Of a DNA stretch of 64,000 nucleotides, positions 1 through 64,000 are shown piece by piece. The stretch comes from Blastococcus sp. URHD0036. GTDB lineage: Bacteria; Actinomycetota; Actinomycetes; Mycobacteriales; Geodermatophilaceae. The position numbers and the translations under genes were made by a program. The stretch spans positions 1 through 64,000 of the forward strand of contig NZ_JNIK01000016.1 in assembly GCF_000701365.1 (NCBI RefSeq). Direction: 5' to 3'. Every line of letters begins with the position of its first letter. Positions within the stretch are counted from its first letter, which is position 1. The notes under the pieces are model-generated. The model was not told the origin of the DNA. It ran no database searches and worked only from the letters and a program-made list of their open reading frames with translations.

Positions 1-804
1 ATGATCAGCTACGGGCTCTCCGAGCGGGAGGCCGGCTCCGACGCCGCCGCGATGAAGACCCGCGCCCGGCGCGAGGGCGAGAGCTGGGTGCTCAACGGCA
101 CCAAGGCCTGGATCACCAACTCGGGGATCTCCGAGTGGTACACGGTCATGGCCGTCACCGACCCGGAGAAGCGGGCCAACGGCATCTCCGCGTTCGTCGT
201 GCACCGCGACGACCCGGGCTTCGAGGTGGGCCCGAAGGAGAAGAAGATGGGCATCAAGGGCTCGCCCACCTGCGAGCTCTACTTCACCGACTGCACCATC
301 CCGGCCGACCGGATCATCGGGGCCGAGGGCACCGGCTTCAAGACCGCGCTGCGGACGCTGGACTTCACCCGCCCGACCATCGGCGCGCAGGCCGTGGGCG
401 TCGCGCAGGGCGCGCTGGACGCCGCCGTGGAGTACACCCGCGAGCGGAAGCAGTTCGGCCGCGCGGTCAGCGACAACCAGGGCGTGCAGTTCATGCTCGC
501 CGACATGTCCATCCAGATCGAGGCCGCCCGGCACCTGGTCTACGTGGCCGCCGCTCGCGGCGAGGCCGCCCACGACGGCGGCAAGGTCGACCCCGACCTC
601 GGCCGTCTCTGCGCCGCCGCGAAGTCCTTCGCCTCCGACGTCGCCATGAAGGTGACCACCGACGCCGTCCAGCTGTTCGGCGGCGCCGGCTACACCCAGG
701 ACTTCCCGGTCGAGCGGATGATGCGCGACGCCAAGATCACCCAGATCTACGAGGGCACCAACCAGATCCAGCGCATGGTGGTCGCCCGGAGCCTGCTGAG
801 GTAG
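1..804 (+). CDS. Acyl-CoA dehydrogenase, 5'-truncated by window edge
   Basis: This is the C-terminal two-thirds of a flavin-dependent acyl-CoA dehydrogenase, which makes the alpha,beta double bond in an acyl-CoA and passes electrons to ETF. The visible 267 residues begin in the middle beta-domain ([11 protein letters not shown], the flavin/substrate loop normally near residue 120 of about 380). They continue through the C-terminal helical domain with RKQFGR and end with [11 protein letters not shown], which carries the usual catalytic Glu. Family members are about 380-390 aa, so the true start lies upstream of the window and the first ATG is an internal Met. The TAG stop is at 802-804. Chain length and substrate cannot be read from the sequence. 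The next gene starts 20 bp downstream on the same strand. Confidence 0.93.
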
Positions 805-824
805 CCGTCCCGCACACTGGGCGG

Positions 825-1325
825 ATGACCGACCTGCTCGCGCTCAGCAGCGACCTGCCCGTGGCCGACGTGTCCCCGGGCACGGCGCTGATCGAGGAAG
901 GCACCCGGCCGGGTCGGATGTTCGTGCTGGCCTCCGGCGAGGTGGTCGTCGAGCACGACGGCGTCCCGTTCGCCCGGATCGACACCCCGGGGGCGGTCTT
1001 CGGTGAGATGTCCGTGGTGCTCGACCGCGCCGCGACGGCGACCGTGCGTGCGGCCGGCGACGTGCGCGTGCACGTGGTCGACGACCCCACCCGCTTCCTC
1101 ACCGACACGCCCGGGGCCGCCCTCGCGGTGCTGCGCACGACGGCGTCCCGGCTCGACGGGATGACGCACTACCTCGTGGACGTCAAACGGCAGTTCGCCG
1201 ACCACGGCGGGCACCTCGGCCTGGTCGACCGGATCCTCGACACCCTCCTGCACCACCAGGGGCCGCGGGCCCGGACGGGTTCGGCGCGCGACCCGGAGGG
1301 CGACCACGTCCACGACGAGGAGTGA
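825..1325 (+). CDS. Cyclic nucleotide-binding domain protein
   Basis: A 166-residue protein with one Crp-like cyclic-nucleotide-binding beta-barrel and no recognisable helix-turn-helix. Residues 15-90 carry the barrel, including GTALIEEGT, the GEVVVEHDG turn and a phosphate-binding-cassette-like segment FGEMSVVLDRAATATV, where FGE and the RAATAT stretch match the usual ligand loop. The tail is short and polar. It is probably a stand-alone sensor or a regulatory subunit; the partner is unknown. A weak CACACT box lies 6 nt before the ATG, matching the leaderless-promoter geometry seen elsewhere in the window. It converges with the metallophosphoesterase gene, leaving a 26-bp gap. Confidence 0.8.
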   Translation: MTDLLALSSDLPVADVSPGTALIEEGTRPGRMFVLASGEVVVEHDGVPFARIDTPGAVFGEMSVVLDRAATATVRAAGDVRVHVVDDPTRFLTDTPGAALAVLRTTASRLDGMTHYLVDVKRQFADHGGHLGLVDRILDTLLHHQGPRARTGSARDPEGDHVHDEE

Positions 1326-1351
1326 CCGGCGCCCGGTCGCCTCCTGCCGCG

Positions 1352-2071
1352 TCAGCCGAGGTCGATCGTCTGCGACCCGAAGGTGCCGAACCAGTGGGCG
1401 GTCCCGGCGTCCGTGTCGAGCGTGATGTGCGGCGGCACCGGGCCGATCTGCTTCCCGGCGTTGAACGCCCACGTGTCGCCGAGCCGCGCGTTCCACGAGC
1501 CGCCGGACGCCCACGGGGCCTGGTGGATGTGCCCGCACAGCACCACGTCCGGCCGGTGCAGCGCGATCCAGTCCGCCAGTTCCTGATCCGGGAAGGTGCG
1601 GCGTCCGTCGAAGCACAACGCCGTCCCCGCGGGCGGTGCGTGGTAGAGCCACACCCATCGCGACGGCCGGTCGACGGCCGCGGTCGACAGTTGCGCAGCG
1701 ACCTCGTCGCGGGTCACCGGTCCGTCCCACCACGGGCACAGCGTGAACCGCGTGTCCCCGATGTCGACGCTGGCGCCGTCCACGTGCAGCGCCGCACGGT
1801 CCGGTCCGTGCAGCCAGGTCGCCACCTGCTCGCCGTGCTCGCCCGGCCCGTCCAGGTCGTGGTTGCCGGACGAGGCGAGCACCACGGCGCGCTCGGCCAG
1901 TCGCTCGAGGTACGTCGACAGCACCACCGTCTGCACCTCGTGCGGCACCGGGCTGACGACGTCGGCGAGGTCGCCCACGATCGCCACCACGTCCACCTCG
2001 GCCGCCGCGTCCACCAGCCAGTCCCAGTGCGGGAGCCGGTAGTGGAGGTCGGAGACGGCCAGGATCTTCAT
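1352..2071 (-). CDS. Calcineurin-like metallophosphoesterase
   Basis: A 239-residue cytosolic metallophosphoesterase. All metal-site blocks of the calcineurin-like fold are visible in order: SDLH near the N-terminus, GDLAD, SGNHD, and GHIHQ near the C-terminus. Length and layout fit small bacterial phosphoesterases acting on phosphodiesters or nucleotides, but the substrate is not determinable. A second histidine-rich stretch (WLYHAPP) precedes the GHIH block as in the family. It is transcribed away from the MFS gene end at 2118 and converges with the cyclic-nucleotide-binding gene. The ATG at 2071 is the natural start because MKILAVSDLH begins the fold immediately. Confidence 0.88.
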   Translation of the reverse strand: MKILAVSDLHYRLPHWDWLVDAAAEVDVVAIVGDLADVVSPVPHEVQTVVLSTYLERLAERAVVLASSGNHDLDGPGEHGEQVATWLHGPDRAALHVDGASVDIGDTRFTLCPWWDGPVTRDEVAAQLSTAAVDRPSRWVWLYHAPPAGTALCFDGRRTFPDQELADWIALHRPDVVLCGHIHQAPWASGGSWNARLGDTWAFNAGKQIGPVPPHITLDTDAGTAHWFGTFGSQTIDLG

Positions 2072-2117
2072 GCCGCATGATCGCCCACCGGCGAGGATCC
2101 TGCGGTCGGCCGGCGCG

Positions 2118-3320
2118 TCACCTGGTGCGGGCGAGGGCGACCGTCGGCACGAGGGTCAGGACGGCGATGCCCGCGCCCACCACGACCGGACCGGTCGCGC
2201 CGAGCCCCGAGTCGAGGGTGGCGCCGGCGACCCCGGAGCCGACCGCGGTACCCAGGTTGTAGGCCGCGACCGACAGCGCGACCCCGAGCGTGGGGGCCAC
2301 CCCCGCGAACCGCACCGCGAGCGCCGACAGCACCGGGTTCGCGCTGAGCCCGAGCAGCCCGAGTAGGACCACCAGCGCCACCGTGGGGACGGCGGAGCCC
2401 GAGACGAGGCAGAGAGCGACCAGCACGACCGTCGTCGACGCGGCGACGGCGATGGTCGTCGCGTGCGGGCGGACGTCGCCGAGGCGGCCGCCCAGGACCG
2501 TCCCGATCAGCGACCCGACGCCGAAGCCGACGAGCACCAGCGGTACCAGGCCCACCGGGATGCCGGCCCGGTCGGTGAGCAACGGGGAGATGTAGGAGTA
2601 GGCCGAGAGCACGCCGCCGGTCGTGGTCGCGCAGGCGGCCAGCACCAGCCACAGCGGAACGGACCGCATCGCGCCCAGCTCCGACCGCACCGAGGTCGCC
2701 GGCCCGGCGCCGTCGTCCCGCGGGACGTACCGGGCGACCAGCGGGACCGCGACCAGCGCCAGCGCGGCCAGGGCCCAGAAGGGGCCGCGCCAGCCCGACA
2801 GCTGGCCGGCGAACGCCCCGATCGGCACCCCGACGACGTTGGCGAGCATGCCCCCGGCGCCGACGAGGCCCAGGGCGCGGGCGCCGGAACCGGGGCCGGC
2901 GGCCCGGGTGGCGACGACCGACGCCACCGACCAGAAGGCGCCCGTCGCGAAGGCCGTGACGAACCGCGCGCCGAGCAGCAGCGGGAGGCTGCTCCCGACC
3001 GCGACGACGACGTGCCCGGCCGCGAACACTGCCAGCGCGAGCAGCAGCGTCGTCCGGGGAGGCAGCCCGCGGGTGAGCAGCGCCATCGCCGGCGAGCCGA
3101 CGATCATCCCGGCCGCGAACACCGTGATGAGCAGTCCCGCCTGGGCCACGCCGACCCGCAGGTCGCCGGCGATCTCCGGCAGCAGGCCGGCGACCACGAA
3201 CTCGGTCGTGAGCATGAGGAACGTGCCGACGGCCAGCACGTAGACGACGAGCGGCAGCCGGGCCGGGGCGGCGACCGACGTCGCCGCCCCGGTCTCGAGC
3301 GTCAGGGAGTCCGCGGTCAC
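2118..3320 (-). CDS. MFS transporter (drug:H+ antiporter type)
   Basis: A 400-residue integral membrane protein with about twelve hydrophobic segments, typical of the major facilitator superfamily. The first helix is followed by [17 protein letters not shown], the signature of AraJ/Cmx-like drug or sugar efflux carriers, and a [19 protein letters not shown] loop matches MFS motif A. The GTG at 3320 is chosen because it overlaps the TGA of the upstream alcohol dehydrogenase (GTGA), implying translational coupling. A longer open frame upstream is antisense to other genes. The pair is likely controlled by the divergent HTH regulator at 4459. The substrate is unknown. Confidence 0.88.
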
Positions 3321-4357
3321 CGCAGGGTCGCGGCGTCGATCACGAACCGGTAGCGGGCGTCGGAGGCGAGGACCCGCTCGTAGGCCTCGTTGACCCGCTC
3401 GGCGGCGATGACCTCGACCTCGGCGCCGATGCCGTGCGCGGCGCAGAAGTCGAGCATCTCCTGGGTCTCGGCGATGCCACCGATCATCGAGCCGGCGAAG
3501 GTCCGGCGGCCGCCGATCAGCGACATGGCGTTCACCGCGAACGGGTCGGCCGGTGCGCCGACGTTGACCAGCGCGCCGTCGACGGTCAGCAGCGAGAGGT
3601 AGGCGTTCACGTCGATCGAGGCGCTGACGGTGTTGACGATGAGGTCGAAGCGGCCGGCCAGCTCGTCGAAGGTGGCCGGGTCGCCGGTGGCGAAGTAGGC
3701 GTCGGCGCCCAGGCGCAGACCGTCCTCCTGCTTCTTCAGCGACTGCGACAGCACGGTCACCTCGGCGCCCATCGCGTGCGCCAGCTTGACCGCCATGTGG
3801 CCCAGTCCGCCCAGGCCCACGACCGCGACCCGCCGGCCGGGGCCGGCGCCCCAACGGCGCAGCGGCGAGTAGGTGGTGATGCCGGCGCACAGCAGCGGCG
3901 CGGCCGCCGCGGGGTCGATGCCCTCGGGCACCCGCAGGACGAACCCGGCGTCGACGACGACGTGCGTGGAGTAGCCGCCCTGGGTGGTGGTGCCATCCCG
4001 GTCGGTGGCGGCGTAGGTGCCGACCATGCCCTGCAGGCAGTACTGCTCGTCGCCGTTGCGGCAGTTGGTGCACTCGCCGCAGCTGTTCACCATGCAGCCG
4101 ACGCCGACCCGGTCGCCGACGCGATGGGTGCTGACGGCGGAGCCGACCTCGGCGACGACGCCGACGATCTCGTGGCCCGGGACGACCGGGAAGGGCTGCG
4201 GCCCCCAGTCGCCGTTGACGGTGTGGATGTCGGAGTGGCAGATGCCGGCGAACTCGATCTCGATGAGGACGTCGTTCGTGCCGACGTCCCGGCGCTCGAC
4301 GGTGGTGGGGGCGAGGGGGCGGCCCGCGGCGGGGGCGGCATAGGCGTTGACGCGCAT
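3317..4357 (-). CDS. Zinc-dependent NAD(P)-alcohol dehydrogenase, AdhC/CAD type
   Basis: A 346-residue medium-chain alcohol dehydrogenase of the cinnamyl-alcohol/AdhC/YahK type, which interconverts aldehydes and alcohols with NAD(P)H. Catalytic zinc ligands lie in GICHSDIH and GHEIVG. The structural zinc lobe [15 protein letters not shown] follows, and the Rossmann motif [11 protein letters not shown] sits mid-protein. The length is standard. Its stop overlaps the GTG of the MFS gene downstream, so the two are one operon. It is divergent from the MmyB-like regulator with a 101-bp shared intergenic region, which suggests local control, possibly in response to an aldehyde or alcohol. Those last points are inference. 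Confidence 0.9.
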
Positions 4358-4445
4358 GGACCCACCGAACGCCGCCGAGCGCGGGCGTGGGAGGGCGGGT
4401 TTGTGGGGGGTAGCGGCTCGACCCCCCTCCCGCGGCGGGCCGTCG

Positions 4446-4451
4446 TAGCGT
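4446..4451 (+). promoter_or_regulatory. Predicted -10 (TAGCGT), leaderless start for the 4459 gene
   Basis: TAGCGT ends 7 nt before the GTG start. With a TSS 6-8 nt after the -10 box, transcription would begin at the start codon, giving a leaderless mRNA. No convincing ribosome-binding site precedes the GTG. Confidence 0.5.
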
Positions 4452-4458
4452 CGAGGTC

Positions 4459-5358
4459 GTGGACAACCGCGCGGACATCCGTGACTTCCTCGCCAGCCGG
4501 CGGGCCCGGATCACCCCCGAGCAGGCCGGCCTGCTGCCGGGCGGCGGACGGCGGCGGGTGCCGGGACTGCGCCGGGAGGAGGTCGCCGTCCTCGCCGGGG
4601 TGAGCACCGACTGGTACACCCGGCTGGAGAAGGGGCACATCGCCGGCGTCTCCGAGGACGTCCTGGAGGCCGTCGCCCGCGCGCTGCAGCTGGACGAGGC
4701 CGAGCGGACCCACTTGTTCAACCTGGCGCGGGCCGCCAGCCGGCCGGCCCGCGCGCCGCAGCGTCGCAGCAGGCCGCAGATCCAGCCCCCGGTGCAGTGG
4801 ATGCTCGACTCGATGACCGGCTCGGCGGCCTTCGTCGCCAACGGCCGCCTGGACATCCTGGCGACGAACGCGCTGGGCTGGGCGCTGCACTCGCCCCTCT
4901 TCGCCGACCCCAGGCGCGCGGCGAACTTCGCCCGATTCCAGTTCCTGGACCCGCAGGCGCACGACTTCTACGCCGACTGGGAGGCCGCGGCGAACGTGAC
5001 CGTCGCCCTGCTCCGCGCCGAGGCCGGCCGCCGACCGCACGACGCGCAGCTGCGGGAGCTCGTCGGCGAGCTGTCGACCGTCAGCGCGGACTTCCGGACG
5101 CGCTGGGCCGCCCACGACGTCCGCATCCACCACGACGGCGTCAAGCACTTCCGGCACCCCGTGGTCGGCGACCTCGACCTGAGCTACCGCACCCTCGAGC
5201 TGCCCGCCGGCGACGCCTCGGACCTGCGCCTGACCATCTACACCGCCGAGCCGGGATCGGCGTCGGAGGACGGACTGAAGCTCCTGGCCAGCTGGGCGGC
5301 GACCCACGGCGCGCCCGCTCCTGCCGCGCCGGCCACCCCGACGACCGACCGCGGCTGA
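4459..5358 (+). CDS. XRE-family regulator with MmyB-like ligand-binding domain
   Basis: A 299-residue transcription factor. Residues 1-85 form an XRE-type helix-turn-helix with the recurrent actinobacterial segment [16 protein letters not shown] and [11 protein letters not shown]. The remaining residues match the MmyB-like (PAS-fold, fatty-acid-binding) C-terminal domain, with [19 protein letters not shown] and the aromatic HDFYADWE stretch. Such proteins usually repress neighbouring or divergent dehydrogenase or efflux genes. Here the divergent alcohol dehydrogenase/MFS operon is the likely target. The GTG start is supported by a -10 box exactly 7 nt upstream. The C-terminal tail is rich in Ala and Pro. 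Confidence 0.88.
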
Positions 5359-5399
5359 CCCGCGGGGGAGAGACACCCTCGGCCACGGTGACCAACGCC

Positions 5400-5440
5400 A
5401 CCCGACCGGTTCGGGTGGGTTACCGACCGATCCGGTCGGT
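5400..5440. promoter_or_regulatory. Two inverted repeats, candidate TetR operators
   Basis: The first palindrome, ACCCGA-5-TCGGGT, lies at 5400-5416. The second, ACCGACCG-ATC-CGGTCGGT, has perfect 8-bp arms at 5422-5440. Both lie just upstream of the tetR-mmpL pair; the second ends 7 bp before the predicted -10 box at 5448. Similar ACCGACCGGTCGGT-type palindromes are common TetR-family operators, so autoregulation of the operon is the natural inference. Confidence 0.7.
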
Positions 5441-5447
5441 CGGCGCC

Positions 5448-5453
5448 TACCGT
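5448..5453 (+). promoter_or_regulatory. Predicted -10 (TACCGT) of tetR-mmpL operon
   Basis: TACCGT is followed by 7 nt and then the ATG at 5461, without a ribosome-binding site. This is the same leaderless geometry as several other genes here. The adjacent inverted repeat at 5422-5440 would cover the upstream promoter half. Confidence 0.5.
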
Positions 5454-5460
5454 CGACGCC

Positions 5461-6057
5461 ATGGCGCGACCGTTCCGGCAGCAGGTGGACGAGGGCATCC
5501 TCGACCGTGCCGCCGCGCTGTTCGCCCGCCGTGGCTTCGCCAAGACGTCGGTGCAGGACGTCGCCGTCGCGGTCGGCCTGTCCAAGGCCGGTCTGCTGCA
5601 CCACTTCCCCAGCAAGGACGTCCTGTACGCGGCGGTCCTCGCGCACGCCGAGGACATCGGCTCCCGGGTGCTCCGCGAGGTCGCGGCGCTGCCCCTGGGT
5701 GCCGACCGCGACCGGCGGGCGATCGAGGCGCTGGTCGACGTCGCGCTGGCCCATCCCGGCATCGTCGCGCTGCTGCTGGCGCCCGCCGCGCAGCTCGGCG
5801 GGAACGCCGACGACCCGCCCCCGGCCCAGTCGGAGGCGGCGCTGCTGGCTTTCGGGGTCACCGCCGAGGACGCCGACGAGGAGCGGCTCGTCCGCGTCAT
5901 CGGCGCGCTGTCCGCGATCGCGGTGCTGACCCTCACCGCCTCCGCCGAGGGCCGCGCCACGGCGTGGCGGCGGTACATCGTGAGCACCTGTCTCGACGCG
6001 CTCGGCCACCGCCGCCCCGACGCCGTTCTCCCTCATCCCCACCCGGTGGAGGCCTGA
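5461..6057 (+). CDS. TetR-family transcriptional repressor
   Basis: A 198-residue TetR-family regulator. The N-terminal 55 residues contain the family HTH: ILDRAAALFARRGF, then TSVQDVAVAVGLSKAGLLHHF and PSKDVLYAAV. The C-terminal helical ligand-binding domain has no recognisable specificity. It is followed after 5 bp by an MMPL transporter gene, a classic repressor-efflux pair in actinobacteria. Two palindromes immediately upstream are the likely autoregulatory operator. The inducer may be a lipid or a hydrophobic drug, judging from the partner, but nothing in the sequence proves it. Confidence 0.9.
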   Translation: MARPFRQQVDEGILDRAAALFARRGFAKTSVQDVAVAVGLSKAGLLHHFPSKDVLYAAVLAHAEDIGSRVLREVAALPLGADRDRRAIEALVDVALAHPGIVALLLAPAAQLGGNADDPPPAQSEAALLAFGVTAEDADEERLVRVIGALSAIAVLTLTASAEGRATAWRRYIVSTCLDALGHRRPDAVLPHPHPVEA

Positions 6058-6062
6058 TCCGC

Positions 6063-8234
6063 ATGGCAGTCCTGTTGTCCCGACTCGGGGCCTTCTCGCA
6101 CCGGCACCGGTTGCCCGTGGTGCTCGTCTGGCTCGCCGTGCTGGTGGGCGGCGGCGTCGGAGCCGTCACCCTCTCCGGCGAGACCGCCAGCAGCTTCTCC
6201 ATCCCCGGCCAGGAGTCGACGACCGCCCTCGAGCGGATCGACGAGGAGTTCGGCTCCGCGGCCGGTGGCGCCACGGCCCGCGTCGTCTTCGCCTCCCCGG
6301 ACGGCGGGGTCCTCGACCCCGCCGCGGTGCAGGGCGTGGTGGGGGAGCTCGCGGAACTGCCCGGCGTCGCGGCGGCCACGAACCCGTTCGACCCGGCGAA
6401 CCCGGGGGTGAACTCGGCGCAGCCGACCATCGCCTACAGCACGGTCGTCTTCGACGCCCAGCGCGGCGAGGTGCCCGCGGCGCAGCAGGACGCGCTGCTG
6501 GCCGCGGTGGAGGAGGCGGACTCCGCCGACCTCACCGTCGAGGTCGGCGGTGAGGCGGTGCAGGCCCCGCCGCACGTGGGCGGCCCCGCCGAGGTCATCG
6601 GCGTCGTCGTCGCCCTGGTCGTGCTGGCGGTGACCTTCGGCTCGCTGCTCGTCGCCGGGATGAACCTGCTGACCGCGGTGGTCGGCGTGGGCATCGGCGT
6701 CATGGGCGTCACGATCGCCACGGGCTTCACCGAGCTCTCCTCGACGACGCCGATCCTCGCCGCGATGCTCGGCCTGGCCGTGGGCATCGACTACGCGCTG
6801 TTCATCATCACGCGGTACCGGCAGGAACTGCGCCGCGGCTCCGACGTCGGCACCGCGGTGAGCACCGCCGTCGGCACGGCCGGCTCGGCCGTGGTCACCG
6901 CCGGCCTCACCGTGGTCATCGCGCTGGCCGGCCTGTCGATCGTCGGCATCCCCTTCCTCACGCAGATGGGCGTCGCCGCGGCCGCGACGATCGTGGTCGC
7001 CGTCCTCGTCGCGCTCACGCTCGTCCCCGCCGTGCTCGGCTTCCTCGGCCCGCGGGCCCTTCCCCGCAGCAAGCGCGCCGTCCCGGCCGAGGTGCCGGCC
7101 GCGCCGCGGGACGGCGGGTGGCTCGTCCGCTGGGTGGGCGCCGTGACCCGGCACCGGGTGCTGTCGCTGCTGCTGGCCGTGGTGGCGCTCGGCGTCGTCG
7201 CCATCCCGTTCGCGTCGCTGCAGACCACGCTGGTGCAGGACCCGCCCGACGGCAGCACCGAGGCCCGCGCCCAGGCGCTGCTCGCCGAGGGCTTCGGTCC
7301 GGGCTTCAACGGCCCGCTCGTCGTCCTCTTCGAGGGGGACGGCGCCGCGGACGCCGCCCAGCAGGCCGCCGGCACGGTCGGCGACGTCGGCGACGTGGCG
7401 CGCGCCGTCCCGGGGGAGGCGAACGCCGACGGCACGGTCGCCACGCTCAACGTCATCCCGGAGTCCGGGCCCGCCGACCCCGCCACCGAGCAGCTGGTCG
7501 GCGACCTGCGCGCCGAGTTCGGCGACCTGGACGGCATCGAGGTGTCGGTGACCGGCCAGACCGCCGTCAGCGTCGACGTCGCGCAGGCCCTCGACGACGC
7601 CCTGCCGGTCTACCTCGTGCTGGTCGTCGGCCTCGCCCTGGTGCTGCTCGTGCTGGTGTTCCGCTCGCTGCTGGTGCCGCTGGTCGGCGTCCTCGGCTTC
7701 CTGCTCACCGTGGGCTCCGCGCTGGGCGCCACCGTGGCGGTCTTCCAGTGGGGCTGGCTGGGCGGGCTGGTCAACCTCGAGGACACCGGGCCGCTGATCA
7801 GCCTGGCGCCGATCCTGGTGATCGGGATCCTCTTCGGCCTGGCGATGGACTACCAGATCTTCCTGGTCTCGCGGATGCACGAGGCGCACACCCGGGGCGC
7901 GGAGCCGCTCGCGGCCATCCGCACCGGCTTCCGCCAGGCCGCCCCGGTCGTCGTCGCCGCCGCGCTGATCATGTTCGCGGTGTTCGCCGGCTTCGTCCCG
8001 GCCGGTGAGGCGACGATCAAGATGATCGCGTTCGCCCTCGCGACGGGCATCGTGTTCGACGCCTTCGTCGTGCGGATGGTCCTGGTCCCGGCCGCGATGG
8101 CGCTGCTGGGGGAGCGGGCCTGGTGGCTGCCCCGCTGGCTCGGCTGGCTGCCGCGGGTCGACGTCGAGGGCGCGGCCCTGGACGCGGGCGCGGCGGCTCC
8201 GCAGGACACCCCGGTCGGCGCCGGGGCGCGCTGA
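6063..8234 (+). CDS. MMPL-family RND transporter
   Basis: A 723-residue membrane protein of the MMPL/RND superfamily. It has two homologous halves, each with one hydrophobic segment, a large extracytoplasmic domain (about residues 30-175 and 380-510) and five clustered helices. The signature acidic/aromatic motifs are present in both halves: GIDYALFIITRYRQEL in the first and AMDYQIFLVSRMHEAHTRG in the second, where Asp-Tyr pairs carry proton relay in the family. MMPL proteins export lipids, siderophores or drugs across the inner membrane. It is co-transcribed with the TetR gene 5 bp upstream; GGTGGAGG supplies the ribosome-binding site. It lacks the long cytoplasmic C-terminal tail of MmpL3, so a mycolate-type role is not indicated. 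Confidence 0.92.
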   Translation: MAVLLSRLGAFSHRHRLPVVLVWLAVLVGGGVGAVTLSGETASSFSIPGQESTTALERIDEEFGSAAGGATARVVFASPDGGVLDPAAVQGVVGELAELPGVAAATNPFDPANPGVNSAQPTIAYSTVVFDAQRGEVPAAQQDALLAAVEEADSADLTVEVGGEAVQAPPHVGGPAEVIGVVVALVVLAVTFGSLLVAGMNLLTAVVGVGIGVMGVTIATGFTELSSTTPILAAMLGLAVGIDYALFIITRYRQELRRGSDVGTAVSTAVGTAGSAVVTAGLTVVIALAGLSIVGIPFLTQMGVAAAATIVVAVLVALTLVPAVLGFLGPRALPRSKRAVPAEVPAAPRDGGWLVRWVGAVTRHRVLSLLLAVVALGVVAIPFASLQTTLVQDPPDGSTEARAQALLAEGFGPGFNGPLVVLFEGDGAADAAQQAAGTVGDVGDVARAVPGEANADGTVATLNVIPESGPADPATEQLVGDLRAEFGDLDGIEVSVTGQTAVSVDVAQALDDALPVYLVLVVGLALVLLVLVFRSLLVPLVGVLGFLLTVGSALGATVAVFQWGWLGGLVNLEDTGPLISLAPILVIGILFGLAMDYQIFLVSRMHEAHTRGAEPLAAIRTGFRQAAPVVVAAALIMFAVFAGFVPAGEATIKMIAFALATGIVFDAFVVRMVLVPAAMALLGERAWWLPRWLGWLPRVDVEGAALDAGAAAPQDTPVGAGAR

Positions 8235-8240
8235 CACGGC

Positions 8241-11200
8241 TCAGTCCGGGGACGGCCCCGGACCTGCGCCGGGCCACCACCCCCACCCGCCCACCACGCG
8301 GGTGTCGTGCACCAGCTCGTACCCGTCCTGGGCCAGCCGCGGGTCCCAGTGCACGAGGTTGCCCCACGTCGTGTACGGCGAGACCCCGGGCGTGAACCCC
8401 ACGTACGTGGTCACGTCGCTGACCTCCGGGGCGGTCGAGTAGCTGCCACCGCCGTCGATCACCGTCAGCGGCGGGGTGTCGGCGAAGGTGATGCTCTGCA
8501 CCAGCCACTCGACCGGCTCCACCATGCCGTCGGCGATCCGCGGCGGCTCCTGGCAGGGCATGGCGAAGCCCAGCGGCCAGTCGACGACGACCGGCTCGTC
8601 CTCGGGGAGCAGGTCGCTGAGCGTGCGGCCGACCATCCGGTAGGGCTCGGTCCCGGCCAGCCACCGCTGCCCGGGATCGCCGACCCCGAGGGCGTCGTCG
8701 GCGTCGACCAGGCGCAGCCGGACGAGGTCCGTCCCGGCGGGCAGCTCGACCGCCGGACCCAGCAGGACGCGGTTCCACTCCGGCGCTCCGCCGGCCGCGG
8801 GGAGGTCGACCGGCCGGGACTCCAGGACCCGCGGTTCTCCGCCGGGAACGGCCGCGGCCAGGTCGACCACCGCCTGGGTGCCGGGGCCCGGGACGCCCGC
8901 GACGGTGACCGCGAGGACGTCGCGCTCGGTCAGGCCGGCCGTCTCCCGCCACGGGGTGGCGACCTCGGTGACGGCGGGGTCCGCCGGCGAGGCCTGCCAC
9001 GTCGACAGCACGGAGACCCCCGCGGGCGCCGTCCCGTCGAGCCGGTCGCCGTCCAGCCCCGGGGGGAGCGTGCCGGCCGCGGGAGGAGGAGCGTCCCCGC
9101 CCAGCGGGTCGAGCCGCTCTGCGCCGGTCAGTGCCACCGCGGAGTCGGCGAAGCCGCAGCTCCCGCCCCCGGTCAGGGTGTCGACGGCGTCCCCCGCCAT
9201 CGACCAGGTGTCCCGCAGCCGCCAGTTCGCCAGCGTGGCACTGCCGACCTGGATCACCAGGCTCGTGACGAGCACCGCGCCCAGGGCGCCGACGACCGCC
9301 TCCGGCCAGCGCCAGGCGACGCGATCGGCCCCCGCGGCCCGACGCCGGCGGCGGAACGTGACCGCGGCCGACACGGCGAGCCCGGCGGCGAGCCACAGCG
9401 CCGGGTTCCCGAGGACCGCGGGCAGCACCCGGTCCACGCCGTAGGCCGAGTACTCCACCTGGTCGTTCCCGCCGTGGAAGCCCACCGCGGCGGTCACGGC
9501 GACCGCGGCGAGCAGGACCACGGACGCCCACCGGTCCGGCCGGCGGCGCACCAGCACCGCCACCCCCACCGTCAGCGCGAGCGCGCCGGCACCGGCCAGG
9601 GCACCGAAGTGGTGGCTCCACTTGGTCGGCGTCGGGACGAGCGCGGCGTTGACCGCGAGGAACGCGAGGGCCGGGACCGCCCAGGAGATGCGGCCCGAGG
9701 CCCGCCGCGTGACCCGCAGGAGGGCGATCGAGAGCCCGACGACCACGGCGAGGGTGGTGAGCACGACGACCTGGCGGGCGAAGTTCCGCTGGTTGGGGTC
9801 GTTGCCGAGCATCAGGTACCAGTAGCGGATCGGCTCCGTCCACCACGGCGTCTGCGGCCCGACCTCGCGGTGCACCCGCAGCGCGGCCAGCGCCGAGGCC
9901 AGGCTCGAGTCGGCGAAGACGACCGCCACGGGGATGCTGCCGCAGGCGACCACCAGGGCCGAGGTGGCCCAGACCCCCCACCGGGACGCCGCGAGCACGG
10001 GCCACAGCCGGGGGAGCAGGACCACGAGGGTCGCGGCGCAGGCCAGCCCGGACGCGGTGACGGTGACGGCGAGGCCGGCCACCACGGCGGCGAGTCCCAC
10101 CAGAAGCGGACGGCGGCGGCGGATCGCCTCCAGCGCGAGGACGAGGGTGACGGTCCAGGCCAGGGCGACGAAGGCCTCGGGGCGCGTGCTGGTGTTCCAC
10201 GGCAGCCACCAGGCGAGCAGCGCGATGCCGGCGACTCCCCGCAGGGCGGGGTGCGGACGCTCGACGAGGAGGGGGACGAGCCGCCGGGTGAGCAGCCACC
10301 AGACCGCCAGCCCGGCGAGCAGCGAGGGCAGCCGCAGGACCAGCGGCGCCGCCGAGAGGTGGGCCAGCGGGGCCAGCAGCAGTTGGGTGAGGACGAACGG
10401 CACCTCGGGGACGTCGAAGTACCGCACCTGGTTGCCGACGAAGCCGGCCGAGTCGAGGGTCCGCGCCTCGAGGCTGTAGTAGAAGTCGTCGGTCTGGATC
10501 GGGGCGATGACCGTCCAGCCCACGAGGGTGAGCACGACGACGGCGTCGGCGAGCCCGGCGACCAGCCGCCACCGGCCCCGGGCGGACGCGGGGGAGCCGG
10601 GCAGCGGGTTCCGGTCGGGATCCGGGCCGTCGCGCGGGCGGGCGGCGGCCGGGACGGACCGGGAGAGCAGCCAGAGGCAGCCGGCCAGGGCGGCCAGGTG
10701 CGCGACGAGCAGCGCGATCTTGACCGGCGTCGGGGACGACTGGAAGCGGGCGTCGGGATGGGCGACCACCGTGGGGGCGGCACCGTCGGCGGGGACGACG
10801 TCGGTGGTGAAGGCGACCACCTCGGGGACCGGGGCCCCGGGGACGTCGGCCAGCACCGTCTCCGCGGCGCCGTCGGAGGCCGTCGACACCCGCGAGCCGG
10901 ACTGGTCGGCCTGCACGGTCAGCCGGCAGCCGGACCCGGTGGGCACGGGGCCGCTCCACAGCTCGCGGCCCGAGGAGAGCACGCGGACCGAGCCGTCGGC
11001 GACCGACACGAACAGCGAGCGGTCGCGTCCCCGTCCGGAGTCGGGCAGCGCCGTGCCGAGCACGACGGCCACGTCCGAGGACTCCTGCCGGTCGGCGACC
11101 GAGGCGAGGGTGGCGCACGGGACGGCGACGGCGAGGTCGATCGGCCGGTAGGGCATGAACAGCGCCGTCGTCGACCGCGGGTCGTCCGGGTCGGCCGGCC

Positions 11201-11360
11201 ACCGGACCTCGGGGGTGTCGACGACGATCGGAGCCAGGGGCAGCGCGGCGGCCAGGCCGAGGGTGAGGAGGGCCAGCAGCCACGGCAGCCAGCGCGGCCC
11301 GGTCCTCGAGCCGGAGGGCTGCGGGGCGCCCTCAGCAGCGGCCACGGACACCCCGGTCAC
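8241..11360 (-). CDS. emb: Arabinosyltransferase, Emb family (single copy in window)
   Basis: A 1039-residue GT-C arabinofuranosyltransferase of the EmbA/B/C family, which adds arabinose from decaprenyl-phosphoryl-arabinose to the wall arabinan outside the membrane. The N-terminal helix is followed by a lectin-like jelly-roll domain (about 40-220), then about 13 membrane segments. TDDFYYSLEA holds the catalytic acidic pair in the first extracellular loop of the core, TRPEAFVAL and PTKWSHHFGAL are Emb hallmarks, and a C-terminal carbohydrate-binding domain ends the protein. Mycobacteria carry three paralogues (embC, embA, embB); only one is seen here. The GTG start is 9 nt downstream of AAGGAG, with a TACACT -10 box about 38 nt upstream. 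It converges with the MMPL gene with only 6 bp between stops. Confidence 0.93.
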   Translation of the reverse strand: MTGVSVAAAEGAPQPSGSRTGPRWLPWLLALLTLGLAAALPLAPIVVDTPEVRWPADPDDPRSTTALFMPYRPIDLAVAVPCATLASVADRQESSDVAVVLGTALPDSGRGRDRSLFVSVADGSVRVLSSGRELWSGPVPTGSGCRLTVQADQSGSRVSTASDGAAETVLADVPGAPVPEVVAFTTDVVPADGAAPTVVAHPDARFQSSPTPVKIALLVAHLAALAGCLWLLSRSVPAAARPRDGPDPDRNPLPGSPASARGRWRLVAGLADAVVVLTLVGWTVIAPIQTDDFYYSLEARTLDSAGFVGNQVRYFDVPEVPFVLTQLLLAPLAHLSAAPLVLRLPSLLAGLAVWWLLTRRLVPLLVERPHPALRGVAGIALLAWWLPWNTSTRPEAFVALAWTVTLVLALEAIRRRRPLLVGLAAVVAGLAVTVTASGLACAATLVVLLPRLWPVLAASRWGVWATSALVVACGSIPVAVVFADSSLASALAALRVHREVGPQTPWWTEPIRYWYLMLGNDPNQRNFARQVVVLTTLAVVVGLSIALLRVTRRASGRISWAVPALAFLAVNAALVPTPTKWSHHFGALAGAGALALTVGVAVLVRRRPDRWASVVLLAAVAVTAAVGFHGGNDQVEYSAYGVDRVLPAVLGNPALWLAAGLAVSAAVTFRRRRRAAGADRVAWRWPEAVVGALGAVLVTSLVIQVGSATLANWRLRDTWSMAGDAVDTLTGGGSCGFADSAVALTGAERLDPLGGDAPPPAAGTLPPGLDGDRLDGTAPAGVSVLSTWQASPADPAVTEVATPWRETAGLTERDVLAVTVAGVPGPGTQAVVDLAAAVPGGEPRVLESRPVDLPAAGGAPEWNRVLLGPAVELPAGTDLVRLRLVDADDALGVGDPGQRWLAGTEPYRMVGRTLSDLLPEDEPVVVDWPLGFAMPCQEPPRIADGMVEPVEWLVQSITFADTPPLTVIDGGGSYSTAPEVSDVTTYVGFTPGVSPYTTWGNLVHWDPRLAQDGYELVHDTRVVGGWGWWPGAGPGPSPD

Positions 11361-11398
11361 AGCTGGTCACTCCTTGGGGGCGGCCGGTCACGCGAGGG

Positions 11399-11404
11399 AG
11401 TGTA
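11399..11404 (-). promoter_or_regulatory. Predicted -10 (TACACT) of emb
   Basis: On the minus strand TACACT lies about 38 nt before the emb start codon, and AAGGAG (11370-11375) lies 9 nt before it. emb would therefore have a leadered, ribosome-binding-site-dependent transcript, unlike several neighbours. Confidence 0.45.
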
Positions 11405-11434
11405 GGTGCGCTCCCCTCCGGTCACGGGCCGCCG

Positions 11435-12256
11435 TCAGTCCAGCAGCCGGGAGACCCCCGCCAGGCGCTGGTCACCGGCCATGGCGGCCAGCCAGGCGGC
11501 CCAGTCCGGCCGCGCCCGCATCGACTCCAGCGCCGTCCGGGCGGCGGCCCGGTCGCCGCGCCGGGAGGCCGCCAACGCCGCGTAGAGGTCGCGGGAGCCC
11601 TCGGGGGCGAACACCGCGAGGGTGTCGTAGTCCCGCTCGGCGTAGGCGCGCTGCAGGTTGCGCAGCATGCGCAGCTGGGCCACCGGATCGGCGGAGTCGT
11701 CGACCCGCAGGTCGGCCCGCACGCCGTCGTCCTCCTCGGTCTCCGGCTCGCCCGAGACCACGAGCAGTGCCGCGGACTGTCGTCCGCGCAGGTCACCGCC
11801 GGCGGCCTGACCGGCCGAGAGCGCGGCGAGCAGCCGGTCTGCGAGGGCGCCCGCGGTCACGGTGAAGGCGTGCAGCATCGCCGGGAGCACCTCGTCGGAG
11901 GCGAGCATGTTGCCCTGCACGCTGACGGCCTCGGCCACGATCTGGCCGCTCACCGGGAAGGCGCCGGGGCCGGTGTCGGCGGCGACGGCCCCGGTCGAGG
12001 ACAGGACGGCGAGCTGCCGGTCGCCGTCGTCGGCCGCGTGCGCCGCCCGGCGGACCAGGTCGGCCGGGGGAGTGCCGTCGGCGAGGCCCGCCAGCAGCAC
12101 CCCGCCGATCCCGCGCGGGCTGCGCGCCTGCACGGCCACCACGCCGACCCCCGGCCGGGCGCGGGGGACCGCCCGCCCGACGGCGAGGATGCAGGACGAG
12201 ACGGCGATCCCCATCTCACCGCTGGCCGGATCGCGGGCGACGATCGAGAAGGTCAC
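11435..12256 (-). CDS. DUF1028 family Ntn-hydrolase-like protein
   Basis: A 273-residue member of the DUF1028 family. The first 200 residues carry the family core, starting MTFSIVARDPASGEMG and followed by AVSSCILAVGRAVP and QGNMLASDEVLPAM, which resembles the Ntn-hydrolase fold. The last 70 residues form a helical repeat-like tail (RAYAERDYDTLAVF, SRRGDRAAARTAL). The biochemical role is not established for the family. It starts 10 bp after the CoA-transferase beta-subunit stop on the same strand, so it may belong to that acid or amide catabolism operon. The GTG at 12256 is the only start that keeps the conserved N-terminus. Confidence 0.82.
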   Translation of the reverse strand: MTFSIVARDPASGEMGIAVSSCILAVGRAVPRARPGVGVVAVQARSPRGIGGVLLAGLADGTPPADLVRRAAHAADDGDRQLAVLSSTGAVAADTGPGAFPVSGQIVAEAVSVQGNMLASDEVLPAMLHAFTVTAGALADRLLAALSAGQAAGGDLRGRQSAALLVVSGEPETEEDDGVRADLRVDDSADPVAQLRMLRNLQRAYAERDYDTLAVFAPEGSRDLYAALAASRRGDRAAARTALESMRARPDWAAWLAAMAGDQRLAGVSRLLD

Positions 12257-12266
12257 CGGGCGCGGG

Positions 12267-12935
12267 TCAGGCGGTGGCGGGCAGCGACATCGGGCGCACG
12301 TCGTCGGCGACGGTCAGCGGCGCACCGGTGGCGGCGACGACCTCGTCGACCTCGACGCCGGGGGCGGTCTCGCGAAGCACGAACCCGGCCGGGGTGACGT
12401 CGACGACGGCCAGGTCGGTGATGATCCGGTCGACGCAGGCCTTGCCGGTCAGCGGCAGGGTGCACTCCTGGACCAGCTTCGGGGACCCGTCGCGGGCGAC
12501 GTGCTCCATCATGATGATCACCTGGCGGGCGCCGTGGACGAGGTCCATCGCGCCGCCCATCCCGTTGACCATCTTCCCGGGGATGAGCCAGTTGGCCAGG
12601 TCGCCGCGGGGGTTGACCTGCATGGCGCCGAGGACGGCGACGTCGAGGTGCTTGCCGCGGATCATCCCGAAGCTGGCCGAGGAGTCGAAGAAGCTGGCGC
12701 CCGGCAGGATCGTCACCGTCTCCTTGCCGGCGTTGATCAGGTCCGGGTCCTCCTCGCCCTCGAAGGGGTAGGGGCCGACGCCGAGCACGCCGTTCTCCGA
12801 GTGCAGCACCACGTGCACGCCGTCGGGCACGAAGTTGGGCACCAGGGTGGGCATGCCGATGCCGAGGTTGACGTAGGAGCCGTCGGTCAGCTCCTGGGCC
12901 ACGCGGGCGGCGAGCTGGTCGCGGGTCAGGGTCAT
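12267..12935 (-). CDS. 3-oxoacid CoA-transferase subunit B
   Basis: A 222-residue beta subunit of a family I CoA-transferase, which moves CoA between succinyl-CoA or acetyl-CoA and a 3-oxoacid. The catalytic glutamate lies in [12 protein letters not shown], and [11 protein letters not shown] and [17 protein letters not shown] are typical of the subunit. With the alpha subunit 3 bp upstream it forms the usual heterodimer or heterotetramer. The substrate could be acetoacetate (ScoAB) or 3-oxoadipate (PcaIJ). No further aromatic-pathway genes are nearby, which slightly favours the general 3-oxoacid type. Confidence 0.9.
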
Positions 12936-12938
12936 GCG

Positions 12939-13724
12939 TCAGGCCCCCTGCGGAGTGGTGGACGGGCGGGGGCGGGTGGTGCGCTTCTCGATGCCCTTGC
13001 CGGCGGTGCCGACCTCGACGACCCGGTCGACGAAGACGCCGGGCAGGTGCACGCGGGCGGGGTCGATCTCGCCGGGCTCGACCAGCTCCTCGACCTCGGC
13101 GATCGTGATCCGCCCGGCCATGCCGGCCAGCGGGTTGAAGTTCGCGGCGGACTGGTTGAACACCAGGTTGCCGTGCCGGTCGCCGACCGCGGCACGGACG
13201 AGGCCGAAGTCGGCGGTGAGCGCGGTCTCCAGCACGAACTGCTGGCCGTCGAACTCCCGGACCTCCTTGGGCTTCGACGTCTGCACGACGGTGCCGTCGG
13301 CGTCGTAGCGCACCGGGATCCCGCCGTCGGCGACCATCGTGCCGACGCCGGTGGGCGTGTAGAAGGCGGGGATGCCGACGCCGCCCGCGCGCAGCCGCTC
13401 GGCCAGCGACCCCTGCGGGGTGAGCTCGACCTCCAGCTGACCGGACAGGTACAGCCGCGCGAGCTCCTTGTTGCCGCCGACGAACGAGCTGATCGTCTTC
13501 CGGATCCGCCCGGCGTACAGCAGCACGCCCAGCGCCTGGTCGTCGACGCCGCAGTTGTTGGAGATCGTGGTGAGGTCCCGGACGCCGGACTCCAGCAGCG
13601 CGTCGATCAGGGTGATCGGCACCCCGCAGAGGCCGAACCCACCCACCGCCAGCGTGGCGCCGTCGCCGACGTCCGCCACGGCCTCGCGCGCCGAGGCCAC
13701 CACCTTGTCCATGCAGGAACCCAC
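12939..13724 (-). CDS. 3-oxoacid CoA-transferase subunit A
   Basis: A 261-residue alpha subunit of a family I CoA-transferase. It has the diagnostic GGFGLCGVPITLIDAL near residue 28 and the NNCGVDDQALGVLL block that helps form the CoA-binding site. Translation may start at 13724 (MGSCMDK) or at the internal Met at 13712 (MDKVVAS); family alignments usually begin with the MDK form. It sits 3 bp upstream of subunit B and is almost certainly co-translated with it. TIGR03089 lies just upstream on the same strand, separated by 32 bp. Confidence 0.9.
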   Translation of the reverse strand: MGSCMDKVVASAREAVADVGDGATLAVGGFGLCGVPITLIDALLESGVRDLTTISNNCGVDDQALGVLLYAGRIRKTISSFVGGNKELARLYLSGQLEVELTPQGSLAERLRAGGVGIPAFYTPTGVGTMVADGGIPVRYDADGTVVQTSKPKEVREFDGQQFVLETALTADFGLVRAAVGDRHGNLVFNQSAANFNPLAGMAGRITIAEVEELVEPGEIDPARVHLPGVFVDRVVEVGTAGKGIEKRTTRPRPSTTPQGA

Positions 13725-13756
13725 CGTCCGTCGCGTGCGGCCGGCCGGCGCCCGCG

Positions 13757-14560
13757 TCAGGCGGGGCGGCCCAGCTCGCGGATGCCCTCGATCCGGAGGC
13801 CGAGCGTAGCCGTGACCCGTTCGTCGGCCGCGCGCCGCGGCAGCCGGGACGGGTCGGCCCCGGTGACCAGGACCATCGAGGCACCGGCGGCCAGCGGCGC
13901 CAGGAGCCAGGCGACCGGGCCGGCCTCGGTCGCGGTGCGCGCGTCGACCAGCACCCGGTCCCCGGCCGCGATCCCGAGCTGCCCGGCCAGGGCCGTCGCC
14001 GTCTCCACCAGGCCCTCGAGCGTGAGCTCCAGCCCGCCGAGCACCAGCCCGGTCCCGGCCGGGTCCGGCGGCTGCCAGGCGGTGAAGACGTCACCGTGGG
14101 TGCGCACCTCGACGGCGAAGTCGCGGGCCGGCCCGGAGTACCCGGTCATGCCCATGCCCAGCGGGTGGAGCGACAGCCCGAGGAGCTCGGGCAGGTCGAG
14201 CTCCGCCAGCGGCTCCAGCCGGTCCTGGTCGGCCAGCACCAGGTCGGCGTCGGCGAGGGCGCCGTCGTCCTCGGCGGCGGCCTCGACCACCGTGGCGCCG
14301 CAGCTCCAGGCGGCGAGCAGCACCGCGGCGGTCTGCCAGTGGACGGGCAGCACCACCGCGACGCGGCTGCCCGGGGCCACGTCGAACTCCTCCTGCAGCA
14401 GGTTCGCGGTCTTGGCGACCCAGTTCGCGAACGTCGTGGCCGACAGCTCCACGCGGGAGGCGGCGACGTCGTCGTAGGCGGTGATCAGCGGGGCGGCCGG
14501 AGCGCGGCGCAGCGCCTCGCGCAGGAGGTCGGCAGGGGTGGCGGAGCCGGGAGTACGCAC
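13757..14560 (-). CDS. TIGR03089 family acyl-CoA-synthetase-like protein
   Basis: A 267-residue protein matching the actinobacterial TIGR03089 family, which looks like the N-terminal part of AMP-forming acyl-CoA ligases without the C-terminal catalytic lid. Visible features are PADLLREAL, ATTFANWVAKTANLL, PGSRVAVVLPVHWQTA and a late LVLGGLELTLEGLVETA. The P-loop-like Ser/Thr/Gly motif of true synthetases is absent, so it may be non-catalytic. In many actinobacteria it lies beside LCP or wall genes. The GTG at 14560 is preferred over an in-frame GTG at 14575 because CACTCT lies 6 nt upstream, giving a leaderless start; this choice is uncertain. Confidence 0.75.
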   Translation of the reverse strand: MRTPGSATPADLLREALRRAPAAPLITAYDDVAASRVELSATTFANWVAKTANLLQEEFDVAPGSRVAVVLPVHWQTAAVLLAAWSCGATVVEAAAEDDGALADADLVLADQDRLEPLAELDLPELLGLSLHPLGMGMTGYSGPARDFAVEVRTHGDVFTAWQPPDPAGTGLVLGGLELTLEGLVETATALAGQLGIAAGDRVLVDARTATEAGPVAWLLAPLAAGASMVLVTGADPSRLPRRAADERVTATLGLRIEGIRELGRPA

Positions 14561-14642
14561 CCGACAAGAGTGCACGTCCGCCCGGGGACCATCCCGTCGA
14601 GTGGTTCCGTCGCGGAGCGGGCGGCACGCATCACGGCGCGGT

Positions 14643-14648
14643 TACAGT
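14643..14648 (+). promoter_or_regulatory. Predicted -10 (TACAGT) for the DPA operon, leaderless
   Basis: GGTTACAGT ends 8 nt before the ATG at 14657, with no ribosome-binding site between. The same GGTTACAGT string recurs at 22444-22452 upstream of the YfhO-like gene, and CTACAGT at 20300 upstream of aftA. Confidence 0.55.
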
Positions 14649-14656
14649 TCCCCCCG

Positions 14657-15208
14657 ATGACTTCGACCCATGGTGGCCCCGGCTCCCGGCTGATCCGGGC
14701 CGACCACGCGCTGTTGCGTTCCACGCGGCGCACCCTGGGCTCGACCCCCGCCGTCCCGGTGGCCCGCGGCCTCTCGCACCTCGGCGAGCACGCGCTCGGC
14801 TGGATCGCCCTGGGGGCCGCCGGCTGGGCATCCGGCCGGCGCCGCCGGGAGTGGGCCGCGGGCACCGTGGGCGTGGTGGCGGCCCACGCCGCCGGCGTCA
14901 TCGTCAAGCGGGTCGTGCGCCGGGTGCGCCCGCAGCTGGACGACGTCCCCGCGCTCGTCCGGACCCCGAGCCGGCTCTCCTTCCCCAGCGCGCACAGCTG
15001 CTCGACGGCCGCGGCCGCGGTGGGCTTCTCGCCCATGGTCGGGCGCCTCCCGATGGCCGGGTTGACCGGCGCGATGCTGGTGTCGCGGGTGCTGCTGGGC
15101 GTGCACTACCCCTCCGACGTGCTGTCCGGAGCGGCGCTCGGGGCCGGAACGGCCGTTCTCGTCCGCCGCCGGCTGGTCGGCTCCGACGGCAGGAAGGCGT
15201 TCGCGTGA
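14657..15208 (+). CDS. PAP2 phosphatase, decaprenylphosphoryl-5-phosphoribose phosphatase candidate
   Basis: A 183-residue membrane PAP2-family phosphatase. All three catalytic blocks are present: KRVVRRVRP (KX6RP), FPSAHS (PSxH) and SRVLLGVHYPSD (SRX5HX3D). In mycobacteria the homologous small PAP2 protein (Rv3807c) sits next to the UbiA transferase and is assigned as the phosphatase that removes the 5-phosphate from decaprenylphosphoryl-phosphoribose. The same adjacency here, with a GTGA overlap to ubiA, supports that role. It is the first gene of the ubiA-dprE1-dprE2 operon. Confidence 0.88.
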   Translation: MTSTHGGPGSRLIRADHALLRSTRRTLGSTPAVPVARGLSHLGEHALGWIALGAAGWASGRRRREWAAGTVGVVAAHAAGVIVKRVVRRVRPQLDDVPALVRTPSRLSFPSAHSCSTAAAAVGFSPMVGRLPMAGLTGAMLVSRVLLGVHYPSDVLSGAALGAGTAVLVRRRLVGSDGRKAFA

Positions 15209-16287
15209 CGATCTCCCAGCCGGGCACCCCGGGGTCGGCGGCGCCGTCGCCGGACCCGGGGCCCTCGGTCCCCCAGGTCCTGACCGGGCCGCCGACCGCC
15301 CCGCAGCCGGTGCCGGCGGCGCCACCTGCGCTGCCCCCCGTGCCGCCGGCGGCAGCCGTGCCCGCGTCGCCGCCGGCGTCCCCGCCCCTCGCCCCCCGCC
15401 TCCCCGGATGGCGGGGCACCTTCGCCTGGGGACTGGTCCGGGCCCTGCGCCCCCGTCAGTGGGCGAAGAACGTCCTCGTCCTGGCCGCGCCGCTGGCCGC
15501 CGGGAAGGTGTTCGACCCCGACGTCATCGGCCCGACGGCCGTCGCCTTCCTGCTCTTCTGCCTGGCCGCGTCCGGTGTCTACCTCGTCAACGACACGATC
15601 GACGTCGAGGAGGACCGCCGGCACCCGCGCAAGCGGTACCGGCCGATCGCCGCGGGGATCGTGCCCCGGGGGCTCGCCGTCGGCATGGCGGTGGTCCTCT
15701 TCGCCGTCGCCCTGGTCGTGGCCGTGCTGCTCACCCGGCCGGCGCTGGCCTGGGTGCTGGGCAGCTACGTGGTGATCCAGCTCGGGTACTGCCTCTTCCT
15801 CAAGAACCAGCCGGTCATCGACCTCGCGGTCGTCGCGTCCGGCTTCCTGCTGCGCGGCATCGCCGGCGGTGTGGCCGCCGGCCTCGCGCTGTCGCAGTGG
15901 TTCCTGCTCGTCGCGGCGTTCGGCTCGATGTTCATGGTGGCCGGCAAGCGGTACTCCGAGCTCGTGCTCATCGGTGACGCCGCCGCCACCCGCAAGACGC
16001 TGCAGGAGTACTCGGCCAGCTACCTGCGCTTCGTGTGGAGCCTGTCGGCCGCGGTGACCGTGACCGCCTACAGCCTGTGGGCGTTCGAGATGGGCGAGGC
16101 CCAGGACGGCGTGCCGTGGTCGCTGATCTCGATCGCCCCGTTCGTGCTGGCGATCCTGTTGTACGCCCGGGACGTCGACAAGGGCGAGGCCGGCGCCCCG
16201 GAGGACATCGTCCTCGGCGACCGGGTGCTGCTCTGCCTCGGCGTCCTGTGGGCCGTCGCGATGGGTCTGGGGGTCCTGAGTGCCTGA
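15205..16287 (+). CDS. ubiA: Decaprenyl-phosphate phosphoribosyltransferase (UbiA family)
   Basis: A 360-residue membrane prenyl-acceptor transferase that links PRPP to decaprenyl phosphate, the first committed step to the arabinose donor DPA. It has about nine helices after a 75-residue Pro/Ala-rich cytosolic extension that mycobacterial UbiA lacks. The first Asp-rich motif NDTIDVEEDRRHP (NDxxDxxxD) binds Mg-pyrophosphate, and MFMVAGKRYSE and the second Asp region YARDVDKGEAG follow. The GTG at 15205 overlaps the PAP2 stop, and its own stop overlaps dprE1, so the three are translationally coupled. The family assignment is firm; substrate identity rests on synteny with Rv3806c-Rv3807c and dprE1/dprE2. 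Confidence 0.92.
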   Translation: MTISQPGTPGSAAPSPDPGPSVPQVLTGPPTAPQPVPAAPPALPPVPPAAAVPASPPASPPLAPRLPGWRGTFAWGLVRALRPRQWAKNVLVLAAPLAAGKVFDPDVIGPTAVAFLLFCLAASGVYLVNDTIDVEEDRRHPRKRYRPIAAGIVPRGLAVGMAVVLFAVALVVAVLLTRPALAWVLGSYVVIQLGYCLFLKNQPVIDLAVVASGFLLRGIAGGVAAGLALSQWFLLVAAFGSMFMVAGKRYSELVLIGDAAATRKTLQEYSASYLRFVWSLSAAVTVTAYSLWAFEMGEAQDGVPWSLISIAPFVLAILLYARDVDKGEAGAPEDIVLGDRVLLCLGVLWAVAMGLGVLSA

Positions 16288-17635
16288 CGGAACGACCGCA
16301 CAGCTCACCGGGTGGGGGCGCACCGCGCCGACCCCGGCACTGCTGGAGAGGGTCCGCGACGAGGCCGACGTCCGGAAGGTCCTCGCCGAGTCGCGGGGGC
16401 GCGGGGTCGTCGCGCGCGGCCTGGCCCGCAGCTACGGCGACGCGGCGCAGAACGCCGGCGGGCACGTGCTGGACATGACCGGCGCGGACCGGGTCCTGGA
16501 CGTCGACCTCGCCGCCGCCGAGGTGGAGGTGGAGGCCGGCATCTCGCTGGACCGGCTGATGAACCTCTTCGTGCCGCTGGGGATGTTCGTCCCGGTCACC
16601 CCCGGCACCCGCTACGTCACCGTCGGCGGCGCGATCGCCGCGGACATCCACGGCAAGAACCACCACGTCGCGGGCAGCTTCGCCCAGCACGTGCGCTGGC
16701 TGGACCTGCTCACCGCCGACGGCCAGGTGCGCCGCGTGGGCCCGGACGCCGACGCCGACCTGTTCTGGGCCACGGCCGGCGGCATGGGCCTGACCGGCGT
16801 GATCCTGCGTGCCCGCGTCCGGATGAAGCCGATCGAGACCTCGCAGACGCTGGTCGACACCGACCGGACGCCGGACCTCGACGCGCTCCTGACGATGCTG
16901 AGCGAGGGCGACCACCTCTACGACTACTCGGTGGCCTGGATCGACTGCGTCACCAAGGGCGCCCGCATGGGCCGTTCGGTCCTCACCCGAGGCCGGTTCG
17001 CCCGCCGCGACGAGCTGCCGGCGCGCAAGCAGGCCGACCCGCTGCGCTACGGCCAGTCGGTCAAGGTCTCGGTGCCCGACGTCTTCCCGCCGGGGCTGCT
17101 CAACGTCGCCACCGTCTCGGCGTTCAACGAGCTCTGGTACCGCAAGGCCCCCAAGCGCAAGCGCGACCAGTTGCAGAGCATCCCGACGTTCTTCCACCCG
17201 CTCGACGGGGTCGGCGCCTGGAACCGCATCTACGGCCCCCGCGGCTTCGTGCAGTGGCAGGTGACCGTGCCCTTCGGCTCCGAGGAGACGCTGCGGCACG
17301 TCCTCGAGCGGATCAGCTCCTCGGGCCACGCCTCCTTCCTGGCGGTGCTCAAGCGCTTCGGGGAGGGGAACCCGGGCATGCTGTCCTACCCCTCGCCGGG
17401 CTGGACGCTGGCGCTGGACATCCCGGTGGTCTCCGGCCTCGCCCGGCTGCTCGACGAGCTCGACGAGCCCGTGGTCGACGTCGGCGGGCGCACCTACCTG
17501 GCCAAGGACTCCCGCGTGCGGCCGGAGGTCTTCGCCCGCATGTACCCGCGACTCGACGACTTCCGCGCCGTCCGTGCCCGCGTCGACCCCGACGGCGTCT
17601 TCACCTCCGACCTGGCCCGCCGACTGGAACTGTGA
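16280..17635 (+). CDS. dprE1: Decaprenylphosphoryl-beta-D-ribose 2-oxidase DprE1
   Basis: A 451-residue FAD-dependent oxidase of the VAO fold, which oxidises the 2-OH of decaprenylphosphoryl-ribose in the first half of epimerisation to arabinose. FAD-binding segments GLARSYGDAAQNAGG and TVGGAIAADIHGKNHH are clear, and the active-site Lys of LAKDSR (Lys418 region of M. tuberculosis) is kept. The benzothiazinone-reactive cysteine is not: the loop reads GWTLALDIP where M. tuberculosis has GWNICVDFP, placing Ala378 (codon 17411-17413) at that position. The start overlaps ubiA by 8 bp and dprE2 follows after 10 bp. Length and layout match the family. Confidence 0.95.
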   Translation: MPDGTTAQLTGWGRTAPTPALLERVRDEADVRKVLAESRGRGVVARGLARSYGDAAQNAGGHVLDMTGADRVLDVDLAAAEVEVEAGISLDRLMNLFVPLGMFVPVTPGTRYVTVGGAIAADIHGKNHHVAGSFAQHVRWLDLLTADGQVRRVGPDADADLFWATAGGMGLTGVILRARVRMKPIETSQTLVDTDRTPDLDALLTMLSEGDHLYDYSVAWIDCVTKGARMGRSVLTRGRFARRDELPARKQADPLRYGQSVKVSVPDVFPPGLLNVATVSAFNELWYRKAPKRKRDQLQSIPTFFHPLDGVGAWNRIYGPRGFVQWQVTVPFGSEETLRHVLERISSSGHASFLAVLKRFGEGNPGMLSYPSPGWTLALDIPVVSGLARLLDELDEPVVDVGGRTYLAKDSRVRPEVFARMYPRLDDFRAVRARVDPDGVFTSDLARRLEL

Positions 17636-17645
17636 GGCTCTCCCT

Positions 17646-18401
17646 GTGATCGACGCGCTCGGCTCGGTGGGTTCCCTGCTCCTGGTGGGGGGGACGTCGG
17701 ACATCGCCGTCGCCACCGCCCACCGCTACCTGCAGGAGCGGCCGCTGCGTGTCGTCCTGGCCGCGCGGGACAGCGCCCGGCGCGCCACCGTGGCCGAGGA
17801 GCTGCGGGCCGCCGGCGCGACCGTGGAGGTCGTCGACTTCGACGCCGAGGACCCGGCGTCGCCGGAGCGGATGGTCGCCGCGGCCACCGCCGGCGGGGAC
17901 GTCGACGTGGCCGTGGTCGCGTTCGGGCAGCTCGGGGAGCAGGAGCAGCTCGCGCACGACCCGGCTGCCGTCGCCGCACTGGCCCGGGTCAACTACGTGG
18001 CGCCCGTCGTCGTCGGGACCGTCCTGGCCGAGCGCATGCGCGCCCAGGGCCACGGGTCGATCGTCGCGTTGTCCTCCGTGGCGGGGGAGCGGGCCCGGGC
18101 GTCGAACTTCGTCTACGGCTCGACCAAGGCCGGGATCGACGCCTTCTACAGCGGCCTGGCGGACTCGCTGGCCGGCAGCGGCGTCTCCGTGCTCGTGGTC
18201 CGGCCGGGCTTCGTCCGGTCGAAGATGACCGAGGGCCTGCCCGACGCGCCCCTGGCGACGACCCCCGAGGCCGTGGCCGAGGCCATCGTCACCGGCGTCC
18301 GCAAGGGCCGGCACACCGTGTGGGTGCCCGGCGCCATGCGCTGGGTCATGAGCGGCCTGCGGCACACCCCGCGAGCCATCTTCCGGAAGCTCCCCATCTG
18401 A
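17646..18401 (+). CDS. dprE2: Decaprenylphosphoryl-2-keto-ribose reductase DprE2
   Basis: A 251-residue short-chain dehydrogenase that reduces the 2-keto intermediate from DprE1 to decaprenylphosphoryl-arabinose using NADH. The cofactor motif LLVGGTSDIA is near the N-terminus, the catalytic triad is carried by ALSSVAGERAR and FVYGSTKAG (Ser, Tyr, Lys), and RPGFVRSKMT follows. The GTG start at 17646 gives a family-like short N-terminus. It is the last gene of the PAP2-ubiA-dprE1-dprE2 operon. The dispersed hairpin element at 18414 lies immediately downstream and separates it from the convergent LCP gene. A second, more diverged DprE2-like reductase lies at 60761. Confidence 0.93.
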   Translation: MIDALGSVGSLLLVGGTSDIAVATAHRYLQERPLRVVLAARDSARRATVAEELRAAGATVEVVDFDAEDPASPERMVAAATAGGDVDVAVVAFGQLGEQEQLAHDPAAVAALARVNYVAPVVVGTVLAERMRAQGHGSIVALSSVAGERARASNFVYGSTKAGIDAFYSGLADSLAGSGVSVLVVRPGFVRSKMTEGLPDAPLATTPEAVAEAIVTGVRKGRHTVWVPGAMRWVMSGLRHTPRAIFRKLPI

Positions 18402-18413
18402 CTTCCGCCCGTC

Positions 18414-18472
18414 GGCCCCCTCGCAGGGGCCCGCGCCGAGCCTGCGAGGCGTGGGGGGCGAGGGGGTCCTTC
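18414..18472. repeat. Dispersed hairpin element, copy A (convergent terminator-like)
   Basis: This 59-bp element lies between convergent dprE2 and lcp and touches the lcp stop. A 34-nt core (18425-18458) is shared with copy B at 52197 with one mismatch. It is flanked by arms that pair with each other (CCCCTCG with CGAGGGG) but differ in sequence from the arms of copy B. An additional internal pairing CTCGCAGG/CCTGCGAG exists. It probably acts as a bidirectional terminator or a structured 3' element. Confidence 0.7.
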
Positions 18473-18473
18473 G

Positions 18474-20048
18474 TCAGTTGATGCAGGTCTGGTCCTGGGC
18501 GGTGCGCACGTCCTCACCGGCCACCTGGGCCGGCGGCGGCTGGACGGTGGTGGCGACGCCGACGCCGTTGAAGTCCGAGCCCAGGATCAGCTGCACGGTG
18601 CCCGAGGTGAGCGTGTCGTCGACCTCGACCGTCGCGCCGGGGATCTGGGCGGCCACGGTCGCGGCGAGGGCCTCGTCGCCGGCGGCGTGCCGGACGACGG
18701 TCTGGGAGTAGTCGCTGTTGTCGGCGTTGCCGGTCTCGGCGACGACGAACCGGGCGGCCGTCAGCTCCTCCGCGGCGCTCCGCGCCAGGCCCGACGTCCC
18801 GGAGCCGTTGAGCACGTCGACGGTCACCACGGCGGGGTCGACGGTCGCCGGCGGCGCGGGGGCCTCCTCGGCCGGCGCCTCGGGCTCGGCCGACAGCTGC
18901 GCGAAGAACTGGTGCAGCACGTCCTCGTCCTCGAGCCGGATGATCGAGCGGCCCTGGTCGTCGCGGTCGTCGGCGTCGACGTACGGGATGGTCTGGAACA
19001 CCACGTTGTCCAGCTCCACCGCCTGCATCTGCTGGGCGAGCTGGAACAGGTCCAGCCCCTGGTCCACGGTCAGGGCGCTGGAGGCGGCCTCGACGAGCTC
19101 GCGCTGCCGGCCGGGGTTCAGGAGCACGTCGTTGGACAGCATGTTGCGCAGCACGCCGGCGATGAAGACCTGCTGGCGCTTGATCCGGTCGAAGTCGGTG
19201 CTCGTGTTGCCGATGTTGTGCCGCTGGCGGACGAACTTCAGCGCGTCCGCGCCGCTGATCGTCTGCACGCCCGCGGGGAAGAAGGCGCCGGACCACTGGC
19301 GGTCGTCGACGGCCTGGCACAGGTTGACCTCGACGCCGCCGACGACGTTGGTCAGCTCGAAGAAGCCCAGCAGGTCGACCTCGGCGTAGTGGTCGATCTG
19401 CAGGCCGGTGAGGTCGTGGATGGTCTGGACGAGCAGCTGCGCCCCGCCCGCCTGGCGCTCGCTCTCGGGGAGGCTGTCGTCGACCTCCTGGTAGCCGTAG
19501 GCGTAGGCGGCGTTCAGCTTGTCCCACCCGTACCCGGGGATCTCCACGTAGGAGTCGCGCGGGAAGGAGACGAAGGACGCGCCCGACCCGTCGGCGGGGA
19601 CGTGCACCAGCATGACGGTGTCGGTGTTGAGGCCGGAGTCCTCGCCCGCGTTCAGCTCGACGAGCTGTTCGGGGGTCAGGTCCGCGCGGCTGTCGCTGCC
19701 GACCAGCAGCATGTTCATCGCCTCGCCGCCGTTGCCCTCGTCCTCGTTCCCGCTGTCGGGGATGGCGTCGGTGCGGTTGACCGACGCCTCCGCGAGCTGG
19801 CCGAGGTACCAGCCCCAGCCGGTGGTGGCGAGCAGGACGGCGGAGACGATGCCGGCGACCACGCGGGCCAGGACGGTGCCGCGGTGCGTGCGGCGTCCGG
19901 GGGGACGGGTGCCGCCCCGCCGCTCGTCGGCCGGTCGGTCCGACCGGGACGTGCGACCGGAGCCGGGCCGGCCCAGCCGGGGGTCCAGGCGGGCCGGCAG
20001 CTGCCGGTCGCCGGGCTCGCCGGGTGGAACGGGGTTCTTGGGGCTCAC
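18474..20048 (-). CDS. LCP (LytR-CpsA-Psr) family wall-polymer ligase with LytR_C domain
   Basis: A 524-residue membrane-anchored LCP protein, the enzyme class that transfers arabinogalactan or other lipid-linked polymers to peptidoglycan. It has a 60-residue Arg/Pro-rich cytosolic tail, one helix (about 60-85), the LCP catalytic domain (about 105-345) and a C-terminal LytR_C domain (VTVDVLNGSGTSGLA onwards). Active-site arginine/aspartate motifs are visible: VGSDSRADL, SFPRDSYVEIPG, RQRHNIG and TDFDRIKRQQ. Context between DPA synthesis and aftA argues for a role in arabinogalactan ligation, as for mycobacterial Lcp1. The GTG start follows GGAAGGACG. A 296-bp divergent region separates it from aftA. 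Confidence 0.93.
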   Translation of the reverse strand: MSPKNPVPPGEPGDRQLPARLDPRLGRPGSGRTSRSDRPADERRGGTRPPGRRTHRGTVLARVVAGIVSAVLLATTGWGWYLGQLAEASVNRTDAIPDSGNEDEGNGGEAMNMLLVGSDSRADLTPEQLVELNAGEDSGLNTDTVMLVHVPADGSGASFVSFPRDSYVEIPGYGWDKLNAAYAYGYQEVDDSLPESERQAGGAQLLVQTIHDLTGLQIDHYAEVDLLGFFELTNVVGGVEVNLCQAVDDRQWSGAFFPAGVQTISGADALKFVRQRHNIGNTSTDFDRIKRQQVFIAGVLRNMLSNDVLLNPGRQRELVEAASSALTVDQGLDLFQLAQQMQAVELDNVVFQTIPYVDADDRDDQGRSIIRLEDEDVLHQFFAQLSAEPEAPAEEAPAPPATVDPAVVTVDVLNGSGTSGLARSAAEELTAARFVVAETGNADNSDYSQTVVRHAAGDEALAATVAAQIPGATVEVDDTLTSGTVQLILGSDFNGVGVATTVQPPPAQVAGEDVRTAQDQTCIN

Positions 20049-20300
20049 GGAGGCGTCCTTCCCTTTCAGGCCACGCGCGCTGTCGGTGGCTGCCCCTGCG
20101 TGGGGACCCCTCCGTCACCTGGCGCGGCCGTCGGCCACCCCGGGGGCGCATCTGCGAGGGTAGGTCGTCGGGCCGGTCGGGCCACGGAGGCGACGGACCG
20201 ACACGAGGCGGGTGGGACGAACGGGACCTGGCTGCTCAGCGGGGAACCCGGGGCCCGCCGGCCGTCCTCGCGGCGGACCTCCACCGCGTCCCCCCTTCTC

Positions 20301-20306
20301 TACAGT
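20301..20306 (+). promoter_or_regulatory. Predicted -10 (TACAGT) of aftA
   Basis: CTACAGTG lies 38 nt before the aftA GTG; the leader contains GGGGGAGACAGGA as ribosome-binding site. The remainder of the 296-bp lcp-aftA intergenic region (20049-20344) shows no gene. Confidence 0.4.
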
Positions 20307-20344
20307 GCACCGCAGACACCGGCCCGGCGAGGGGGGAGACAGGA

Positions 20345-22324
20345 GTGAGCACCGACACCGGCTCCCGTCCCGTCCGCGACCGGACGGTGCCGGCCGATCC
20401 CGCGCAGCCGGACCCGGGGGCGTCCCGCCCCCGTGCGGCAGGACCGCGGGAGGGTCGCTGGCTGCTGGGCGGGCTGGCCGCCGTCGTCCTCGCCGTGCTC
20501 GTCAGCGTCGCGGTCCAGGTGGTGGTCGACCGGGTGCCGGTCTCCCCGAACACGAACGTGCCGGTGGCGCTGATGGACTGGGCGACGGTGGCCGGGCTCG
20601 CCGTCGCCGCGGTGCTGCTCCTCCGGACCCGGATGCCGGCGCTGGTCCGCGAGGGTCTGGCGGTGGCGGTGCTGGCCGCCCTGGGGACGACGGCCGTCGC
20701 GCTGTCCCTGACGGCGACGGACTACTACCTGATGGGACTCAGCGAGGACCAGCTGTTCCGGACGCAGTACCTCACCCGGCTGACCGACAGCGCCGCCCTC
20801 GCCGACATCAACTACGCCGACATCTCGCCCTTCTACCCGCCGGGCTGGTTCTGGCTGGGGGGCCGCCTGGCGGACCTGTTCGGCGTACCGGCGTGGCTGT
20901 TCTACAAGCCGTGGGCCCTCACCACGCTGGGCGTGGTCCCCGTGGCGGCCTACTGGGTGTGGCGCCGGCTGGTCGGACCCCGGCTGGCGCTGTGCATCGG
21001 GCTCGTCGTCGTCGCCGCGGGCCTGGGCGAGGCCGCCACCGAGCCGTACTCCTGGGCGATCGCCGCCCTGCTGCCCGCCGCCGTCGTCGTCTTCTGGCGG
21101 TCGGTCGCCCCGGGGGCCCGCCGGCGGTGGCCGCACCTGGTGGGGCTGGGCGTGTTCATCGGCGCGTCGCTCAGCGTCTACACCCTGCTCGGCGGCTTCG
21201 CCGCCGCCGTGCTCGCCGGGCTCGCGGTCGCCGGCGCGTGGCTGGACGGGCCGGGGAACCGGCGGGCGGGCCTCGCCCGGACGCTCCCGGCGCTGGCCGT
21301 GGTGGCGGGAACGGCTGCGGTGGTGGCCGCGCCGGCCTGGGCGCGCTACGTCCTCGCGGTGCTCCAGGGCGAGGGCGGGGACAACGCGGCGGCGCGCTTC
21401 CTCCCGCTGCAGGGCGCCCAGCTGCCCGCGCCCATGCTGGAGCCCTCCGTCTGGGGGGCGTTCCTGGCGGTCGGACTGGTCTACGTGGTGTGGCAGGGGG
21501 TCGTCGGGACGGGTCGCGACGCCGCGATCTGCCGGCCCCTCGCGCTCCTGGTGGGCGGCGTCTACGCCTGGTTCGGCCTGTCCACCCTCGCGCTGGGCCT
21601 CGACACGACCCTGCTGGCCTTCCGCACGGAGCCGGTGCTGGAGACGGCGCTGGCCGCGGCCGCGGTCCTCGCGCTCCGGCGCGCCTGGGAGCTCGCCCGG
21701 CGCCGGTGGCCCGTCCGGTCCGACGGGCAGGTCCGCGGTGTGTTCGCCGTGCTCACGGTCCTGGGGATCCTGCTGGGCACCGTCACGCTCCGGGACAACG
21801 TCCGCGAGCTCGACCCCCAGGTGGCGGTGGCCCACAACGACCCCTACCCGAGTGGGCTCAACGCGCGGGGCCTGGCCGTCCCCGACGCCGACGAGGGGTG
21901 GATCGACGGCCTGGCCGCAGCGATCGACACGGGGACCGGACAGCCGGCCGACGAGCTGGTGGTCCTCACCACGAACTACCCCCTGCTGGCCGTGTACCCC
22001 TACCGCGGCTTCCAGGCCAACGCCCCCCACTACGCCAACCCGCTGGCCGACTACACGGAGCGGTCGCAGTTCGTCGAGACGCTCGCGACGAGCTCCTCGC
22101 AGGCGGAGTTCCTGGCCCGGCTGGACGCCGCCCCGTGGCGGGCTCCCACGGTCTTCGTGCTGCGTCCGGAGGACGACGGGCTGCACCTCGAGCTGCGGTC
22201 CGACACCTTCCCCGGCAGCCCGAACATCCACCTCTACGACGTCGTCTTCGACCCCGCGGTGTTCGCGGGCTGGTACCGCCAGGACGTCGGACCGTTCGCC
22301 GTCCTCGTCCGCCCCGGGAGCTGA
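20345..22324 (+). CDS. aftA: Galactan 5-O-arabinofuranosyltransferase AftA
   Basis: A 659-residue GT-C membrane enzyme that primes arabinan by adding the first Araf residues from DPA onto galactan. It has about eleven helices (from residue 38) and a C-terminal extracytoplasmic domain of about 200 residues. Family marks include SEDQLFRTQYLTRLTDS and NYADISPFYPPGWFW in the first large loop, with the acidic catalytic region, and PAWLFYKPWA. Length is close to Rv3792 (643 aa). The GTG at 20345 follows a purine-rich ribosome-binding site; the first 35 residues are a disordered Pro/Arg/Asp extension. A CCTCCCG/CGGGAGG hairpin follows the stop. Confidence 0.93.
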   Translation: MSTDTGSRPVRDRTVPADPAQPDPGASRPRAAGPREGRWLLGGLAAVVLAVLVSVAVQVVVDRVPVSPNTNVPVALMDWATVAGLAVAAVLLLRTRMPALVREGLAVAVLAALGTTAVALSLTATDYYLMGLSEDQLFRTQYLTRLTDSAALADINYADISPFYPPGWFWLGGRLADLFGVPAWLFYKPWALTTLGVVPVAAYWVWRRLVGPRLALCIGLVVVAAGLGEAATEPYSWAIAALLPAAVVVFWRSVAPGARRRWPHLVGLGVFIGASLSVYTLLGGFAAAVLAGLAVAGAWLDGPGNRRAGLARTLPALAVVAGTAAVVAAPAWARYVLAVLQGEGGDNAAARFLPLQGAQLPAPMLEPSVWGAFLAVGLVYVVWQGVVGTGRDAAICRPLALLVGGVYAWFGLSTLALGLDTTLLAFRTEPVLETALAAAAVLALRRAWELARRRWPVRSDGQVRGVFAVLTVLGILLGTVTLRDNVRELDPQVAVAHNDPYPSGLNARGLAVPDADEGWIDGLAAAIDTGTGQPADELVVLTTNYPLLAVYPYRGFQANAPHYANPLADYTERSQFVETLATSSSQAEFLARLDAAPWRAPTVFVLRPEDDGLHLELRSDTFPGSPNIHLYDVVFDPAVFAGWYRQDVGPFAVLVRPGS

Positions 22325-22334
22325 GGACCGGCGT

Positions 22335-22355
22335 CCTCCCGCCCCTCCCGGGAGG
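22335..22355. terminator. Possible hairpin terminator after aftA
   Basis: CCTCCCG and CGGGAGG form a 7-bp stem with a 7-nt loop 11 bp after the aftA stop. There is no U-tract, which is usual for high-GC actinobacteria. Confidence 0.4.
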
Positions 22356-22446
22356 CGCGCGGCGAGGTCGGTGGGACTCGTGTGGGCGACGGGAACAGGG
22401 GGGCGGCGGACCGGACCGGTTCACCCCGTGCGCCTGGCGCCGTGGT

Positions 22447-22452
22447 TACAGT
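22447..22452 (+). promoter_or_regulatory. Predicted -10 (TACAGT) of the GTR-like operon
   Basis: GGTTACAGT is identical to the string before the PAP2 gene at 14641. The expected start site near 22459 gives a leader of about 110 nt before the ATG at 22572. No gene is seen in 22325-22571. Confidence 0.45.
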
Positions 22453-22571
22453 CGATCCCGCTCGACCCGCCGATCACGACCCCGGCCCGGACCCGGGAAC
22501 GCGGCGTCGGTGCCGGGGCCCGGTCGGCATGACTGTCCTCGTCGGACGAGACCGAGAAGGCCGCCTCCTCC

Positions 22572-25001
22572 ATGACCGCATCCACCGGCTCGCGTGCCGC
22601 CGTCCTCGACCGGGATGCCGAGCCGCGGGTCGACGCCTCCGCTCCCGCCGGCGCCCCGTCCCGGGCCCGCCGCGGGGTGCGCGGCATCGCCCTCGCCTTC
22701 GGCGCCTACCTGCTCGTGCAATGCCTCCAGCTGCTGCTGGTCCGGCACTGGGCGCCGCGCTTCTTCTGGTTCGACGACTCGCAGGCGCAGTTCGGCCCCA
22801 TGACGTGGTGGCTGGGCGGCAACGCCGACGGCGGCCGGCCCCCGCTCATGGACCCGGACCTGGGCATGGGCGGGAACTTCGTCGCCGACATGCAGTACGG
22901 CGTGCTCGACCCCCTGCACTGGCTGGCCCAGGCGCTCCTGTCGCGCTCGGACGACTTCCTCTTCATCTCCTGGGCCTACGGCGCCGGGATGGTCCTCGTG
23001 CTCGGCGCGGGCGCGCTGGCCGTGCTGCTGCAGCACCGCGTCGCGCCGGCGCTCGCGGTGGCCGGCGCCGTCGGCATCGGCTCCAGCGGCTTCCTCCTCT
23101 GGTACGGCAGCTCCTGGTGGCCGCTGCTGTGGGCGACCGCCTGCCTGCCCTGGCTGTGGTTCGGGCTGCGCAGCCGCTCCGCGGCCGGCGTCCTGGTGAC
23201 CGGCCTGGCCACCTGGGCGCTGCTGACCTCGGGCAACCCGTACGCCTTCCCCTTCGCCGCCCTGCTGATCGTCGGGCAGCTGCTGGAGTACCGGGCGGAG
23301 GCCGGCTCCTGGCGGGCCGCGCTGCTCACCCCTCGGGCGCTGTCCCGGGCGGCGGCCTGCGTCGGCGGCCTCGTCGTCGCCCTGCCGACCTTCCTCTCCA
23401 CCCTGCAGATGTCGGCGGTCATGGGCCGGCCCGAGGCCGACCCGCTGGTCGGCAACGCCGGCTTCGCCGTGCCGAACCTCGCCGACGTCCTCCTCGGCGG
23501 CACCACCCTGCTCGGCCAGACGAACGCCTGGACCGGTGACATCGGCCTCGCCCCGGCGCTGGCCACCGCGCTCGTCGCCCTGCCCGCGGCGGCCCTGGTC
23601 GACTGGCGCACCGCATGGCGCCGGCCCGGGGTCGTCACCGCCGGCCTGGTCTGGCTGGCCGCGGTGGTGGCCACCCAGCTGCCGACGACGGTAGCGGTGT
23701 TCCGCTACCCGCTGCGCTACGTCGTCTACGTCGAGGTCTTCCTGCCTCTGCTCGTGCTCATCGCGCTGACGGTGGCGCCCCTGCTCACCCGGCGCCGGGT
23801 GATCGCCGCCGCGGGCATCGCCGGCGCCCAGGCGGCGCTGTCGCTCTCCCGCGCCCCGGCGCTCGTCGGCTGGCACGTCCTGGGGCTGATCGTCAGCCTC
23901 GTCGCCCTGGCCGCCCTCGTGGTCGTGCTCCGGTCCCGTCCCGCCCCGGTCGCCGCCGACGGCCCGCCGTCCGACGACGACCGGCAGCCGGACCCGCCGC
24001 AGGAGTCCGCTGTGCCGCCCCGGGCGGACGCCGTCCCCGGGCGGCTGCGGGCGCTCCCCTCGCTGGCCGGGGCCCTCCTCGTGCTGGCCGTCGCCACCGG
24101 CTTCCCGATCGGCGAGCAGATGATGGTCGCCGTCCAGGACCGGGACGAGGCGATCAAGGCGCAGCCCGACGCGAACGGCGCCCCGCTGCGCGCCCTGGAC
24201 CCGGGCCGCGACGTCGGCACGACGGTCCAGGCCTACCGCGACCGGTCCGTCGCCCCGGACGAGACGCTCACGGTCGTCACCTGGGGCTTCGACGCCGATC
24301 GCGGCTGGGCCGACGGCGTCGTCAACGGCAGCGGCAACGTCGTCGCCGGGATGAAGCCCGGTTTCGCCTCGCTGGCCGTCTGGCAGTCCGCGCTCAACGA
24401 CCACTGGTGCCGCACCGTGTGGGGCGCCACGTGCTCCGGACCCGAGCAGCTGCTCGCCGAGGCGGGCGACACCGGGGTGACCTGGCTGGACCTGATGTCG
24501 GCGGACACGGTGCTGCTGTCGGCGGACGCGCCCGAGGAGGTGCGCCTGCACCTCGAGGAGAACTGGCGACAGGTCGCCGGCAACGACACCTGGCTGCGGT
24601 TCGAGCGCGGCGACGCGCTGCCCGGCCGGGTCACGGCCGTCACCGGCGACGTCACGGTGTCGCCCGAGGACTGGACCTCCGGTCTGGCGCGGGCCGGCGA
24701 GCCGATGGACCGCTACGTCGTCTCCACCGGGGACGCCGGCGGCACGCTGGCCACGCGCATCCCGTACTACCCGGGCATGACCGCGACGCTGGACGGCGCG
24801 GAGGTGCCCGTCACCTCCGTGGACGGTGCGGCGCTCGCGGTGGACCTGCCCGGTGGCGTGGACGGCGGCCGGCTCGAGCTCGCCTACGCCCCGGCCGGTG
24901 CCGGGCTCGTCGTCCCGGCCACCGTCGTCGGGGTCGTCCTCATCGGGCTGGCCGCGCTCGGGGGTGCGCTGCTCTCGCGTCGTGCGGAGGCCCGCGGATG
25001 A
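22572..25001 (+). CDS. YfhO-like GT-C membrane protein, putative polyprenyl-P-sugar transferase
   Basis: An 809-residue integral membrane protein with about 12 helices and a C-terminal extracytoplasmic beta-rich domain (about 520-780) before a last helix, the layout of YfhO/GT-C proteins that use polyprenyl-phosphate sugars outside the membrane. The first long loop contains WFDDSQAQFGPMTWW, whose Asp pair resembles GT-C catalytic acids, and a MDPDLGMGGNFVADMQYG segment. A Pro/Asp-rich linker lies near residues 455-490. The specific acceptor is unknown. It opens a run of six coupled genes and its TGA overlaps the GtrA start (ATGA). With GtrA and the GT2 gene at 28324 it fits a GTR-type glycosylation set; this is inference. 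Confidence 0.75.
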   Translation: MTASTGSRAAVLDRDAEPRVDASAPAGAPSRARRGVRGIALAFGAYLLVQCLQLLLVRHWAPRFFWFDDSQAQFGPMTWWLGGNADGGRPPLMDPDLGMGGNFVADMQYGVLDPLHWLAQALLSRSDDFLFISWAYGAGMVLVLGAGALAVLLQHRVAPALAVAGAVGIGSSGFLLWYGSSWWPLLWATACLPWLWFGLRSRSAAGVLVTGLATWALLTSGNPYAFPFAALLIVGQLLEYRAEAGSWRAALLTPRALSRAAACVGGLVVALPTFLSTLQMSAVMGRPEADPLVGNAGFAVPNLADVLLGGTTLLGQTNAWTGDIGLAPALATALVALPAAALVDWRTAWRRPGVVTAGLVWLAAVVATQLPTTVAVFRYPLRYVVYVEVFLPLLVLIALTVAPLLTRRRVIAAAGIAGAQAALSLSRAPALVGWHVLGLIVSLVALAALVVVLRSRPAPVAADGPPSDDDRQPDPPQESAVPPRADAVPGRLRALPSLAGALLVLAVATGFPIGEQMMVAVQDRDEAIKAQPDANGAPLRALDPGRDVGTTVQAYRDRSVAPDETLTVVTWGFDADRGWADGVVNGSGNVVAGMKPGFASLAVWQSALNDHWCRTVWGATCSGPEQLLAEAGDTGVTWLDLMSADTVLLSADAPEEVRLHLEENWRQVAGNDTWLRFERGDALPGRVTAVTGDVTVSPEDWTSGLARAGEPMDRYVVSTGDAGGTLATRIPYYPGMTATLDGAEVPVTSVDGAALAVDLPGGVDGGRLELAYAPAGAGLVVPATVVGVVLIGLAALGGALLSRRAEARG

Positions 25002-25438
25002 GCGACCGTCGCCAGCTCCTGCACCAGCTCGTCCGGTTCCTGCTCGGCTCGGGTCTGGGGCTGATGGTCGACCTCGGGGTCTTCGCCACGGCCGTGGCCC
25101 TGAGCGCTCCGCCGTGGGCGGCCAACGTGCTCAGCGCGGGGTGTGCCGTCGTGGTCGTCTACCTGTTCGTCACGCGGTACGCCTTCCAGAGCGGCCGGTC
25201 GCGGACGTCGTTCCTCCTCTTCGTCGGGTGGTACGTCGTCTCCATCGCCGTGTTCTCGGTGTTCATCGAGGTCCTGCACGAGCAGACCGGGTGGGCTGCC
25301 TTCATCTGTAAGTTGGCCTCGTTGCCGCCGTCGTTCGCCGCCAACTTCGTCTTCAGCCGCCTGCTGTTCCACCGGGCGGCCACGGAGCCGGCCGGACACG
25401 CGGAACCGGGGCCCGACCGTCGTCCGGTGGGCGCGTGA
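24998..25438 (+). CDS. GtrA-family membrane protein (putative lipid-sugar flippase)
   Basis: A 146-residue protein with four predicted helices and the GtrA-family start QLVRFLLGSGLGLMVDLGVF. Other family marks are VVVVYLFVTRYAFQ and the late SFAANFVFSRLLFH. GtrA proteins are proposed to flip polyprenyl-phosphate-linked sugars made by a partner GT2. The ATG overlaps the stop of the YfhO-like gene by 4 bp, so the two are coupled. The partner GT2 in this operon is at 28324. The C-terminal tail is short and hydrophilic. Confidence 0.88.
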   Translation: MSDRRQLLHQLVRFLLGSGLGLMVDLGVFATAVALSAPPWAANVLSAGCAVVVVYLFVTRYAFQSGRSRTSFLLFVGWYVVSIAVFSVFIEVLHEQTGWAAFICKLASLPPSFAANFVFSRLLFHRAATEPAGHAEPGPDRRPVGA

Positions 25439-25508
25439 GGCGCGGAGCCGCCGGGTGGGGACGCCCGGCGCGGCGCGAGGGGGAGAGCACGTGATCGGGA
25501 GGGACACC

Positions 25509-26099
25509 ATGGGGGAGCCACGCTCGGCCACGACGGCGCCGGGGACCGTCGAGGCCCTCCTCTTCGACCTCGACGGGACCCTCGTGGACACCCGGGAGGC
25601 CAACTACCAGGCCTACCGCGACGCGTTCGCGGCGTCGGGACACGACCTGAGCCCCCAGCAGTTCGCCACCACGTGGGGCCGTGACTCGCGGGACTTCATC
25701 CCCGACCTGCTGCCCGGCATCGACCGCGCCGGGATCGACACGATCCGGGCCGACAAGAGCCGCCGGTACGCCGACCTGCTGGACCGCACCACGGCCAACG
25801 ACGCGCTCATCGCGTTCCTGCGGCTGGTGGCGCCGACGCACCGGACGGCGCTGGTGAGCACGGCGAAGTCGGTCAACGGCCGGCAGATCCTGGAGACCCA
25901 CGGGCTGACCCCGCTGTTCGACGTCGTCGTCTGGGGCGACGAGGTCGAGCGCAGCAAGCCCGACCCGGAGGGCTATCTCCGGGCGCTGGGGGTGCTGGGC
26001 GCCGATCCCGCCCGCAGCCTCGCCTTCGAGGACTCCGAGACCGGCCGGCAGGCCGCGCTCGCCGCCGGCATCCCCGTCCTCGAGGTGCCGCACTTCTGA
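25509..26099 (+). CDS. HAD-superfamily phosphatase (PGMB/Gph-like)
   Basis: A 196-residue HAD hydrolase with all four motifs: LLFDLDGTLVDT (nucleophile Asp and acid Asp), ALVSTAKS, KPDPEGY and FEDSETG. The alpha-helical cap lies between motifs I and II. Small-molecule phosphate esters, especially sugar phosphates, are the usual substrates. The ATG at 25509 is chosen because GGGAGG lies 6 nt upstream; an in-frame GTG at 25491 is an alternative. Its TGA shares a base with the ATG of the next gene (TGATG). In this operon it could dephosphorylate a sugar-bisphosphate intermediate of donor synthesis. Confidence 0.88.
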   Translation: MGEPRSATTAPGTVEALLFDLDGTLVDTREANYQAYRDAFAASGHDLSPQQFATTWGRDSRDFIPDLLPGIDRAGIDTIRADKSRRYADLLDRTTANDALIAFLRLVAPTHRTALVSTAKSVNGRQILETHGLTPLFDVVVWGDEVERSKPDPEGYLRALGVLGADPARSLAFEDSETGRQAALAAGIPVLEVPHF

Positions 26100-28327
26100 T
26101 GGCTCTCCCTCGCTACTCCCGCGGCCGGCTCGCACTCATCGTCGTCGCACTGGTCGCGCTCGTCGTCTTCGCCGCCCTGTGCTGGTCGGTCCTCGAGTCG
26201 ATGTGGACGCTGCTCCGCGAGAACCTGTCCGGCGGCGAGTGGGTCGTGCTCGGCGTCGCGGCGCTGGTCCAGCTCGTCGGGCACGTGCTCCGGGCGGCGC
26301 GGACGAAGGTCGTCATCGACAACGTGCGCAGGGGCAGCCTCGCCGGGCAGTTCCGGCACCTGTCCATCGGCTACCTGTTCAACGTGGTCTTCCCGTTCCG
26401 GGTCGGCGAGGTGGTCCGGTCCTACCTGATCGCCAAGACGCTGCGGATCAGCTTCCTGTACACGCTGCTGGCGGTGGTCCTGGAGCGGCTGATCGACGTC
26501 GTCCTGGTGTCCGTGGCGTTCCTCGTCTTCCTCGCCGTCATCGGCAACCCCGGCTCCGGGGTGCTCGCGCTCACGGCGGCGTCCGCGTTGGTCGTCGCGC
26601 TCGCGGCCGTCGTCGCCTTCGCGGCGTTCGTGCGGGAGAACCGCTTCCTCATGCGGATGGCCTGGCGGGCCTCCAGCTGGCTCAACACCGATCTGGAGAA
26701 CCGCGCCCGCTTCAAGCTGTGGTCGGTCATCTTCGGCTTCCAGCGCTTCTCCCGGCAGCGTCGCCAGGTGGCCCGCTACGGCGTGCTGGCCCTCGCCTCC
26801 TGGGCCTGCTACCTCGCCGCCGCCCTGTTGGTCGGTGCCGTGGTCTTCACCGGGCTGGGCGGCAGTGACGCGATCGCGGCCGCCGCCGCGCCGGCCGCTG
26901 CGGTCAGCTCCGGCGTCGGCAACGGCGAGCCCGGCGGGTACCTGGAGGACATCCAGGGCTTCCTCGACGGCAGCACCGACCTCGAGGCGACGCAGGTGAT
27001 CGTCTTCGCCGCGGCCACGTGGGTCGTCTCCAACGTGCCGGTCATGGTGGTCGCCGTCGTCGCACTGTTCGTCAACTGGGCCCGCCGCACGAGCGCCCCG
27101 CTGGCGGGCGCCGAGCTGGCGCCCTCGGACCGGTACGTGAACAAGCTCGGCCGCGACCAGGACATCTCCGGCTCGATGACGCACTTCCTGGACTCGTACT
27201 TCCAGCGCCAGCACCTGAGCACGGTGATGCACCGGCTGGAGGTCGAGGGCAACGTCAGCCTGGTCCGCTTCTTCAAGGGCGGGTCGAACGCCGTCACCCT
27301 CCTGGCGACCAACGGGTCGGGGGAGCTCTTCGTCAAGAAGATGGTGCCCACGGAGTACGCGCACCGGCTGAAGAACCAGCACGACTGGCTCGCCGAGCGT
27401 GGCGACCACGACCAGCTGGTCACGGTGCTGCGCGAGGAGCAGTCCACCGACCACTACGCCATCGACCTGGAGTACCGGCCCAGCAGCGTCCCGCTGTTCG
27501 AGTACGTGCACGAGCACCAGCTCGCGGCCGGCCAGGCGAAGATCGCCGAGGTCTGGGACTACATGTACTCGCGCGTCTACCAGATCGGGGCGCTCGAGCA
27601 CCGGCCGGACGTCCGCGACGAGTACGTCACCGAGCGGTTCGTCCTCCGGGTGCGGACCGCCGCGGAGTCCCACCCCGCGCTCGCCGAGGCGCTCAAGGGC
27701 GACCGGATCGAGGTCAACGGGATCGAGCTGGACAACTTCGACCGCGTCCTCGCCCGCATCCAGGCCCACCCCGACGCGTGGGAGGACCTCGCGACGTTCC
27801 GCTCGTCGTCCAACATCCACGGCGACCTCACGGTGGACAACATCCTCGTGGACCTGCCCACCGACCGGGTCCTGGTCATCGACCCCTCCGACGACAACCA
27901 GATCCGCGGGCCGGTGATCGACTTCGCCCGGCACATGCAGTCGCTGCTCTACGGCTACGAGTTCCTCAACGACGACGAGGACCCGGTCCTGCTGGGCGAG
28001 TCCGAGGGCGGCGTCCCGGAGATCACCTACCGCGACGCCCGCTCGGCGCGCTACGCCGAGCTGGCCGACTTCGTGTCCACCGAGATCATGCCGCGCCGGC
28101 TGCTGCCCTCGGAGCAGCGCGCGGTGCTGTTCCACGTCGGGCTCTTCTACGGCCGGATGCTGACCCACCGGGTGGCGATCAACTCCGGCACGGTGCTCAA
28201 GTACTACGGCGCCTGCATCCAGGCGCTGAACCGCTTCCTGGACCAGTACGAGCTCCCCGCCGTCGCGGTCCAGGACGACGACGTCTTCGGCGACGCGCCG
28301 GTGGACGAGGAGGTCCTCGTACGGTGA
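26099..28327 (+). CDS. Fusion: LPG-synthase-TM/flippase-like domain + APH-fold kinase domain
   Basis: A 742-residue two-part protein. Residues 1-345 form a UPF0104/lysylphosphatidylglycerol-synthase-TM region with about 7-8 helices; VFPFRVGEVVRSYLIAK is the typical conserved loop. An Ala/Gly/Asp-rich insert (about 262-300) precedes the last helix. Residues 350-720 resemble an aminoglycoside/choline-kinase fold: a Lys pair in LFVKKMVP, the catalytic loop NIHGDLTVDN (His574, Asp576, Asn581) and the metal motif VIDPSDD (Asp595). The kinase would phosphorylate a small alcohol, sugar or lipid at the membrane while the N-terminal part may move a lipid. Coupling to HAD, GT2 and nucleotidyltransferase genes suggests donor synthesis. 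The substrate is unknown. Confidence 0.78.
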   Translation: MALPRYSRGRLALIVVALVALVVFAALCWSVLESMWTLLRENLSGGEWVVLGVAALVQLVGHVLRAARTKVVIDNVRRGSLAGQFRHLSIGYLFNVVFPFRVGEVVRSYLIAKTLRISFLYTLLAVVLERLIDVVLVSVAFLVFLAVIGNPGSGVLALTAASALVVALAAVVAFAAFVRENRFLMRMAWRASSWLNTDLENRARFKLWSVIFGFQRFSRQRRQVARYGVLALASWACYLAAALLVGAVVFTGLGGSDAIAAAAAPAAAVSSGVGNGEPGGYLEDIQGFLDGSTDLEATQVIVFAAATWVVSNVPVMVVAVVALFVNWARRTSAPLAGAELAPSDRYVNKLGRDQDISGSMTHFLDSYFQRQHLSTVMHRLEVEGNVSLVRFFKGGSNAVTLLATNGSGELFVKKMVPTEYAHRLKNQHDWLAERGDHDQLVTVLREEQSTDHYAIDLEYRPSSVPLFEYVHEHQLAAGQAKIAEVWDYMYSRVYQIGALEHRPDVRDEYVTERFVLRVRTAAESHPALAEALKGDRIEVNGIELDNFDRVLARIQAHPDAWEDLATFRSSSNIHGDLTVDNILVDLPTDRVLVIDPSDDNQIRGPVIDFARHMQSLLYGYEFLNDDEDPVLLGESEGGVPEITYRDARSARYAELADFVSTEIMPRRLLPSEQRAVLFHVGLFYGRMLTHRVAINSGTVLKYYGACIQALNRFLDQYELPAVAVQDDDVFGDAPVDEEVLVR

Positions 28328-29106
28328 ACGCGGTCCCGCAGAAGGTGGTCGTCGCCATCCCGGCGTACAACTGCGCACCCCAGATCGGCCGGGTCCTCGA
28401 CGAGATCCCCGACGAGGTGGCCGCCCGGGTCCAGGAGATCTGGGTGATCGACAACCGCAGCACCGACGACACCCTCGAGCGGGCCCTGGAGTACCAGCGC
28501 TCGGGCCGGCTGCCGAACCTCCGGGTGTTCCGGAACCGGCAGAACAACAGCCTCGGCGGCACGCACAAGGTGGCCTTCGAGCACGCCCGGGCCGCGGGGA
28601 TGACCCACGTGGTGATCCTGCACGGGGACAACCAGGCCAAGAGCGACGAGCTCGCGCTGCTGCTGGACCACGCGCAGGCCCATCCGGAGACGCAGACCGT
28701 GCTCGGCTCACGGTTCAGCCGGCACTCCCAGCTGGCCGGTTACGACGCGAAGCGGGTCTGGGGCAACCGGGTGCTCAACGGCGTCTACAGCGTCGTGACG
28801 CTGCGCTCGCTGCAGGACCTCGGCTCCGGGCTGAACCTCTTCGCACTGCGCGACCTGGACCCGGCGACGTACCTGCGGTTCGCGAACCAGCTGACGTTCA
28901 ACTACGAGCTCATCCTCGACCTGGTCCGCCGGAAGGTGCGCTTCGCCTACCTCCCGATCTCCTGGCGGGAGGAGGACCAGGTGTCCAACGCCCGGAACTG
29001 GAACATCTTCCGGACGGCGCTGCGCAACCTCGCCCTCTGGCGCCTGGGCCGGCCGACGTCGCAGCCGGCGACCGACCGCGACTACGAGTGGGACGAGGTC
29101 CGCTGA
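28324..29106 (+). CDS. Family 2 glycosyltransferase, polyprenyl-phosphate type (GtrB/DPM-like)
   Basis: A 260-residue GT-A-fold family 2 glycosyltransferase without C-terminal helices. Motifs in order are AIPAYNCAPQIG, VIDNRSTDDT, LHGDNQAKSDEL (nucleotide-sugar/metal site, DxD-like GDN) and a C-terminal PISWREEDQVSN stretch that in DPM1/ArnC/GtrB relatives borders the active site. The likely reaction is transfer of a sugar from an NDP donor to polyprenyl phosphate on the cytosolic face. Its GTG overlaps the stop of the flippase-kinase gene (GTGA) and its TGA overlaps the following ATG. With GtrA (24998) and the YfhO-like GT-C (22572) it completes a three-component set. Confidence 0.85.
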   Translation: MNAVPQKVVVAIPAYNCAPQIGRVLDEIPDEVAARVQEIWVIDNRSTDDTLERALEYQRSGRLPNLRVFRNRQNNSLGGTHKVAFEHARAAGMTHVVILHGDNQAKSDELALLLDHAQAHPETQTVLGSRFSRHSQLAGYDAKRVWGNRVLNGVYSVVTLRSLQDLGSGLNLFALRDLDPATYLRFANQLTFNYELILDLVRRKVRFAYLPISWREEDQVSNARNWNIFRTALRNLALWRLGRPTSQPATDRDYEWDEVR

Positions 29107-29846
29107 TGGCCACCCTGCAGGTGCTCATGCCGATGGGGGGTCTGGGCACGCGTTTCCGCAAGGTCGGCATCAGCACGCCCAAGCCGCTCATCGAGGTCGA
29201 CGGCGGTCCGATGTTCCAGCGCGCGCTGCGCTCGTTCGACCCCTGGGTGGGGGAGAAGACGGTGACCGTCGTGGTCCGCGCCGACGACGACGCCGAGCAC
29301 GGGCTGGCCGACCGGGTGCTGGCCGCCCAGCCCGACGCCCGCATCGTGCTGCTGGACCACGACACCCGGGGTGCGGTGGAGACCTGCCTCGTGGCCCGCG
29401 AGGCCCTCGACCCGGACCAGCCGCTGGTCATCATCGACTGCGACATCGCCTTCGACAGCGCCGAGTACTTCCGGGTGCTGGCCGACGCCGTGGCGCAGGA
29501 GAGCCTCGACGGGCTGCTGCTGTCGTTCTCCTCGGTGCTGCCCCGCTACAGCTTCGCCGAGGTGGGCGCGGACGGCCTCGTCGTCCGCACCGCCGAGAAG
29601 CAGGCGATCTCCTCCGACGCGCTCATGGGCGTCTACTCGTTCACCACGGCGCGGGTCTTTCTCGACGCCGCCGACCGGCTGATGGCCCGGCAGATCGACG
29701 CCGCCATGCCCGAGTACTACGTGTCGCTGGTGTTCAACGAGCTCATCTCGTCGGGCCGGCGCGTGGGCCTGGTCCGCGGGGACTTCTACTGCTTCGGCAC
29801 GCCCGAGGAGCTGGCCGCCTACCAGGCCACCGGCCTGCCGGTCTGA
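29106..29846 (+). CDS. Sugar nucleotidyltransferase
   Basis: A 246-residue single-domain nucleotidyltransferase that activates a sugar-1-phosphate (or related alcohol phosphate) to an NDP form. The N-terminal signature MPMGGLGTRFRKVG is followed by TPKPLIEVDGGPM, and IIDCDIAF supplies the metal-binding Asp; GDFYCFGTPEEL closes the fold. It lacks the C-terminal beta-helix of GlmU or GlgC-type enzymes, resembling short HddC/RmlA-like proteins. Nucleotide and sugar specificity cannot be read. It is the last gene of the coupled operon 22572-29846 and would produce the donor for the GT2 just upstream. Confidence 0.87.
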   Translation: MATLQVLMPMGGLGTRFRKVGISTPKPLIEVDGGPMFQRALRSFDPWVGEKTVTVVVRADDDAEHGLADRVLAAQPDARIVLLDHDTRGAVETCLVAREALDPDQPLVIIDCDIAFDSAEYFRVLADAVAQESLDGLLLSFSSVLPRYSFAEVGADGLVVRTAEKQAISSDALMGVYSFTTARVFLDAADRLMARQIDAAMPEYYVSLVFNELISSGRRVGLVRGDFYCFGTPEELAAYQATGLPV

Positions 29847-29975
29847 CCACTGGACCGTGGGGGCCTAGCGTCTCTGGGTGCTGCCGGGAGGAACGGGGGT
29901 TCGAGCTGAGGCGTCAGTGACACATGGTGTTTGCTTCGTTACGGACCGGTCCGGAAGATGCCACGATGGCAGGCG

Positions 29976-32174
29976 ATGGACACGACGACGAGGCCCATGC
30001 CCCCCGTGGCACAGCCGGCCATCGACACCTCCCGCGCCTCCCGCCTGGTTGCGACGCCGCCCCTGCCGCCTCGGCCGCGACTGGCCGCGTCGAAGCCGGG
30101 GACCGGCCACCACCCGCAGCGGCACGACATCCAGGGGCTCCGAGCCCTGGCGGTGCTGCTCGTGGTCGCTTATCACCTCCAGCCCGACCGGTTGCCGGGT
30201 GGCTTCGTCGGCGTGGATGTCTTCTTCGTGATCTCGGGCTACCTGATCGTCGGGTCGCTGTCGCGTGAGGCGATCAAGACGCAAACGATCCGACTCGGCC
30301 AGTTCTACGCCCGTCGTGTCCGGCGGTTGCTGCCGGCGGCGACGGTCGTCCTGCTGGCGGTCGTCGTAGCGACGGTGCTCCTCATGCCCGTCAGTCGGTG
30401 GCGGGCGACGGCGCTGGACGTCATCACCTCCGCGTTGCAGGTCCAGAACTGGGCCTTAGCGTTTGGTGCCGGCAGCTACGCCGAGGCCACAGCCGCAGTC
30501 TCCTCCGTCCAGCACTTCTGGTCGCTCGCCGTGGAGGAGCAGTTCTATCTATTCGTCCCGGTGCTCCTGCTTGGCACGGTTGCCGCGGCGACCCGGCTAC
30601 GTCGTGACCCGCAGGTAGCGATCGTCTGGGTGCTGTCCGGCGTCGCGCTGCTGTCCTTCGTGCACTCGATCACCTATTCGGCCAGTAACCACGACGTCGC
30701 GTACTTCGCGACGACAACCCGGATCTGGGAGCTGGCCATTGGCGGGCTCGCGGCGGTGGGCGTCCTCAGGGCGCCCGGGCGTCAGTCTGTGCGTTGGGCT
30801 GCGGGGTGGGCCGGCGTCCTCGCCATTGGCGCCTCGGCGCTCCTGCTGAACACGACGATGGCCTTCCCCGGCTGGCTGGCTGCGATTCCGGTGCTCGGCA
30901 CGCTGGCGGTGGTGTGGATGCCGCACTCGCCGGTCGACTCCACGCGTCCGGGCGACTTCTGGCACCGCGTGAGCGTGACGGCCCTGCTCGGGCTGCGTCC
31001 CGCGCGCTTCATTGGGGACGTCTCCTACTCGATGTACCTCTGGCACTGGCCGGTCATTGTCTTCTTCATCCATCTGAGCGGCCACGAGCCCACCGCCGTG
31101 GAGGGAGTCGCCCTTGTCGCGGTGCTCATCGCGTTCTCGTGGGCCTCGACGCAATTCATCGAGGCCCCGTTCCGCTCTGCCCGACCGCGACCGGGGCGTA
31201 GGGAGCGGTCCAGCGGTTCACGTTCCGCGGCCCTGCTGGCCGGCGGCCTCGTAGCCACGTCGGTCGTCGTAGCCGCCGTCCCGCTGGCCTACGTCTCGAT
31301 CCGGGCGGCTTCCGCTTCAACCGCCGGCCTGGACGCCGACCACCCCGGTGGCCGGGACGAGCTCCCCGAGGACCTTCCCGCCTTCTCTGAAGGCGTCGAG
31401 GTTGTGCCGGACCCGATCGTGGCCGCCGATGACCGCTCCATCACCATGTCCGGCGTCTGCGACAGTTACGAGCCCGGGGTGACTGATCCGGCGGCCTGCA
31501 CGTTCGGCGACGTCGACAGCGACCAGGTCGTGGTCCTGGTGGGGGACTCGCACGCCAGCCAGTTCAGCACCGTCCTGGCCGACGCCGGCTCCGACTATGG
31601 CTGGCGCGTCCAGGCCATGGTCCGGGCTGGCTGCCCGTTCAACGCCTCACCGCTGGTGGTCGATGGCGCGCGTCCCACGGGCTGCGTCGATGCCGATGCG
31701 CGCATCCTCGACGAGGTCTTGGACCTGAACCCCGACGTCGTGGTGACCTCGGCGATGACCCCGCGGGGCTACGCGGACGCGCTTGGCTGGACATGGGACG
31801 ACACCGGCGAACTGGTGGAGGGCTACCGCTCTCTGTGGCAGCCGATCGTCGACGCCGGTATCCGCTTGGTCGTGATCCGGGACGTGCCATTCCCGACCTA
31901 CGACGGGCCCGACTGCGTTGCTGAGCACGGTCCCGAGAGCACCGAGTGCTCGATGACCCGGGCGGAGGCCCTGCCCGAGGGCAGCGACCCGCTCCTGCTG
32001 GCGGCTGAGGGGATGGACGGCGTCTCGGTGGTCGACCTCAGCGACCACCTGTGCAACGACCGGGTGTGCCCGGGGGTCGTCGGGAACGTCTTGGTCTACA
32101 GAGACAACCACCTCACCGACACGTTCGCCCGCAGCCTCGGACCGGTGCTCAGTACCGAGATCGGCCTCATCTAA
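29976..32174 (+). CDS. OafA-type acyltransferase-3 with C-terminal SGNH domain
   Basis: A 732-residue membrane O-acyltransferase. The N-terminal acyltransferase-3 domain (about 10 helices) starts with DIQGLRALAVLLVVAYH and FVGVDVFFVISGYLI, which carry the conserved Arg/His. HFWSLAVEEQFYLFVP and MYLWHWPVIV follow. The extracytoplasmic C-terminal SGNH domain has VVLVGDSHASQF (Ser nucleophile) and DNHLTDTF (Asp/His). Such enzymes O-acetylate or succinylate wall polysaccharides. The start is uncertain: ATGs at 29958, 29976 and 29997 are in frame and 29976 is chosen as the best compromise. Codon use is visibly less GC3-rich than in neighbours (for example tta, cta, aca, att), suggesting transfer. 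Confidence 0.88.
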   Translation: MDTTTRPMPPVAQPAIDTSRASRLVATPPLPPRPRLAASKPGTGHHPQRHDIQGLRALAVLLVVAYHLQPDRLPGGFVGVDVFFVISGYLIVGSLSREAIKTQTIRLGQFYARRVRRLLPAATVVLLAVVVATVLLMPVSRWRATALDVITSALQVQNWALAFGAGSYAEATAAVSSVQHFWSLAVEEQFYLFVPVLLLGTVAAATRLRRDPQVAIVWVLSGVALLSFVHSITYSASNHDVAYFATTTRIWELAIGGLAAVGVLRAPGRQSVRWAAGWAGVLAIGASALLLNTTMAFPGWLAAIPVLGTLAVVWMPHSPVDSTRPGDFWHRVSVTALLGLRPARFIGDVSYSMYLWHWPVIVFFIHLSGHEPTAVEGVALVAVLIAFSWASTQFIEAPFRSARPRPGRRERSSGSRSAALLAGGLVATSVVVAAVPLAYVSIRAASASTAGLDADHPGGRDELPEDLPAFSEGVEVVPDPIVAADDRSITMSGVCDSYEPGVTDPAACTFGDVDSDQVVVLVGDSHASQFSTVLADAGSDYGWRVQAMVRAGCPFNASPLVVDGARPTGCVDADARILDEVLDLNPDVVVTSAMTPRGYADALGWTWDDTGELVEGYRSLWQPIVDAGIRLVVIRDVPFPTYDGPDCVAEHGPESTECSMTRAEALPEGSDPLLLAAEGMDGVSVVDLSDHLCNDRVCPGVVGNVLVYRDNHLTDTFARSLGPVLSTEIGLI

Positions 32175-32663
32175 CCCGTGGCTCCATTGACGAGCCGTCC
32201 CCACGTCCGGCCCGCGTCGGGATGGCTGGCCTGATCGGGGGGACACCGGCCTGCGACCGTTGGCCGGCCCCTGAGTCGACGCCCCGACATCTCGCCCGGT
32301 GCGGCCGACCGGCACAGGTGGTTACGGCTCGTCCGAATATGCCTCGTGTCCCGAGGACATCGCGGCTCGCGGGTCGAAGCCCTTGCCCACCGCGCCGATC
32401 GGCCGGCGACCGGCTGGCGAGGGCTGCCGCCTCGTCCCCGCCGACGTACTTTGCGCCGGCCATCGCCACGCCCTCGTGACCAAGCCCATCCGGCAATGGG
32501 CGGGCTCCCGAGCCCGGTGGGATAGGCGCGACGCATGGGGCGAGGTCGACATGTTGACACGCGTTCCTCGACTCAAGATCCGGCCGGTGGTTGCCGATGC
32601 TGCCCTTGGAGAGATGTGCCCTTTGCAGGGCACGCCGCCCACGATCCACCGGAGGACCCCCTC
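32175..32663. other. 489-bp non-coding stretch upstream of the LGFP amidase
   Basis: No open frame here looks like a protein. Base composition is less GC-skewed than in neighbouring genes, like the oafA gene before it. It holds a small perfect hairpin (GTGCCC at 32616-32621 with GGGCAC at 32628-32633) 31 bp before the amidase start, a TTGACA hexamer at 32554-32559 without a well-spaced -10, and the ribosome-binding site GGAGGA at 32651-32656. It could be a long regulated leader, but I recognise no known riboswitch. Confidence 0.5.
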
Positions 32664-35642
32664 GTGCGCCGCCTCATCGCGGGATCCCTCGCCTCGGTCG
32701 CCTTCACCGGCACCTTCCTGATCCTCCCCGTCTACGCCGATCCCGGACCGGAGCCGGTCCCGGTGGAGGCCTCCTCCCAGGAGATCGAGCTGGGCTCGGT
32801 CGAGGAGCCGGCCGCGGCCGCCGACGTGCAGGAGGGCACGACCGACCCGGTCGCGGGCGTGAGCGACGCCGCCCCGGTGCTGACGGTCAACCGGACGGGC
32901 GTCGACGAGTTCTCGCTCGTCGGTGTGACGTGGGCCTACGACGCCGCCGTGACCGACGTCCTCGTCCAGGTACGGGTGCAGGACGCCGCCGGCACGTGGG
33001 GCACGTGGACCGAGGTCGGCACCGAGGACGCCGGCCCGGGGTCGGACGAGCACGCGGCACCGGAGACGCTGCGCGGCGGCACCGCCCCGCTGTGGACCGG
33101 CCCGAGCACGGGCGTCGAGGTGGAGCTGGTCACCCGGTCCGGCGCGGCGCCCACCGACGTGCAGCTCGACCTCATCGGCAGCGAGCAGAGCCCGGCCGAC
33201 ACGAACCTCGGGACCCCCGACATCCAGGACACCGCCGACGCCGCGATGGCGATGCCCGACGTGTACTCCCGCGAGCAGTGGGGTGCCGACCCGAACATCC
33301 GCACCTGGGACCCCGAGTACGCACCGACGATCAAGGCCGCGACGCTGCACCACACCGCCGACTCGAACAACTACACGGCCGACCAGGTGCCGCAGATGCT
33401 GCGGAACATCTACACGTATCACGCCCAGAAGCTGGGTTGGGGCGACATCGGCTACAACGTCGTCGTCGACAAGTTCGGCCGGCTCTGGGAGGGACGGGAC
33501 GGCGGGCTCGCCTCCACCGTCATCGGGGCGCACGCGGGCGGGTTCAACACCGGGACCTTCGGTGTCTCGATGCTGGGCAACTACGACGCCGTCAACACGA
33601 CGCAGCCGATGGTCGACGCGGTCGCGGCGATCATCGCCTGGAAGTTCTCCCTGTACGGCGTGAACCCCAACGGCCGCACCACGCTGGTCTCCGGTGGGGG
33701 AGGGACCGCCCGGTACGCCAAGGGCGTCGCGGTCGACCTGCCCACCATCTTCGGCCACCGCGACGTCGGCAGCACCGCCTGCCCCGGTCAGTACGGCTAC
33801 GCCCGGCTGGGGGAGATCCGGTCGAAGGTCTCCGGGATGCTCGGCTCGGCGGTCCCCCTGGTGCAGCAGCGCTACGACACCGACTCCGCCGTCCGCACGC
33901 TGCTGGGCGCGGTCTCGACCCCGCCGACCCGGTTGCCCGACGGCATCGGTGCGTACGCCCACTACGCCGGCGGCTCGATCTACGCGACGAACGCGACCGG
34001 GGCCCACGTGCTCCGCGGGCCCATCCGGGACAAGTGGGCGTCGCTCGGCTGGGAGCGCAGCTCGCTGGGCTACCCGACCACCGACGTCACCCCGCTCGCC
34101 GGCGGCGGCCTGTTCGCCCACTTCCAGAACGGCTCCATCTACTGGTCGCCGGCGACCGGTGCGCACACGGTCGGCGGCGCGATCCGGGACCGCTGGGCGG
34201 CGCAGAACTGGGAGAACGGACCGCTGGGCTACCCGGTGTCTGACTGGACGACGACGCCGAACGGCCGGGCGCAGTACGTGCACTTCGCCGGCGGCTCGGT
34301 CTACTGGTCGCAGGCCACGGGTGCTCGGATCCTCCAGGGCCCGGTCATGGAGGCCTGGGGTCGCGCCGGATTCGAAAACGGCTCCCTGGGCCTTCCGCTG
34401 ACCGACGTGGCCGCGACCCCGGGCACGCCCGGCCGTTTCGCACACTTCCAGAACGGCTCCATCTACTGGTCTCAGGCGACCGGCGCGCACACCGTCGGCG
34501 GCGCCATCCGTGATCGGTGGGCGGCGCAGAACTGGGAGAACGGACCGCTGGGCTACCCGGTGTCTGACTGGACGACGACGCCGAACGGCCGGGCGCAGTA
34601 CGTGCACTTCGCCGGCGGGTCGATCTACTGGTCCCAAGCGACCGGCGCGCGCATCCTCACCGGCGCCGTCTACAGCGCCTGGGCCGCGACGGGCTGGGAG
34701 AACAGCCCGCTGGGCCTGCCGGTGAGCGACACGGGGACCACCCCCGACGGCCAGGCCCGGTACGCCCACTTCCAGAACGGCTCGGTGTACGCCACCACGG
34801 CCTTCGGCACGTCGGTCCTGCCCGCGGCCGTGGTCGAGGCCTGGGGACGGACCGGGTGGGAGGGCGGCCCGCTGGGTTACCCGACCGCGCCCGCGCCCGG
34901 CGCCGGGACGGCGGCCGGCTCGAGCGGCACGACGGAGGTCCGCTTCCAGGGCGGCGTCGTCGTCACCGGCCCGGGCGGCACGCATGCCGTCAGCTCCGCC
35001 TTCCAGGCCGCGGTGACCGCCGCCGGCGGGACCGCGGTCCTGGGCGCACCGACCACCGACGTCGCCACGACCCCGGACGGGCGCGCCTCGTACCAGCACT
35101 TCACCGCGGGGTCGATCTACGCGACGGCGGCGACGGGGGCCCACGCGGTCCGCGGGGCGGTCTACGACCTGTGGGCCCGCCGGGGCTGGGAGAACAGCTC
35201 GCTCGGCTACCCGGTGTCGACCACCGGGGCCACGCCGGACGGGCTCGGCCTCTACTCCCACTTCCAGGGCGGCTCGATCTACTGGACCCGGGCCACCGGC
35301 GCCCACCAGCTCGCCGGGCCGGTGTACGACGCCTGGGCGCGGACCGGCTGGGAGCAGGGCGTGCTGCGCTACCCGACCACCGACGTCACCTCCACCCCGG
35401 ACGGCCGCGGCCAGTACGCCTACTTCCAGGGCGGCGCCGTCTACTCCAGCCAGGTCGGGGGAGCGCGCGTGCTCCGCGGCGCGGTCCTCGACGCGTGGGC
35501 GTCCACCGGCTGGGAGCAGGGCCGCCTGGGCTGGCCGACGTCGGACCCGGTCGCGGTCTCCGGCGGCACCCGCACCGACTTCGAGCACGGCTCGATCACC
35601 GTCTCCACCAGCACGGGCGCGGCCACCGTCACCGTCCGGTGA
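32664..35642 (+). CDS. Secreted PGRP/N-acetylmuramoyl-L-alanine amidase with LGFP repeats
   Basis: A 992-residue exported protein. The GTG at 32664 sits 7 nt after GGAGGA and begins a signal peptide (VRRLIAGSLASVAF, cut near VYADP). Residues about 190-400 are a peptidoglycan-recognition/amidase-2 domain starting VYSREQWGAD. Zinc ligands are visible as TLHHTADSN (His229/His230), FGHRDVGS (His365) and Cys373, so it is probably a catalytically competent amidase. From about residue 425 there are ten LGFP-type units of about 54 residues and a partial last unit, likely binding wall polymer (arabinogalactan). Units 2-3 and 4-5 are nearly identical DNA duplicates. The protein probably remodels peptidoglycan while tethered to the wall. 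Confidence 0.9.
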   Translation: MRRLIAGSLASVAFTGTFLILPVYADPGPEPVPVEASSQEIELGSVEEPAAAADVQEGTTDPVAGVSDAAPVLTVNRTGVDEFSLVGVTWAYDAAVTDVLVQVRVQDAAGTWGTWTEVGTEDAGPGSDEHAAPETLRGGTAPLWTGPSTGVEVELVTRSGAAPTDVQLDLIGSEQSPADTNLGTPDIQDTADAAMAMPDVYSREQWGADPNIRTWDPEYAPTIKAATLHHTADSNNYTADQVPQMLRNIYTYHAQKLGWGDIGYNVVVDKFGRLWEGRDGGLASTVIGAHAGGFNTGTFGVSMLGNYDAVNTTQPMVDAVAAIIAWKFSLYGVNPNGRTTLVSGGGGTARYAKGVAVDLPTIFGHRDVGSTACPGQYGYARLGEIRSKVSGMLGSAVPLVQQRYDTDSAVRTLLGAVSTPPTRLPDGIGAYAHYAGGSIYATNATGAHVLRGPIRDKWASLGWERSSLGYPTTDVTPLAGGGLFAHFQNGSIYWSPATGAHTVGGAIRDRWAAQNWENGPLGYPVSDWTTTPNGRAQYVHFAGGSVYWSQATGARILQGPVMEAWGRAGFENGSLGLPLTDVAATPGTPGRFAHFQNGSIYWSQATGAHTVGGAIRDRWAAQNWENGPLGYPVSDWTTTPNGRAQYVHFAGGSIYWSQATGARILTGAVYSAWAATGWENSPLGLPVSDTGTTPDGQARYAHFQNGSVYATTAFGTSVLPAAVVEAWGRTGWEGGPLGYPTAPAPGAGTAAGSSGTTEVRFQGGVVVTGPGGTHAVSSAFQAAVTAAGGTAVLGAPTTDVATTPDGRASYQHFTAGSIYATAATGAHAVRGAVYDLWARRGWENSSLGYPVSTTGATPDGLGLYSHFQGGSIYWTRATGAHQLAGPVYDAWARTGWEQGVLRYPTTDVTSTPDGRGQYAYFQGGAVYSSQVGGARVLRGAVLDAWASTGWEQGRLGWPTSDPVAVSGGTRTDFEHGSITVSTSTGAATVTVR
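34194..34294 (+). repeat. 101-bp perfect direct repeat, copy 1
   Basis: This stretch is identical to 34518-34618, offset 324 bp (two LGFP units), inside otherwise diverged repeats. It indicates a recent duplication or gene conversion. Confidence 0.9.
34518..34618 (+). repeat. 101-bp perfect direct repeat, copy 2
   Basis: Second copy of 34194-34294. The flanks differ at scattered third positions, so the identical core is younger than the array. Confidence 0.9.
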
Positions 35643-35703
35643 CCCACGCTGCCGCCCCGTCCCGAACGACCGACCGGCTCCGCCCGGTCCTGAGGAGCTC
35701 GCC

Positions 35704-36207
35704 ATGACCGTCCGTACCCGTTCCGCTCTCGTCCTGGTCGCGGCCGCCCTGCTCCCGCTCGCCGGCTGCTCGTCCGACGACCCCGACACCGACACCGCGG
35801 CCGCCGAGGGGCCGGCCGCGACGTCGTCGTCCTCGTCGGCCCCGGCGTCCGAGGAGACCGAGCCCCCCGCCGGGGAGACGGCCGCCACCGACCCGCCGCG
35901 GCCGGCGACCACCGACGTCGTCCTCACCCAGGCCGAGTGGGACCCCGCCGAGGCCGCCCTCCTGGGCTCCGGCTACATCAGCCCGGTCGTCGAGGACGGC
36001 GGCACCTGCACCCTCGAGGTCTCCCGGGACGGCAACGTCGTCCGCGCGACGACCGAGGGCATCGCCGACGCCACGACGACGGTCTGCGACGGCCTGGCCC
36101 TGCCCGGCGACGAGCTGCGGTCCGGTACCTGGACGGTGGTCCTGCGCTACGAGTCGGAGACCACGTCGGGCGAGTCCGCGCCGGTCGAGGTCGAGGTGGC
36201 CCCGTGA
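35704..36207 (+). CDS. Small secreted lipoprotein, unknown function
   Basis: A 167-residue putative lipoprotein. The signal peptide ends in the lipobox LAGC (Cys21 region of LLPLAGCSSDD), followed by a low-complexity Ser/Thr/Pro/Glu linker (about 25-75) and an approximately 90-residue beta-rich domain containing two Cys (GGTCTLEV and TTVCDGLAL) that may form a disulfide. The ATG follows AGGAGCTCGCC. It lies 61 bp after the LGFP amidase and its TGA overlaps the GTG of the second LGFP protein, so all three may be co-transcribed surface proteins. I recognise no family. Confidence 0.78.
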   Translation: MTVRTRSALVLVAAALLPLAGCSSDDPDTDTAAAEGPAATSSSSSAPASEETEPPAGETAATDPPRPATTDVVLTQAEWDPAEAALLGSGYISPVVEDGGTCTLEVSRDGNVVRATTEGIADATTTVCDGLALPGDELRSGTWTVVLRYESETTSGESAPVEVEVAP

Positions 36208-39158
36208 CCCGTCTGCGCCGCCTCCTGGCCGTGGTGGCCGCGGGCGTCGCCGTCGCGGCGGCCGGCACCGCGGTGCTGACGGCGCCCACGCCGGCTCTGG
36301 CTCCGCAGCTCGAGGAGGCCGCGGACCCTAGTCAGTTCCGCCCGGGCAACATCATCAGCGACCAGCTGTTCTTCGACGGCAACGCGATGTCGGCCGCGGC
36401 CGTGCAGACGTTCCTCAACCAGAAGAACCCGAACTGCCGCCCCGCCGCGGACGGCACGCCCTGCCTGAAGAACGCCCGGCAGACCACCTACACGCGTCCG
36501 GCGGACGCGTACTGCCGCGGCGCCTACGTCGGTGCTCCCGACGAGACCGCGGCGACGATCATCGCGAAGGCCGGCCAGGCCTGCGGGATCAGCCAGCGGG
36601 TGCTCCTCGTCCTCCTGCAGAAGGAGCAGGGGCTGGTCACGCTCAGCGGTAACGACCTGAACGGGACTCGGTACCAGAAGGCCACGGGGTACGCCTGCCC
36701 GGACACCGCACCCTGCGACAGCGCGTACTTCGGTATGTACAACCAGGTCTACATGGCCGCCTGGCGGTACAAGTGGTACGCGGGCAACCCGGGGTACCTG
36801 GGTCGCCGGGTGGGCGCGACCGTCCAGATCCGCTACGACACCGAGCCCGAGTGCGGGTCCTCGCCCGTGTTCCTCGAGAACCAGGCCACCGCGGGCCTGT
36901 ACAACTACACGCCCTACCAGCCCAATGCGGCGTCGCTGTCCTCCTACCCGAGGACGGGTGACGGCTGCTCGAGCTACGGCAACCGCAACTTCTGGTTCCA
37001 GTACACCGACTGGTTCGGCTCGACCCAGGTGCCGGGTGCCAGCGAGGTGACGGGCCGCTACGCCCAGACCGGCGGGGAGACCGGACCGCTCGGCGCGACC
37101 CGGGGCAACGTCATCTGCGGCCTGCGCAACGGTGGTTGCCTGCAGTCCTACGCGCAGGGCGTCATCTACTGGTCGCAGGGCACGGGGGCGCGGATCGTCT
37201 GGTACGGCGCGGTCCGGGACAAGTGGGGCACGGGCTACTGGGAAGCCGGTCAGATGGGGTACCCAGTGGGCGACGGCTTGTGTGGGCTGGCGGGCGGGGG
37301 CTGCTTCCAGGCCTTCGAGGGCGGTTCCATCTACTGGTCGCCGGCCACCGGTCCGCATGTCGTCGCCAGCGCCATCCGCGACAAGTGGGGGTCGCTCAAC
37401 TACGAGTTCGGAGCACTGGGCTACCCGGTGTCGGACCAGACGACGACGCCCAACGGCGCGGCGCAGTATGCGCACTTCCAGCGGGGCTCGATCTACTGGT
37501 CGCAGGCGACCGGTCCTCATGTCCTCTCCGGTCCCGTCTACGACCGCTGGGCGGCCAGCGGCTGGGAGAACAGCCCCCTGGGGTTGCCTCGCACCGACGT
37601 CGGCACCACGCCCGACGGGCGGGGCACGTTCGCTCACTTCCAGAACGGGTCGATCTACCGGACCGAGATCACAGGTGCTCGCATCCTCATGAGCCCTGTC
37701 GTCACCTCGTGGGGCGGCACGGGCTGGGAGAACGGGCCGCTTGGCTACCCGGTGTCGGACCAGACGAGCACGCCCAACGGCGCGGCCCAGTATGTGCACT
37801 TCGAGCGAGGCTCGATCTACTGGTCCCAGGCGACGGGCGCGCACGTCCTCTCGGGGCCCGTCTACGACCGGTGGGCGGCCAGCGGTTGGGAGAACAGCCC
37901 GCTGGGCCTTCCCGTCACCGACGTTAGGGCGACGCCGGACGGGCGTGGCACGTTCGCGCACTTCCAGAACGGGTCCATCTATCGGACGGCATCGACGGGT
38001 GCCCGCATCCTCATGAGCCCGATCGTCGCCAAGTGGGGCGCCATGGGCTGGGAAAACGGGGCGTTGGGGTACCCGGTGGCTGACCAGGCAGGGGTCGACG
38101 GCGCAGGCCAGGCCGTGCAGTTCGAGAGGGGTTCTGTCTACTGGTCCCAGGCGACCGGTGCCCACCGGCTCGCCGGCCCGGTCCTGTCCGCTTGGAGCAT
38201 CGGTGGTGGAGCGGGTGGCCCCATGGGGCTGCCGACCAGCGACGTCGGCCGGACGCCGGACGGGCTCGCCGACTACGGCCACTTCCAGCGCGGGTCGATC
38301 TACGTGACCGCGTCGGGCACCTTCCCGCTGCCGTCGGCCGTGGCCGCCGCGTGGGGGCGGACCGGCTGGGAGCACGGGCCGCTGGGCTATCCCGCGACGG
38401 TCGGCGGCGGAGCGGCCGCCGAGCCGCTGCCGGCCGGAGCGACGGTGCAGCCGTTCCAGGGCGGCGCGGTGTACGCCGCGTCCAGCACCGCAGCCCACGC
38501 CGTCCCGGCCGACCTGCTCGCCGCCTACCGGGCGGCCGGGGGAGCGACCGGCGTCCTGGGGCTGCCGACGACGGACTCCGGGCGGACGCCCGACGGCGTG
38601 GCGAGCTACCAGCACTTCGCCGGGGGCTCGATCTACGCGACCGCGGCGACGGGCGCCCGGGTGCTCCCGACGGTGTTCCGCGACGCCTGGGCCGGCAGTG
38701 GCTGGGAGCGCGGCCCGCTGGGTTACCCCGTCAGCGGCGTGTCGACCACCCCGGACGGGCTGGGGCAGTACGTGCACTTCCAGGGCGGGTCGGTCTACTG
38801 GACGCGAGCCACGGGTGCCCACGTGCTCGCCGGCCCGGTCCTGGACGCCTGGGCGCGCGGTGGCTGGGAGACCGGCCCGCTCGGCTACCCGACCACCGAC
38901 GTGACCGCGACGCCGGACGGCCAGGGCCGGTACGCCTACTTCCAGGGCGGTGCGATCTACTCCAGCCCGGCCGGTGGCGCCCGTGTCCTGCGCGGGGCGG
39001 TCCTCGACGCGTGGGCGGGCACGGGCTGGGAGCAGGGCCGGCTGGGCTACCCGACCGGAGACCTGCAGACGGTGCCGGGTGGCACGCGGCAGTCGTTCCA
39101 GCGCGGGTCGATCACGGTGTCGGGGGACACCGGGACGGCGAGCGTGCAGTACTCCTGA
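36204..39158 (+). CDS. Secreted LGFP-repeat surface protein with glucosaminidase-like N-terminal domain
   Basis: A 984-residue exported protein. The GTG overlaps the lipoprotein stop (GTGA). A signal peptide (to about residue 32, APTPALA) precedes a domain of about 235 residues starting FRPGNIISDQLFFDGNAM, with Cys-rich segments and LLVLLQKEQGLVTL, where the Glu recalls lysozyme-like or glucosaminidase folds; this function is not established. From about residue 275 there are about thirteen LGFP units. The last five units align co-linearly with those of the amidase at 32664, including the same degenerate unit. The middle units (37260-38190) use more non-GC3 codons than both ends. A GTCCGGC/GCCGGAC hairpin follows the stop. 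Confidence 0.85.
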   Translation: MTRLRRLLAVVAAGVAVAAAGTAVLTAPTPALAPQLEEAADPSQFRPGNIISDQLFFDGNAMSAAAVQTFLNQKNPNCRPAADGTPCLKNARQTTYTRPADAYCRGAYVGAPDETAATIIAKAGQACGISQRVLLVLLQKEQGLVTLSGNDLNGTRYQKATGYACPDTAPCDSAYFGMYNQVYMAAWRYKWYAGNPGYLGRRVGATVQIRYDTEPECGSSPVFLENQATAGLYNYTPYQPNAASLSSYPRTGDGCSSYGNRNFWFQYTDWFGSTQVPGASEVTGRYAQTGGETGPLGATRGNVICGLRNGGCLQSYAQGVIYWSQGTGARIVWYGAVRDKWGTGYWEAGQMGYPVGDGLCGLAGGGCFQAFEGGSIYWSPATGPHVVASAIRDKWGSLNYEFGALGYPVSDQTTTPNGAAQYAHFQRGSIYWSQATGPHVLSGPVYDRWAASGWENSPLGLPRTDVGTTPDGRGTFAHFQNGSIYRTEITGARILMSPVVTSWGGTGWENGPLGYPVSDQTSTPNGAAQYVHFERGSIYWSQATGAHVLSGPVYDRWAASGWENSPLGLPVTDVRATPDGRGTFAHFQNGSIYRTASTGARILMSPIVAKWGAMGWENGALGYPVADQAGVDGAGQAVQFERGSVYWSQATGAHRLAGPVLSAWSIGGGAGGPMGLPTSDVGRTPDGLADYGHFQRGSIYVTASGTFPLPSAVAAAWGRTGWEHGPLGYPATVGGGAAAEPLPAGATVQPFQGGAVYAASSTAAHAVPADLLAAYRAAGGATGVLGLPTTDSGRTPDGVASYQHFAGGSIYATAATGARVLPTVFRDAWAGSGWERGPLGYPVSGVSTTPDGLGQYVHFQGGSVYWTRATGAHVLAGPVLDAWARGGWETGPLGYPTTDVTATPDGQGRYAYFQGGAIYSSPAGGARVLRGAVLDAWAGTGWEQGRLGYPTGDLQTVPGGTRQSFQRGSITVSGDTGTASVQYS
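37024..39130 (+). repeat. LGFP repeat array, second surface protein
   Basis: About thirteen units; pairs of units around 37449 and 37773 are similar at a 324-bp (two-unit) period, the same higher-order period as in the amidase gene. Confidence 0.85.
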
Positions 39159-39174
39159 TCCAGGTGTGGCGGAA

Positions 39175-39202
39175 GGGTCCGGCCCGACGGTGTGCCGGAC
39201 TC
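39175..39202. terminator. Hairpin between LGFP protein and ABC permease
   Basis: GTCCGGC (39177-39183) pairs with GCCGGAC (39194-39200), extended by a G-T pair and a G-C pair at the base. It lies about 17 bp after the stop. Confidence 0.45.
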
Positions 39203-39221
39203 CGACCCCCCATCCCGCAGG

Positions 39222-39227
39222 TAGCGT
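39222..39227 (+). promoter_or_regulatory. Predicted -10 (TAGCGT) of galactan export operon, leaderless
   Basis: TAGCGT is followed by 7 nt and the ATG at 39235, the same geometry as at 4446, 5448, 48310 and 55800. Confidence 0.5.
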
Positions 39228-39234
39228 GGGGCGC

Positions 39235-40071
39235 ATGACTGCGACGGCTGCACCCGGCGTGCGGAGCTGGCGCAGAGCCGTCGACGACCTCGTCGGCGGC
39301 TGGGGCCAGCGCCAGCTCTGGGGCCACCTCGGCTGGCAGGACATCCGCCAGCGCTACCGCCGATCGGTCCTCGGACCGGTCTGGATCAGCATCAGCATGG
39401 CCGTCACGGCCATCGCGCTCGGTGTGCTGTACGCCGGTCTGTTCGGCAACGACCTGTCGGTCCAGCTGCCCTACATCCTCGTCGGGTTCATCGTGTGGGC
39501 CTTCATCAGCGGGTGCATCAGCGAGGGCTCCGAGGTCTTCATCGCCAACGAGGGCCTCATCAAGCACCTGCCGGCACCGCTGTCGGTGCACATCTACCGG
39601 CTCGTGTGGCGCCAGACCCTGTTCTTCGGCCACAACCTCGTGGTCTACGCGGTCATGCTGATCGTCTTCCCGCAGGACCTCACGTGGCGCAGCCTCACGG
39701 CGATCCCCGCGTTCGGCCTGCTCATGCTGAACGGTGCGTGGGTGGCGCTGCTGCTGGGCATCGTGACCACCAGGTTCCGCGACCTCACGCCCATCACCCA
39801 GAGCCTGGTGCAGCTGCTGTTCTTCCTCACGCCGATCGTCTGGATCTACGAGGACCTGGTCAACAGCCCCAACACGGCGATCGCGGAGCGTGCGCGGCTG
39901 GTGGAGTTCAACCCGCTGCTGCACTTCCTGGAGATCATCCGCCAGCCGATGCTCGGCCACGAGCAGCACCTCCGGCACTGGATCGTGGTCCTGGTGATCA
40001 CCGTGGTCGGCTGGGCACTCACCCTGTACGCGCTCCGGCGCTTCCGCTCCCGCGTCTCGTACTGGGTCTGA
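39235..40071 (+). CDS. Polysaccharide ABC exporter permease (Wzm-like, Rv3783 type)
   Basis: A 278-residue ABC-2 permease with six helices. WQDIRQRYRRSVLGPVW is the amphipathic N-terminal Wzm motif, and FRDLTPITQSLVQLLFFLTPI precedes the last helices. In mycobacteria the homologous pair Rv3783/Rv3781 is thought to move lipid-linked galactan across the membrane. Here the same order permease, ATPase and GlfT1 is kept, so galactan is the likely cargo. It is separated from the ATPase gene by a single base. Confidence 0.92.
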   Translation: MTATAAPGVRSWRRAVDDLVGGWGQRQLWGHLGWQDIRQRYRRSVLGPVWISISMAVTAIALGVLYAGLFGNDLSVQLPYILVGFIVWAFISGCISEGSEVFIANEGLIKHLPAPLSVHIYRLVWRQTLFFGHNLVVYAVMLIVFPQDLTWRSLTAIPAFGLLMLNGAWVALLLGIVTTRFRDLTPITQSLVQLLFFLTPIVWIYEDLVNSPNTAIAERARLVEFNPLLHFLEIIRQPMLGHEQHLRHWIVVLVITVVGWALTLYALRRFRSRVSYWV

Positions 40072-40072
40072 C

Positions 40073-40834
40073 ATGTCGGAGGACAGTTCGCTGGTCAGCA
40101 TCACCACCCGGGACGCCTGCGTCGACTTCCCGATCTTCGACGCCAAGAGCCGTTCCCTGAAGAAGACGGTCATGGGACTCGTCGGCGGCAACATCGCCAG
40201 CGACACCAAGGTGCCGATCATCGAGGCGCTCCGGGACATCACCCTCGACCTCCGCCACGGGGCCCGCGTCGGGCTCGTGGGGCACAACGGCGCCGGGAAG
40301 TCGACCCTGCTGCGGCTGCTCTCCGGCATCTACGAGCCGACCCGGGGCCAGGCGGAGGTGCGCGGCCGCGTGGCCCCCGTGTTCGACCTGGGCGTCGGCA
40401 TGGACCCCGAGGTGACCGGCCTGGAGAACATCGTCGTCCGGGGCCTGTTCCTCGGCATGACGCGCAAGCAGATGGAGTCGCGGATCGACGACATCGCCGA
40501 CTTCACCGAGCTCGGCGACTTCCTGCGCATGCCGCTGCGCACCTACTCGACCGGCATGCGGGTGCGCCTCGCCCTGGGCGTGGTCACCAGCATCGACCCG
40601 GAGATCCTGCTGCTCGACGAGGGCATCGGTGCCGTCGACGCGGCGTTCCTGGAGAAGTCGAAGAAGCGGTTGTCCGAGCTCGTGGAGCGTTCCGGTCTGC
40701 TCGTCTTCGCGTCGCACTCCGACGAGTTCCTCCGCGAGCTGTGCGACACCGCGATCTGGATGGAGCACGGCCAGATCCGGCAGCACGGCGAGCTCGAGGA
40801 CGTGCTGCGGGCCTACAAGGGCGACCGCGCGTGA
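40073..40834 (+). CDS. Polysaccharide ABC exporter ATPase (Wzt-like, Rv3781 type)
   Basis: A 253-residue ABC ATPase. Walker A is GHNGAGKSTLL, the signature is YSTGMRVRLALG (variant of LSGGQ typical for Wzt), Walker B is ILLLDEGIGAVD, and the H-loop is in FASHSDEF. It lacks the C-terminal carbohydrate-binding domain of O-antigen Wzt proteins, as in the Rv3781 type, so cargo recognition must lie elsewhere. It is 1 bp after the permease and overlaps GlfT1 (GTGA). Confidence 0.94.
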   Translation: MSEDSSLVSITTRDACVDFPIFDAKSRSLKKTVMGLVGGNIASDTKVPIIEALRDITLDLRHGARVGLVGHNGAGKSTLLRLLSGIYEPTRGQAEVRGRVAPVFDLGVGMDPEVTGLENIVVRGLFLGMTRKQMESRIDDIADFTELGDFLRMPLRTYSTGMRVRLALGVVTSIDPEILLLDEGIGAVDAAFLEKSKKRLSELVERSGLLVFASHSDEFLRELCDTAIWMEHGQIRQHGELEDVLRAYKGDRA

Positions 40835-41733
40835 CGCCGCCGACGGCCGTCGAGCGGGTCGTCGCCGTCGTCGTCACCCGGCACCGGCCGGAGCTGCTGC
40901 GGGCGAGTCTCACGGCCCTCGCCTCCCAGAGCCGGCCGGTCGACCACCTCGTCGTCGTCGACAACGGACCCGACCAGCCGGCCGAGGAGGCCGTGCGGGC
41001 CTGCGGCCTGCCGGTCACCTACCTGCCCAGCGAGCGCAACCTCGGCGGTGCCGGTGGCTTCGCCCTCGGGATGCTGCACGCCCTCGCGCTGGGCGCGGAC
41101 TGGGTGTGGTGCGCCGACGACGACGGCCGTCCCGCCGACGACACCGTGCTCGCCACGCTGCTCGACGCCGCCCGCCGGCACGGGCTGGCCGAGGTGTCCC
41201 CGCTGGTGACCGACATGGCCGACCCCGACCGGCTGGCCTTCCCGCTGCGCCGGGGCCTGCGCTGGCGCCGCAACCGCAGCGACTTCCGCGGCATCGAGAT
41301 CCTGCCCAGGTACGCCTCGCTGTTCAACGGGGCGCTGTTCCGCGCGGACGCGCTCGACGCGGTCGGCGTGCCCGACTACCGGCTGTTCTTCCGCGGCGAC
41401 GAGACGGAGATCCACCGTCGGCTGCTGCGGTCCGGGCTGCCCTTCGGCACCTGCACGCAGGCGGCCTACCTGCACCCGGAGGGGACGACGGAGTTCGAGC
41501 CCATCCTCGGCGGCCGGCTCTCCGCGCAGTACCCGGGCAACGAGGTCAAGCGCTTCTTCACCTACCGCAACCGCGGCTACCTGATGGCCCAGCCCGGCAT
41601 GCGCTGGTTGTGGCCGCTGGAGATCGTCCGCTTCACCTGGTTCTTCCTCGTCACCCGCCGCGATCCGGCCGGCTGGCGGGAGTGGCTGCGGCTCACGCGG
41701 GCCGGCCGCCGCGAACGCCTGACCCGCGCCTGA
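40831..41733 (+). CDS. glfT1: Galactofuranosyltransferase GlfT1
   Basis: A 300-residue GT2 enzyme that adds the first Galf residues to the Rha-GlcNAc-PP-decaprenyl linker. VVVTRHRPELLRASL opens the GT-A fold, VVDNGPDQPAEE and NLGGAGGFALGM follow, and WCADDDGRPADD carries the DxD metal site. NGALFRADALDAVG and FRGDETEIHRRLL are conserved in the Rv3782 family. Position after the Wzm/Wzt pair repeats the mycobacterial order. The stop is followed by a 20-bp perfect hairpin shared with convergent glfT2. Confidence 0.92.
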   Translation: MTPPTAVERVVAVVVTRHRPELLRASLTALASQSRPVDHLVVVDNGPDQPAEEAVRACGLPVTYLPSERNLGGAGGFALGMLHALALGADWVWCADDDGRPADDTVLATLLDAARRHGLAEVSPLVTDMADPDRLAFPLRRGLRWRRNRSDFRGIEILPRYASLFNGALFRADALDAVGVPDYRLFFRGDETEIHRRLLRSGLPFGTCTQAAYLHPEGTTEFEPILGGRLSAQYPGNEVKRFFTYRNRGYLMAQPGMRWLWPLEIVRFTWFFLVTRRDPAGWREWLRLTRAGRRERLTRA

Positions 41734-41743
41734 CGGCCCCGGA

Positions 41744-41787
41744 CACGACGACGCCCGGACGGGATCCCCCGTCCGGGCGTCGTCGTG
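41744..41787. terminator. Bidirectional terminator: 20-bp perfect stem, 4-nt loop
   Basis: Positions 41744-41763 pair perfectly with 41768-41787 around the loop ATCC. It lies 10 bp after the glfT1 stop and 7 bp before the glfT2 stop (convergent). A perfect GC-rich stem of this size at a convergent junction is the clearest terminator in the window. Confidence 0.9.
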
Positions 41788-41794
41788 CGTGGGG

Positions 41795-43762
41795 TCACAC
41801 GCGGGTGTAGCCCCACTCCTCGAAGGCCTGGCCCCAGCGGTCCACGCTGGTCAGCTCGCCGGCCGCCTCGCGGTAGCGCCGCTGGATCTCCGGCCACTCG
41901 CGGGACAGCCGCCGCAGGAGCTGGCCGGACTGGGTGAACAGCCGGCGGAAGGCCTGCGGGTCGCGCTGGCGGAACGTGACGCCACGCCCGTCCGCGGTGC
42001 CGACGGTGGCGCTGTCGAGCCGGGAGAGCAGGAACCACTGGGCGTCCTGGAACGACAGGTTCAGCTGCGGGACCTCCCGCGAGCCCTCGTCGACCGGCCG
42101 CACGTTGCGCGCGATGGCCGAGACCAGCGTCCGGCCGATCTGGACCGGGGAGACCGGGATGGTGCGGAACCGGATCGCCTCGGCCGCGCTCATCGACGGG
42201 AGCGGCAGGTCGCCCGAGTTGGGGATGACCCGGCCGTCGGTCCAGCCGGCCCGCTTCTCGCGGGCCCGGCCCACCGAGCCCGGCATGCCCTCGAACAGAC
42301 CCTCCGGGCCGGCCAGCAGGTCGCGGTAGGCCGTCTGGTGCAGCTCGACGGTCGAGTACTGCAGCGTGATCAGGAACCGCAGGTCGGCCTTGAGCATCTC
42401 CTTGAAGAGCCGGCCGCCGTGCTTGTGCGGCGAGTGCAGCGCCGCCGCGATCAGCCGGTTGCGGATGTGGAAGTACGCCTGCCAGTCGCTGGCGTCGTCC
42501 TTGTCGCCCCAGGAGAGGTGCCAGATGGCCGTCCCGGGCAGAGAGACGGTGGGGAAGCCGGCGGCGAAGGCCCGCAGGCCGTACTCGGCGTCGTCCCACT
42601 TGATGAAGACCGGCAGCGGCATGCCGATCGCCTCGAACACCGGGCGGGGGATGAGGCACATCCACCAGCCGTTGTAGTCGACGTCGATCCGGCGGTGCAG
42701 CTCCGGCGACTTGCGCAGCGAGTGCTCCCCGAAGTCGTGGAAGTACTCGGTGTGCGGGGCGTTGCGCCAGAAGAAATTCGACCGGTCGACGATCTCGCCC
42801 ATCGTGTGCAGGACCGACCGGTCCTGCAGGGCGAGCATCTGACCGCCCACGAGCATCGGCTGGCGGGCGTACGCCGCGAAGGCACGGGCCCGCAGGATGC
42901 TGTCGGGCTCCAGCTGGATGTCGTCGTCGAGCAGGATGTGGTGGGTCACGTCGCTGCGGGTGAACGACTCGTGCATCGTGCGGGCGAACCCGCCGCTCCC
43001 GCCGAGGTTGGGCTGTTCGACGATCCGCAGCCGGTCCCCGAGTGCCGCGGCGACGTCGGCGTAGGCCGGCACGTCCTTCACGTTGTTGTTGCCCTGGTCG
43101 GCGACGGTCACCAGGTGCAGCGCGTCGCGCACGGTCGCGTCCTCGACCAGTGCGGTCAGCGCCGCCACCGCGTCGACGGGCCGGTTGTACGTACAGATCC
43201 CGATGCCCAGGCGCGGCTGCTCCACCGGCGCGACGGGGGCGTACCAGCCGGCGTCGCGCACGGTCGTCTCGTCGTCGGTCGTCAGGTCGAACCAGTACCA
43301 GCCGCCGTCGATGAAGGGGCCGAGGTCGAGCTCGAACTCCAGCGTCCGCTCGTCCCCGCCCTCGTGCACCGCGCCGGTGACGTGCATCGACTCGCCGTCG
43401 GCCTTGGAGCGGTACACGTCCACGCGGCAGGTGCCCGAGACGGTCACCCGCAGCACCACGGACTCCAGCACGCTCCAGCGCCGCCAGTAGCTGGCCGGGA
43501 AGGCGTTGAAGTAGGTGGCGAACGAGAGCTCGGCCGCGGCCGGCACCTGCACGGTGAAGCGGTCGGCGCACCGCACCCGCGGCGAGTTGACCTCGTCGAG
43601 GTACAGGCTGCGCACCTTGAGCTGGTCGGCCGGGCGCGGCATCAGGACGCGCTGCAGCAGCTCGACGGCCTTGCCCGGCAGCAGGTCCTCGGGAGCCGGT
43701 TCGCTGACCACCTCGGGCGAGACGGGAGCGTCGGGGTCCACGGTCAGGTCGGTCGTCGTCAT
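41795..43762 (-). CDS. glfT2: Galactofuranosyltransferase GlfT2 (galactan polymerase)
   Basis: A 655-residue bifunctional GT2 that builds the alternating beta-1,5/beta-1,6 galactan from UDP-Galf. An N-terminal beta-sandwich (about 1-165) precedes the GT-A domain beginning IGICTYNRPVDAV. The metal site is HILLDDDIQLE, and ATWHLSWGDKDDASDW provides the conserved Trp/His/Asp of the acceptor site. The C-terminal helical tail of about 170 residues matches the tetramerisation region. Length is close to Rv3808c (637 aa). It follows glf by 8 bp, so the mutase supplies UDP-Galf in the same operon. Confidence 0.95.
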   Translation of the reverse strand: MTTTDLTVDPDAPVSPEVVSEPAPEDLLPGKAVELLQRVLMPRPADQLKVRSLYLDEVNSPRVRCADRFTVQVPAAAELSFATYFNAFPASYWRRWSVLESVVLRVTVSGTCRVDVYRSKADGESMHVTGAVHEGGDERTLEFELDLGPFIDGGWYWFDLTTDDETTVRDAGWYAPVAPVEQPRLGIGICTYNRPVDAVAALTALVEDATVRDALHLVTVADQGNNNVKDVPAYADVAAALGDRLRIVEQPNLGGSGGFARTMHESFTRSDVTHHILLDDDIQLEPDSILRARAFAAYARQPMLVGGQMLALQDRSVLHTMGEIVDRSNFFWRNAPHTEYFHDFGEHSLRKSPELHRRIDVDYNGWWMCLIPRPVFEAIGMPLPVFIKWDDAEYGLRAFAAGFPTVSLPGTAIWHLSWGDKDDASDWQAYFHIRNRLIAAALHSPHKHGGRLFKEMLKADLRFLITLQYSTVELHQTAYRDLLAGPEGLFEGMPGSVGRAREKRAGWTDGRVIPNSGDLPLPSMSAAEAIRFRTIPVSPVQIGRTLVSAIARNVRPVDEGSREVPQLNLSFQDAQWFLLSRLDSATVGTADGRGVTFRQRDPQAFRRLFTQSGQLLRRLSREWPEIQRRYREAAGELTSVDRWGQAFEEWGYTRV

Positions 43763-43770
43763 GAGGCGGG

Positions 43771-49287
<5,517 letters not shown>

Positions 49288-49291
<4 letters not shown>

Positions 49292-50388
49292 GGCACGCGG
49301 TGATCATGGCCGGCGGGTCCGGGACACGGCTGTGGCCGCTGTCGCGCGCGGCGCGGCCCAAGCAGCTGCTGGACGTCGTCAGCGACGGCGACGGGCGGGG
49401 TGCGCACAGCCTGCTGGCCGAGGCGTTCACCCGGCTGGAGTCGGTGCTGCCCGCCGAGCGGATCTGGGTGTGCACCGCCGCGCGGTACGGCGACCAGGTA
49501 CAGGCCGCGCTGCCCCGGCTGCGGCCCGACCGGCTGGTGCTCGAGCCCGTGGCCCGCGACACCGCCAACGCGGTCGGACTGACCGCGGCGCTGGTCGCCG
49601 ACGCCGACCCGGACGCCGAGCTGGCGGTGGTCAGCGCCGACCACGTGATCCGCCCGGTCGAGCGCTTCGCCGACGTCCTGCGCACCGCCTACGACGCGCT
49701 CGCCGCCCGGCCGCGGTCGCTGGTCACCCTCGGCATCCGGCCCACCTCGCCGGCGACGGGCTTCGGCTACGTGCGCCGCGGCGGGCCGACGGAGGTGGCC
49801 GGGGTCGCCGAGGCCGCCGCCTTCGTGGAGAAGCCCGACCGCGCCACCGCCCAGGGGTATCTCGCGTCGGGGGAGTACCTGTGGAACTCGGGGATGTTCG
49901 TCTGGCGGGCCCGGACCGTGCTGGACGCGCTGGCCGACCACCTGCCGGAGAGCGCCGAGGGGCTGGCGCGGATCGTCGCCGCGCCGGCGGGCGCCCAGCG
50001 GGACGCCGTCCTCGCCGAGGTCTTCCCGACCCTGCCGAAGATCAGCGTCGACTACGCCGTCCTGGAGCCGGCCGCGCGCGAGCCGGGGCGGGTCCTGGTC
50101 GCCGACCTCGACGTCGAGTGGCTCGACGTCGGGTCCTGGCCGGCGCTCGCGCAGACGCTGGAGACGGTCGGTGACAACGCCGTCCGCGGTCTGGCGGTGA
50201 CCCTCGACTCGGCGGGCAACATCGTCTTCAGCGACGACCCGGAGCACCTCGTCGCCCTGGTCGGCGTCCGCGACAGCGTGGTCGTGCACACCGCCGACGT
50301 CACGATGGTCTGCCCCATCGGCGAGGCGGAGCGGGTCAAGCAGCTGCTCGCCGAGGTCGAGTCCGCCCACGGTCCGCGCTTCTCGTAG
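49288..50388 (+). CDS. manC: Mannose-1-phosphate guanylyltransferase
   Basis: A 366-residue GDP-mannose pyrophosphorylase. It carries the MAGGSGTRLWPLSR signature, PKQLLD, SADHVIRPVERF and FVEKPDRATA, and WNSGMFVWRA near the active site. It is of the single-domain type without the C-terminal isomerase found in bifunctional AlgA enzymes. GDP-mannose feeds polyprenyl-phosphomannose, PIMs and lipomannan. The gene corresponds in position to Rv3264c, annotated manB in M. tuberculosis literature although it is a guanylyltransferase. Its ATG overlaps the wbbL stop. Confidence 0.93.
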
Positions 50389-50397
50389 CGGTCTGGT

Positions 50398-50403
50398 TAG
50401 CCT
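50398..50403 (+). promoter_or_regulatory. Predicted -10 (TAGCCT) of the 50410 SDR, leaderless
   Basis: GGTTAGCCT ends 6 nt before the ATG at 50410. Confidence 0.45.
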
Positions 50404-50409
50404 CGGGGC

Positions 50410-51180
50410 ATGAAGAGCTTCGAGGTCGCCGCCGTCGTCTCCGGAGGGGCCTCGGGCCTCGGTGCCGCCACCAGCCGCGCGCTGGCCGCCCGCGGTGCCG
50501 CCGTCACGATCCTCGACCTCAACGAGGACGCCGGGACGGCCCTCGCCGCCGAGCTCGGCGGGCACACGACGTTCGTCCGCACCGACGTGACCGACGAGGC
50601 GAGCGTCGAGGCCGCGATCGCCGAGGCCACCGGCAAGGACCGCCCGCTCCGCATCGCGATCAACTGCGCCGGCATCGGCTGGGCCGAGCGCACGGTGAAC
50701 CGGGACGGCTCCGCGCACGGCCTGCCGCAGTTCACCAAGACGGTGATGGTCAACCTGGTCGGCACCTTCAACGTGCTGCGCCTGGCCGCCGCCGCCATGG
50801 CGCGGACGGAGCCGGGGGAGGACGGCGAGCGCGGAGTCGTCGTCAACACCGCCTCGATCGCCGCCTACGACGGTCAGATCGGGCAGATCGCCTACGCGGC
50901 GTCCAAGGGTGGCATCGTGGGGCTGACCCTCCCGGCGGCGCGGGACCTGTCCAGCGTCGGCGTCCGGGTCTGCACGATCGCCCCCGGGCTGGTCGACACG
51001 CCGCTGCTGGGCAGCCTGCCCGAAGAGGCCCGCACGGCGCTGGCCTCCGGCATCCCGTTCCCGCGGCGGCTGGGCCGGCCCGAGGACTTCGCCGAGCTGG
51101 CGCTGGCCATCGTGGAGCACGGCTACCTGAACGGGGAGGTCATCCGCATGGACGGCGCGCTCCGCATGGCGCCGCGCTGA
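50410..51180 (+). CDS. SDR-family 3-hydroxyacyl-CoA dehydrogenase-like enzyme
   Basis: A 256-residue classical short-chain dehydrogenase. The nucleotide motif is [16 protein letters not shown] with Asp at LDLNED (NAD preference), then [18 protein letters not shown] and [10 protein letters not shown] (Ser, Tyr, Lys). The sequence pattern, including [14 protein letters not shown], resembles HSD17B10/type II 3-hydroxyacyl-CoA dehydrogenases. It appears metabolically independent of the wall genes around it and has its own leaderless-type promoter. It probably acts in beta-oxidation or branched-chain catabolism. Confidence 0.88.
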
Positions 51181-51235
51181 GCCCCCGTCCACCGTCCTGG
51201 GCGAGCACCGCTTCCCCCGCACCCCGGAGCACGCC

Positions 51236-52183
51236 GTGAGCACCCCCACACTTCCCCGCAGCACCGCCGCGCCGGCCTTCGAGTCGGCGTTCCGGCCGGA
51301 CTGGCCGCTCGACGTCCGCCGCAGCCTGTCGGTGCACCTGCGCGGGACGGGCGACCCCACCCTGCGCTTCGAGCAGGACGGGACCTGGCGGGTGACCACG
51401 ACCCCCGACGGCCCCGCGACCGTGCGGATCACCGTGGTCGGCGGCGAGGTCCGGGTGGCGGCCTGGGGCGCCGGGGCGGAGTGGGCCGGCAGCCGGGTGT
51501 CGCTCTGGCTGGGGGCCGACGACGACCCCTCGGCCCTGGACTGCCGGGACCACCCGCTGGTCGCCCGGCTGCACCGCACCACCCCGTGGCTGCGCCTGGG
51601 CCGCACCGAGCGCACCTGGGACTGCCTGGTCCCGGCGGTGCTGGAGCAGAAGGTCACCACCACCGAGGCGCACCGCGTGTGGCGGGCGCTGCTGCGGCTG
51701 GCCGGCGAGCCGGCGCCCGGTCCCGCACCCGAGGGCATGCGGGTGCCGCCGTCGCCCCGGCGGCTGCTCGAGGTGACCGACTGGGAGTGGCACCGCTGCG
51801 GCCTCGACGGTGCCCGCCGCCGCGCGCTGCGCGCCGTCACCTCCGTCGCGTCCCGCATGGAGCCGCCGGAGGCCGTGGACTCCGCGGACCTGCAGCGCCG
51901 GCTGCGCACGGTGCCCGGCATCGGCGTCTGGACGGCGGCCGAGGTGGTGCAGCGGGTGTTCGGCTGCCCCGACACGGTCAGCTACGGGGACTACCACCTG
52001 AAGAACCAGGTCGGCTTCGCGCTGACCGGTCAGGCCCGCACCGACGACGACGGGATGATGGCGCTGCTCGAGCCCTGGACCGGCCAGCGGCACCGGGTGG
52101 TGCGGTTGCTGCTGACCAACGGGGTCGCCCGGGCACCGCGGTTCGGCCCGCGGAACGCGCCCACCGACCACCGCCGCATTTAG
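51236..52183 (+). CDS. HhH-GPD DNA glycosylase (AlkA-like 3-methyladenine type)
   Basis: A 315-residue DNA repair glycosylase. The N-terminal half has a TBP-like beta domain (DVRRSLSVHLRG, RFEQDGTWRV), and the C-terminal helical domain includes VLEQKVTTTEAHRVWRAL. The helix-hairpin-helix reads LRTVPGIGVWTAAEVVQ, followed by the catalytic Asp in SYGDYHLKNQ. It probably excises alkylated purines. The GTG start follows GGAGCACGCC. Its stop is 14 bp from the dispersed element copy B that separates it from convergent glmS. Confidence 0.88.
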   Translation: MSTPTLPRSTAAPAFESAFRPDWPLDVRRSLSVHLRGTGDPTLRFEQDGTWRVTTTPDGPATVRITVVGGEVRVAAWGAGAEWAGSRVSLWLGADDDPSALDCRDHPLVARLHRTTPWLRLGRTERTWDCLVPAVLEQKVTTTEAHRVWRALLRLAGEPAPGPAPEGMRVPPSPRRLLEVTDWEWHRCGLDGARRRALRAVTSVASRMEPPEAVDSADLQRRLRTVPGIGVWTAAEVVQRVFGCPDTVSYGDYHLKNQVGFALTGQARTDDDGMMALLEPWTGQRHRVVRLLLTNGVARAPRFGPRNAPTDHRRI

Positions 52184-52196
52184 CGTTCAGCTCTTC

Positions 52197-52255
52197 GGCC
52201 TCGCTGCAGGGGCCCGCGCCGAGCTTGCGAGGCGTGGGGGGCAGCGAGGTCCTTC
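52197..52255. repeat. Dispersed hairpin element, copy B (convergent terminator-like)
   Basis: This is the second copy of the 59-bp element at 18414. The 34-nt core (52208-52241) differs at one base, while both stem arms differ from copy A yet remain complementary (CTCGCTG with CAGCGAG). As in copy A, it sits between convergent genes and abuts the stop codon of the minus-strand gene. Confidence 0.7.
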
Positions 52256-54146
52256 ATTCGACCGTGACCGACTTCGCGAGGTTGCGCGGCTGGTCGACGT
52301 CGTGGCCGCGGGTGTCGGCGATCTCGCAGGCGAGCACCTGCAGCGGCACGGTGGTCACGACCGGCGCGAGCAGGGTGGGTGTGCGGGGCACCCGGATGAT
52401 GTGGTCGGCGTAGGGGACGACGTCGTCGTCACCCTGCTCGGCGATGACGATCGTCCGGGCGCCGCGGGCGCGGACCTCCTGGATGTTGGAGACGACCTTG
52501 CCGTGCACCGACTCCCGGGCCCGGGGCGACGGGACGACGACCACGACGGGCGTGCCCTGCTCGATCAGCGCGATCGGGCCGTGCTTGAGCTCGCCGGCGG
52601 CGAAGCCCTCGGCGTGGATGTAGGCCAGCTCCTTGAGCTTCAGGGCCCCCTCGAGGGCGACGGGGTAGGCCACATGCCGGCCGAGGAACAGGATCGTGCC
52701 GGCCGAGGCGAGCGACCGGCCGAGCGCGCGCACCGGCTCCATCTGGAGCAGCACCTCGGACACGGCCTCCGGCAGCCGACGCAGGTCCTCGACGATGGCG
52801 CCCACCTCGTCGGCGTACTTCACGCCGCGGACCTGGGCCAGGAACAGCCCGACCAGGTAGCAGGCCACGATCTGGGCCAGGAAGCTCTTGGTCGAGGCGA
52901 CCGCGATCTCCGGGCCCGCGCGGGTGTAGAGGACGGCGTCGGACTCGCGCGGGATGGTCGACCCGTTCACGTTGCAGATCGCCAGCGTGCGGGCCTCCTG
53001 CGCCCTGGCGTGCCGCAGCGCCATCAGCGTGTCCATCGTCTCGCCGGACTGGCTGATGACGATGACCAGCGTCGAGCGGTCCAGCACCGGGTCGCGGTAG
53101 CGGAACTCCGAGGCCACCTCGACCTCGACCGGGATCCGCGTCCAGTGCTCGACGGCGTACTTGGCGATCAGCCCGGCATGGAACGAGGTGCCGCAGGAGA
53201 CGACGAAGATCTTGTCGATGTCGCGCAGCTCCTGGTCGGAGAGGCGGACCTCGTCGAGCACGAGCTCACCGGCGTCCCCGATCCGGCCGAGCAGGGTGTC
53301 GGCGATCGCCTGCGGCTGCTCGGCGATCTCCTTGAGCATGAACCAGTCGTGGCCGCCCTTCTCGGCGGCGGCGGCGTCCCAGTCGACGGTGTAGGCGGTC
53401 GGCTCGACGACCGTCCCGGCGAAGTCGGTCACGGTCAGGCCCCGCTCGCGGTGGATCTCGACGACCTGGTCCTGGCCGAGCTCGCGCGCCTCGCGGGTGT
53501 GCGCGATGAACGCGGCGACGTCGGACCCGAGGAAGTACTCGGGGACGCCGTCGGCGGTCTGCCCGACGCCCACGACGAGGGGGCTGTTGCGGCGCGCGGC
53601 GACGACCGTGTGCGGCTCGTCGGCGTGGGTGGCGACGAGGGTGAAGGCTCCCTCGAGCCGCCGGCTGACGGCGCGCATGGCCTCGGCGAACCGGTCGGGG
53701 CCGGCCGGCAGGTCGTCGTAGGCGGCGGCCAGCAGGTGCGCGGCGACCTCGGTGTCGGTGTCGGAGCCGAACTCGATGCCGCGTGCCTCGAACTCCTCGC
53801 GCAGCGCGGCGAAGTTCTCGATGATCCCGTTGTGCACGACCGCCACCCGCGCGTCGGTGGACAGGTGGGGGTGGGCGTTGCGGTCGGTCGGGCCGCCGTG
53901 CGTGGCCCAGCGGGTGTGCCCGATGCCGATCGTGGAGGGCGGCAGCGGCTGGCCGGCCAGGGCCTTCTCCAGGTTGGCCAGCTTCCCGGCCCTCCGGGCG
54001 GTGGCCAGCTCCCCGCCGGCCGCCGGGTCGCCGATCCGGACCGCCACGCCCGCGGAGTCGTAGCCCCGGTACTCCAGCCGGCGCAGGCCCTCCAGCACGA
54101 CGCCCAGCGCCTCCTGCGGACCGACGTACCCCACGATGCCGCACAT
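52254..54146 (-). CDS. glmS: Glutamine-fructose-6-phosphate aminotransferase GlmS
   Basis: A 630-residue isomerising amidotransferase making glucosamine-6-phosphate for peptidoglycan and the GlcNAc linker. The N-terminal Ntn domain begins MCGIVGYVG with the catalytic Cys2, and LEYRGYDSAG and HTRWATHGGPTDRNAHPH follow. Two SIS domains contain FVVSCGTSFHAG, SQSGETMDTLMAL and HAEGFAAGELKHGPIALI, and the C-terminus is QPRNLAKSVTVE. The ATG has TAGTCT 8 nt upstream (leaderless geometry), so the glmS ribozyme known in Firmicutes is excluded here. Confidence 0.96.
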   Translation of the reverse strand: MCGIVGYVGPQEALGVVLEGLRRLEYRGYDSAGVAVRIGDPAAGGELATARRAGKLANLEKALAGQPLPPSTIGIGHTRWATHGGPTDRNAHPHLSTDARVAVVHNGIIENFAALREEFEARGIEFGSDTDTEVAAHLLAAAYDDLPAGPDRFAEAMRAVSRRLEGAFTLVATHADEPHTVVAARRNSPLVVGVGQTADGVPEYFLGSDVAAFIAHTREARELGQDQVVEIHRERGLTVTDFAGTVVEPTAYTVDWDAAAAEKGGHDWFMLKEIAEQPQAIADTLLGRIGDAGELVLDEVRLSDQELRDIDKIFVVSCGTSFHAGLIAKYAVEHWTRIPVEVEVASEFRYRDPVLDRSTLVIVISQSGETMDTLMALRHARAQEARTLAICNVNGSTIPRESDAVLYTRAGPEIAVASTKSFLAQIVACYLVGLFLAQVRGVKYADEVGAIVEDLRRLPEAVSEVLLQMEPVRALGRSLASAGTILFLGRHVAYPVALEGALKLKELAYIHAEGFAAGELKHGPIALIEQGTPVVVVVPSPRARESVHGKVVSNIQEVRARGARTIVIAEQGDDDVVPYADHIIRVPRTPTLLAPVVTTVPLQVLACEIADTRGHDVDQPRNLAKSVTVE

Positions 54147-54154
54147 GGAGGCGG

Positions 54155-54160
54155 AGACTA
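54155..54160 (-). promoter_or_regulatory. Predicted -10 (TAGTCT) of glmS, leaderless
   Basis: On the minus strand GGTTAGTCT is followed by 8 nt and the glmS ATG. Confidence 0.5.
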
Positions 54161-54215
54161 ACCGTCCCGACCCCTAGGGTCCGTGCGGCAGCAGGACCGG
54201 AGCTGGGGAGGGCAC

Positions 54216-54956
54216 GTGGCAGGCGCGGCGACGGATCCGACCGTGGTGGTGGAGCGGATCGGCGCGGTCTGCTCCGTGCAGCTGGCCCGGCCGGACAAGC
54301 TCAACGCCGCGAGCCCGCAGCTGCAGGCGGAGTTCAACGAGGCCCTGCGCGCGGCGGCGGCCGACGACGACGTGCGGGTGGTCGTGCTCAGCGGTCGCGG
54401 TCGCGCGCTGTCGGCCGGCGGGGACACCGACGTCCTGCAGCAGCTGGTCACCGGGACGGCCGCCGCGGCGTTCCAGCGGCAGCTGGCCGACCTCACCGAG
54501 GAGCGGCTCCGGCTGGCGTTCGAGGACCTCGGCAAGCCCCTGGTGGTCGCGCTGCACGGCTTCGCGATCGGCTGGGGTGCCGAGCTCGTCGCCATGGCCG
54601 ACGTCGTCGTGATGGACGACGACGCCTACCTCCAGGAGCCGCACGCCCGGTACGGCATCGCGCCGGCGCCCGCCTGCGAGCTCGTGTGGTCGCGGTTCGT
54701 GCCGCCCGGCGTCCTCACCGAGATCCTCGCCCTCGGCCGCCGGGTGACCGCGGCGGAGGCGCTGCGCTGGGGGCTCGTCACCCGGGTGGTGCCCTCGGGG
54801 CAGGCGCGGACGGTGGCGCTGGACCTGGCCGCCGAGCTCGCCGAGGTGCCCGCCGGTGGACTGGCGGCGGTGAAGCGTGCGGTGCACGGCGACGTCGCCG
54901 CCCGGTTGCGGGAGGCGAGGGGTCAGCGGGGTTCGGCGAGCAGCCCCAGCAGGTAG
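54216..54956 (+). CDS. Enoyl-CoA hydratase/isomerase family protein
   Basis: A 246-residue crotonase-fold protein. [16 protein letters not shown] and [18 protein letters not shown] form the CoA and oxyanion region, and [16 protein letters not shown] follows. The usual second catalytic Glu of true hydratases (in the [10 protein letters not shown] region) is plausible. It could act on a short or cyclic acyl-CoA. The GTG at 54216, preceded by GGGGAGG, is chosen over an upstream in-frame GTG at 54183. Its 3' end overlaps convergent rmlA by 34 bp, so the last eleven residues ([11 protein letters not shown]) are encoded antisense to the rmlA C-terminus. Confidence 0.85.
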
Positions 54957-55792
54957 CTGCCGTACCCGCTCTTGGCCAGCGGCTCGGCGATGGCCTGCAG
55001 CTGCTCGTCGGAGAGCCACCCCTGCCGCCAGGCGACCTCCTCGATGCAGCCGATCTTCAGGCCCTGGCGCTCCTCCACCACGGAGACGAACTCGGTGGCC
55101 TGGCGCAGCGACGCGAAGGTCCCGGTGTCCAGCCAGGCGGTGCCGCGGTCCAGCACCGTGACCGTGAGCCGGCCCTGGTGCAGGTAGTGCTCGTTGACCG
55201 CGGTGATCTCGAGCTCGCCGCGGGCGCTGGGCGTGATGCCGCGGGCGACGTCGACCACCGACGACTCGTAGAAGTAGAGGCCCGGGACGGCGTAGGAGCT
55301 CTTGGGCTCGGCCGGCTTCTCCTCGATGGAGAGGACGCGGCCGCCGTCGTCGAACTCCACGACGCCGTACTCGGCCGGGTTGGCCACGTGGTAGGCGAAG
55401 ACGTGGCCGCCGTCGGGGTCGGGCAGCCGGCCCAGGGCGGTGCCGAGGCCCGCGCCGTAGAAGATGTTGTCACCCAGGACCAGCGCCACCGACTCGCCGC
55501 CGATGAAGTCCGCGCCGATGAGGAAGGCCTGGGCCAGCCCCTCGGGCCGCTCCTGGACGGCGTACTCGATCCGCATGCCCAGCTGCGTGCCGTCGCCCAG
55601 CAGGGCCCGGAAGGCGGCCTGGTCGCCAGGGGTGGTGATCACCAGCACCTCGCGGACGCCGGCCATCATCAGCGTCGAGAGCGGGTAGTAGACCATCGGC
55701 TTGTCGTAGACCGGCATGAGCTGCTTGCTCACGGCCTGCGTGATGGGGAAGAGCCGACTCCCCGTGCCCCCGGCCAGGATGATCCCGCGCAT
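54923..55792 (-). CDS. rmlA: Glucose-1-phosphate thymidylyltransferase RmlA
   Basis: A 289-residue enzyme making dTDP-glucose, the first step to dTDP-rhamnose used by WbbL. The signature [16 protein letters not shown] opens the fold, followed by [26 protein letters not shown] and [16 protein letters not shown]. Length is standard. The gene is alone; rmlB, rmlC and rmlD are not in the window. TAGCGT lies 7 nt before the ATG, consistent with a leaderless transcript. Confidence 0.95.
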
Positions 55793-55799
55793 GGGACGG

Positions 55800-55805
55800 A
55801 CGCTA
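55800..55805 (-). promoter_or_regulatory. Predicted -10 (TAGCGT) of rmlA, leaderless
   Basis: The minus-strand TAGCGT is followed by 7 nt and the rmlA ATG. Confidence 0.5.
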
Positions 55806-55820
55806 ACGGGTCCGTGCAGG

Positions 55821-56873
55821 TCAGGTGCCGTCGGAGCCGACCCACATCCTCCCGACGAGGGAGGAGCCGCCCGGTGTGCCCACCGGCTCCCAGCGGGTCG
55901 CCCAGCCCTCGGCGTGCAGCTGGACGACGACCGCCCCGAGCACCGCGCCCAGGTTCAGCGCGGTGGTGACCGTCGCCCGCTCCGGCAGGTGGACGTCGAC
56001 CACGCCGTCGCCGCCGCCGTAGCGCAGCACCACCGGGAAGTCCGGCAGCGCGGCGGCCGCGACGCGGAACGCCTCGGCCACGGCGTCGAGCTCCCCGGGG
56101 CGCGGGACGACGTCGTCGGCCGGCCGGCGGCTGGGGACCAGGTCGCGGGTGCCGAAGCGGAACAGGTCGCCGGGGCCGAGGCGGACCAGCGGGCGGGTGC
56201 CGGTGTCCTCGGTCGGGGGGGCGGCCGGCCAGCCGCGGACGACGGCGACGGGCAGGCCGGCCAGCTTGCCCTTCACCAGGTCGGCCGCCGCGGCGAGCTC
56301 GTCGACGACGGCGACCTGGGTGGTCTCCAGCTGGTTGCCGTGCGCGTCGACGGCACCGCGGAGGTCGGTGAGCGCCGAGATCCCGGCGGCTCCGACGGCG
56401 ACGTCGGTCAGCCCCTCCCGCCAGGTCCGGCCGAAGGTGTCGCTGACCACGACGGCGACGTCCACGCCCAGGAGCTCGGCCAGCCGGGCGCGCAGACCGC
56501 GGGCGGAGGCGTCCGCGTCCTCGGGGAGCAGCACGAGGGCGTCGCTGGCGACGTTGGAGGCGTCGATGCCGGCGGCGGCGACCACCCAGCCGTGGCGGGT
56601 CTCCACGATCCGCAGCGGTCCGCGGCGGGCCACCACGCGCACGGTCTCGCCGTCGATGGCCCGCTGCCGCGCGGCCTCGCGGTCCTCGCCCGGCGGCACG
56701 GCCACCAGCCGGCCCTCCACCTTGGCGACGACCTTGGAGGTGACGACGACGACGTCGCCGTCGGCCAGCCAGGGCGCCGCGGCCGCGACGGCTCCGGCCA
56801 GGTCGTCGCCGGGGGAGAACTCCGGCAACTCCGGCACCGGGTGCACGGAGATGCCGGGCGGCGGCTCAGACAC
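55821..56873 (-). CDS. fbiB: Coenzyme F420-0:L-glutamate ligase FbiB, shortened C-terminal domain
   Basis: A 350-residue F420 biosynthesis protein that adds the gamma-linked glutamate tail to F420-0. Residues 1-245 are the CofE-like ligase: [55 protein letters not shown] and [17 protein letters not shown]. tuberculosis FbiB has 448 residues with a complete FMN-binding nitroreductase-like C-terminal domain; here only about 105 residues remain, ending with an [15 protein letters not shown] helix that resembles part of that fold. The GTG start overlaps fbiA by 8 bp. Whether the reductase step is carried by another protein is open. Confidence 0.88.
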
Positions 56874-57825
56874 CCGCGGCGTCCAGGGCGGCGCGCGCCA
56901 GCGCGGCGGTCGCCTCGGGGTCGGTCATGAGCAGCGGCACCTGCCGGACGTCGACGCCCGGCACGTCGGCCGCGTCACCGGGGGCGATGAGCCAGGCGTC
57001 GAGCAGGCCGCCGTCGGAGCGGGCTCCGTAGTGCCGCCCGACGCCCTCGGCGCTCACCTCCACACCGACCACCGGCAGGCACCGGTCGGCCATCCCGCGC
57101 ACCGGACCGCCGCCGACGATGGGGGAGACGCCGACGACCTTCCCCGGCGCGGCCAGCAGCGCGTCGCGCAGCCCCGGCACCCCGAGCACGGTGCCGATCG
57201 ACACGACCGGGTTGGACGGCGCCAGCAGGACGGCGTCGGCGCGGGCGAACGCCTCGGCGACACCGGGTGCCGGGCGGGCGTCGTCGACGCCGACCTGGAC
57301 GAAGCCGGTCGCGGGCAGCTCCGCACGGTGGCGCACCCACCACTCCTGGAAGTGGATCGCGGCGGGGCGCCCGGAGTCGGGGTCGGTGACCAGGACGTGG
57401 GTCTCCACCCGCTGGTCGCTCATCGGGACCAGGTCGACGCCCGGCTGCCAGCGGTCGGCCAGCGCCGTGGTGATCTGGGAGAGCGGGTAGCCGGCGTCGA
57501 GCATGCGGGTGCGGATCAGGTGCGTAGCCAGGTCCCGGTCGCCGAGGCCGAACCAGGTGGGCTCGGCGCCGTAGGCGGCCAGCTCCTCCTTGACCCGCCA
57601 GGTCTCGCCGGCCAGGCCCCACCCGCGTTCGGGGTCGATCCCGCCGCCGAGGGTGTACATCACCGTGTCGAGGTCGGGGCAGATCCGCATGCCGTGCAGG
57701 GTGACGTCGTCGCCGGTGTTGACCACGGCGGTGATCCGTGACCCGGATGTGACGTCCTTGAGTCCGCTGAGGAACCGGGCGCCGCCGATGCCGCCGGCCA
57801 GTACGACGATCTCCACGAACTTCAT
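56866..57825 (-). CDS. fbiA: 2-phospho-L-lactate (or PEP) transferase FbiA
   Basis: A 319-residue CofD-family enzyme that transfers a phospholactyl/phosphoenolpyruvyl unit to the deazaflavin FO in F420 synthesis. [14 protein letters not shown] is the family start, with [42 protein letters not shown] and [14 protein letters not shown]. It overlaps fbiB, giving the fbiA-fbiB operon found in mycobacteria next to whiB2. The ATG has GAGG 5 nt upstream and the gene is divergent from whiB2 across 229 bp. Confidence 0.93.
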
Positions 57826-57942
57826 GGTGCCTCATGGGCACTTGTCGACTGTTCGCCCGGCGTGTCGCAGCTCGGGACGAGATCTGACGAACGATCTGTG
57901 ACTCGTGGGGCTCCTGTGGTCATTTGGTTACACCAAGCGAGG

Positions 57943-57972
57943 TTGACGGTCACCCAACGACACGCGTGTAAT
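57943..57972 (+). promoter_or_regulatory. Promoter of whiB2 (TTGACG-18-TGTAAT)
   Basis: TTGACG (57943-57948) and TGTAAT (57967-57972) are separated by 18 bp, a good vegetative sigma-type promoter and the best two-hexamer match in the window. It would give a leader of about 75 nt before the preferred ATG at 58055. Confidence 0.6.
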
Positions 57973-58054
57973 TCCCGCGGTGTCACCGACTGCTGAGCCG
58001 CGGGAACGTCCCGCGGATCGCGTCGGGGACGAGAGCGAGAGGGGACGCATCGTC

Positions 58055-58390
58055 ATGGCAGAGGTGTCGTGGTTGAGCGACCACATGGGCGCGTCCGATC
58101 GGCCGGCCGACCGGGGCACGGTGGCGTCGACCCCCGTGTTCGGCAGTCTGCTGGGCCTGGGTGAGGACGACGCGCCGTCGTGGCAGGAGCGTGCCCTGTG
58201 CGCCGAGACGGACCCGGAGGCGTTCTTCCCGGAGAAGGGCGGCTCCACCCGCGAGGCGAAGAAGATCTGCACCGGCTGCGAGGTCAAGGCCGAGTGCCTG
58301 GAGTACGCACTGTCCAACGACGAGCGCTTCGGCATCTGGGGGGGTCTCTCCGAGCGGGAGCGCCGCCGGCTCCGCCGCCGCGCGGTCTAG
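58055..58390 (+). CDS. whiB2: WhiB-family Fe-S transcription factor, WhiB2/WhmD type
   Basis: A 111-residue WhiB protein. Four cysteines (Cys49, Cys72, Cys75, Cys81) in the C-X22-C-X2-C-X5-C arrangement bind a 4Fe-4S cluster, GIWGGLSERER is the family beta-turn, and a basic RRRLRRRAV tail follows. WhiB2/WhmD controls septation in mycobacteria and streptomycetes; position next to fbiA/fbiB supports the WhiB2 assignment. The ATG at 58055 follows GAGAGGGGA; in-frame upstream codons could add 25 residues. The strong promoter at 57943 fits an essential, well-expressed regulator. Confidence 0.92.
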   Translation: MAEVSWLSDHMGASDRPADRGTVASTPVFGSLLGLGEDDAPSWQERALCAETDPEAFFPEKGGSTREAKKICTGCEVKAECLEYALSNDERFGIWGGLSERERRRLRRRAV

Positions 58391-58452
58391 CACCCCCGGC
58401 CGCGAGGCCGTCCACAGCCGTCGATGCGTCGAGCATCGGCGGCTGTGGTCGT

Positions 58453-59292
58453 ATGGCGGGCGTGCGAACGCGGGTGGTCACCGGCCGTGCCGACGTCCCC
58501 CGGGAGCTCCGGGCCGCCGCCCCGCTCATGGCCTCGCTGCGGGCGCCGATCCCGGCCCGCGCCCCCTGGCTCACCGCCGTCCTGAACGTCTCGGCCGCCC
58601 GGCCCGGCACCGGGTCCCCGGTCGCGGTGGTCGTCGAGCAGGCGCCGGGGGGACGGCCCGACGGGCTCGCCCTGCTGACCGCCCGCCGGCGCGGGGCCGC
58701 CCTGGAGCTGACGCTGCTGGGCGACGGCGCCGGCCCGGTGCCCCCGGGGCGACCGCACGCCCGGCTGCTCGCCCGGGACGACGACGCGGCCGCCCGGCTG
58801 GCCGAGGGGGTCCTGTCGCTGGTCTCCGGACGGTCCGCCCCCTGGTCGCTGTCGCTGTCCGGCCTGCCGCTGGGCGACCCGACCTCGCGGGCCCTGGGGC
58901 TGCTGCGCCCCGAGGCCTCCTTCGCCACCGCCCGCACCAGCCGGCTGGTCGACCGCCTCGACGGCGCCGGCGGGTCCGTCGCCCGCAGCCGCGACCCCCG
59001 CGAGGTGGAGCGCCGGCTGCCGGCCCTGCTCGCGGCCCAGCCGGACGGGCGGTGCCGTGACCTGCTCCGCGCGGCCGCCCGCCTGCACGCGGCCATCGGA
59101 CAGGTGGAGGTCGCCGTGCTCACCGACGGGCCGCGGGTCCGCGCCACCGTGCTGACGCTCGTCGACGGCGCCGACCGGCAGCCGTGGGTGGGCTGCGGCG
59201 ACCCGGCCGCCCTGGATCACGAGATGGGAGCGCCGGCGACGTCGCTGCGGGTCTCCGCCGGCTGGTTCAGCCGCCCACCAGCACCGCGCTGA
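58453..59292 (+). CDS. Hypothetical protein, unknown function
   Basis: A 279-residue soluble, Ala/Arg/Leu-rich protein with no membrane segment or signal peptide. Visible blocks are TRVVTGRADVPRELR, TAVLNVSAARPGTGSP, SLSLSGLPLGDPTSRAL and ARLHAAIGQVEVAVL. The N-terminal alternation of hydrophobic strands and the late helices give the look of an acyltransferase-like fold, but I cannot place it. It follows whiB2 by 62 bp on the same strand and overlaps the next, convergent gene by 26 bp. Codon bias is like that of its neighbours, so it is a real gene. Confidence 0.65.
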   Translation: MAGVRTRVVTGRADVPRELRAAAPLMASLRAPIPARAPWLTAVLNVSAARPGTGSPVAVVVEQAPGGRPDGLALLTARRRGAALELTLLGDGAGPVPPGRPHARLLARDDDAAARLAEGVLSLVSGRSAPWSLSLSGLPLGDPTSRALGLLRPEASFATARTSRLVDRLDGAGGSVARSRDPREVERRLPALLAAQPDGRCRDLLRAAARLHAAIGQVEVAVLTDGPRVRATVLTLVDGADRQPWVGCGDPAALDHEMGAPATSLRVSAGWFSRPPAPR

Positions 59293-60244
59293 GCGCCCGG
59301 TCGGGCACCGACTCCGCCCGGTCGGTGCCGAGGAACAGCGTGCCGCTCGCCGGGGCCCAGGCGCCGGGGTCCGCCGCGCCGTCGGAGCCCAGCGACACGG
59401 TCAGCTCGTAGACCCGGCCGGTGTAGACCGGCGGTCCACCGTTCGGTCGCGTGTAGGTGGGGAACCGCCCGGTCAGGCGCAGCACGTCGTCGTCCGCCTC
59501 GGTGGCCAGGGCGGGGGAGGGGAGGTCGGCGTACTCGACCGGCCCGGGCGTGCACCCGGCCGCGAGCGGGTCCGCGGGCGCCTCGGTGGACAGGCAGTTC
59601 CAGATGGGCAGCCGGACGTGGGCCAGGGCCGTGCCGTCGCCCCGCGCCGTCACGCTCAGGGCCGGGCTCGTGACCGTCGTCCCCACCGCCCGGTGCTCGA
59701 GGACGAGCGGCGCGAAGGAGAGCCGGGCGGCCCGGCCGCCGGCGTCCAGCGGGACCGAGAGGTGGGCGAGGCCGCCGGCGCCGGCCGCTCCGGGCGCGGG
59801 CGCCGGCGGCACCTCGGGCAGTTCGGGCACCGGCCGGGCCGACGTCGGAGAGCTGTCGGCCCGGCCCGCCCCGGAGTCGGCCGTCCCCTCCCGGCTGATC
59901 CCGGCGACGACGGCGAGCACCCCGAGCAGGAGCAGGGCGGCCGCCGCCATGGCCACGACGACGCGACCGGCGGAGGGGGCGTCGTCCGGATCGGCGACCG
60001 GCGCGGGCAGCACCCGGGCCGGCGGCCGGGCGGCGGCCGCGCCGGGCGTCCCCGGGGGCGTGGCGCGAAAGGCCGGCAGGTCGTCGTCCGGGAACGCCGG
60101 GCCGGGAGCCGGCGGCGGGAGGTCCCCGGGGCGTTGCCGGCGGCGGCCGGCGGCGGGGACGACGAGCAGCACCGCGCCGGCCAGGAGTGCGACGGCGCCG
60201 AGCACGGCCCAGAGCACGGCAGCGGCGTCCATCGTGCCCAGCAT
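59267..60244 (-). CDS. Hypothetical membrane-anchored protein
   Basis: A 325-residue protein of unknown function. It has an N-terminal helix (about 6-30), a Pro-rich cytosolic or periplasmic stretch, a second helix (VVVAMAAAALLLLGVLAVVAG, about 95-117), a Ser/Pro linker and an approximately 180-residue beta-rich domain with two Cys ([17 protein letters not shown]) likely to pair outside the cell. The start may be 60244 or the Met at 60232; neither has a clear ribosome-binding site. It overlaps the convergent 58453 gene by 26 bp and lies downstream of the Rv3259-like gene. Confidence 0.6.
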   Translation of the reverse strand: MLGTMDAAAVLWAVLGAVALLAGAVLLVVPAAGRRRQRPGDLPPPAPGPAFPDDDLPAFRATPPGTPGAAAARPPARVLPAPVADPDDAPSAGRVVVAMAAAALLLLGVLAVVAGISREGTADSGAGRADSSPTSARPVPELPEVPPAPAPGAAGAGGLAHLSVPLDAGGRAARLSFAPLVLEHRAVGTTVTSPALSVTARGDGTALAHVRLPIWNCLSTEAPADPLAAGCTPGPVEYADLPSPALATEADDDVLRLTGRFPTYTRPNGGPPVYTGRVYELTVSLGSDGAADPGAWAPASGTLFLGTDRAESVPDRALSAVLVGG

Positions 60245-60273
60245 CTCAGGGGGGCGGATCGCCTCGTCCGCCC

Positions 60274-60741
60274 TCAGCCCGTGGGGTCGATCTCCTCGGG
60301 GTCGCGGCCCAGCAGCACGGCGACCTGGTCGACGACGACGTCGCGCACCAGGTCGGCGAGGTCGTCCCGGTCGGCGGCGCGGATCTCCAGCGGCCGGCGG
60401 TAGACGATGATCCGGGCGGGCACGTCCCGGCCGCCCTCGCGGTGCGCGGGCAGCACCCGGGCCAGCGGCACGCTGCTGTCGTCGAGCACGTCGGCGTCGA
60501 GGACCACCTCGTCGGGGCTGGTGTGCTCCACCCACGGCACGTCCTCGACGGCGAACTCCACGCCGGCCAGCTCCCGCTCCCAGCGGCGCTCGAGGTCCTC
60601 GACCGCGTCGAGCACCAGGTCGTCGAACTGCTCGGCCCGGCTGCGCGACAGCGGGACCTCCGCGGGGACGAGCCGCCCGCGCAGCCCACGGCCGTGCCGG
60701 TCGCGGCGGGACCGGACCGGTCGGCGGGGAGGTCGGCTCAT
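60274..60741 (-). CDS. Rv3259-type metallopeptidase-like protein lacking HExxH
   Basis: A 155-residue protein of the small actinobacterial zincin-like family found beside whiB2. The first 25 residues are Arg-rich. The core FDDLVLDAVEDLERRW and RIIVYRRPLEIRA match the family. Where family members annotated as peptidases carry HExxH, this protein reads VVVDQVAVLLG (Asp138, Gln139, Val142), so the zinc-binding histidines and the catalytic Glu are missing. It is therefore probably non-catalytic. Function is unknown. It precedes a hypothetical membrane protein on the same strand. Confidence 0.75.
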   Translation of the reverse strand: MSRPPRRPVRSRRDRHGRGLRGRLVPAEVPLSRSRAEQFDDLVLDAVEDLERRWERELAGVEFAVEDVPWVEHTSPDEVVLDADVLDDSSVPLARVLPAHREGGRDVPARIIVYRRPLEIRAADRDDLADLVRDVVVDQVAVLLGRDPEEIDPTG

Positions 60742-60760
60742 GGCGACAGGAGGGTACGTC

Positions 60761-61525
60761 TCAGCGGGGGAGCCGGCGCCACAGCGCGCGGGGCACCACC
60801 TGCATCAGCGCGGCGACGGGGCCCAGGGCGCGCGGCACCCAGACGGTCTCCCGGTCCCGCGCCAGGGCCTCGACGACGGCGTCCGCGACGGTGTCGGGCG
60901 TGCTGGACAGCGGCGCCGGCGACATGCCCCGCGTCATGCGCCCGACGACGAACCCGGGCCGGACGAGCAGCAGTCGGACCCCCGATCCGGCGAGCGCGTC
61001 GGCCAGCCCGCTGGCGAAGCCGTCCAGCCCCGCCTTCGCCGAGCCGTACACGTAGTTCGCCCGGCGCACCCGCGCGCCGGCGACGGAGGAGAAGACGACG
61101 ATCCGGCCGCGCCCGGCCTCGCGGTACCGCCGCGCCAGCAGGGTGAGCACGTGCACCTGCGCGACGTAGTCGGTGTGCACCACGGCCACCGCCGCGGCCG
61201 GGTCGGACTCGGCCGCGGCCTGGTCGCCGAGCACCCCGAACGCGACCAGCGTCGTGCCGGGCAGGCCGTGCCGGTGCTCGACCCGGGCGAGGACGTCGGC
61301 GTGCGAGCCGAGGTCGTCGGCGTCGAACTCCACCCGGTCCACGGCGACCGCCCCGGCGTCGAGCAGCGCGCCGGCCTCGTCGTCGAGGTCGTCGGCGCGG
61401 CGGGCGGCGAGCACCACGTGCCGGGCGCCGGCGGCCACCAGCCGCCGGGCCACCGCGACGCCGATCTCGCTGCGCCCGCCGAGGAGGAGGACGGGACCGG
61501 TCGTCGGCTCGCTGGCGGTGCCCAT
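60761..61525 (-). CDS. Second DprE2-like short-chain dehydrogenase
   Basis: A 254-residue SDR closely patterned on DprE2: VLLLGGRSEIGVAVARRL, LVAFGVLGDQAAAESDP, VVFSSVAGARVRRANYVYGSAKAG (Ser, Tyr, Lys) and LVRPGFVVGRMTRGM, with a late ETVWVPRALGPV like the KGRHTVWVPGAM of the dprE2 at 17646. It is not next to a DprE1 partner. It could be a back-up 2-keto reductase or act on a different polyprenyl-linked or lipid ketone. The start at 61525 matches the DprE2 N-terminal length; 61534 is an alternative with CATCCT 5 nt upstream. Confidence 0.82.
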   Translation of the reverse strand: MGTASEPTTGPVLLLGGRSEIGVAVARRLVAAGARHVVLAARRADDLDDEAGALLDAGAVAVDRVEFDADDLGSHADVLARVEHRHGLPGTTLVAFGVLGDQAAAESDPAAAVAVVHTDYVAQVHVLTLLARRYREAGRGRIVVFSSVAGARVRRANYVYGSAKAGLDGFASGLADALAGSGVRLLLVRPGFVVGRMTRGMSPAPLSSTPDTVADAVVEALARDRETVWVPRALGPVAALMQVVPRALWRRLPR

Positions 61526-61609
61526 GGGGTCCATCGTGCAGGATGTGGCTCCTGCTCCCGTCACTCCGAAAACCCGGTGCGCCTGCTCCCATCGTCGCCG
61601 CCTCGCGTC

Positions 61610-61615
61610 TAGTGT
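61610..61615 (+). promoter_or_regulatory. Predicted -10 (TAGTGT) before the leader peptide and DUF3499 gene
   Basis: TAGTGT is followed by 7 nt and a GTG at 61623 that begins a five-codon frame. Confidence 0.5.
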
Positions 61616-61622
61616 CCAGGGC

Positions 61623-61640
61623 GTGAGGAACCGGTGGTGA
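61623..61640 (+). CDS. Possible leaderless five-codon leader peptide upstream of DUF3499
   Basis: The GTG at 61623 lies 7 nt after TAGTGT, the leaderless geometry used elsewhere. It encodes a five-residue peptide ending in a TGA (61638-61640) that overlaps the DUF3499 GTG start (61637) as GTGA. This would couple translation of the downstream gene. It could also be chance. Confidence 0.35.
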   Translation: MRNRW

Positions 61641-61987
61641 GGCAGTCACGTCGCTGCTCGCGCAGCGGCTGCGCGCAACCGGCAGCGGCGACCCTGACCT
61701 ACGTGTACGCGGAGTCCACCGCTGTCGTCGGTCCGCTGGCGACGTTCTCGGAGCCGCACAGCTACGACCTCTGCGAGTTCCACGCCCAGCGGCTCACCGT
61801 GCCGCGCGGCTGGGAGGTCGTCCGGCACGAGATCGACGTCGACGACGTCGGCCCGACCGGGGACGACCTGCTCGCCCTGGCCGACGCGGTCCGCGAGGCC
61901 GCGCGACCCGAGCCGCCCCGCGACCCGGCCGACGACGGCCGGGGCACGCGCCGCGGCCACCTGCGGGTCCTCCCCGACCTGTCCTGA
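61637..61987 (+). CDS. DUF3499 family protein (Rv3258c type)
   Basis: A 116-residue protein of the actinobacterial DUF3499 family. It has zinc-ribbon-like cysteines: CSRSGC near the N-terminus and YDLCEFHAQRL in the middle. A conserved RLTVPRGWEVVRHE stretch and a disordered C-terminus follow. Function is unknown. In mycobacteria the homologue (Rv3258c) precedes the phosphomannomutase gene, and the same order is seen here. The start may be GTG 61634 or 61637; the latter overlaps the stop of a tiny upstream frame. Confidence 0.85.
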   Translation: MRQSRRCSRSGCAQPAAATLTYVYAESTAVVGPLATFSEPHSYDLCEFHAQRLTVPRGWEVVRHEIDVDDVGPTGDDLLALADAVREAARPEPPRDPADDGRGTRRGHLRVLPDLS

Positions 61988-62001
61988 ACCGGGCGTCCTC
62001 C

Positions 62002-62007
62002 TAGGAT
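62002..62007 (+). promoter_or_regulatory. Predicted -10 (TAGGAT) of manB
   Basis: CCTAGGATCA lies about 55 bp upstream of the GTG at 62063. The leader includes GGCGAGGGGCGACG, whose GAGGGG is the ribosome-binding site. Confidence 0.45.
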
Positions 62008-62062
62008 CAACGGGCGCACGGCCAGGGAGCCGTCGCTCGATCCGGCGAGGGGCGACGAACAC

Positions 62063-63427
62063 GTGGTGGACCTGAGCTCGATCATCAAGGCCTACGACGT
62101 CCGCGGCGTGGTGCCCGACGAGTGGGACGAGCACGTCGCCCGCCGGATCGGCGCGGCGTTCGCCGAGTTCGTGCACGCCGAGACCGGCGCGACCGCCGTC
62201 GTCACCGCGCACGACATGCGCGACTCCTCCGTGCCGCTGTCGCGGGCCTTCGCCGAGGGCGTGCTGTCGCGCGGGGTGGACGTCGTCGAGGCCGGGCTCG
62301 GCTCGACCGACCTGCTCTACTTCGCGGCCGGCTCGCTCGGCGTCCCCGGCGCGATGTTCACCGCCAGCCACAACCCCGCGCAGTACAACGGCATCAAGCT
62401 GTGCCGCGCCGGGGCCGCGCCCATCGGCCAGGAGTCCGGGCTGGTCACCATCCGCGAGCTCGCCGAGGTCGACAGCTACGACCGGGTGCCCGACCGGCAG
62501 GCCCAGATCTCCCAGCGCGACCTCCTCGCCGAGTACGCCGCGTACCTCCGGGAGCTGGTCGACCTCTCGACGATCCGTCCGCTGCGCGTCGTCGTCGACG
62601 CCGGCAACGGCATGGGCGGGCACACGGTGCCGGTGGTCCTCGCCGGGCTGCCGATGGACGTCGTCCCCCTCTACTTCGAGCTCGACGGCAGCTTCCCCAA
62701 CCACGAGGCCAACCCCCTGGACCCGGCGAACCTCGTCGACCTGCAGGCCGCCGTGGTCCGCGAGGGCGCCGACATCGGGCTGGCCTTCGACGGCGACGCC
62801 GACCGGGTGTTCGTCGTGGACGAGCGCGGGCAGCCGGTGAGCCCCTCGGCCGTCACCGCGCTGGTCGCCGTCCGTGAGCTGGCCAAGGGCCGCGGGACGA
62901 CGGTCATCCACAACCTCATCACCTCGCGGGCCGTGCCGGAGATCGTGCGCGAGCACGGCGGCGAGCCGGTGCGGACCCGCGTCGGCCACTCGTTCATCAA
63001 GGCCGAGATGGCCCGGACCGACGCGGTCTTCGGCGGTGAGCACTCCGCCCACTACTACTTCCGCGACTTCTGGCGCGCCGACACCGGCATGCTGGCCGCG
63101 ATGCACGTGCTGGCCGCGCTGGGGGAGCAGAGCGGCACGCTGTCGGAGCTCACCGCCGCCTACAGCCGCTACGCCGCCTCGGGGGAGATCAACTCCACCG
63201 TGGCCGACGCCGCGGCCCGGACGGCGGAGGTCCGCGCGGCGTACGAGGGGACCGAGGGGGTGCGGTTCGACGAGCTGGACGGGCTCACCGCCGAGCTCCC
63301 CGACGGCTCGTGGTTCAACCTGCGGGCGAGCAACACCGAGCCGCTGCTGCGGCTCAACGTGGAGGCGCCCGACGCGGCGTCCATGGAACGGCTACGGGAC
63401 CGAGTACTGGAGATGGTGCGCGCATGA
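62063..63427 (+). CDS. manB: Phosphomannomutase/phosphoglucomutase ManB
   Basis: A 454-residue alpha-D-phosphohexomutase interconverting hexose-6-phosphate and hexose-1-phosphate, feeding GDP-mannose synthesis with the guanylyltransferase at 49288. The phosphoserine loop is FTASHNPAQYNG, the Mg site is FDGDADRVF, the sugar-binding loop is GGEHSAHYYF, and the phosphate-binding RASNTEPLLRLNVE closes domain 4. KAYDVRGVVPDEW marks the N-terminus. Two GTG codons (62063 and 62066) are possible starts. Its stop overlaps the ATG of the Trm112-like gene. Confidence 0.94.
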   Translation: MVDLSSIIKAYDVRGVVPDEWDEHVARRIGAAFAEFVHAETGATAVVTAHDMRDSSVPLSRAFAEGVLSRGVDVVEAGLGSTDLLYFAAGSLGVPGAMFTASHNPAQYNGIKLCRAGAAPIGQESGLVTIRELAEVDSYDRVPDRQAQISQRDLLAEYAAYLRELVDLSTIRPLRVVVDAGNGMGGHTVPVVLAGLPMDVVPLYFELDGSFPNHEANPLDPANLVDLQAAVVREGADIGLAFDGDADRVFVVDERGQPVSPSAVTALVAVRELAKGRGTTVIHNLITSRAVPEIVREHGGEPVRTRVGHSFIKAEMARTDAVFGGEHSAHYYFRDFWRADTGMLAAMHVLAALGEQSGTLSELTAAYSRYAASGEINSTVADAAARTAEVRAAYEGTEGVRFDELDGLTAELPDGSWFNLRASNTEPLLRLNVEAPDAASMERLRDRVLEMVRA

Positions 63428-63657
63428 CCGCAATCACGGGACCCCTGGGCCTGGACCCGGCCCTGCTGGAGATCCTCGCCTGCCCCGACACCCACCACAG
63501 CCCGCTGACGGTCGACGAGGCCGCCGCCGAGCTGCTCTGCAGCACCTGCGACCGGGCGTTCCCGGTGCGCGACGGCATCCCCGTCCTGCTGCTCGACGAG
63601 GCCCGCCACCGCGGTCCCGAGGAGCTCGCACGCCAGCGGGGCACCGCCGGCGCATGA
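63424..63657 (+). CDS. Trm112-family zinc-binding protein
   Basis: A 77-residue Trm112-like protein. LLEILACPDTHHSPL and LLCSTCDRAFPVRDGIPVLLLDEA give three cysteines and a His-rich loop that can bind zinc. Relatives act as small activators of methyltransferases or are of unknown role; in actinobacteria they often stand between phosphomannomutase and a SIS-domain protein. The ATG overlaps the manB stop and its stop overlaps the next ATG (ATGA at both ends). Confidence 0.88.
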   Translation: MTAITGPLGLDPALLEILACPDTHHSPLTVDEAAAELLCSTCDRAFPVRDGIPVLLLDEARHRGPEELARQRGTAGA

Positions 63658-64000
63658 CCGCGCCGGAGCTGGCCGAGGAGGTCCTCGACGACCTCGAGGT
63701 GCTGCGCGCCCGCGACCCCCGGGGGCTCCTGCCGGCCGTCGCCGGCGCCGGCGCCCAGGTCCGCGAGACCGCCCGGCTGGTCGAGGAGGCCGGGCTGGCG
63801 CGGGTCGCCGAGGGCGGCCGCCCCCGCGGCCTGGTGATCGTCGGCCGGCGCGAGGGCGCGGTGGCGGCGTCGGTGCTGCGGGCCCTGCTGGGGCCGGCGA
63901 GCCCGGTGACCGTCGACGTCGTCCCGGGGCCGGACCTGCCGGTGTGGACCGGGCCGACCGACATCGCCGTCGTCGCCACGCGGACCGGCGCCGGGCGGTA
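63654..64000 (+). CDS. SIS/phosphosugar isomerase-like protein, 3' truncated by window edge
   Basis: The first 115 residues of a protein starting MTAPELAEEVLDDLEVL. It reads without a stop to the window end, with GLVIVGRREGAVAASVLRAL and PTDIAVVATRTGAGR, which resembles the SIS-like fold of the Rv3256c protein family next to manB and manA. Only the N-terminal part is visible, so function (a phosphosugar-binding or mannose-6-phosphate isomerase-like role) is inferred from position and the partial fold. The ATG overlaps the Trm112-like stop. Confidence 0.75.
   Translation, partial: MTAPELAEEVLDDLEVLRARDPRGLLPAVAGAGAQVRETARLVEEAGLARVAEGGRPRGLVIVGRREGAVAASVLRALLGPASPVTVDVVPGPDLPVWTGPTDIAVVATRTGAGR

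Follow-up and report, generated by a model that had tools for sequence, protein, structure and literature searches.

A candidate three-component glycosylation cassette with putative donor-synthesis enzymes in the wall-polysaccharide locus of Blastococcus sp. URHD0036

The 64,000-nucleotide stretch of Blastococcus sp. URHD0036 analysed here (the window) contains a compact run of six genes, confirmed at positions 22572-29846, where a preliminary description had placed them. The genes, their domains and their nearest context are:

16280-17632: DprE1, left flank (693 bits, cut-off 500)
20384..22324 (start approximate), + strand: AftA arabinofuranosyltransferase (AftA_N, AftA_C), upstream context outside the cassette
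22572..25001, + strand: GT-C, 809 aa, proposed acceptor transferase (weak Pfam YfhO match, predicted fold)
24998..25438, + strand: GtrA family small membrane protein, 146 aa (PF04138)
25509..26099, + strand: 196-aa HAD phosphatase or mutase, close to beta-phosphoglucomutase and TM_1254 (HAD_2); alternative GTG starts at 25491 and 25455
26099..28327, + strand: membrane-kinase fusion, 742 aa (PF03706 and PF01636)
about 26099-27100, + strand: N-terminal LPG_synthase_TM flippase-like domain of the fusion (PF03706)
about 27101-28327, + strand: C-terminal APH-type small-molecule kinase of the fusion (PF01636)
28324..29106, + strand: GT2, DPMS/AglJ-like, 260 aa, proposed polyprenyl-phosphate-sugar synthase acting with GtrA (PF00535)
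29106..29846, + strand: MobA-like sugar-phosphate nucleotidyltransferase (NT), 246 aa (PF12804)
29976..32174, + strand: SucT-like acyltransferase, downstream context (NF058601, 325.9 bits, below the cut-off of 1275)

In gene order, the junctions are a 4-bp overlap, a 70-bp gap between GtrA and HAD, and overlaps of 1, 4 and 1 bp. The earlier claim that nearly all genes are joined by 1-4 bp overlaps therefore holds at four of the five junctions and fails at GtrA/HAD, and these overlaps support a single coupled operon.

Three of the proteins recall known lipid-linked glycosylation systems. GtrA matched PF04138 at 43.6 bits (cut-off 26.1). GT2 exceeded the Pfam cut-off for Glycos_transf_2 (60.3 bits) and reached the cut-off of no NCBIfam polyprenyl-phosphate-sugar synthase model; the top NCBIfam model was AglJ (50.6 bits, below 325), and assignment as PpgS was rejected (27.1 bits against 370). 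Against the PDB it matched DPMS (5mlz, E 3e-4) and, slightly better, chondroitin synthase (E 1.4e-4), and hydropathy revealed no TM segment. The 809-residue protein had been described as a YfhO-like GT-C. By sequence it is weakly YfhO-like, scoring 24.6 bits against a cut-off of 28.5 for PF09586 over 57 C-terminal residues, and its predicted fold best matches GT-C enzymes: in Foldseek its AlphaFold model (pLDDT 80.5) hit ArnT first (5ezm, E 3e-4, TM-scores 0.36/0.50), followed by AftD, Pmt4, OST and AglB (E 0.003-0.24). It has about 10 TM segments by hydropathy, with an FFWxDD-type motif after TM1. The TM-scores of these GT-C matches are modest. The family calls and the predicted GT-C fold support the proposed three-part, GTR-like logic of GtrA, GT2 and GT-C.

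The remaining genes encode a candidate donor-synthesis set. HAD scored above the Pfam cut-off for HAD_2 (93.2 bits) and below that of TIGR02009 (107.8 bits against 153); its closest PDB structure is TM_1254 (3kbb), followed by CbbY and bPGM. As read by eye from the alignment, HAD shares two cap residues with beta-phosphoglucomutase, a lysine and a tyrosine, and the cap arginine lies one position off; we take these to be functional cap residues. From its sequence, HAD may be either a phosphatase or a mutase. The fusion joins LPG_synthase_TM (64.6 bits) and APH (26.7 bits) in one protein, both above their cut-offs, with about 8 TM segments by hydropathy. Its kinase domain has a predicted kinase fold, and the HGDLTxDN and IDPSDD motifs are conserved in 12/12 aligned sequences. 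Foldseek ranked aminoglycoside, protein and fructosamine kinases together, so that the fold does not fix the substrate class. By sequence the domain alone matched nothing in the PDB, its profile found at best a macrolide phosphotransferase (E 0.017) and a chance-level lyase (E 0.93), and an NCBIfam scan of the fusion matched no kinase model. NT scored above the Pfam cut-off for NTP_transf_3 (44.5 bits), and its profile matched 4evw at E 4.6e-22. Together, kinase, HAD and NT could plausibly make an NDP donor.

We surveyed 112 Geodermatophilaceae genomes, comprising 16 kinase carriers and 96 non-carriers. In all 17 loci selected by NT, GtrA, HAD, the fusion, GT2 and NT kept one order on one strand. 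As an exception among the loci examined, the 19 kb of sequence at the G167 locus yielded no GtrA. GT-C lies upstream of the five genes in 14 of the 15 loci with enough upstream sequence. It is present in 15/16 carriers (G504 is the exception) and 1/96 others, with a Fisher p of 1.6e-16 that overstates independence, since the genomes are related. Eight of the 16 carriers encode two distinct GT-C genes. The proposal had staked itself in part on co-conservation in relatives, and this is what we found; the kinase-phosphatase-nucleotidyltransferase set is likewise present and travels with the glycosylation genes. Within the family, identity to the window is 80-93% for NT, 83-92% for GT2, 74-89% for the kinase and 50-76% for GT-C. 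A conserved donor part with a variable acceptor transferase fits GTR logic.

The cassette tree conflicts with the tree of flanking genes, with AU tests against each; the cassette therefore moves horizontally. Its relatives recur in another phylum: the alphaproteobacterial plasmid pPB17_3 (Brucellaceae, Pseudochrobactrum; locus L021) encodes five of the six proteins in a different order, its donor module, fusion included, adjoining dTDP-rhamnose genes. A Cryobacterium locus (L018) carries the cassette minus this GT-C. The polytopic neighbours in L018 and L021 were considered as GT-C homologues and rejected, as hhalign detected no homology. A viral origin was likewise rejected: viral contigs scanned with the kinase and NT profiles gave 33 and 29 pattern matches, 0 confirmed. 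G503, the sole non-carrier in which this GT-C occurs, encodes a parallel operon: alongside GT2, GtrA and HAD it has a double NTP-transferase, a class II aldolase and a membrane protein joined to a PRK/uridine-kinase domain unrelated to the APH-type kinase. The membrane part of that fusion bears a weak resemblance to GT87 (16.5 bits against a cut-off of 25) and is not LPG_synthase_TM. By eye, this operon also holds a phosphodiesterase-like stretch, where Pfam matched nothing.

In the window, the cassette lies between arabinan and galactan genes, as described earlier: an EmbC-type gene, decaprenyl-phosphate phosphoribosyltransferase, DprE1, DprE2 and AftA lie to the left, and Wzm, GlfT1 and GlfT2 to the right. 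A SucT-like homologue follows the cassette in 10/17 relatives, on the opposite strand in 9 of these. In 13 of 15 Geodermatophilaceae loci the cassette directly follows an AMP-binding gene, a different point of the wall locus. Carriers G000, G408, G458 and G504 have Wzm homologues; none was seen in the stretches covering the remaining carriers, which are not long enough to rule Wzm out. A partial view of PMC9686282 lists only common whole-cell sugars, with arabinose and galactose patchy and no tie to carriers.

In Geodermatophilaceae, the arabinan/galactan machinery encoded next to the cassette probably supplies the acceptor, a wall polysaccharide that need not be arabinan. The narrower version, compatible with our main reading, that it is specifically arabinogalactan (AG), is possible rather than probable. 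The position between AftA and the SucT-like gene speaks for it, as does DprE1, somewhat commoner in carriers (10/16 against 32/96, Fisher p 0.048); lipid-linked GalNAc serves to decorate AG in M. tuberculosis and probably in C. glutamicum, according to excerpts of PMC9671496 and PMC3485146. Yet 6/16 carriers (5/15 among good-quality ones) gave no DprE1 match at 1e-100 and 3/16 no GlfT2 match at 1e-60, with only 35-39% matches in 3 more and neither gene matched in G458; diverged DprE1, thresholds or assembly gaps could explain some of these absences (G493 is 72% complete). With relatives also in Cryobacterium and the alphaproteobacterium Pseudochrobactrum, arabinogalactan as the acceptor, suggested in the preliminary description, is not established.

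We propose that the operon is probably a mobile three-component extracytoplasmic glycosylation cassette with its own donor-synthesis enzymes. Families, coupling, co-occurrence, the predicted GT-C and kinase folds, the tree conflict and the cross-phylum recurrence are computed; each reaction, the order of steps and the flippase assignment we infer. HAD would take off (or move) a phosphate on a sugar phosphate, the APH-type domain would phosphorylate the sugar, most likely at C1, and NT would form the NDP-sugar. The soluble GT2, anchored by GtrA as a split DPMS-like enzyme, would then load the sugar onto polyprenyl phosphate. The LPG_synthase_TM part of the fusion, or else GtrA, may flip the lipid-linked sugar, which GT-C would pass on to a polymer on the outer side of the membrane. 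The donated sugar is probably not a housekeeping one, because such a sugar would need no private kinase and nucleotidyltransferase. More tentatively, actinobacteria and an alphaproteobacterium may share a self-sufficient mobile cassette for a new polyprenyl-phosphate-linked sugar, made via phosphatase, anomeric kinase and nucleotidyltransferase, with activation physically coupled to flipping in the kinase-flippase fusion.

HAD, kinase and NT could instead serve another pathway, making, for example, an activated non-sugar glycan substituent while GT2, GtrA and GT-C use a common NDP-sugar. The NT family is broad, and on other plasmids it lies beside HAD genes in 4/4 stretches, WavE-type genes in 3/4 and, once, an adjoining annotated phosphodiesterase; the aldolase and the by-eye phosphodiesterase-like stretch of the G503 operon point the same way. 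However, the cassette operon encodes no enzyme that would transfer such a substituent. GT2 and NT lie side by side with similar levels of conservation, and nothing else in the block would use what NT makes. We regard this alternative as unlikely. A role of the fused kinase in recycling the lipid carrier, phosphorylating polyprenol rather than the sugar, is in our view quite improbable. In actinobacteria and on the alphaproteobacterial plasmid alike, the kinase is joined to a membrane domain resembling flippases, which would suit that role, but HAD and NT would then lack a source of sugar-1-phosphate, and the membrane-fused kinase of G503, a loose parallel given its different membrane domain, belongs to the PRK/uridine-kinase family, whose substrates are soluble metabolites. 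MupP-AmgK-MurU recycling of MurNAc shares the HAD phosphatase, kinase (AmgK is APH-type) and nucleotidyltransferase classes and is, to our knowledge, a cytoplasmic route without GT2, GtrA or GT-C. That such a peptidoglycan-sugar salvage set joined a glycosylation operon by chance is highly improbable despite the identical three enzyme classes, since HAD as MupP (NCBIfam 32.4 bits against 359) and NT as MurU (17.1 against 370 and 250) fall far below cut-offs, HAD itself scores better with many other models of its family, and GtrA and GT2 accompany the enzymes in 17/17 NT-selected loci.

Searches of the open-access PMC literature turned up no described precedent for the exact six-part composition, in line with the earlier claim, and several known systems share parts of it. 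Gtr serotype-conversion cassettes are mobile and phage-borne and, as far as we know, carry no donor-synthesis genes. The gtrA-gtrB-gtrX sets of Shigella and Salmonella share GtrA, GT2 and a variable GT-C (PMC11127046, in part), whereas our GT2 lacks a TM segment and the scanned viral contigs held no cassette relative. Pentofuranose systems (Citrobacter ORF12-15, GT136) have in common a lipid-linked donor, a flippase and a GT-C, some with extra epimerase genes, but rely on a MATE flippase and on a polyprenyl-phosphoribose synthase that makes the donor from PRPP; the same partial text mentions no kinase or NT for them (PMC11127046). CsbB-GtcA-YfhO, acting on LTA/WTA in Bacillus, Staphylococcus and Listeria, likewise combines a lipid-charging GT2, a GtrA-family protein and an outside YfhO-type transferase. 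It differs in carrying GlcNAc to teichoic acid and in having no donor-synthesis genes named in the set in the available part of the source (PMC7389260); the cassette GT-C, for its part, scores below the Pfam YfhO cut-off. The AG galactosamine system (PpgS Rv3631, Rv3632, Rv3779; C. glutamicum ppgS, cgp_0391, 0393, 0396, 0658) also pairs GT2 and a small membrane protein with a separate membrane transferase for the wall polymer; an excerpt of its description mentions no private kinase or NT (PMC9671496), and the cassette GT2 misses the PpgS cut-off.

If our main reading is true, GTR-type systems, known as small sets for decorating surface polymers with a household sugar, would extend to kits with their own donor synthesis, and a foreign sugar could be installed by a single transfer. 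Deletion of ppgS, cgp_0658 or cgp_0396 in C. glutamicum stops plaque formation by phage Cog (PMC9671496, in part); cassettes of this sort may therefore be relevant to how actinobacteria resist phages and how their walls diversify. From its sequence, the kinase-flippase-like fusion is a concrete and testable candidate for the poorly understood flipping of polyprenyl-phosphate sugars. The unrelated kinase of G503, fused to another membrane protein, would hint that kinase-membrane coupling arose more than once.

The six-gene cassette is real and conserved, and it is best filed as three-component extracytoplasmic glycosylation, in a new form with putative built-in donor synthesis. In the window (64 kb, 74% G+C, from a 5.18-Mb genome) it is flanked as follows:

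Left of the cassette: EmbC-type gene, decaprenyl-phosphate phosphoribosyltransferase, DprE1, DprE2
Adjoining its 5' side: AftA
22572-29846, + strand: cassette of GT-C, GtrA, HAD, membrane-kinase fusion, GT2 and nucleotidyltransferase (NT)
Adjoining its 3' side: SucT-like acyltransferase
Right of the cassette: Wzm, GlfT1, ABC ATPase, GlfT2

With the EmbC-type gene, DprE1, DprE2 and AftA to the left and GlfT1 and GlfT2 to the right, the cassette lies between arabinan and galactan halves, as the preliminary description had placed it. A further check bore out the identities of DprE1, DprE2, GlfT1 and Wzm. The near-complete coupling by 1-4 bp overlaps proposed there holds at four junctions (GT-C/GtrA, 4 bp; HAD/fusion, 1 bp; fusion/GT2, 4 bp; GT2/NT, 1 bp) but not at GtrA/HAD, where a 70-bp gap shrinks to 52 bp if an alternative GTG start at 25491 is used. 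The wall locus is adjoined by two very long LGFP-repeat proteins (32535-39158), which have 10 and 13 stretches of repeats; one of them also carries an amidase domain.

GtrA, HAD_2, LPG_synthase_TM and APH (in a single protein), Glycos_transf_2 and NTP_transf_3 all score above Pfam cut-offs; the YfhO match of the 809-aa GT-C protein falls below. Among PDB structures, an AlphaFold model of the GT-C (pLDDT 80.5, built with 18 sequences) came closest to ArnT, its sole match at E <= 0.001 (E = 3e-4), followed by AftD, Pmt4 and oligosaccharyltransferases. The kinase-domain model (pLDDT 73.2, 12 sequences) matched aminoglycoside phosphotransferase, protein-kinase and fructosamine-kinase structures, and all 12 aligned sequences retain the motifs HGDLTxDN and IDPSDD, which look catalytic. 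The HAD is closest to TM_1254, then CbbY and beta-phosphoglucomutase, and the NT to 4evw (profile search, E = 4.6e-22). The top NCBIfam model for the GT2 is AglJ, at a score far under its cut-off, and no TM segment was found in this protein.

Published accounts describe three-part logic in common with the cassette for CsbB-GtcA-YfhO (PMC7389260), the PpgS galactosamine system (PMC9671496, PMC3485146) and pentofuranose three-component systems (PMC11127046). Searches of the open-access PMC literature, judged in part by titles and abstracts, turned up no description of the full composition, donor synthesis included.

Querying named genomes with the NT yielded 17 loci, 15 from Geodermatophilaceae plus Pseudokineococcus and Cryobacterium. 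The same-strand order GtrA-HAD-fusion-GT2-NT recurs in 17/17, a count from which the frequency of solitary NTs is not readable because the loci were selected by NT. GT-C lies immediately upstream of GtrA in 14 of the 17; contigs end just before GtrA in L008 and in Cryobacterium (L018), and CNNM/CBS genes occupy the position in Trujillonella endophytica (L016). A kinase profile matched 2 of 396 sampled phylum genomes, counting the window's own, and 16 of 112 family genomes (the carriers), spread over 4 of 12 genera. GT-C was present in 15/16 carriers versus 1/96 other family genomes (Fisher p = 1.6e-16), with two distinct GT-C genes in eight carriers (G403, G405, G406, G408, G415, G446, G458, G486). 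The five-gene order and these GT-C counts bear out co-conservation in relatives.

The cassette is mobile. When HAD, kinase, GT2 and NT are concatenated for the window and 16 loci, the resulting tree pairs the window with Geodermatophilus nigrescens (100/99); a 15-row tree of the flanking AMP-binding gene (window 13757-14575) groups it with L008 and T. endophytica (100/99). In AU tests, the cassette data rejected a window-T. endophytica clade (p = 5.6e-5) and, less strongly, one also including L008 (p = 0.022); the flank data rejected a window-G. nigrescens clade (p = 2.8e-4), a pair chosen after identities were known. The AMP-binding gene immediately precedes GT-C in 13/15 Geodermatophilaceae loci, whereas it adjoins UbiA both in the window and in a genus-mate without the cassette (G505). 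Transposase-type genes lie 3-7 kb from the Cryobacterium NT.

Among carriers, DprE1 was matched in 10/16 (E <= 1e-100) and GlfT2 in 13/16 (E <= 1e-60), three of the latter at only 35-39% identity; G458 matched neither at these thresholds. Relative to non-carriers, DprE1 was marginally enriched (p = 0.048) and GlfT2 was not (p = 0.16). Wzm, Wzt and GlfT1 homologues share the cassette's contig in carriers G000, G408, G458 and G504. Together, these data point to a wall polysaccharide of the Wzm/Wzt/GlfT1-type machinery as the putative acceptor. The arabinogalactan suggested earlier is not supported as such, and arabinan is not firmly indicated.

Family-wide, DprE1 matched 42/112 genomes and GlfT2 70/112, and arabinan and galactan genes look patchy across Geodermatophilaceae, in agreement with the patchy whole-cell arabinose described in PMC9686282. 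Near the cassette in two genomes with no DprE1 match (G486, locus L033; G495, locus L034) lies a phosphoribosyltransferase-type UbiA homologue; the lipid-linked product there is possibly ribofuranose instead of arabinofuranose.

Beyond the family, the plasmid pPB17_3 of the alphaproteobacterium Pseudochrobactrum algeriensis carries consecutive GtrA, GT2, NT, a similar membrane-kinase fusion and HAD, followed by an IS3 transposase and an integrase, with dTDP-rhamnose genes nearby. Pfam identified its GtrA and LPG_synthase_TM, and hhalign gave probabilities of 99.67-100% for kinase, NT, GT2 and HAD. Adjoining these genes is a divergent protein (532 aa, about 10 TM segments) that showed no detectable relationship to the window GT-C. 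In the actinobacterium G167, the locus combines HAD, fusion, GT2 and NT with a GT-C in divergent placement; no GtrA was found within 19 kb. The sole non-carrier with cassette-type GT-C, G503, has two tandem copies in a parallel operon:

L042:8045-19893: two GT-Cs, HAD, membrane-kinase fusion, GT2, GtrA, double NTP-transferase, class II aldolase

Its fusion joins a weakly GT87-like membrane protein to a PRK/uridine-kinase domain, and the operon repeats the cassette's logic with an unrelated kinase. In four alphaproteobacterial and pseudomonad plasmid loci (L022-L025), between one and three NT homologues occur together with HAD genes, adjoined by WavE-type genes in three of the four; these sets are a related but different pathway.
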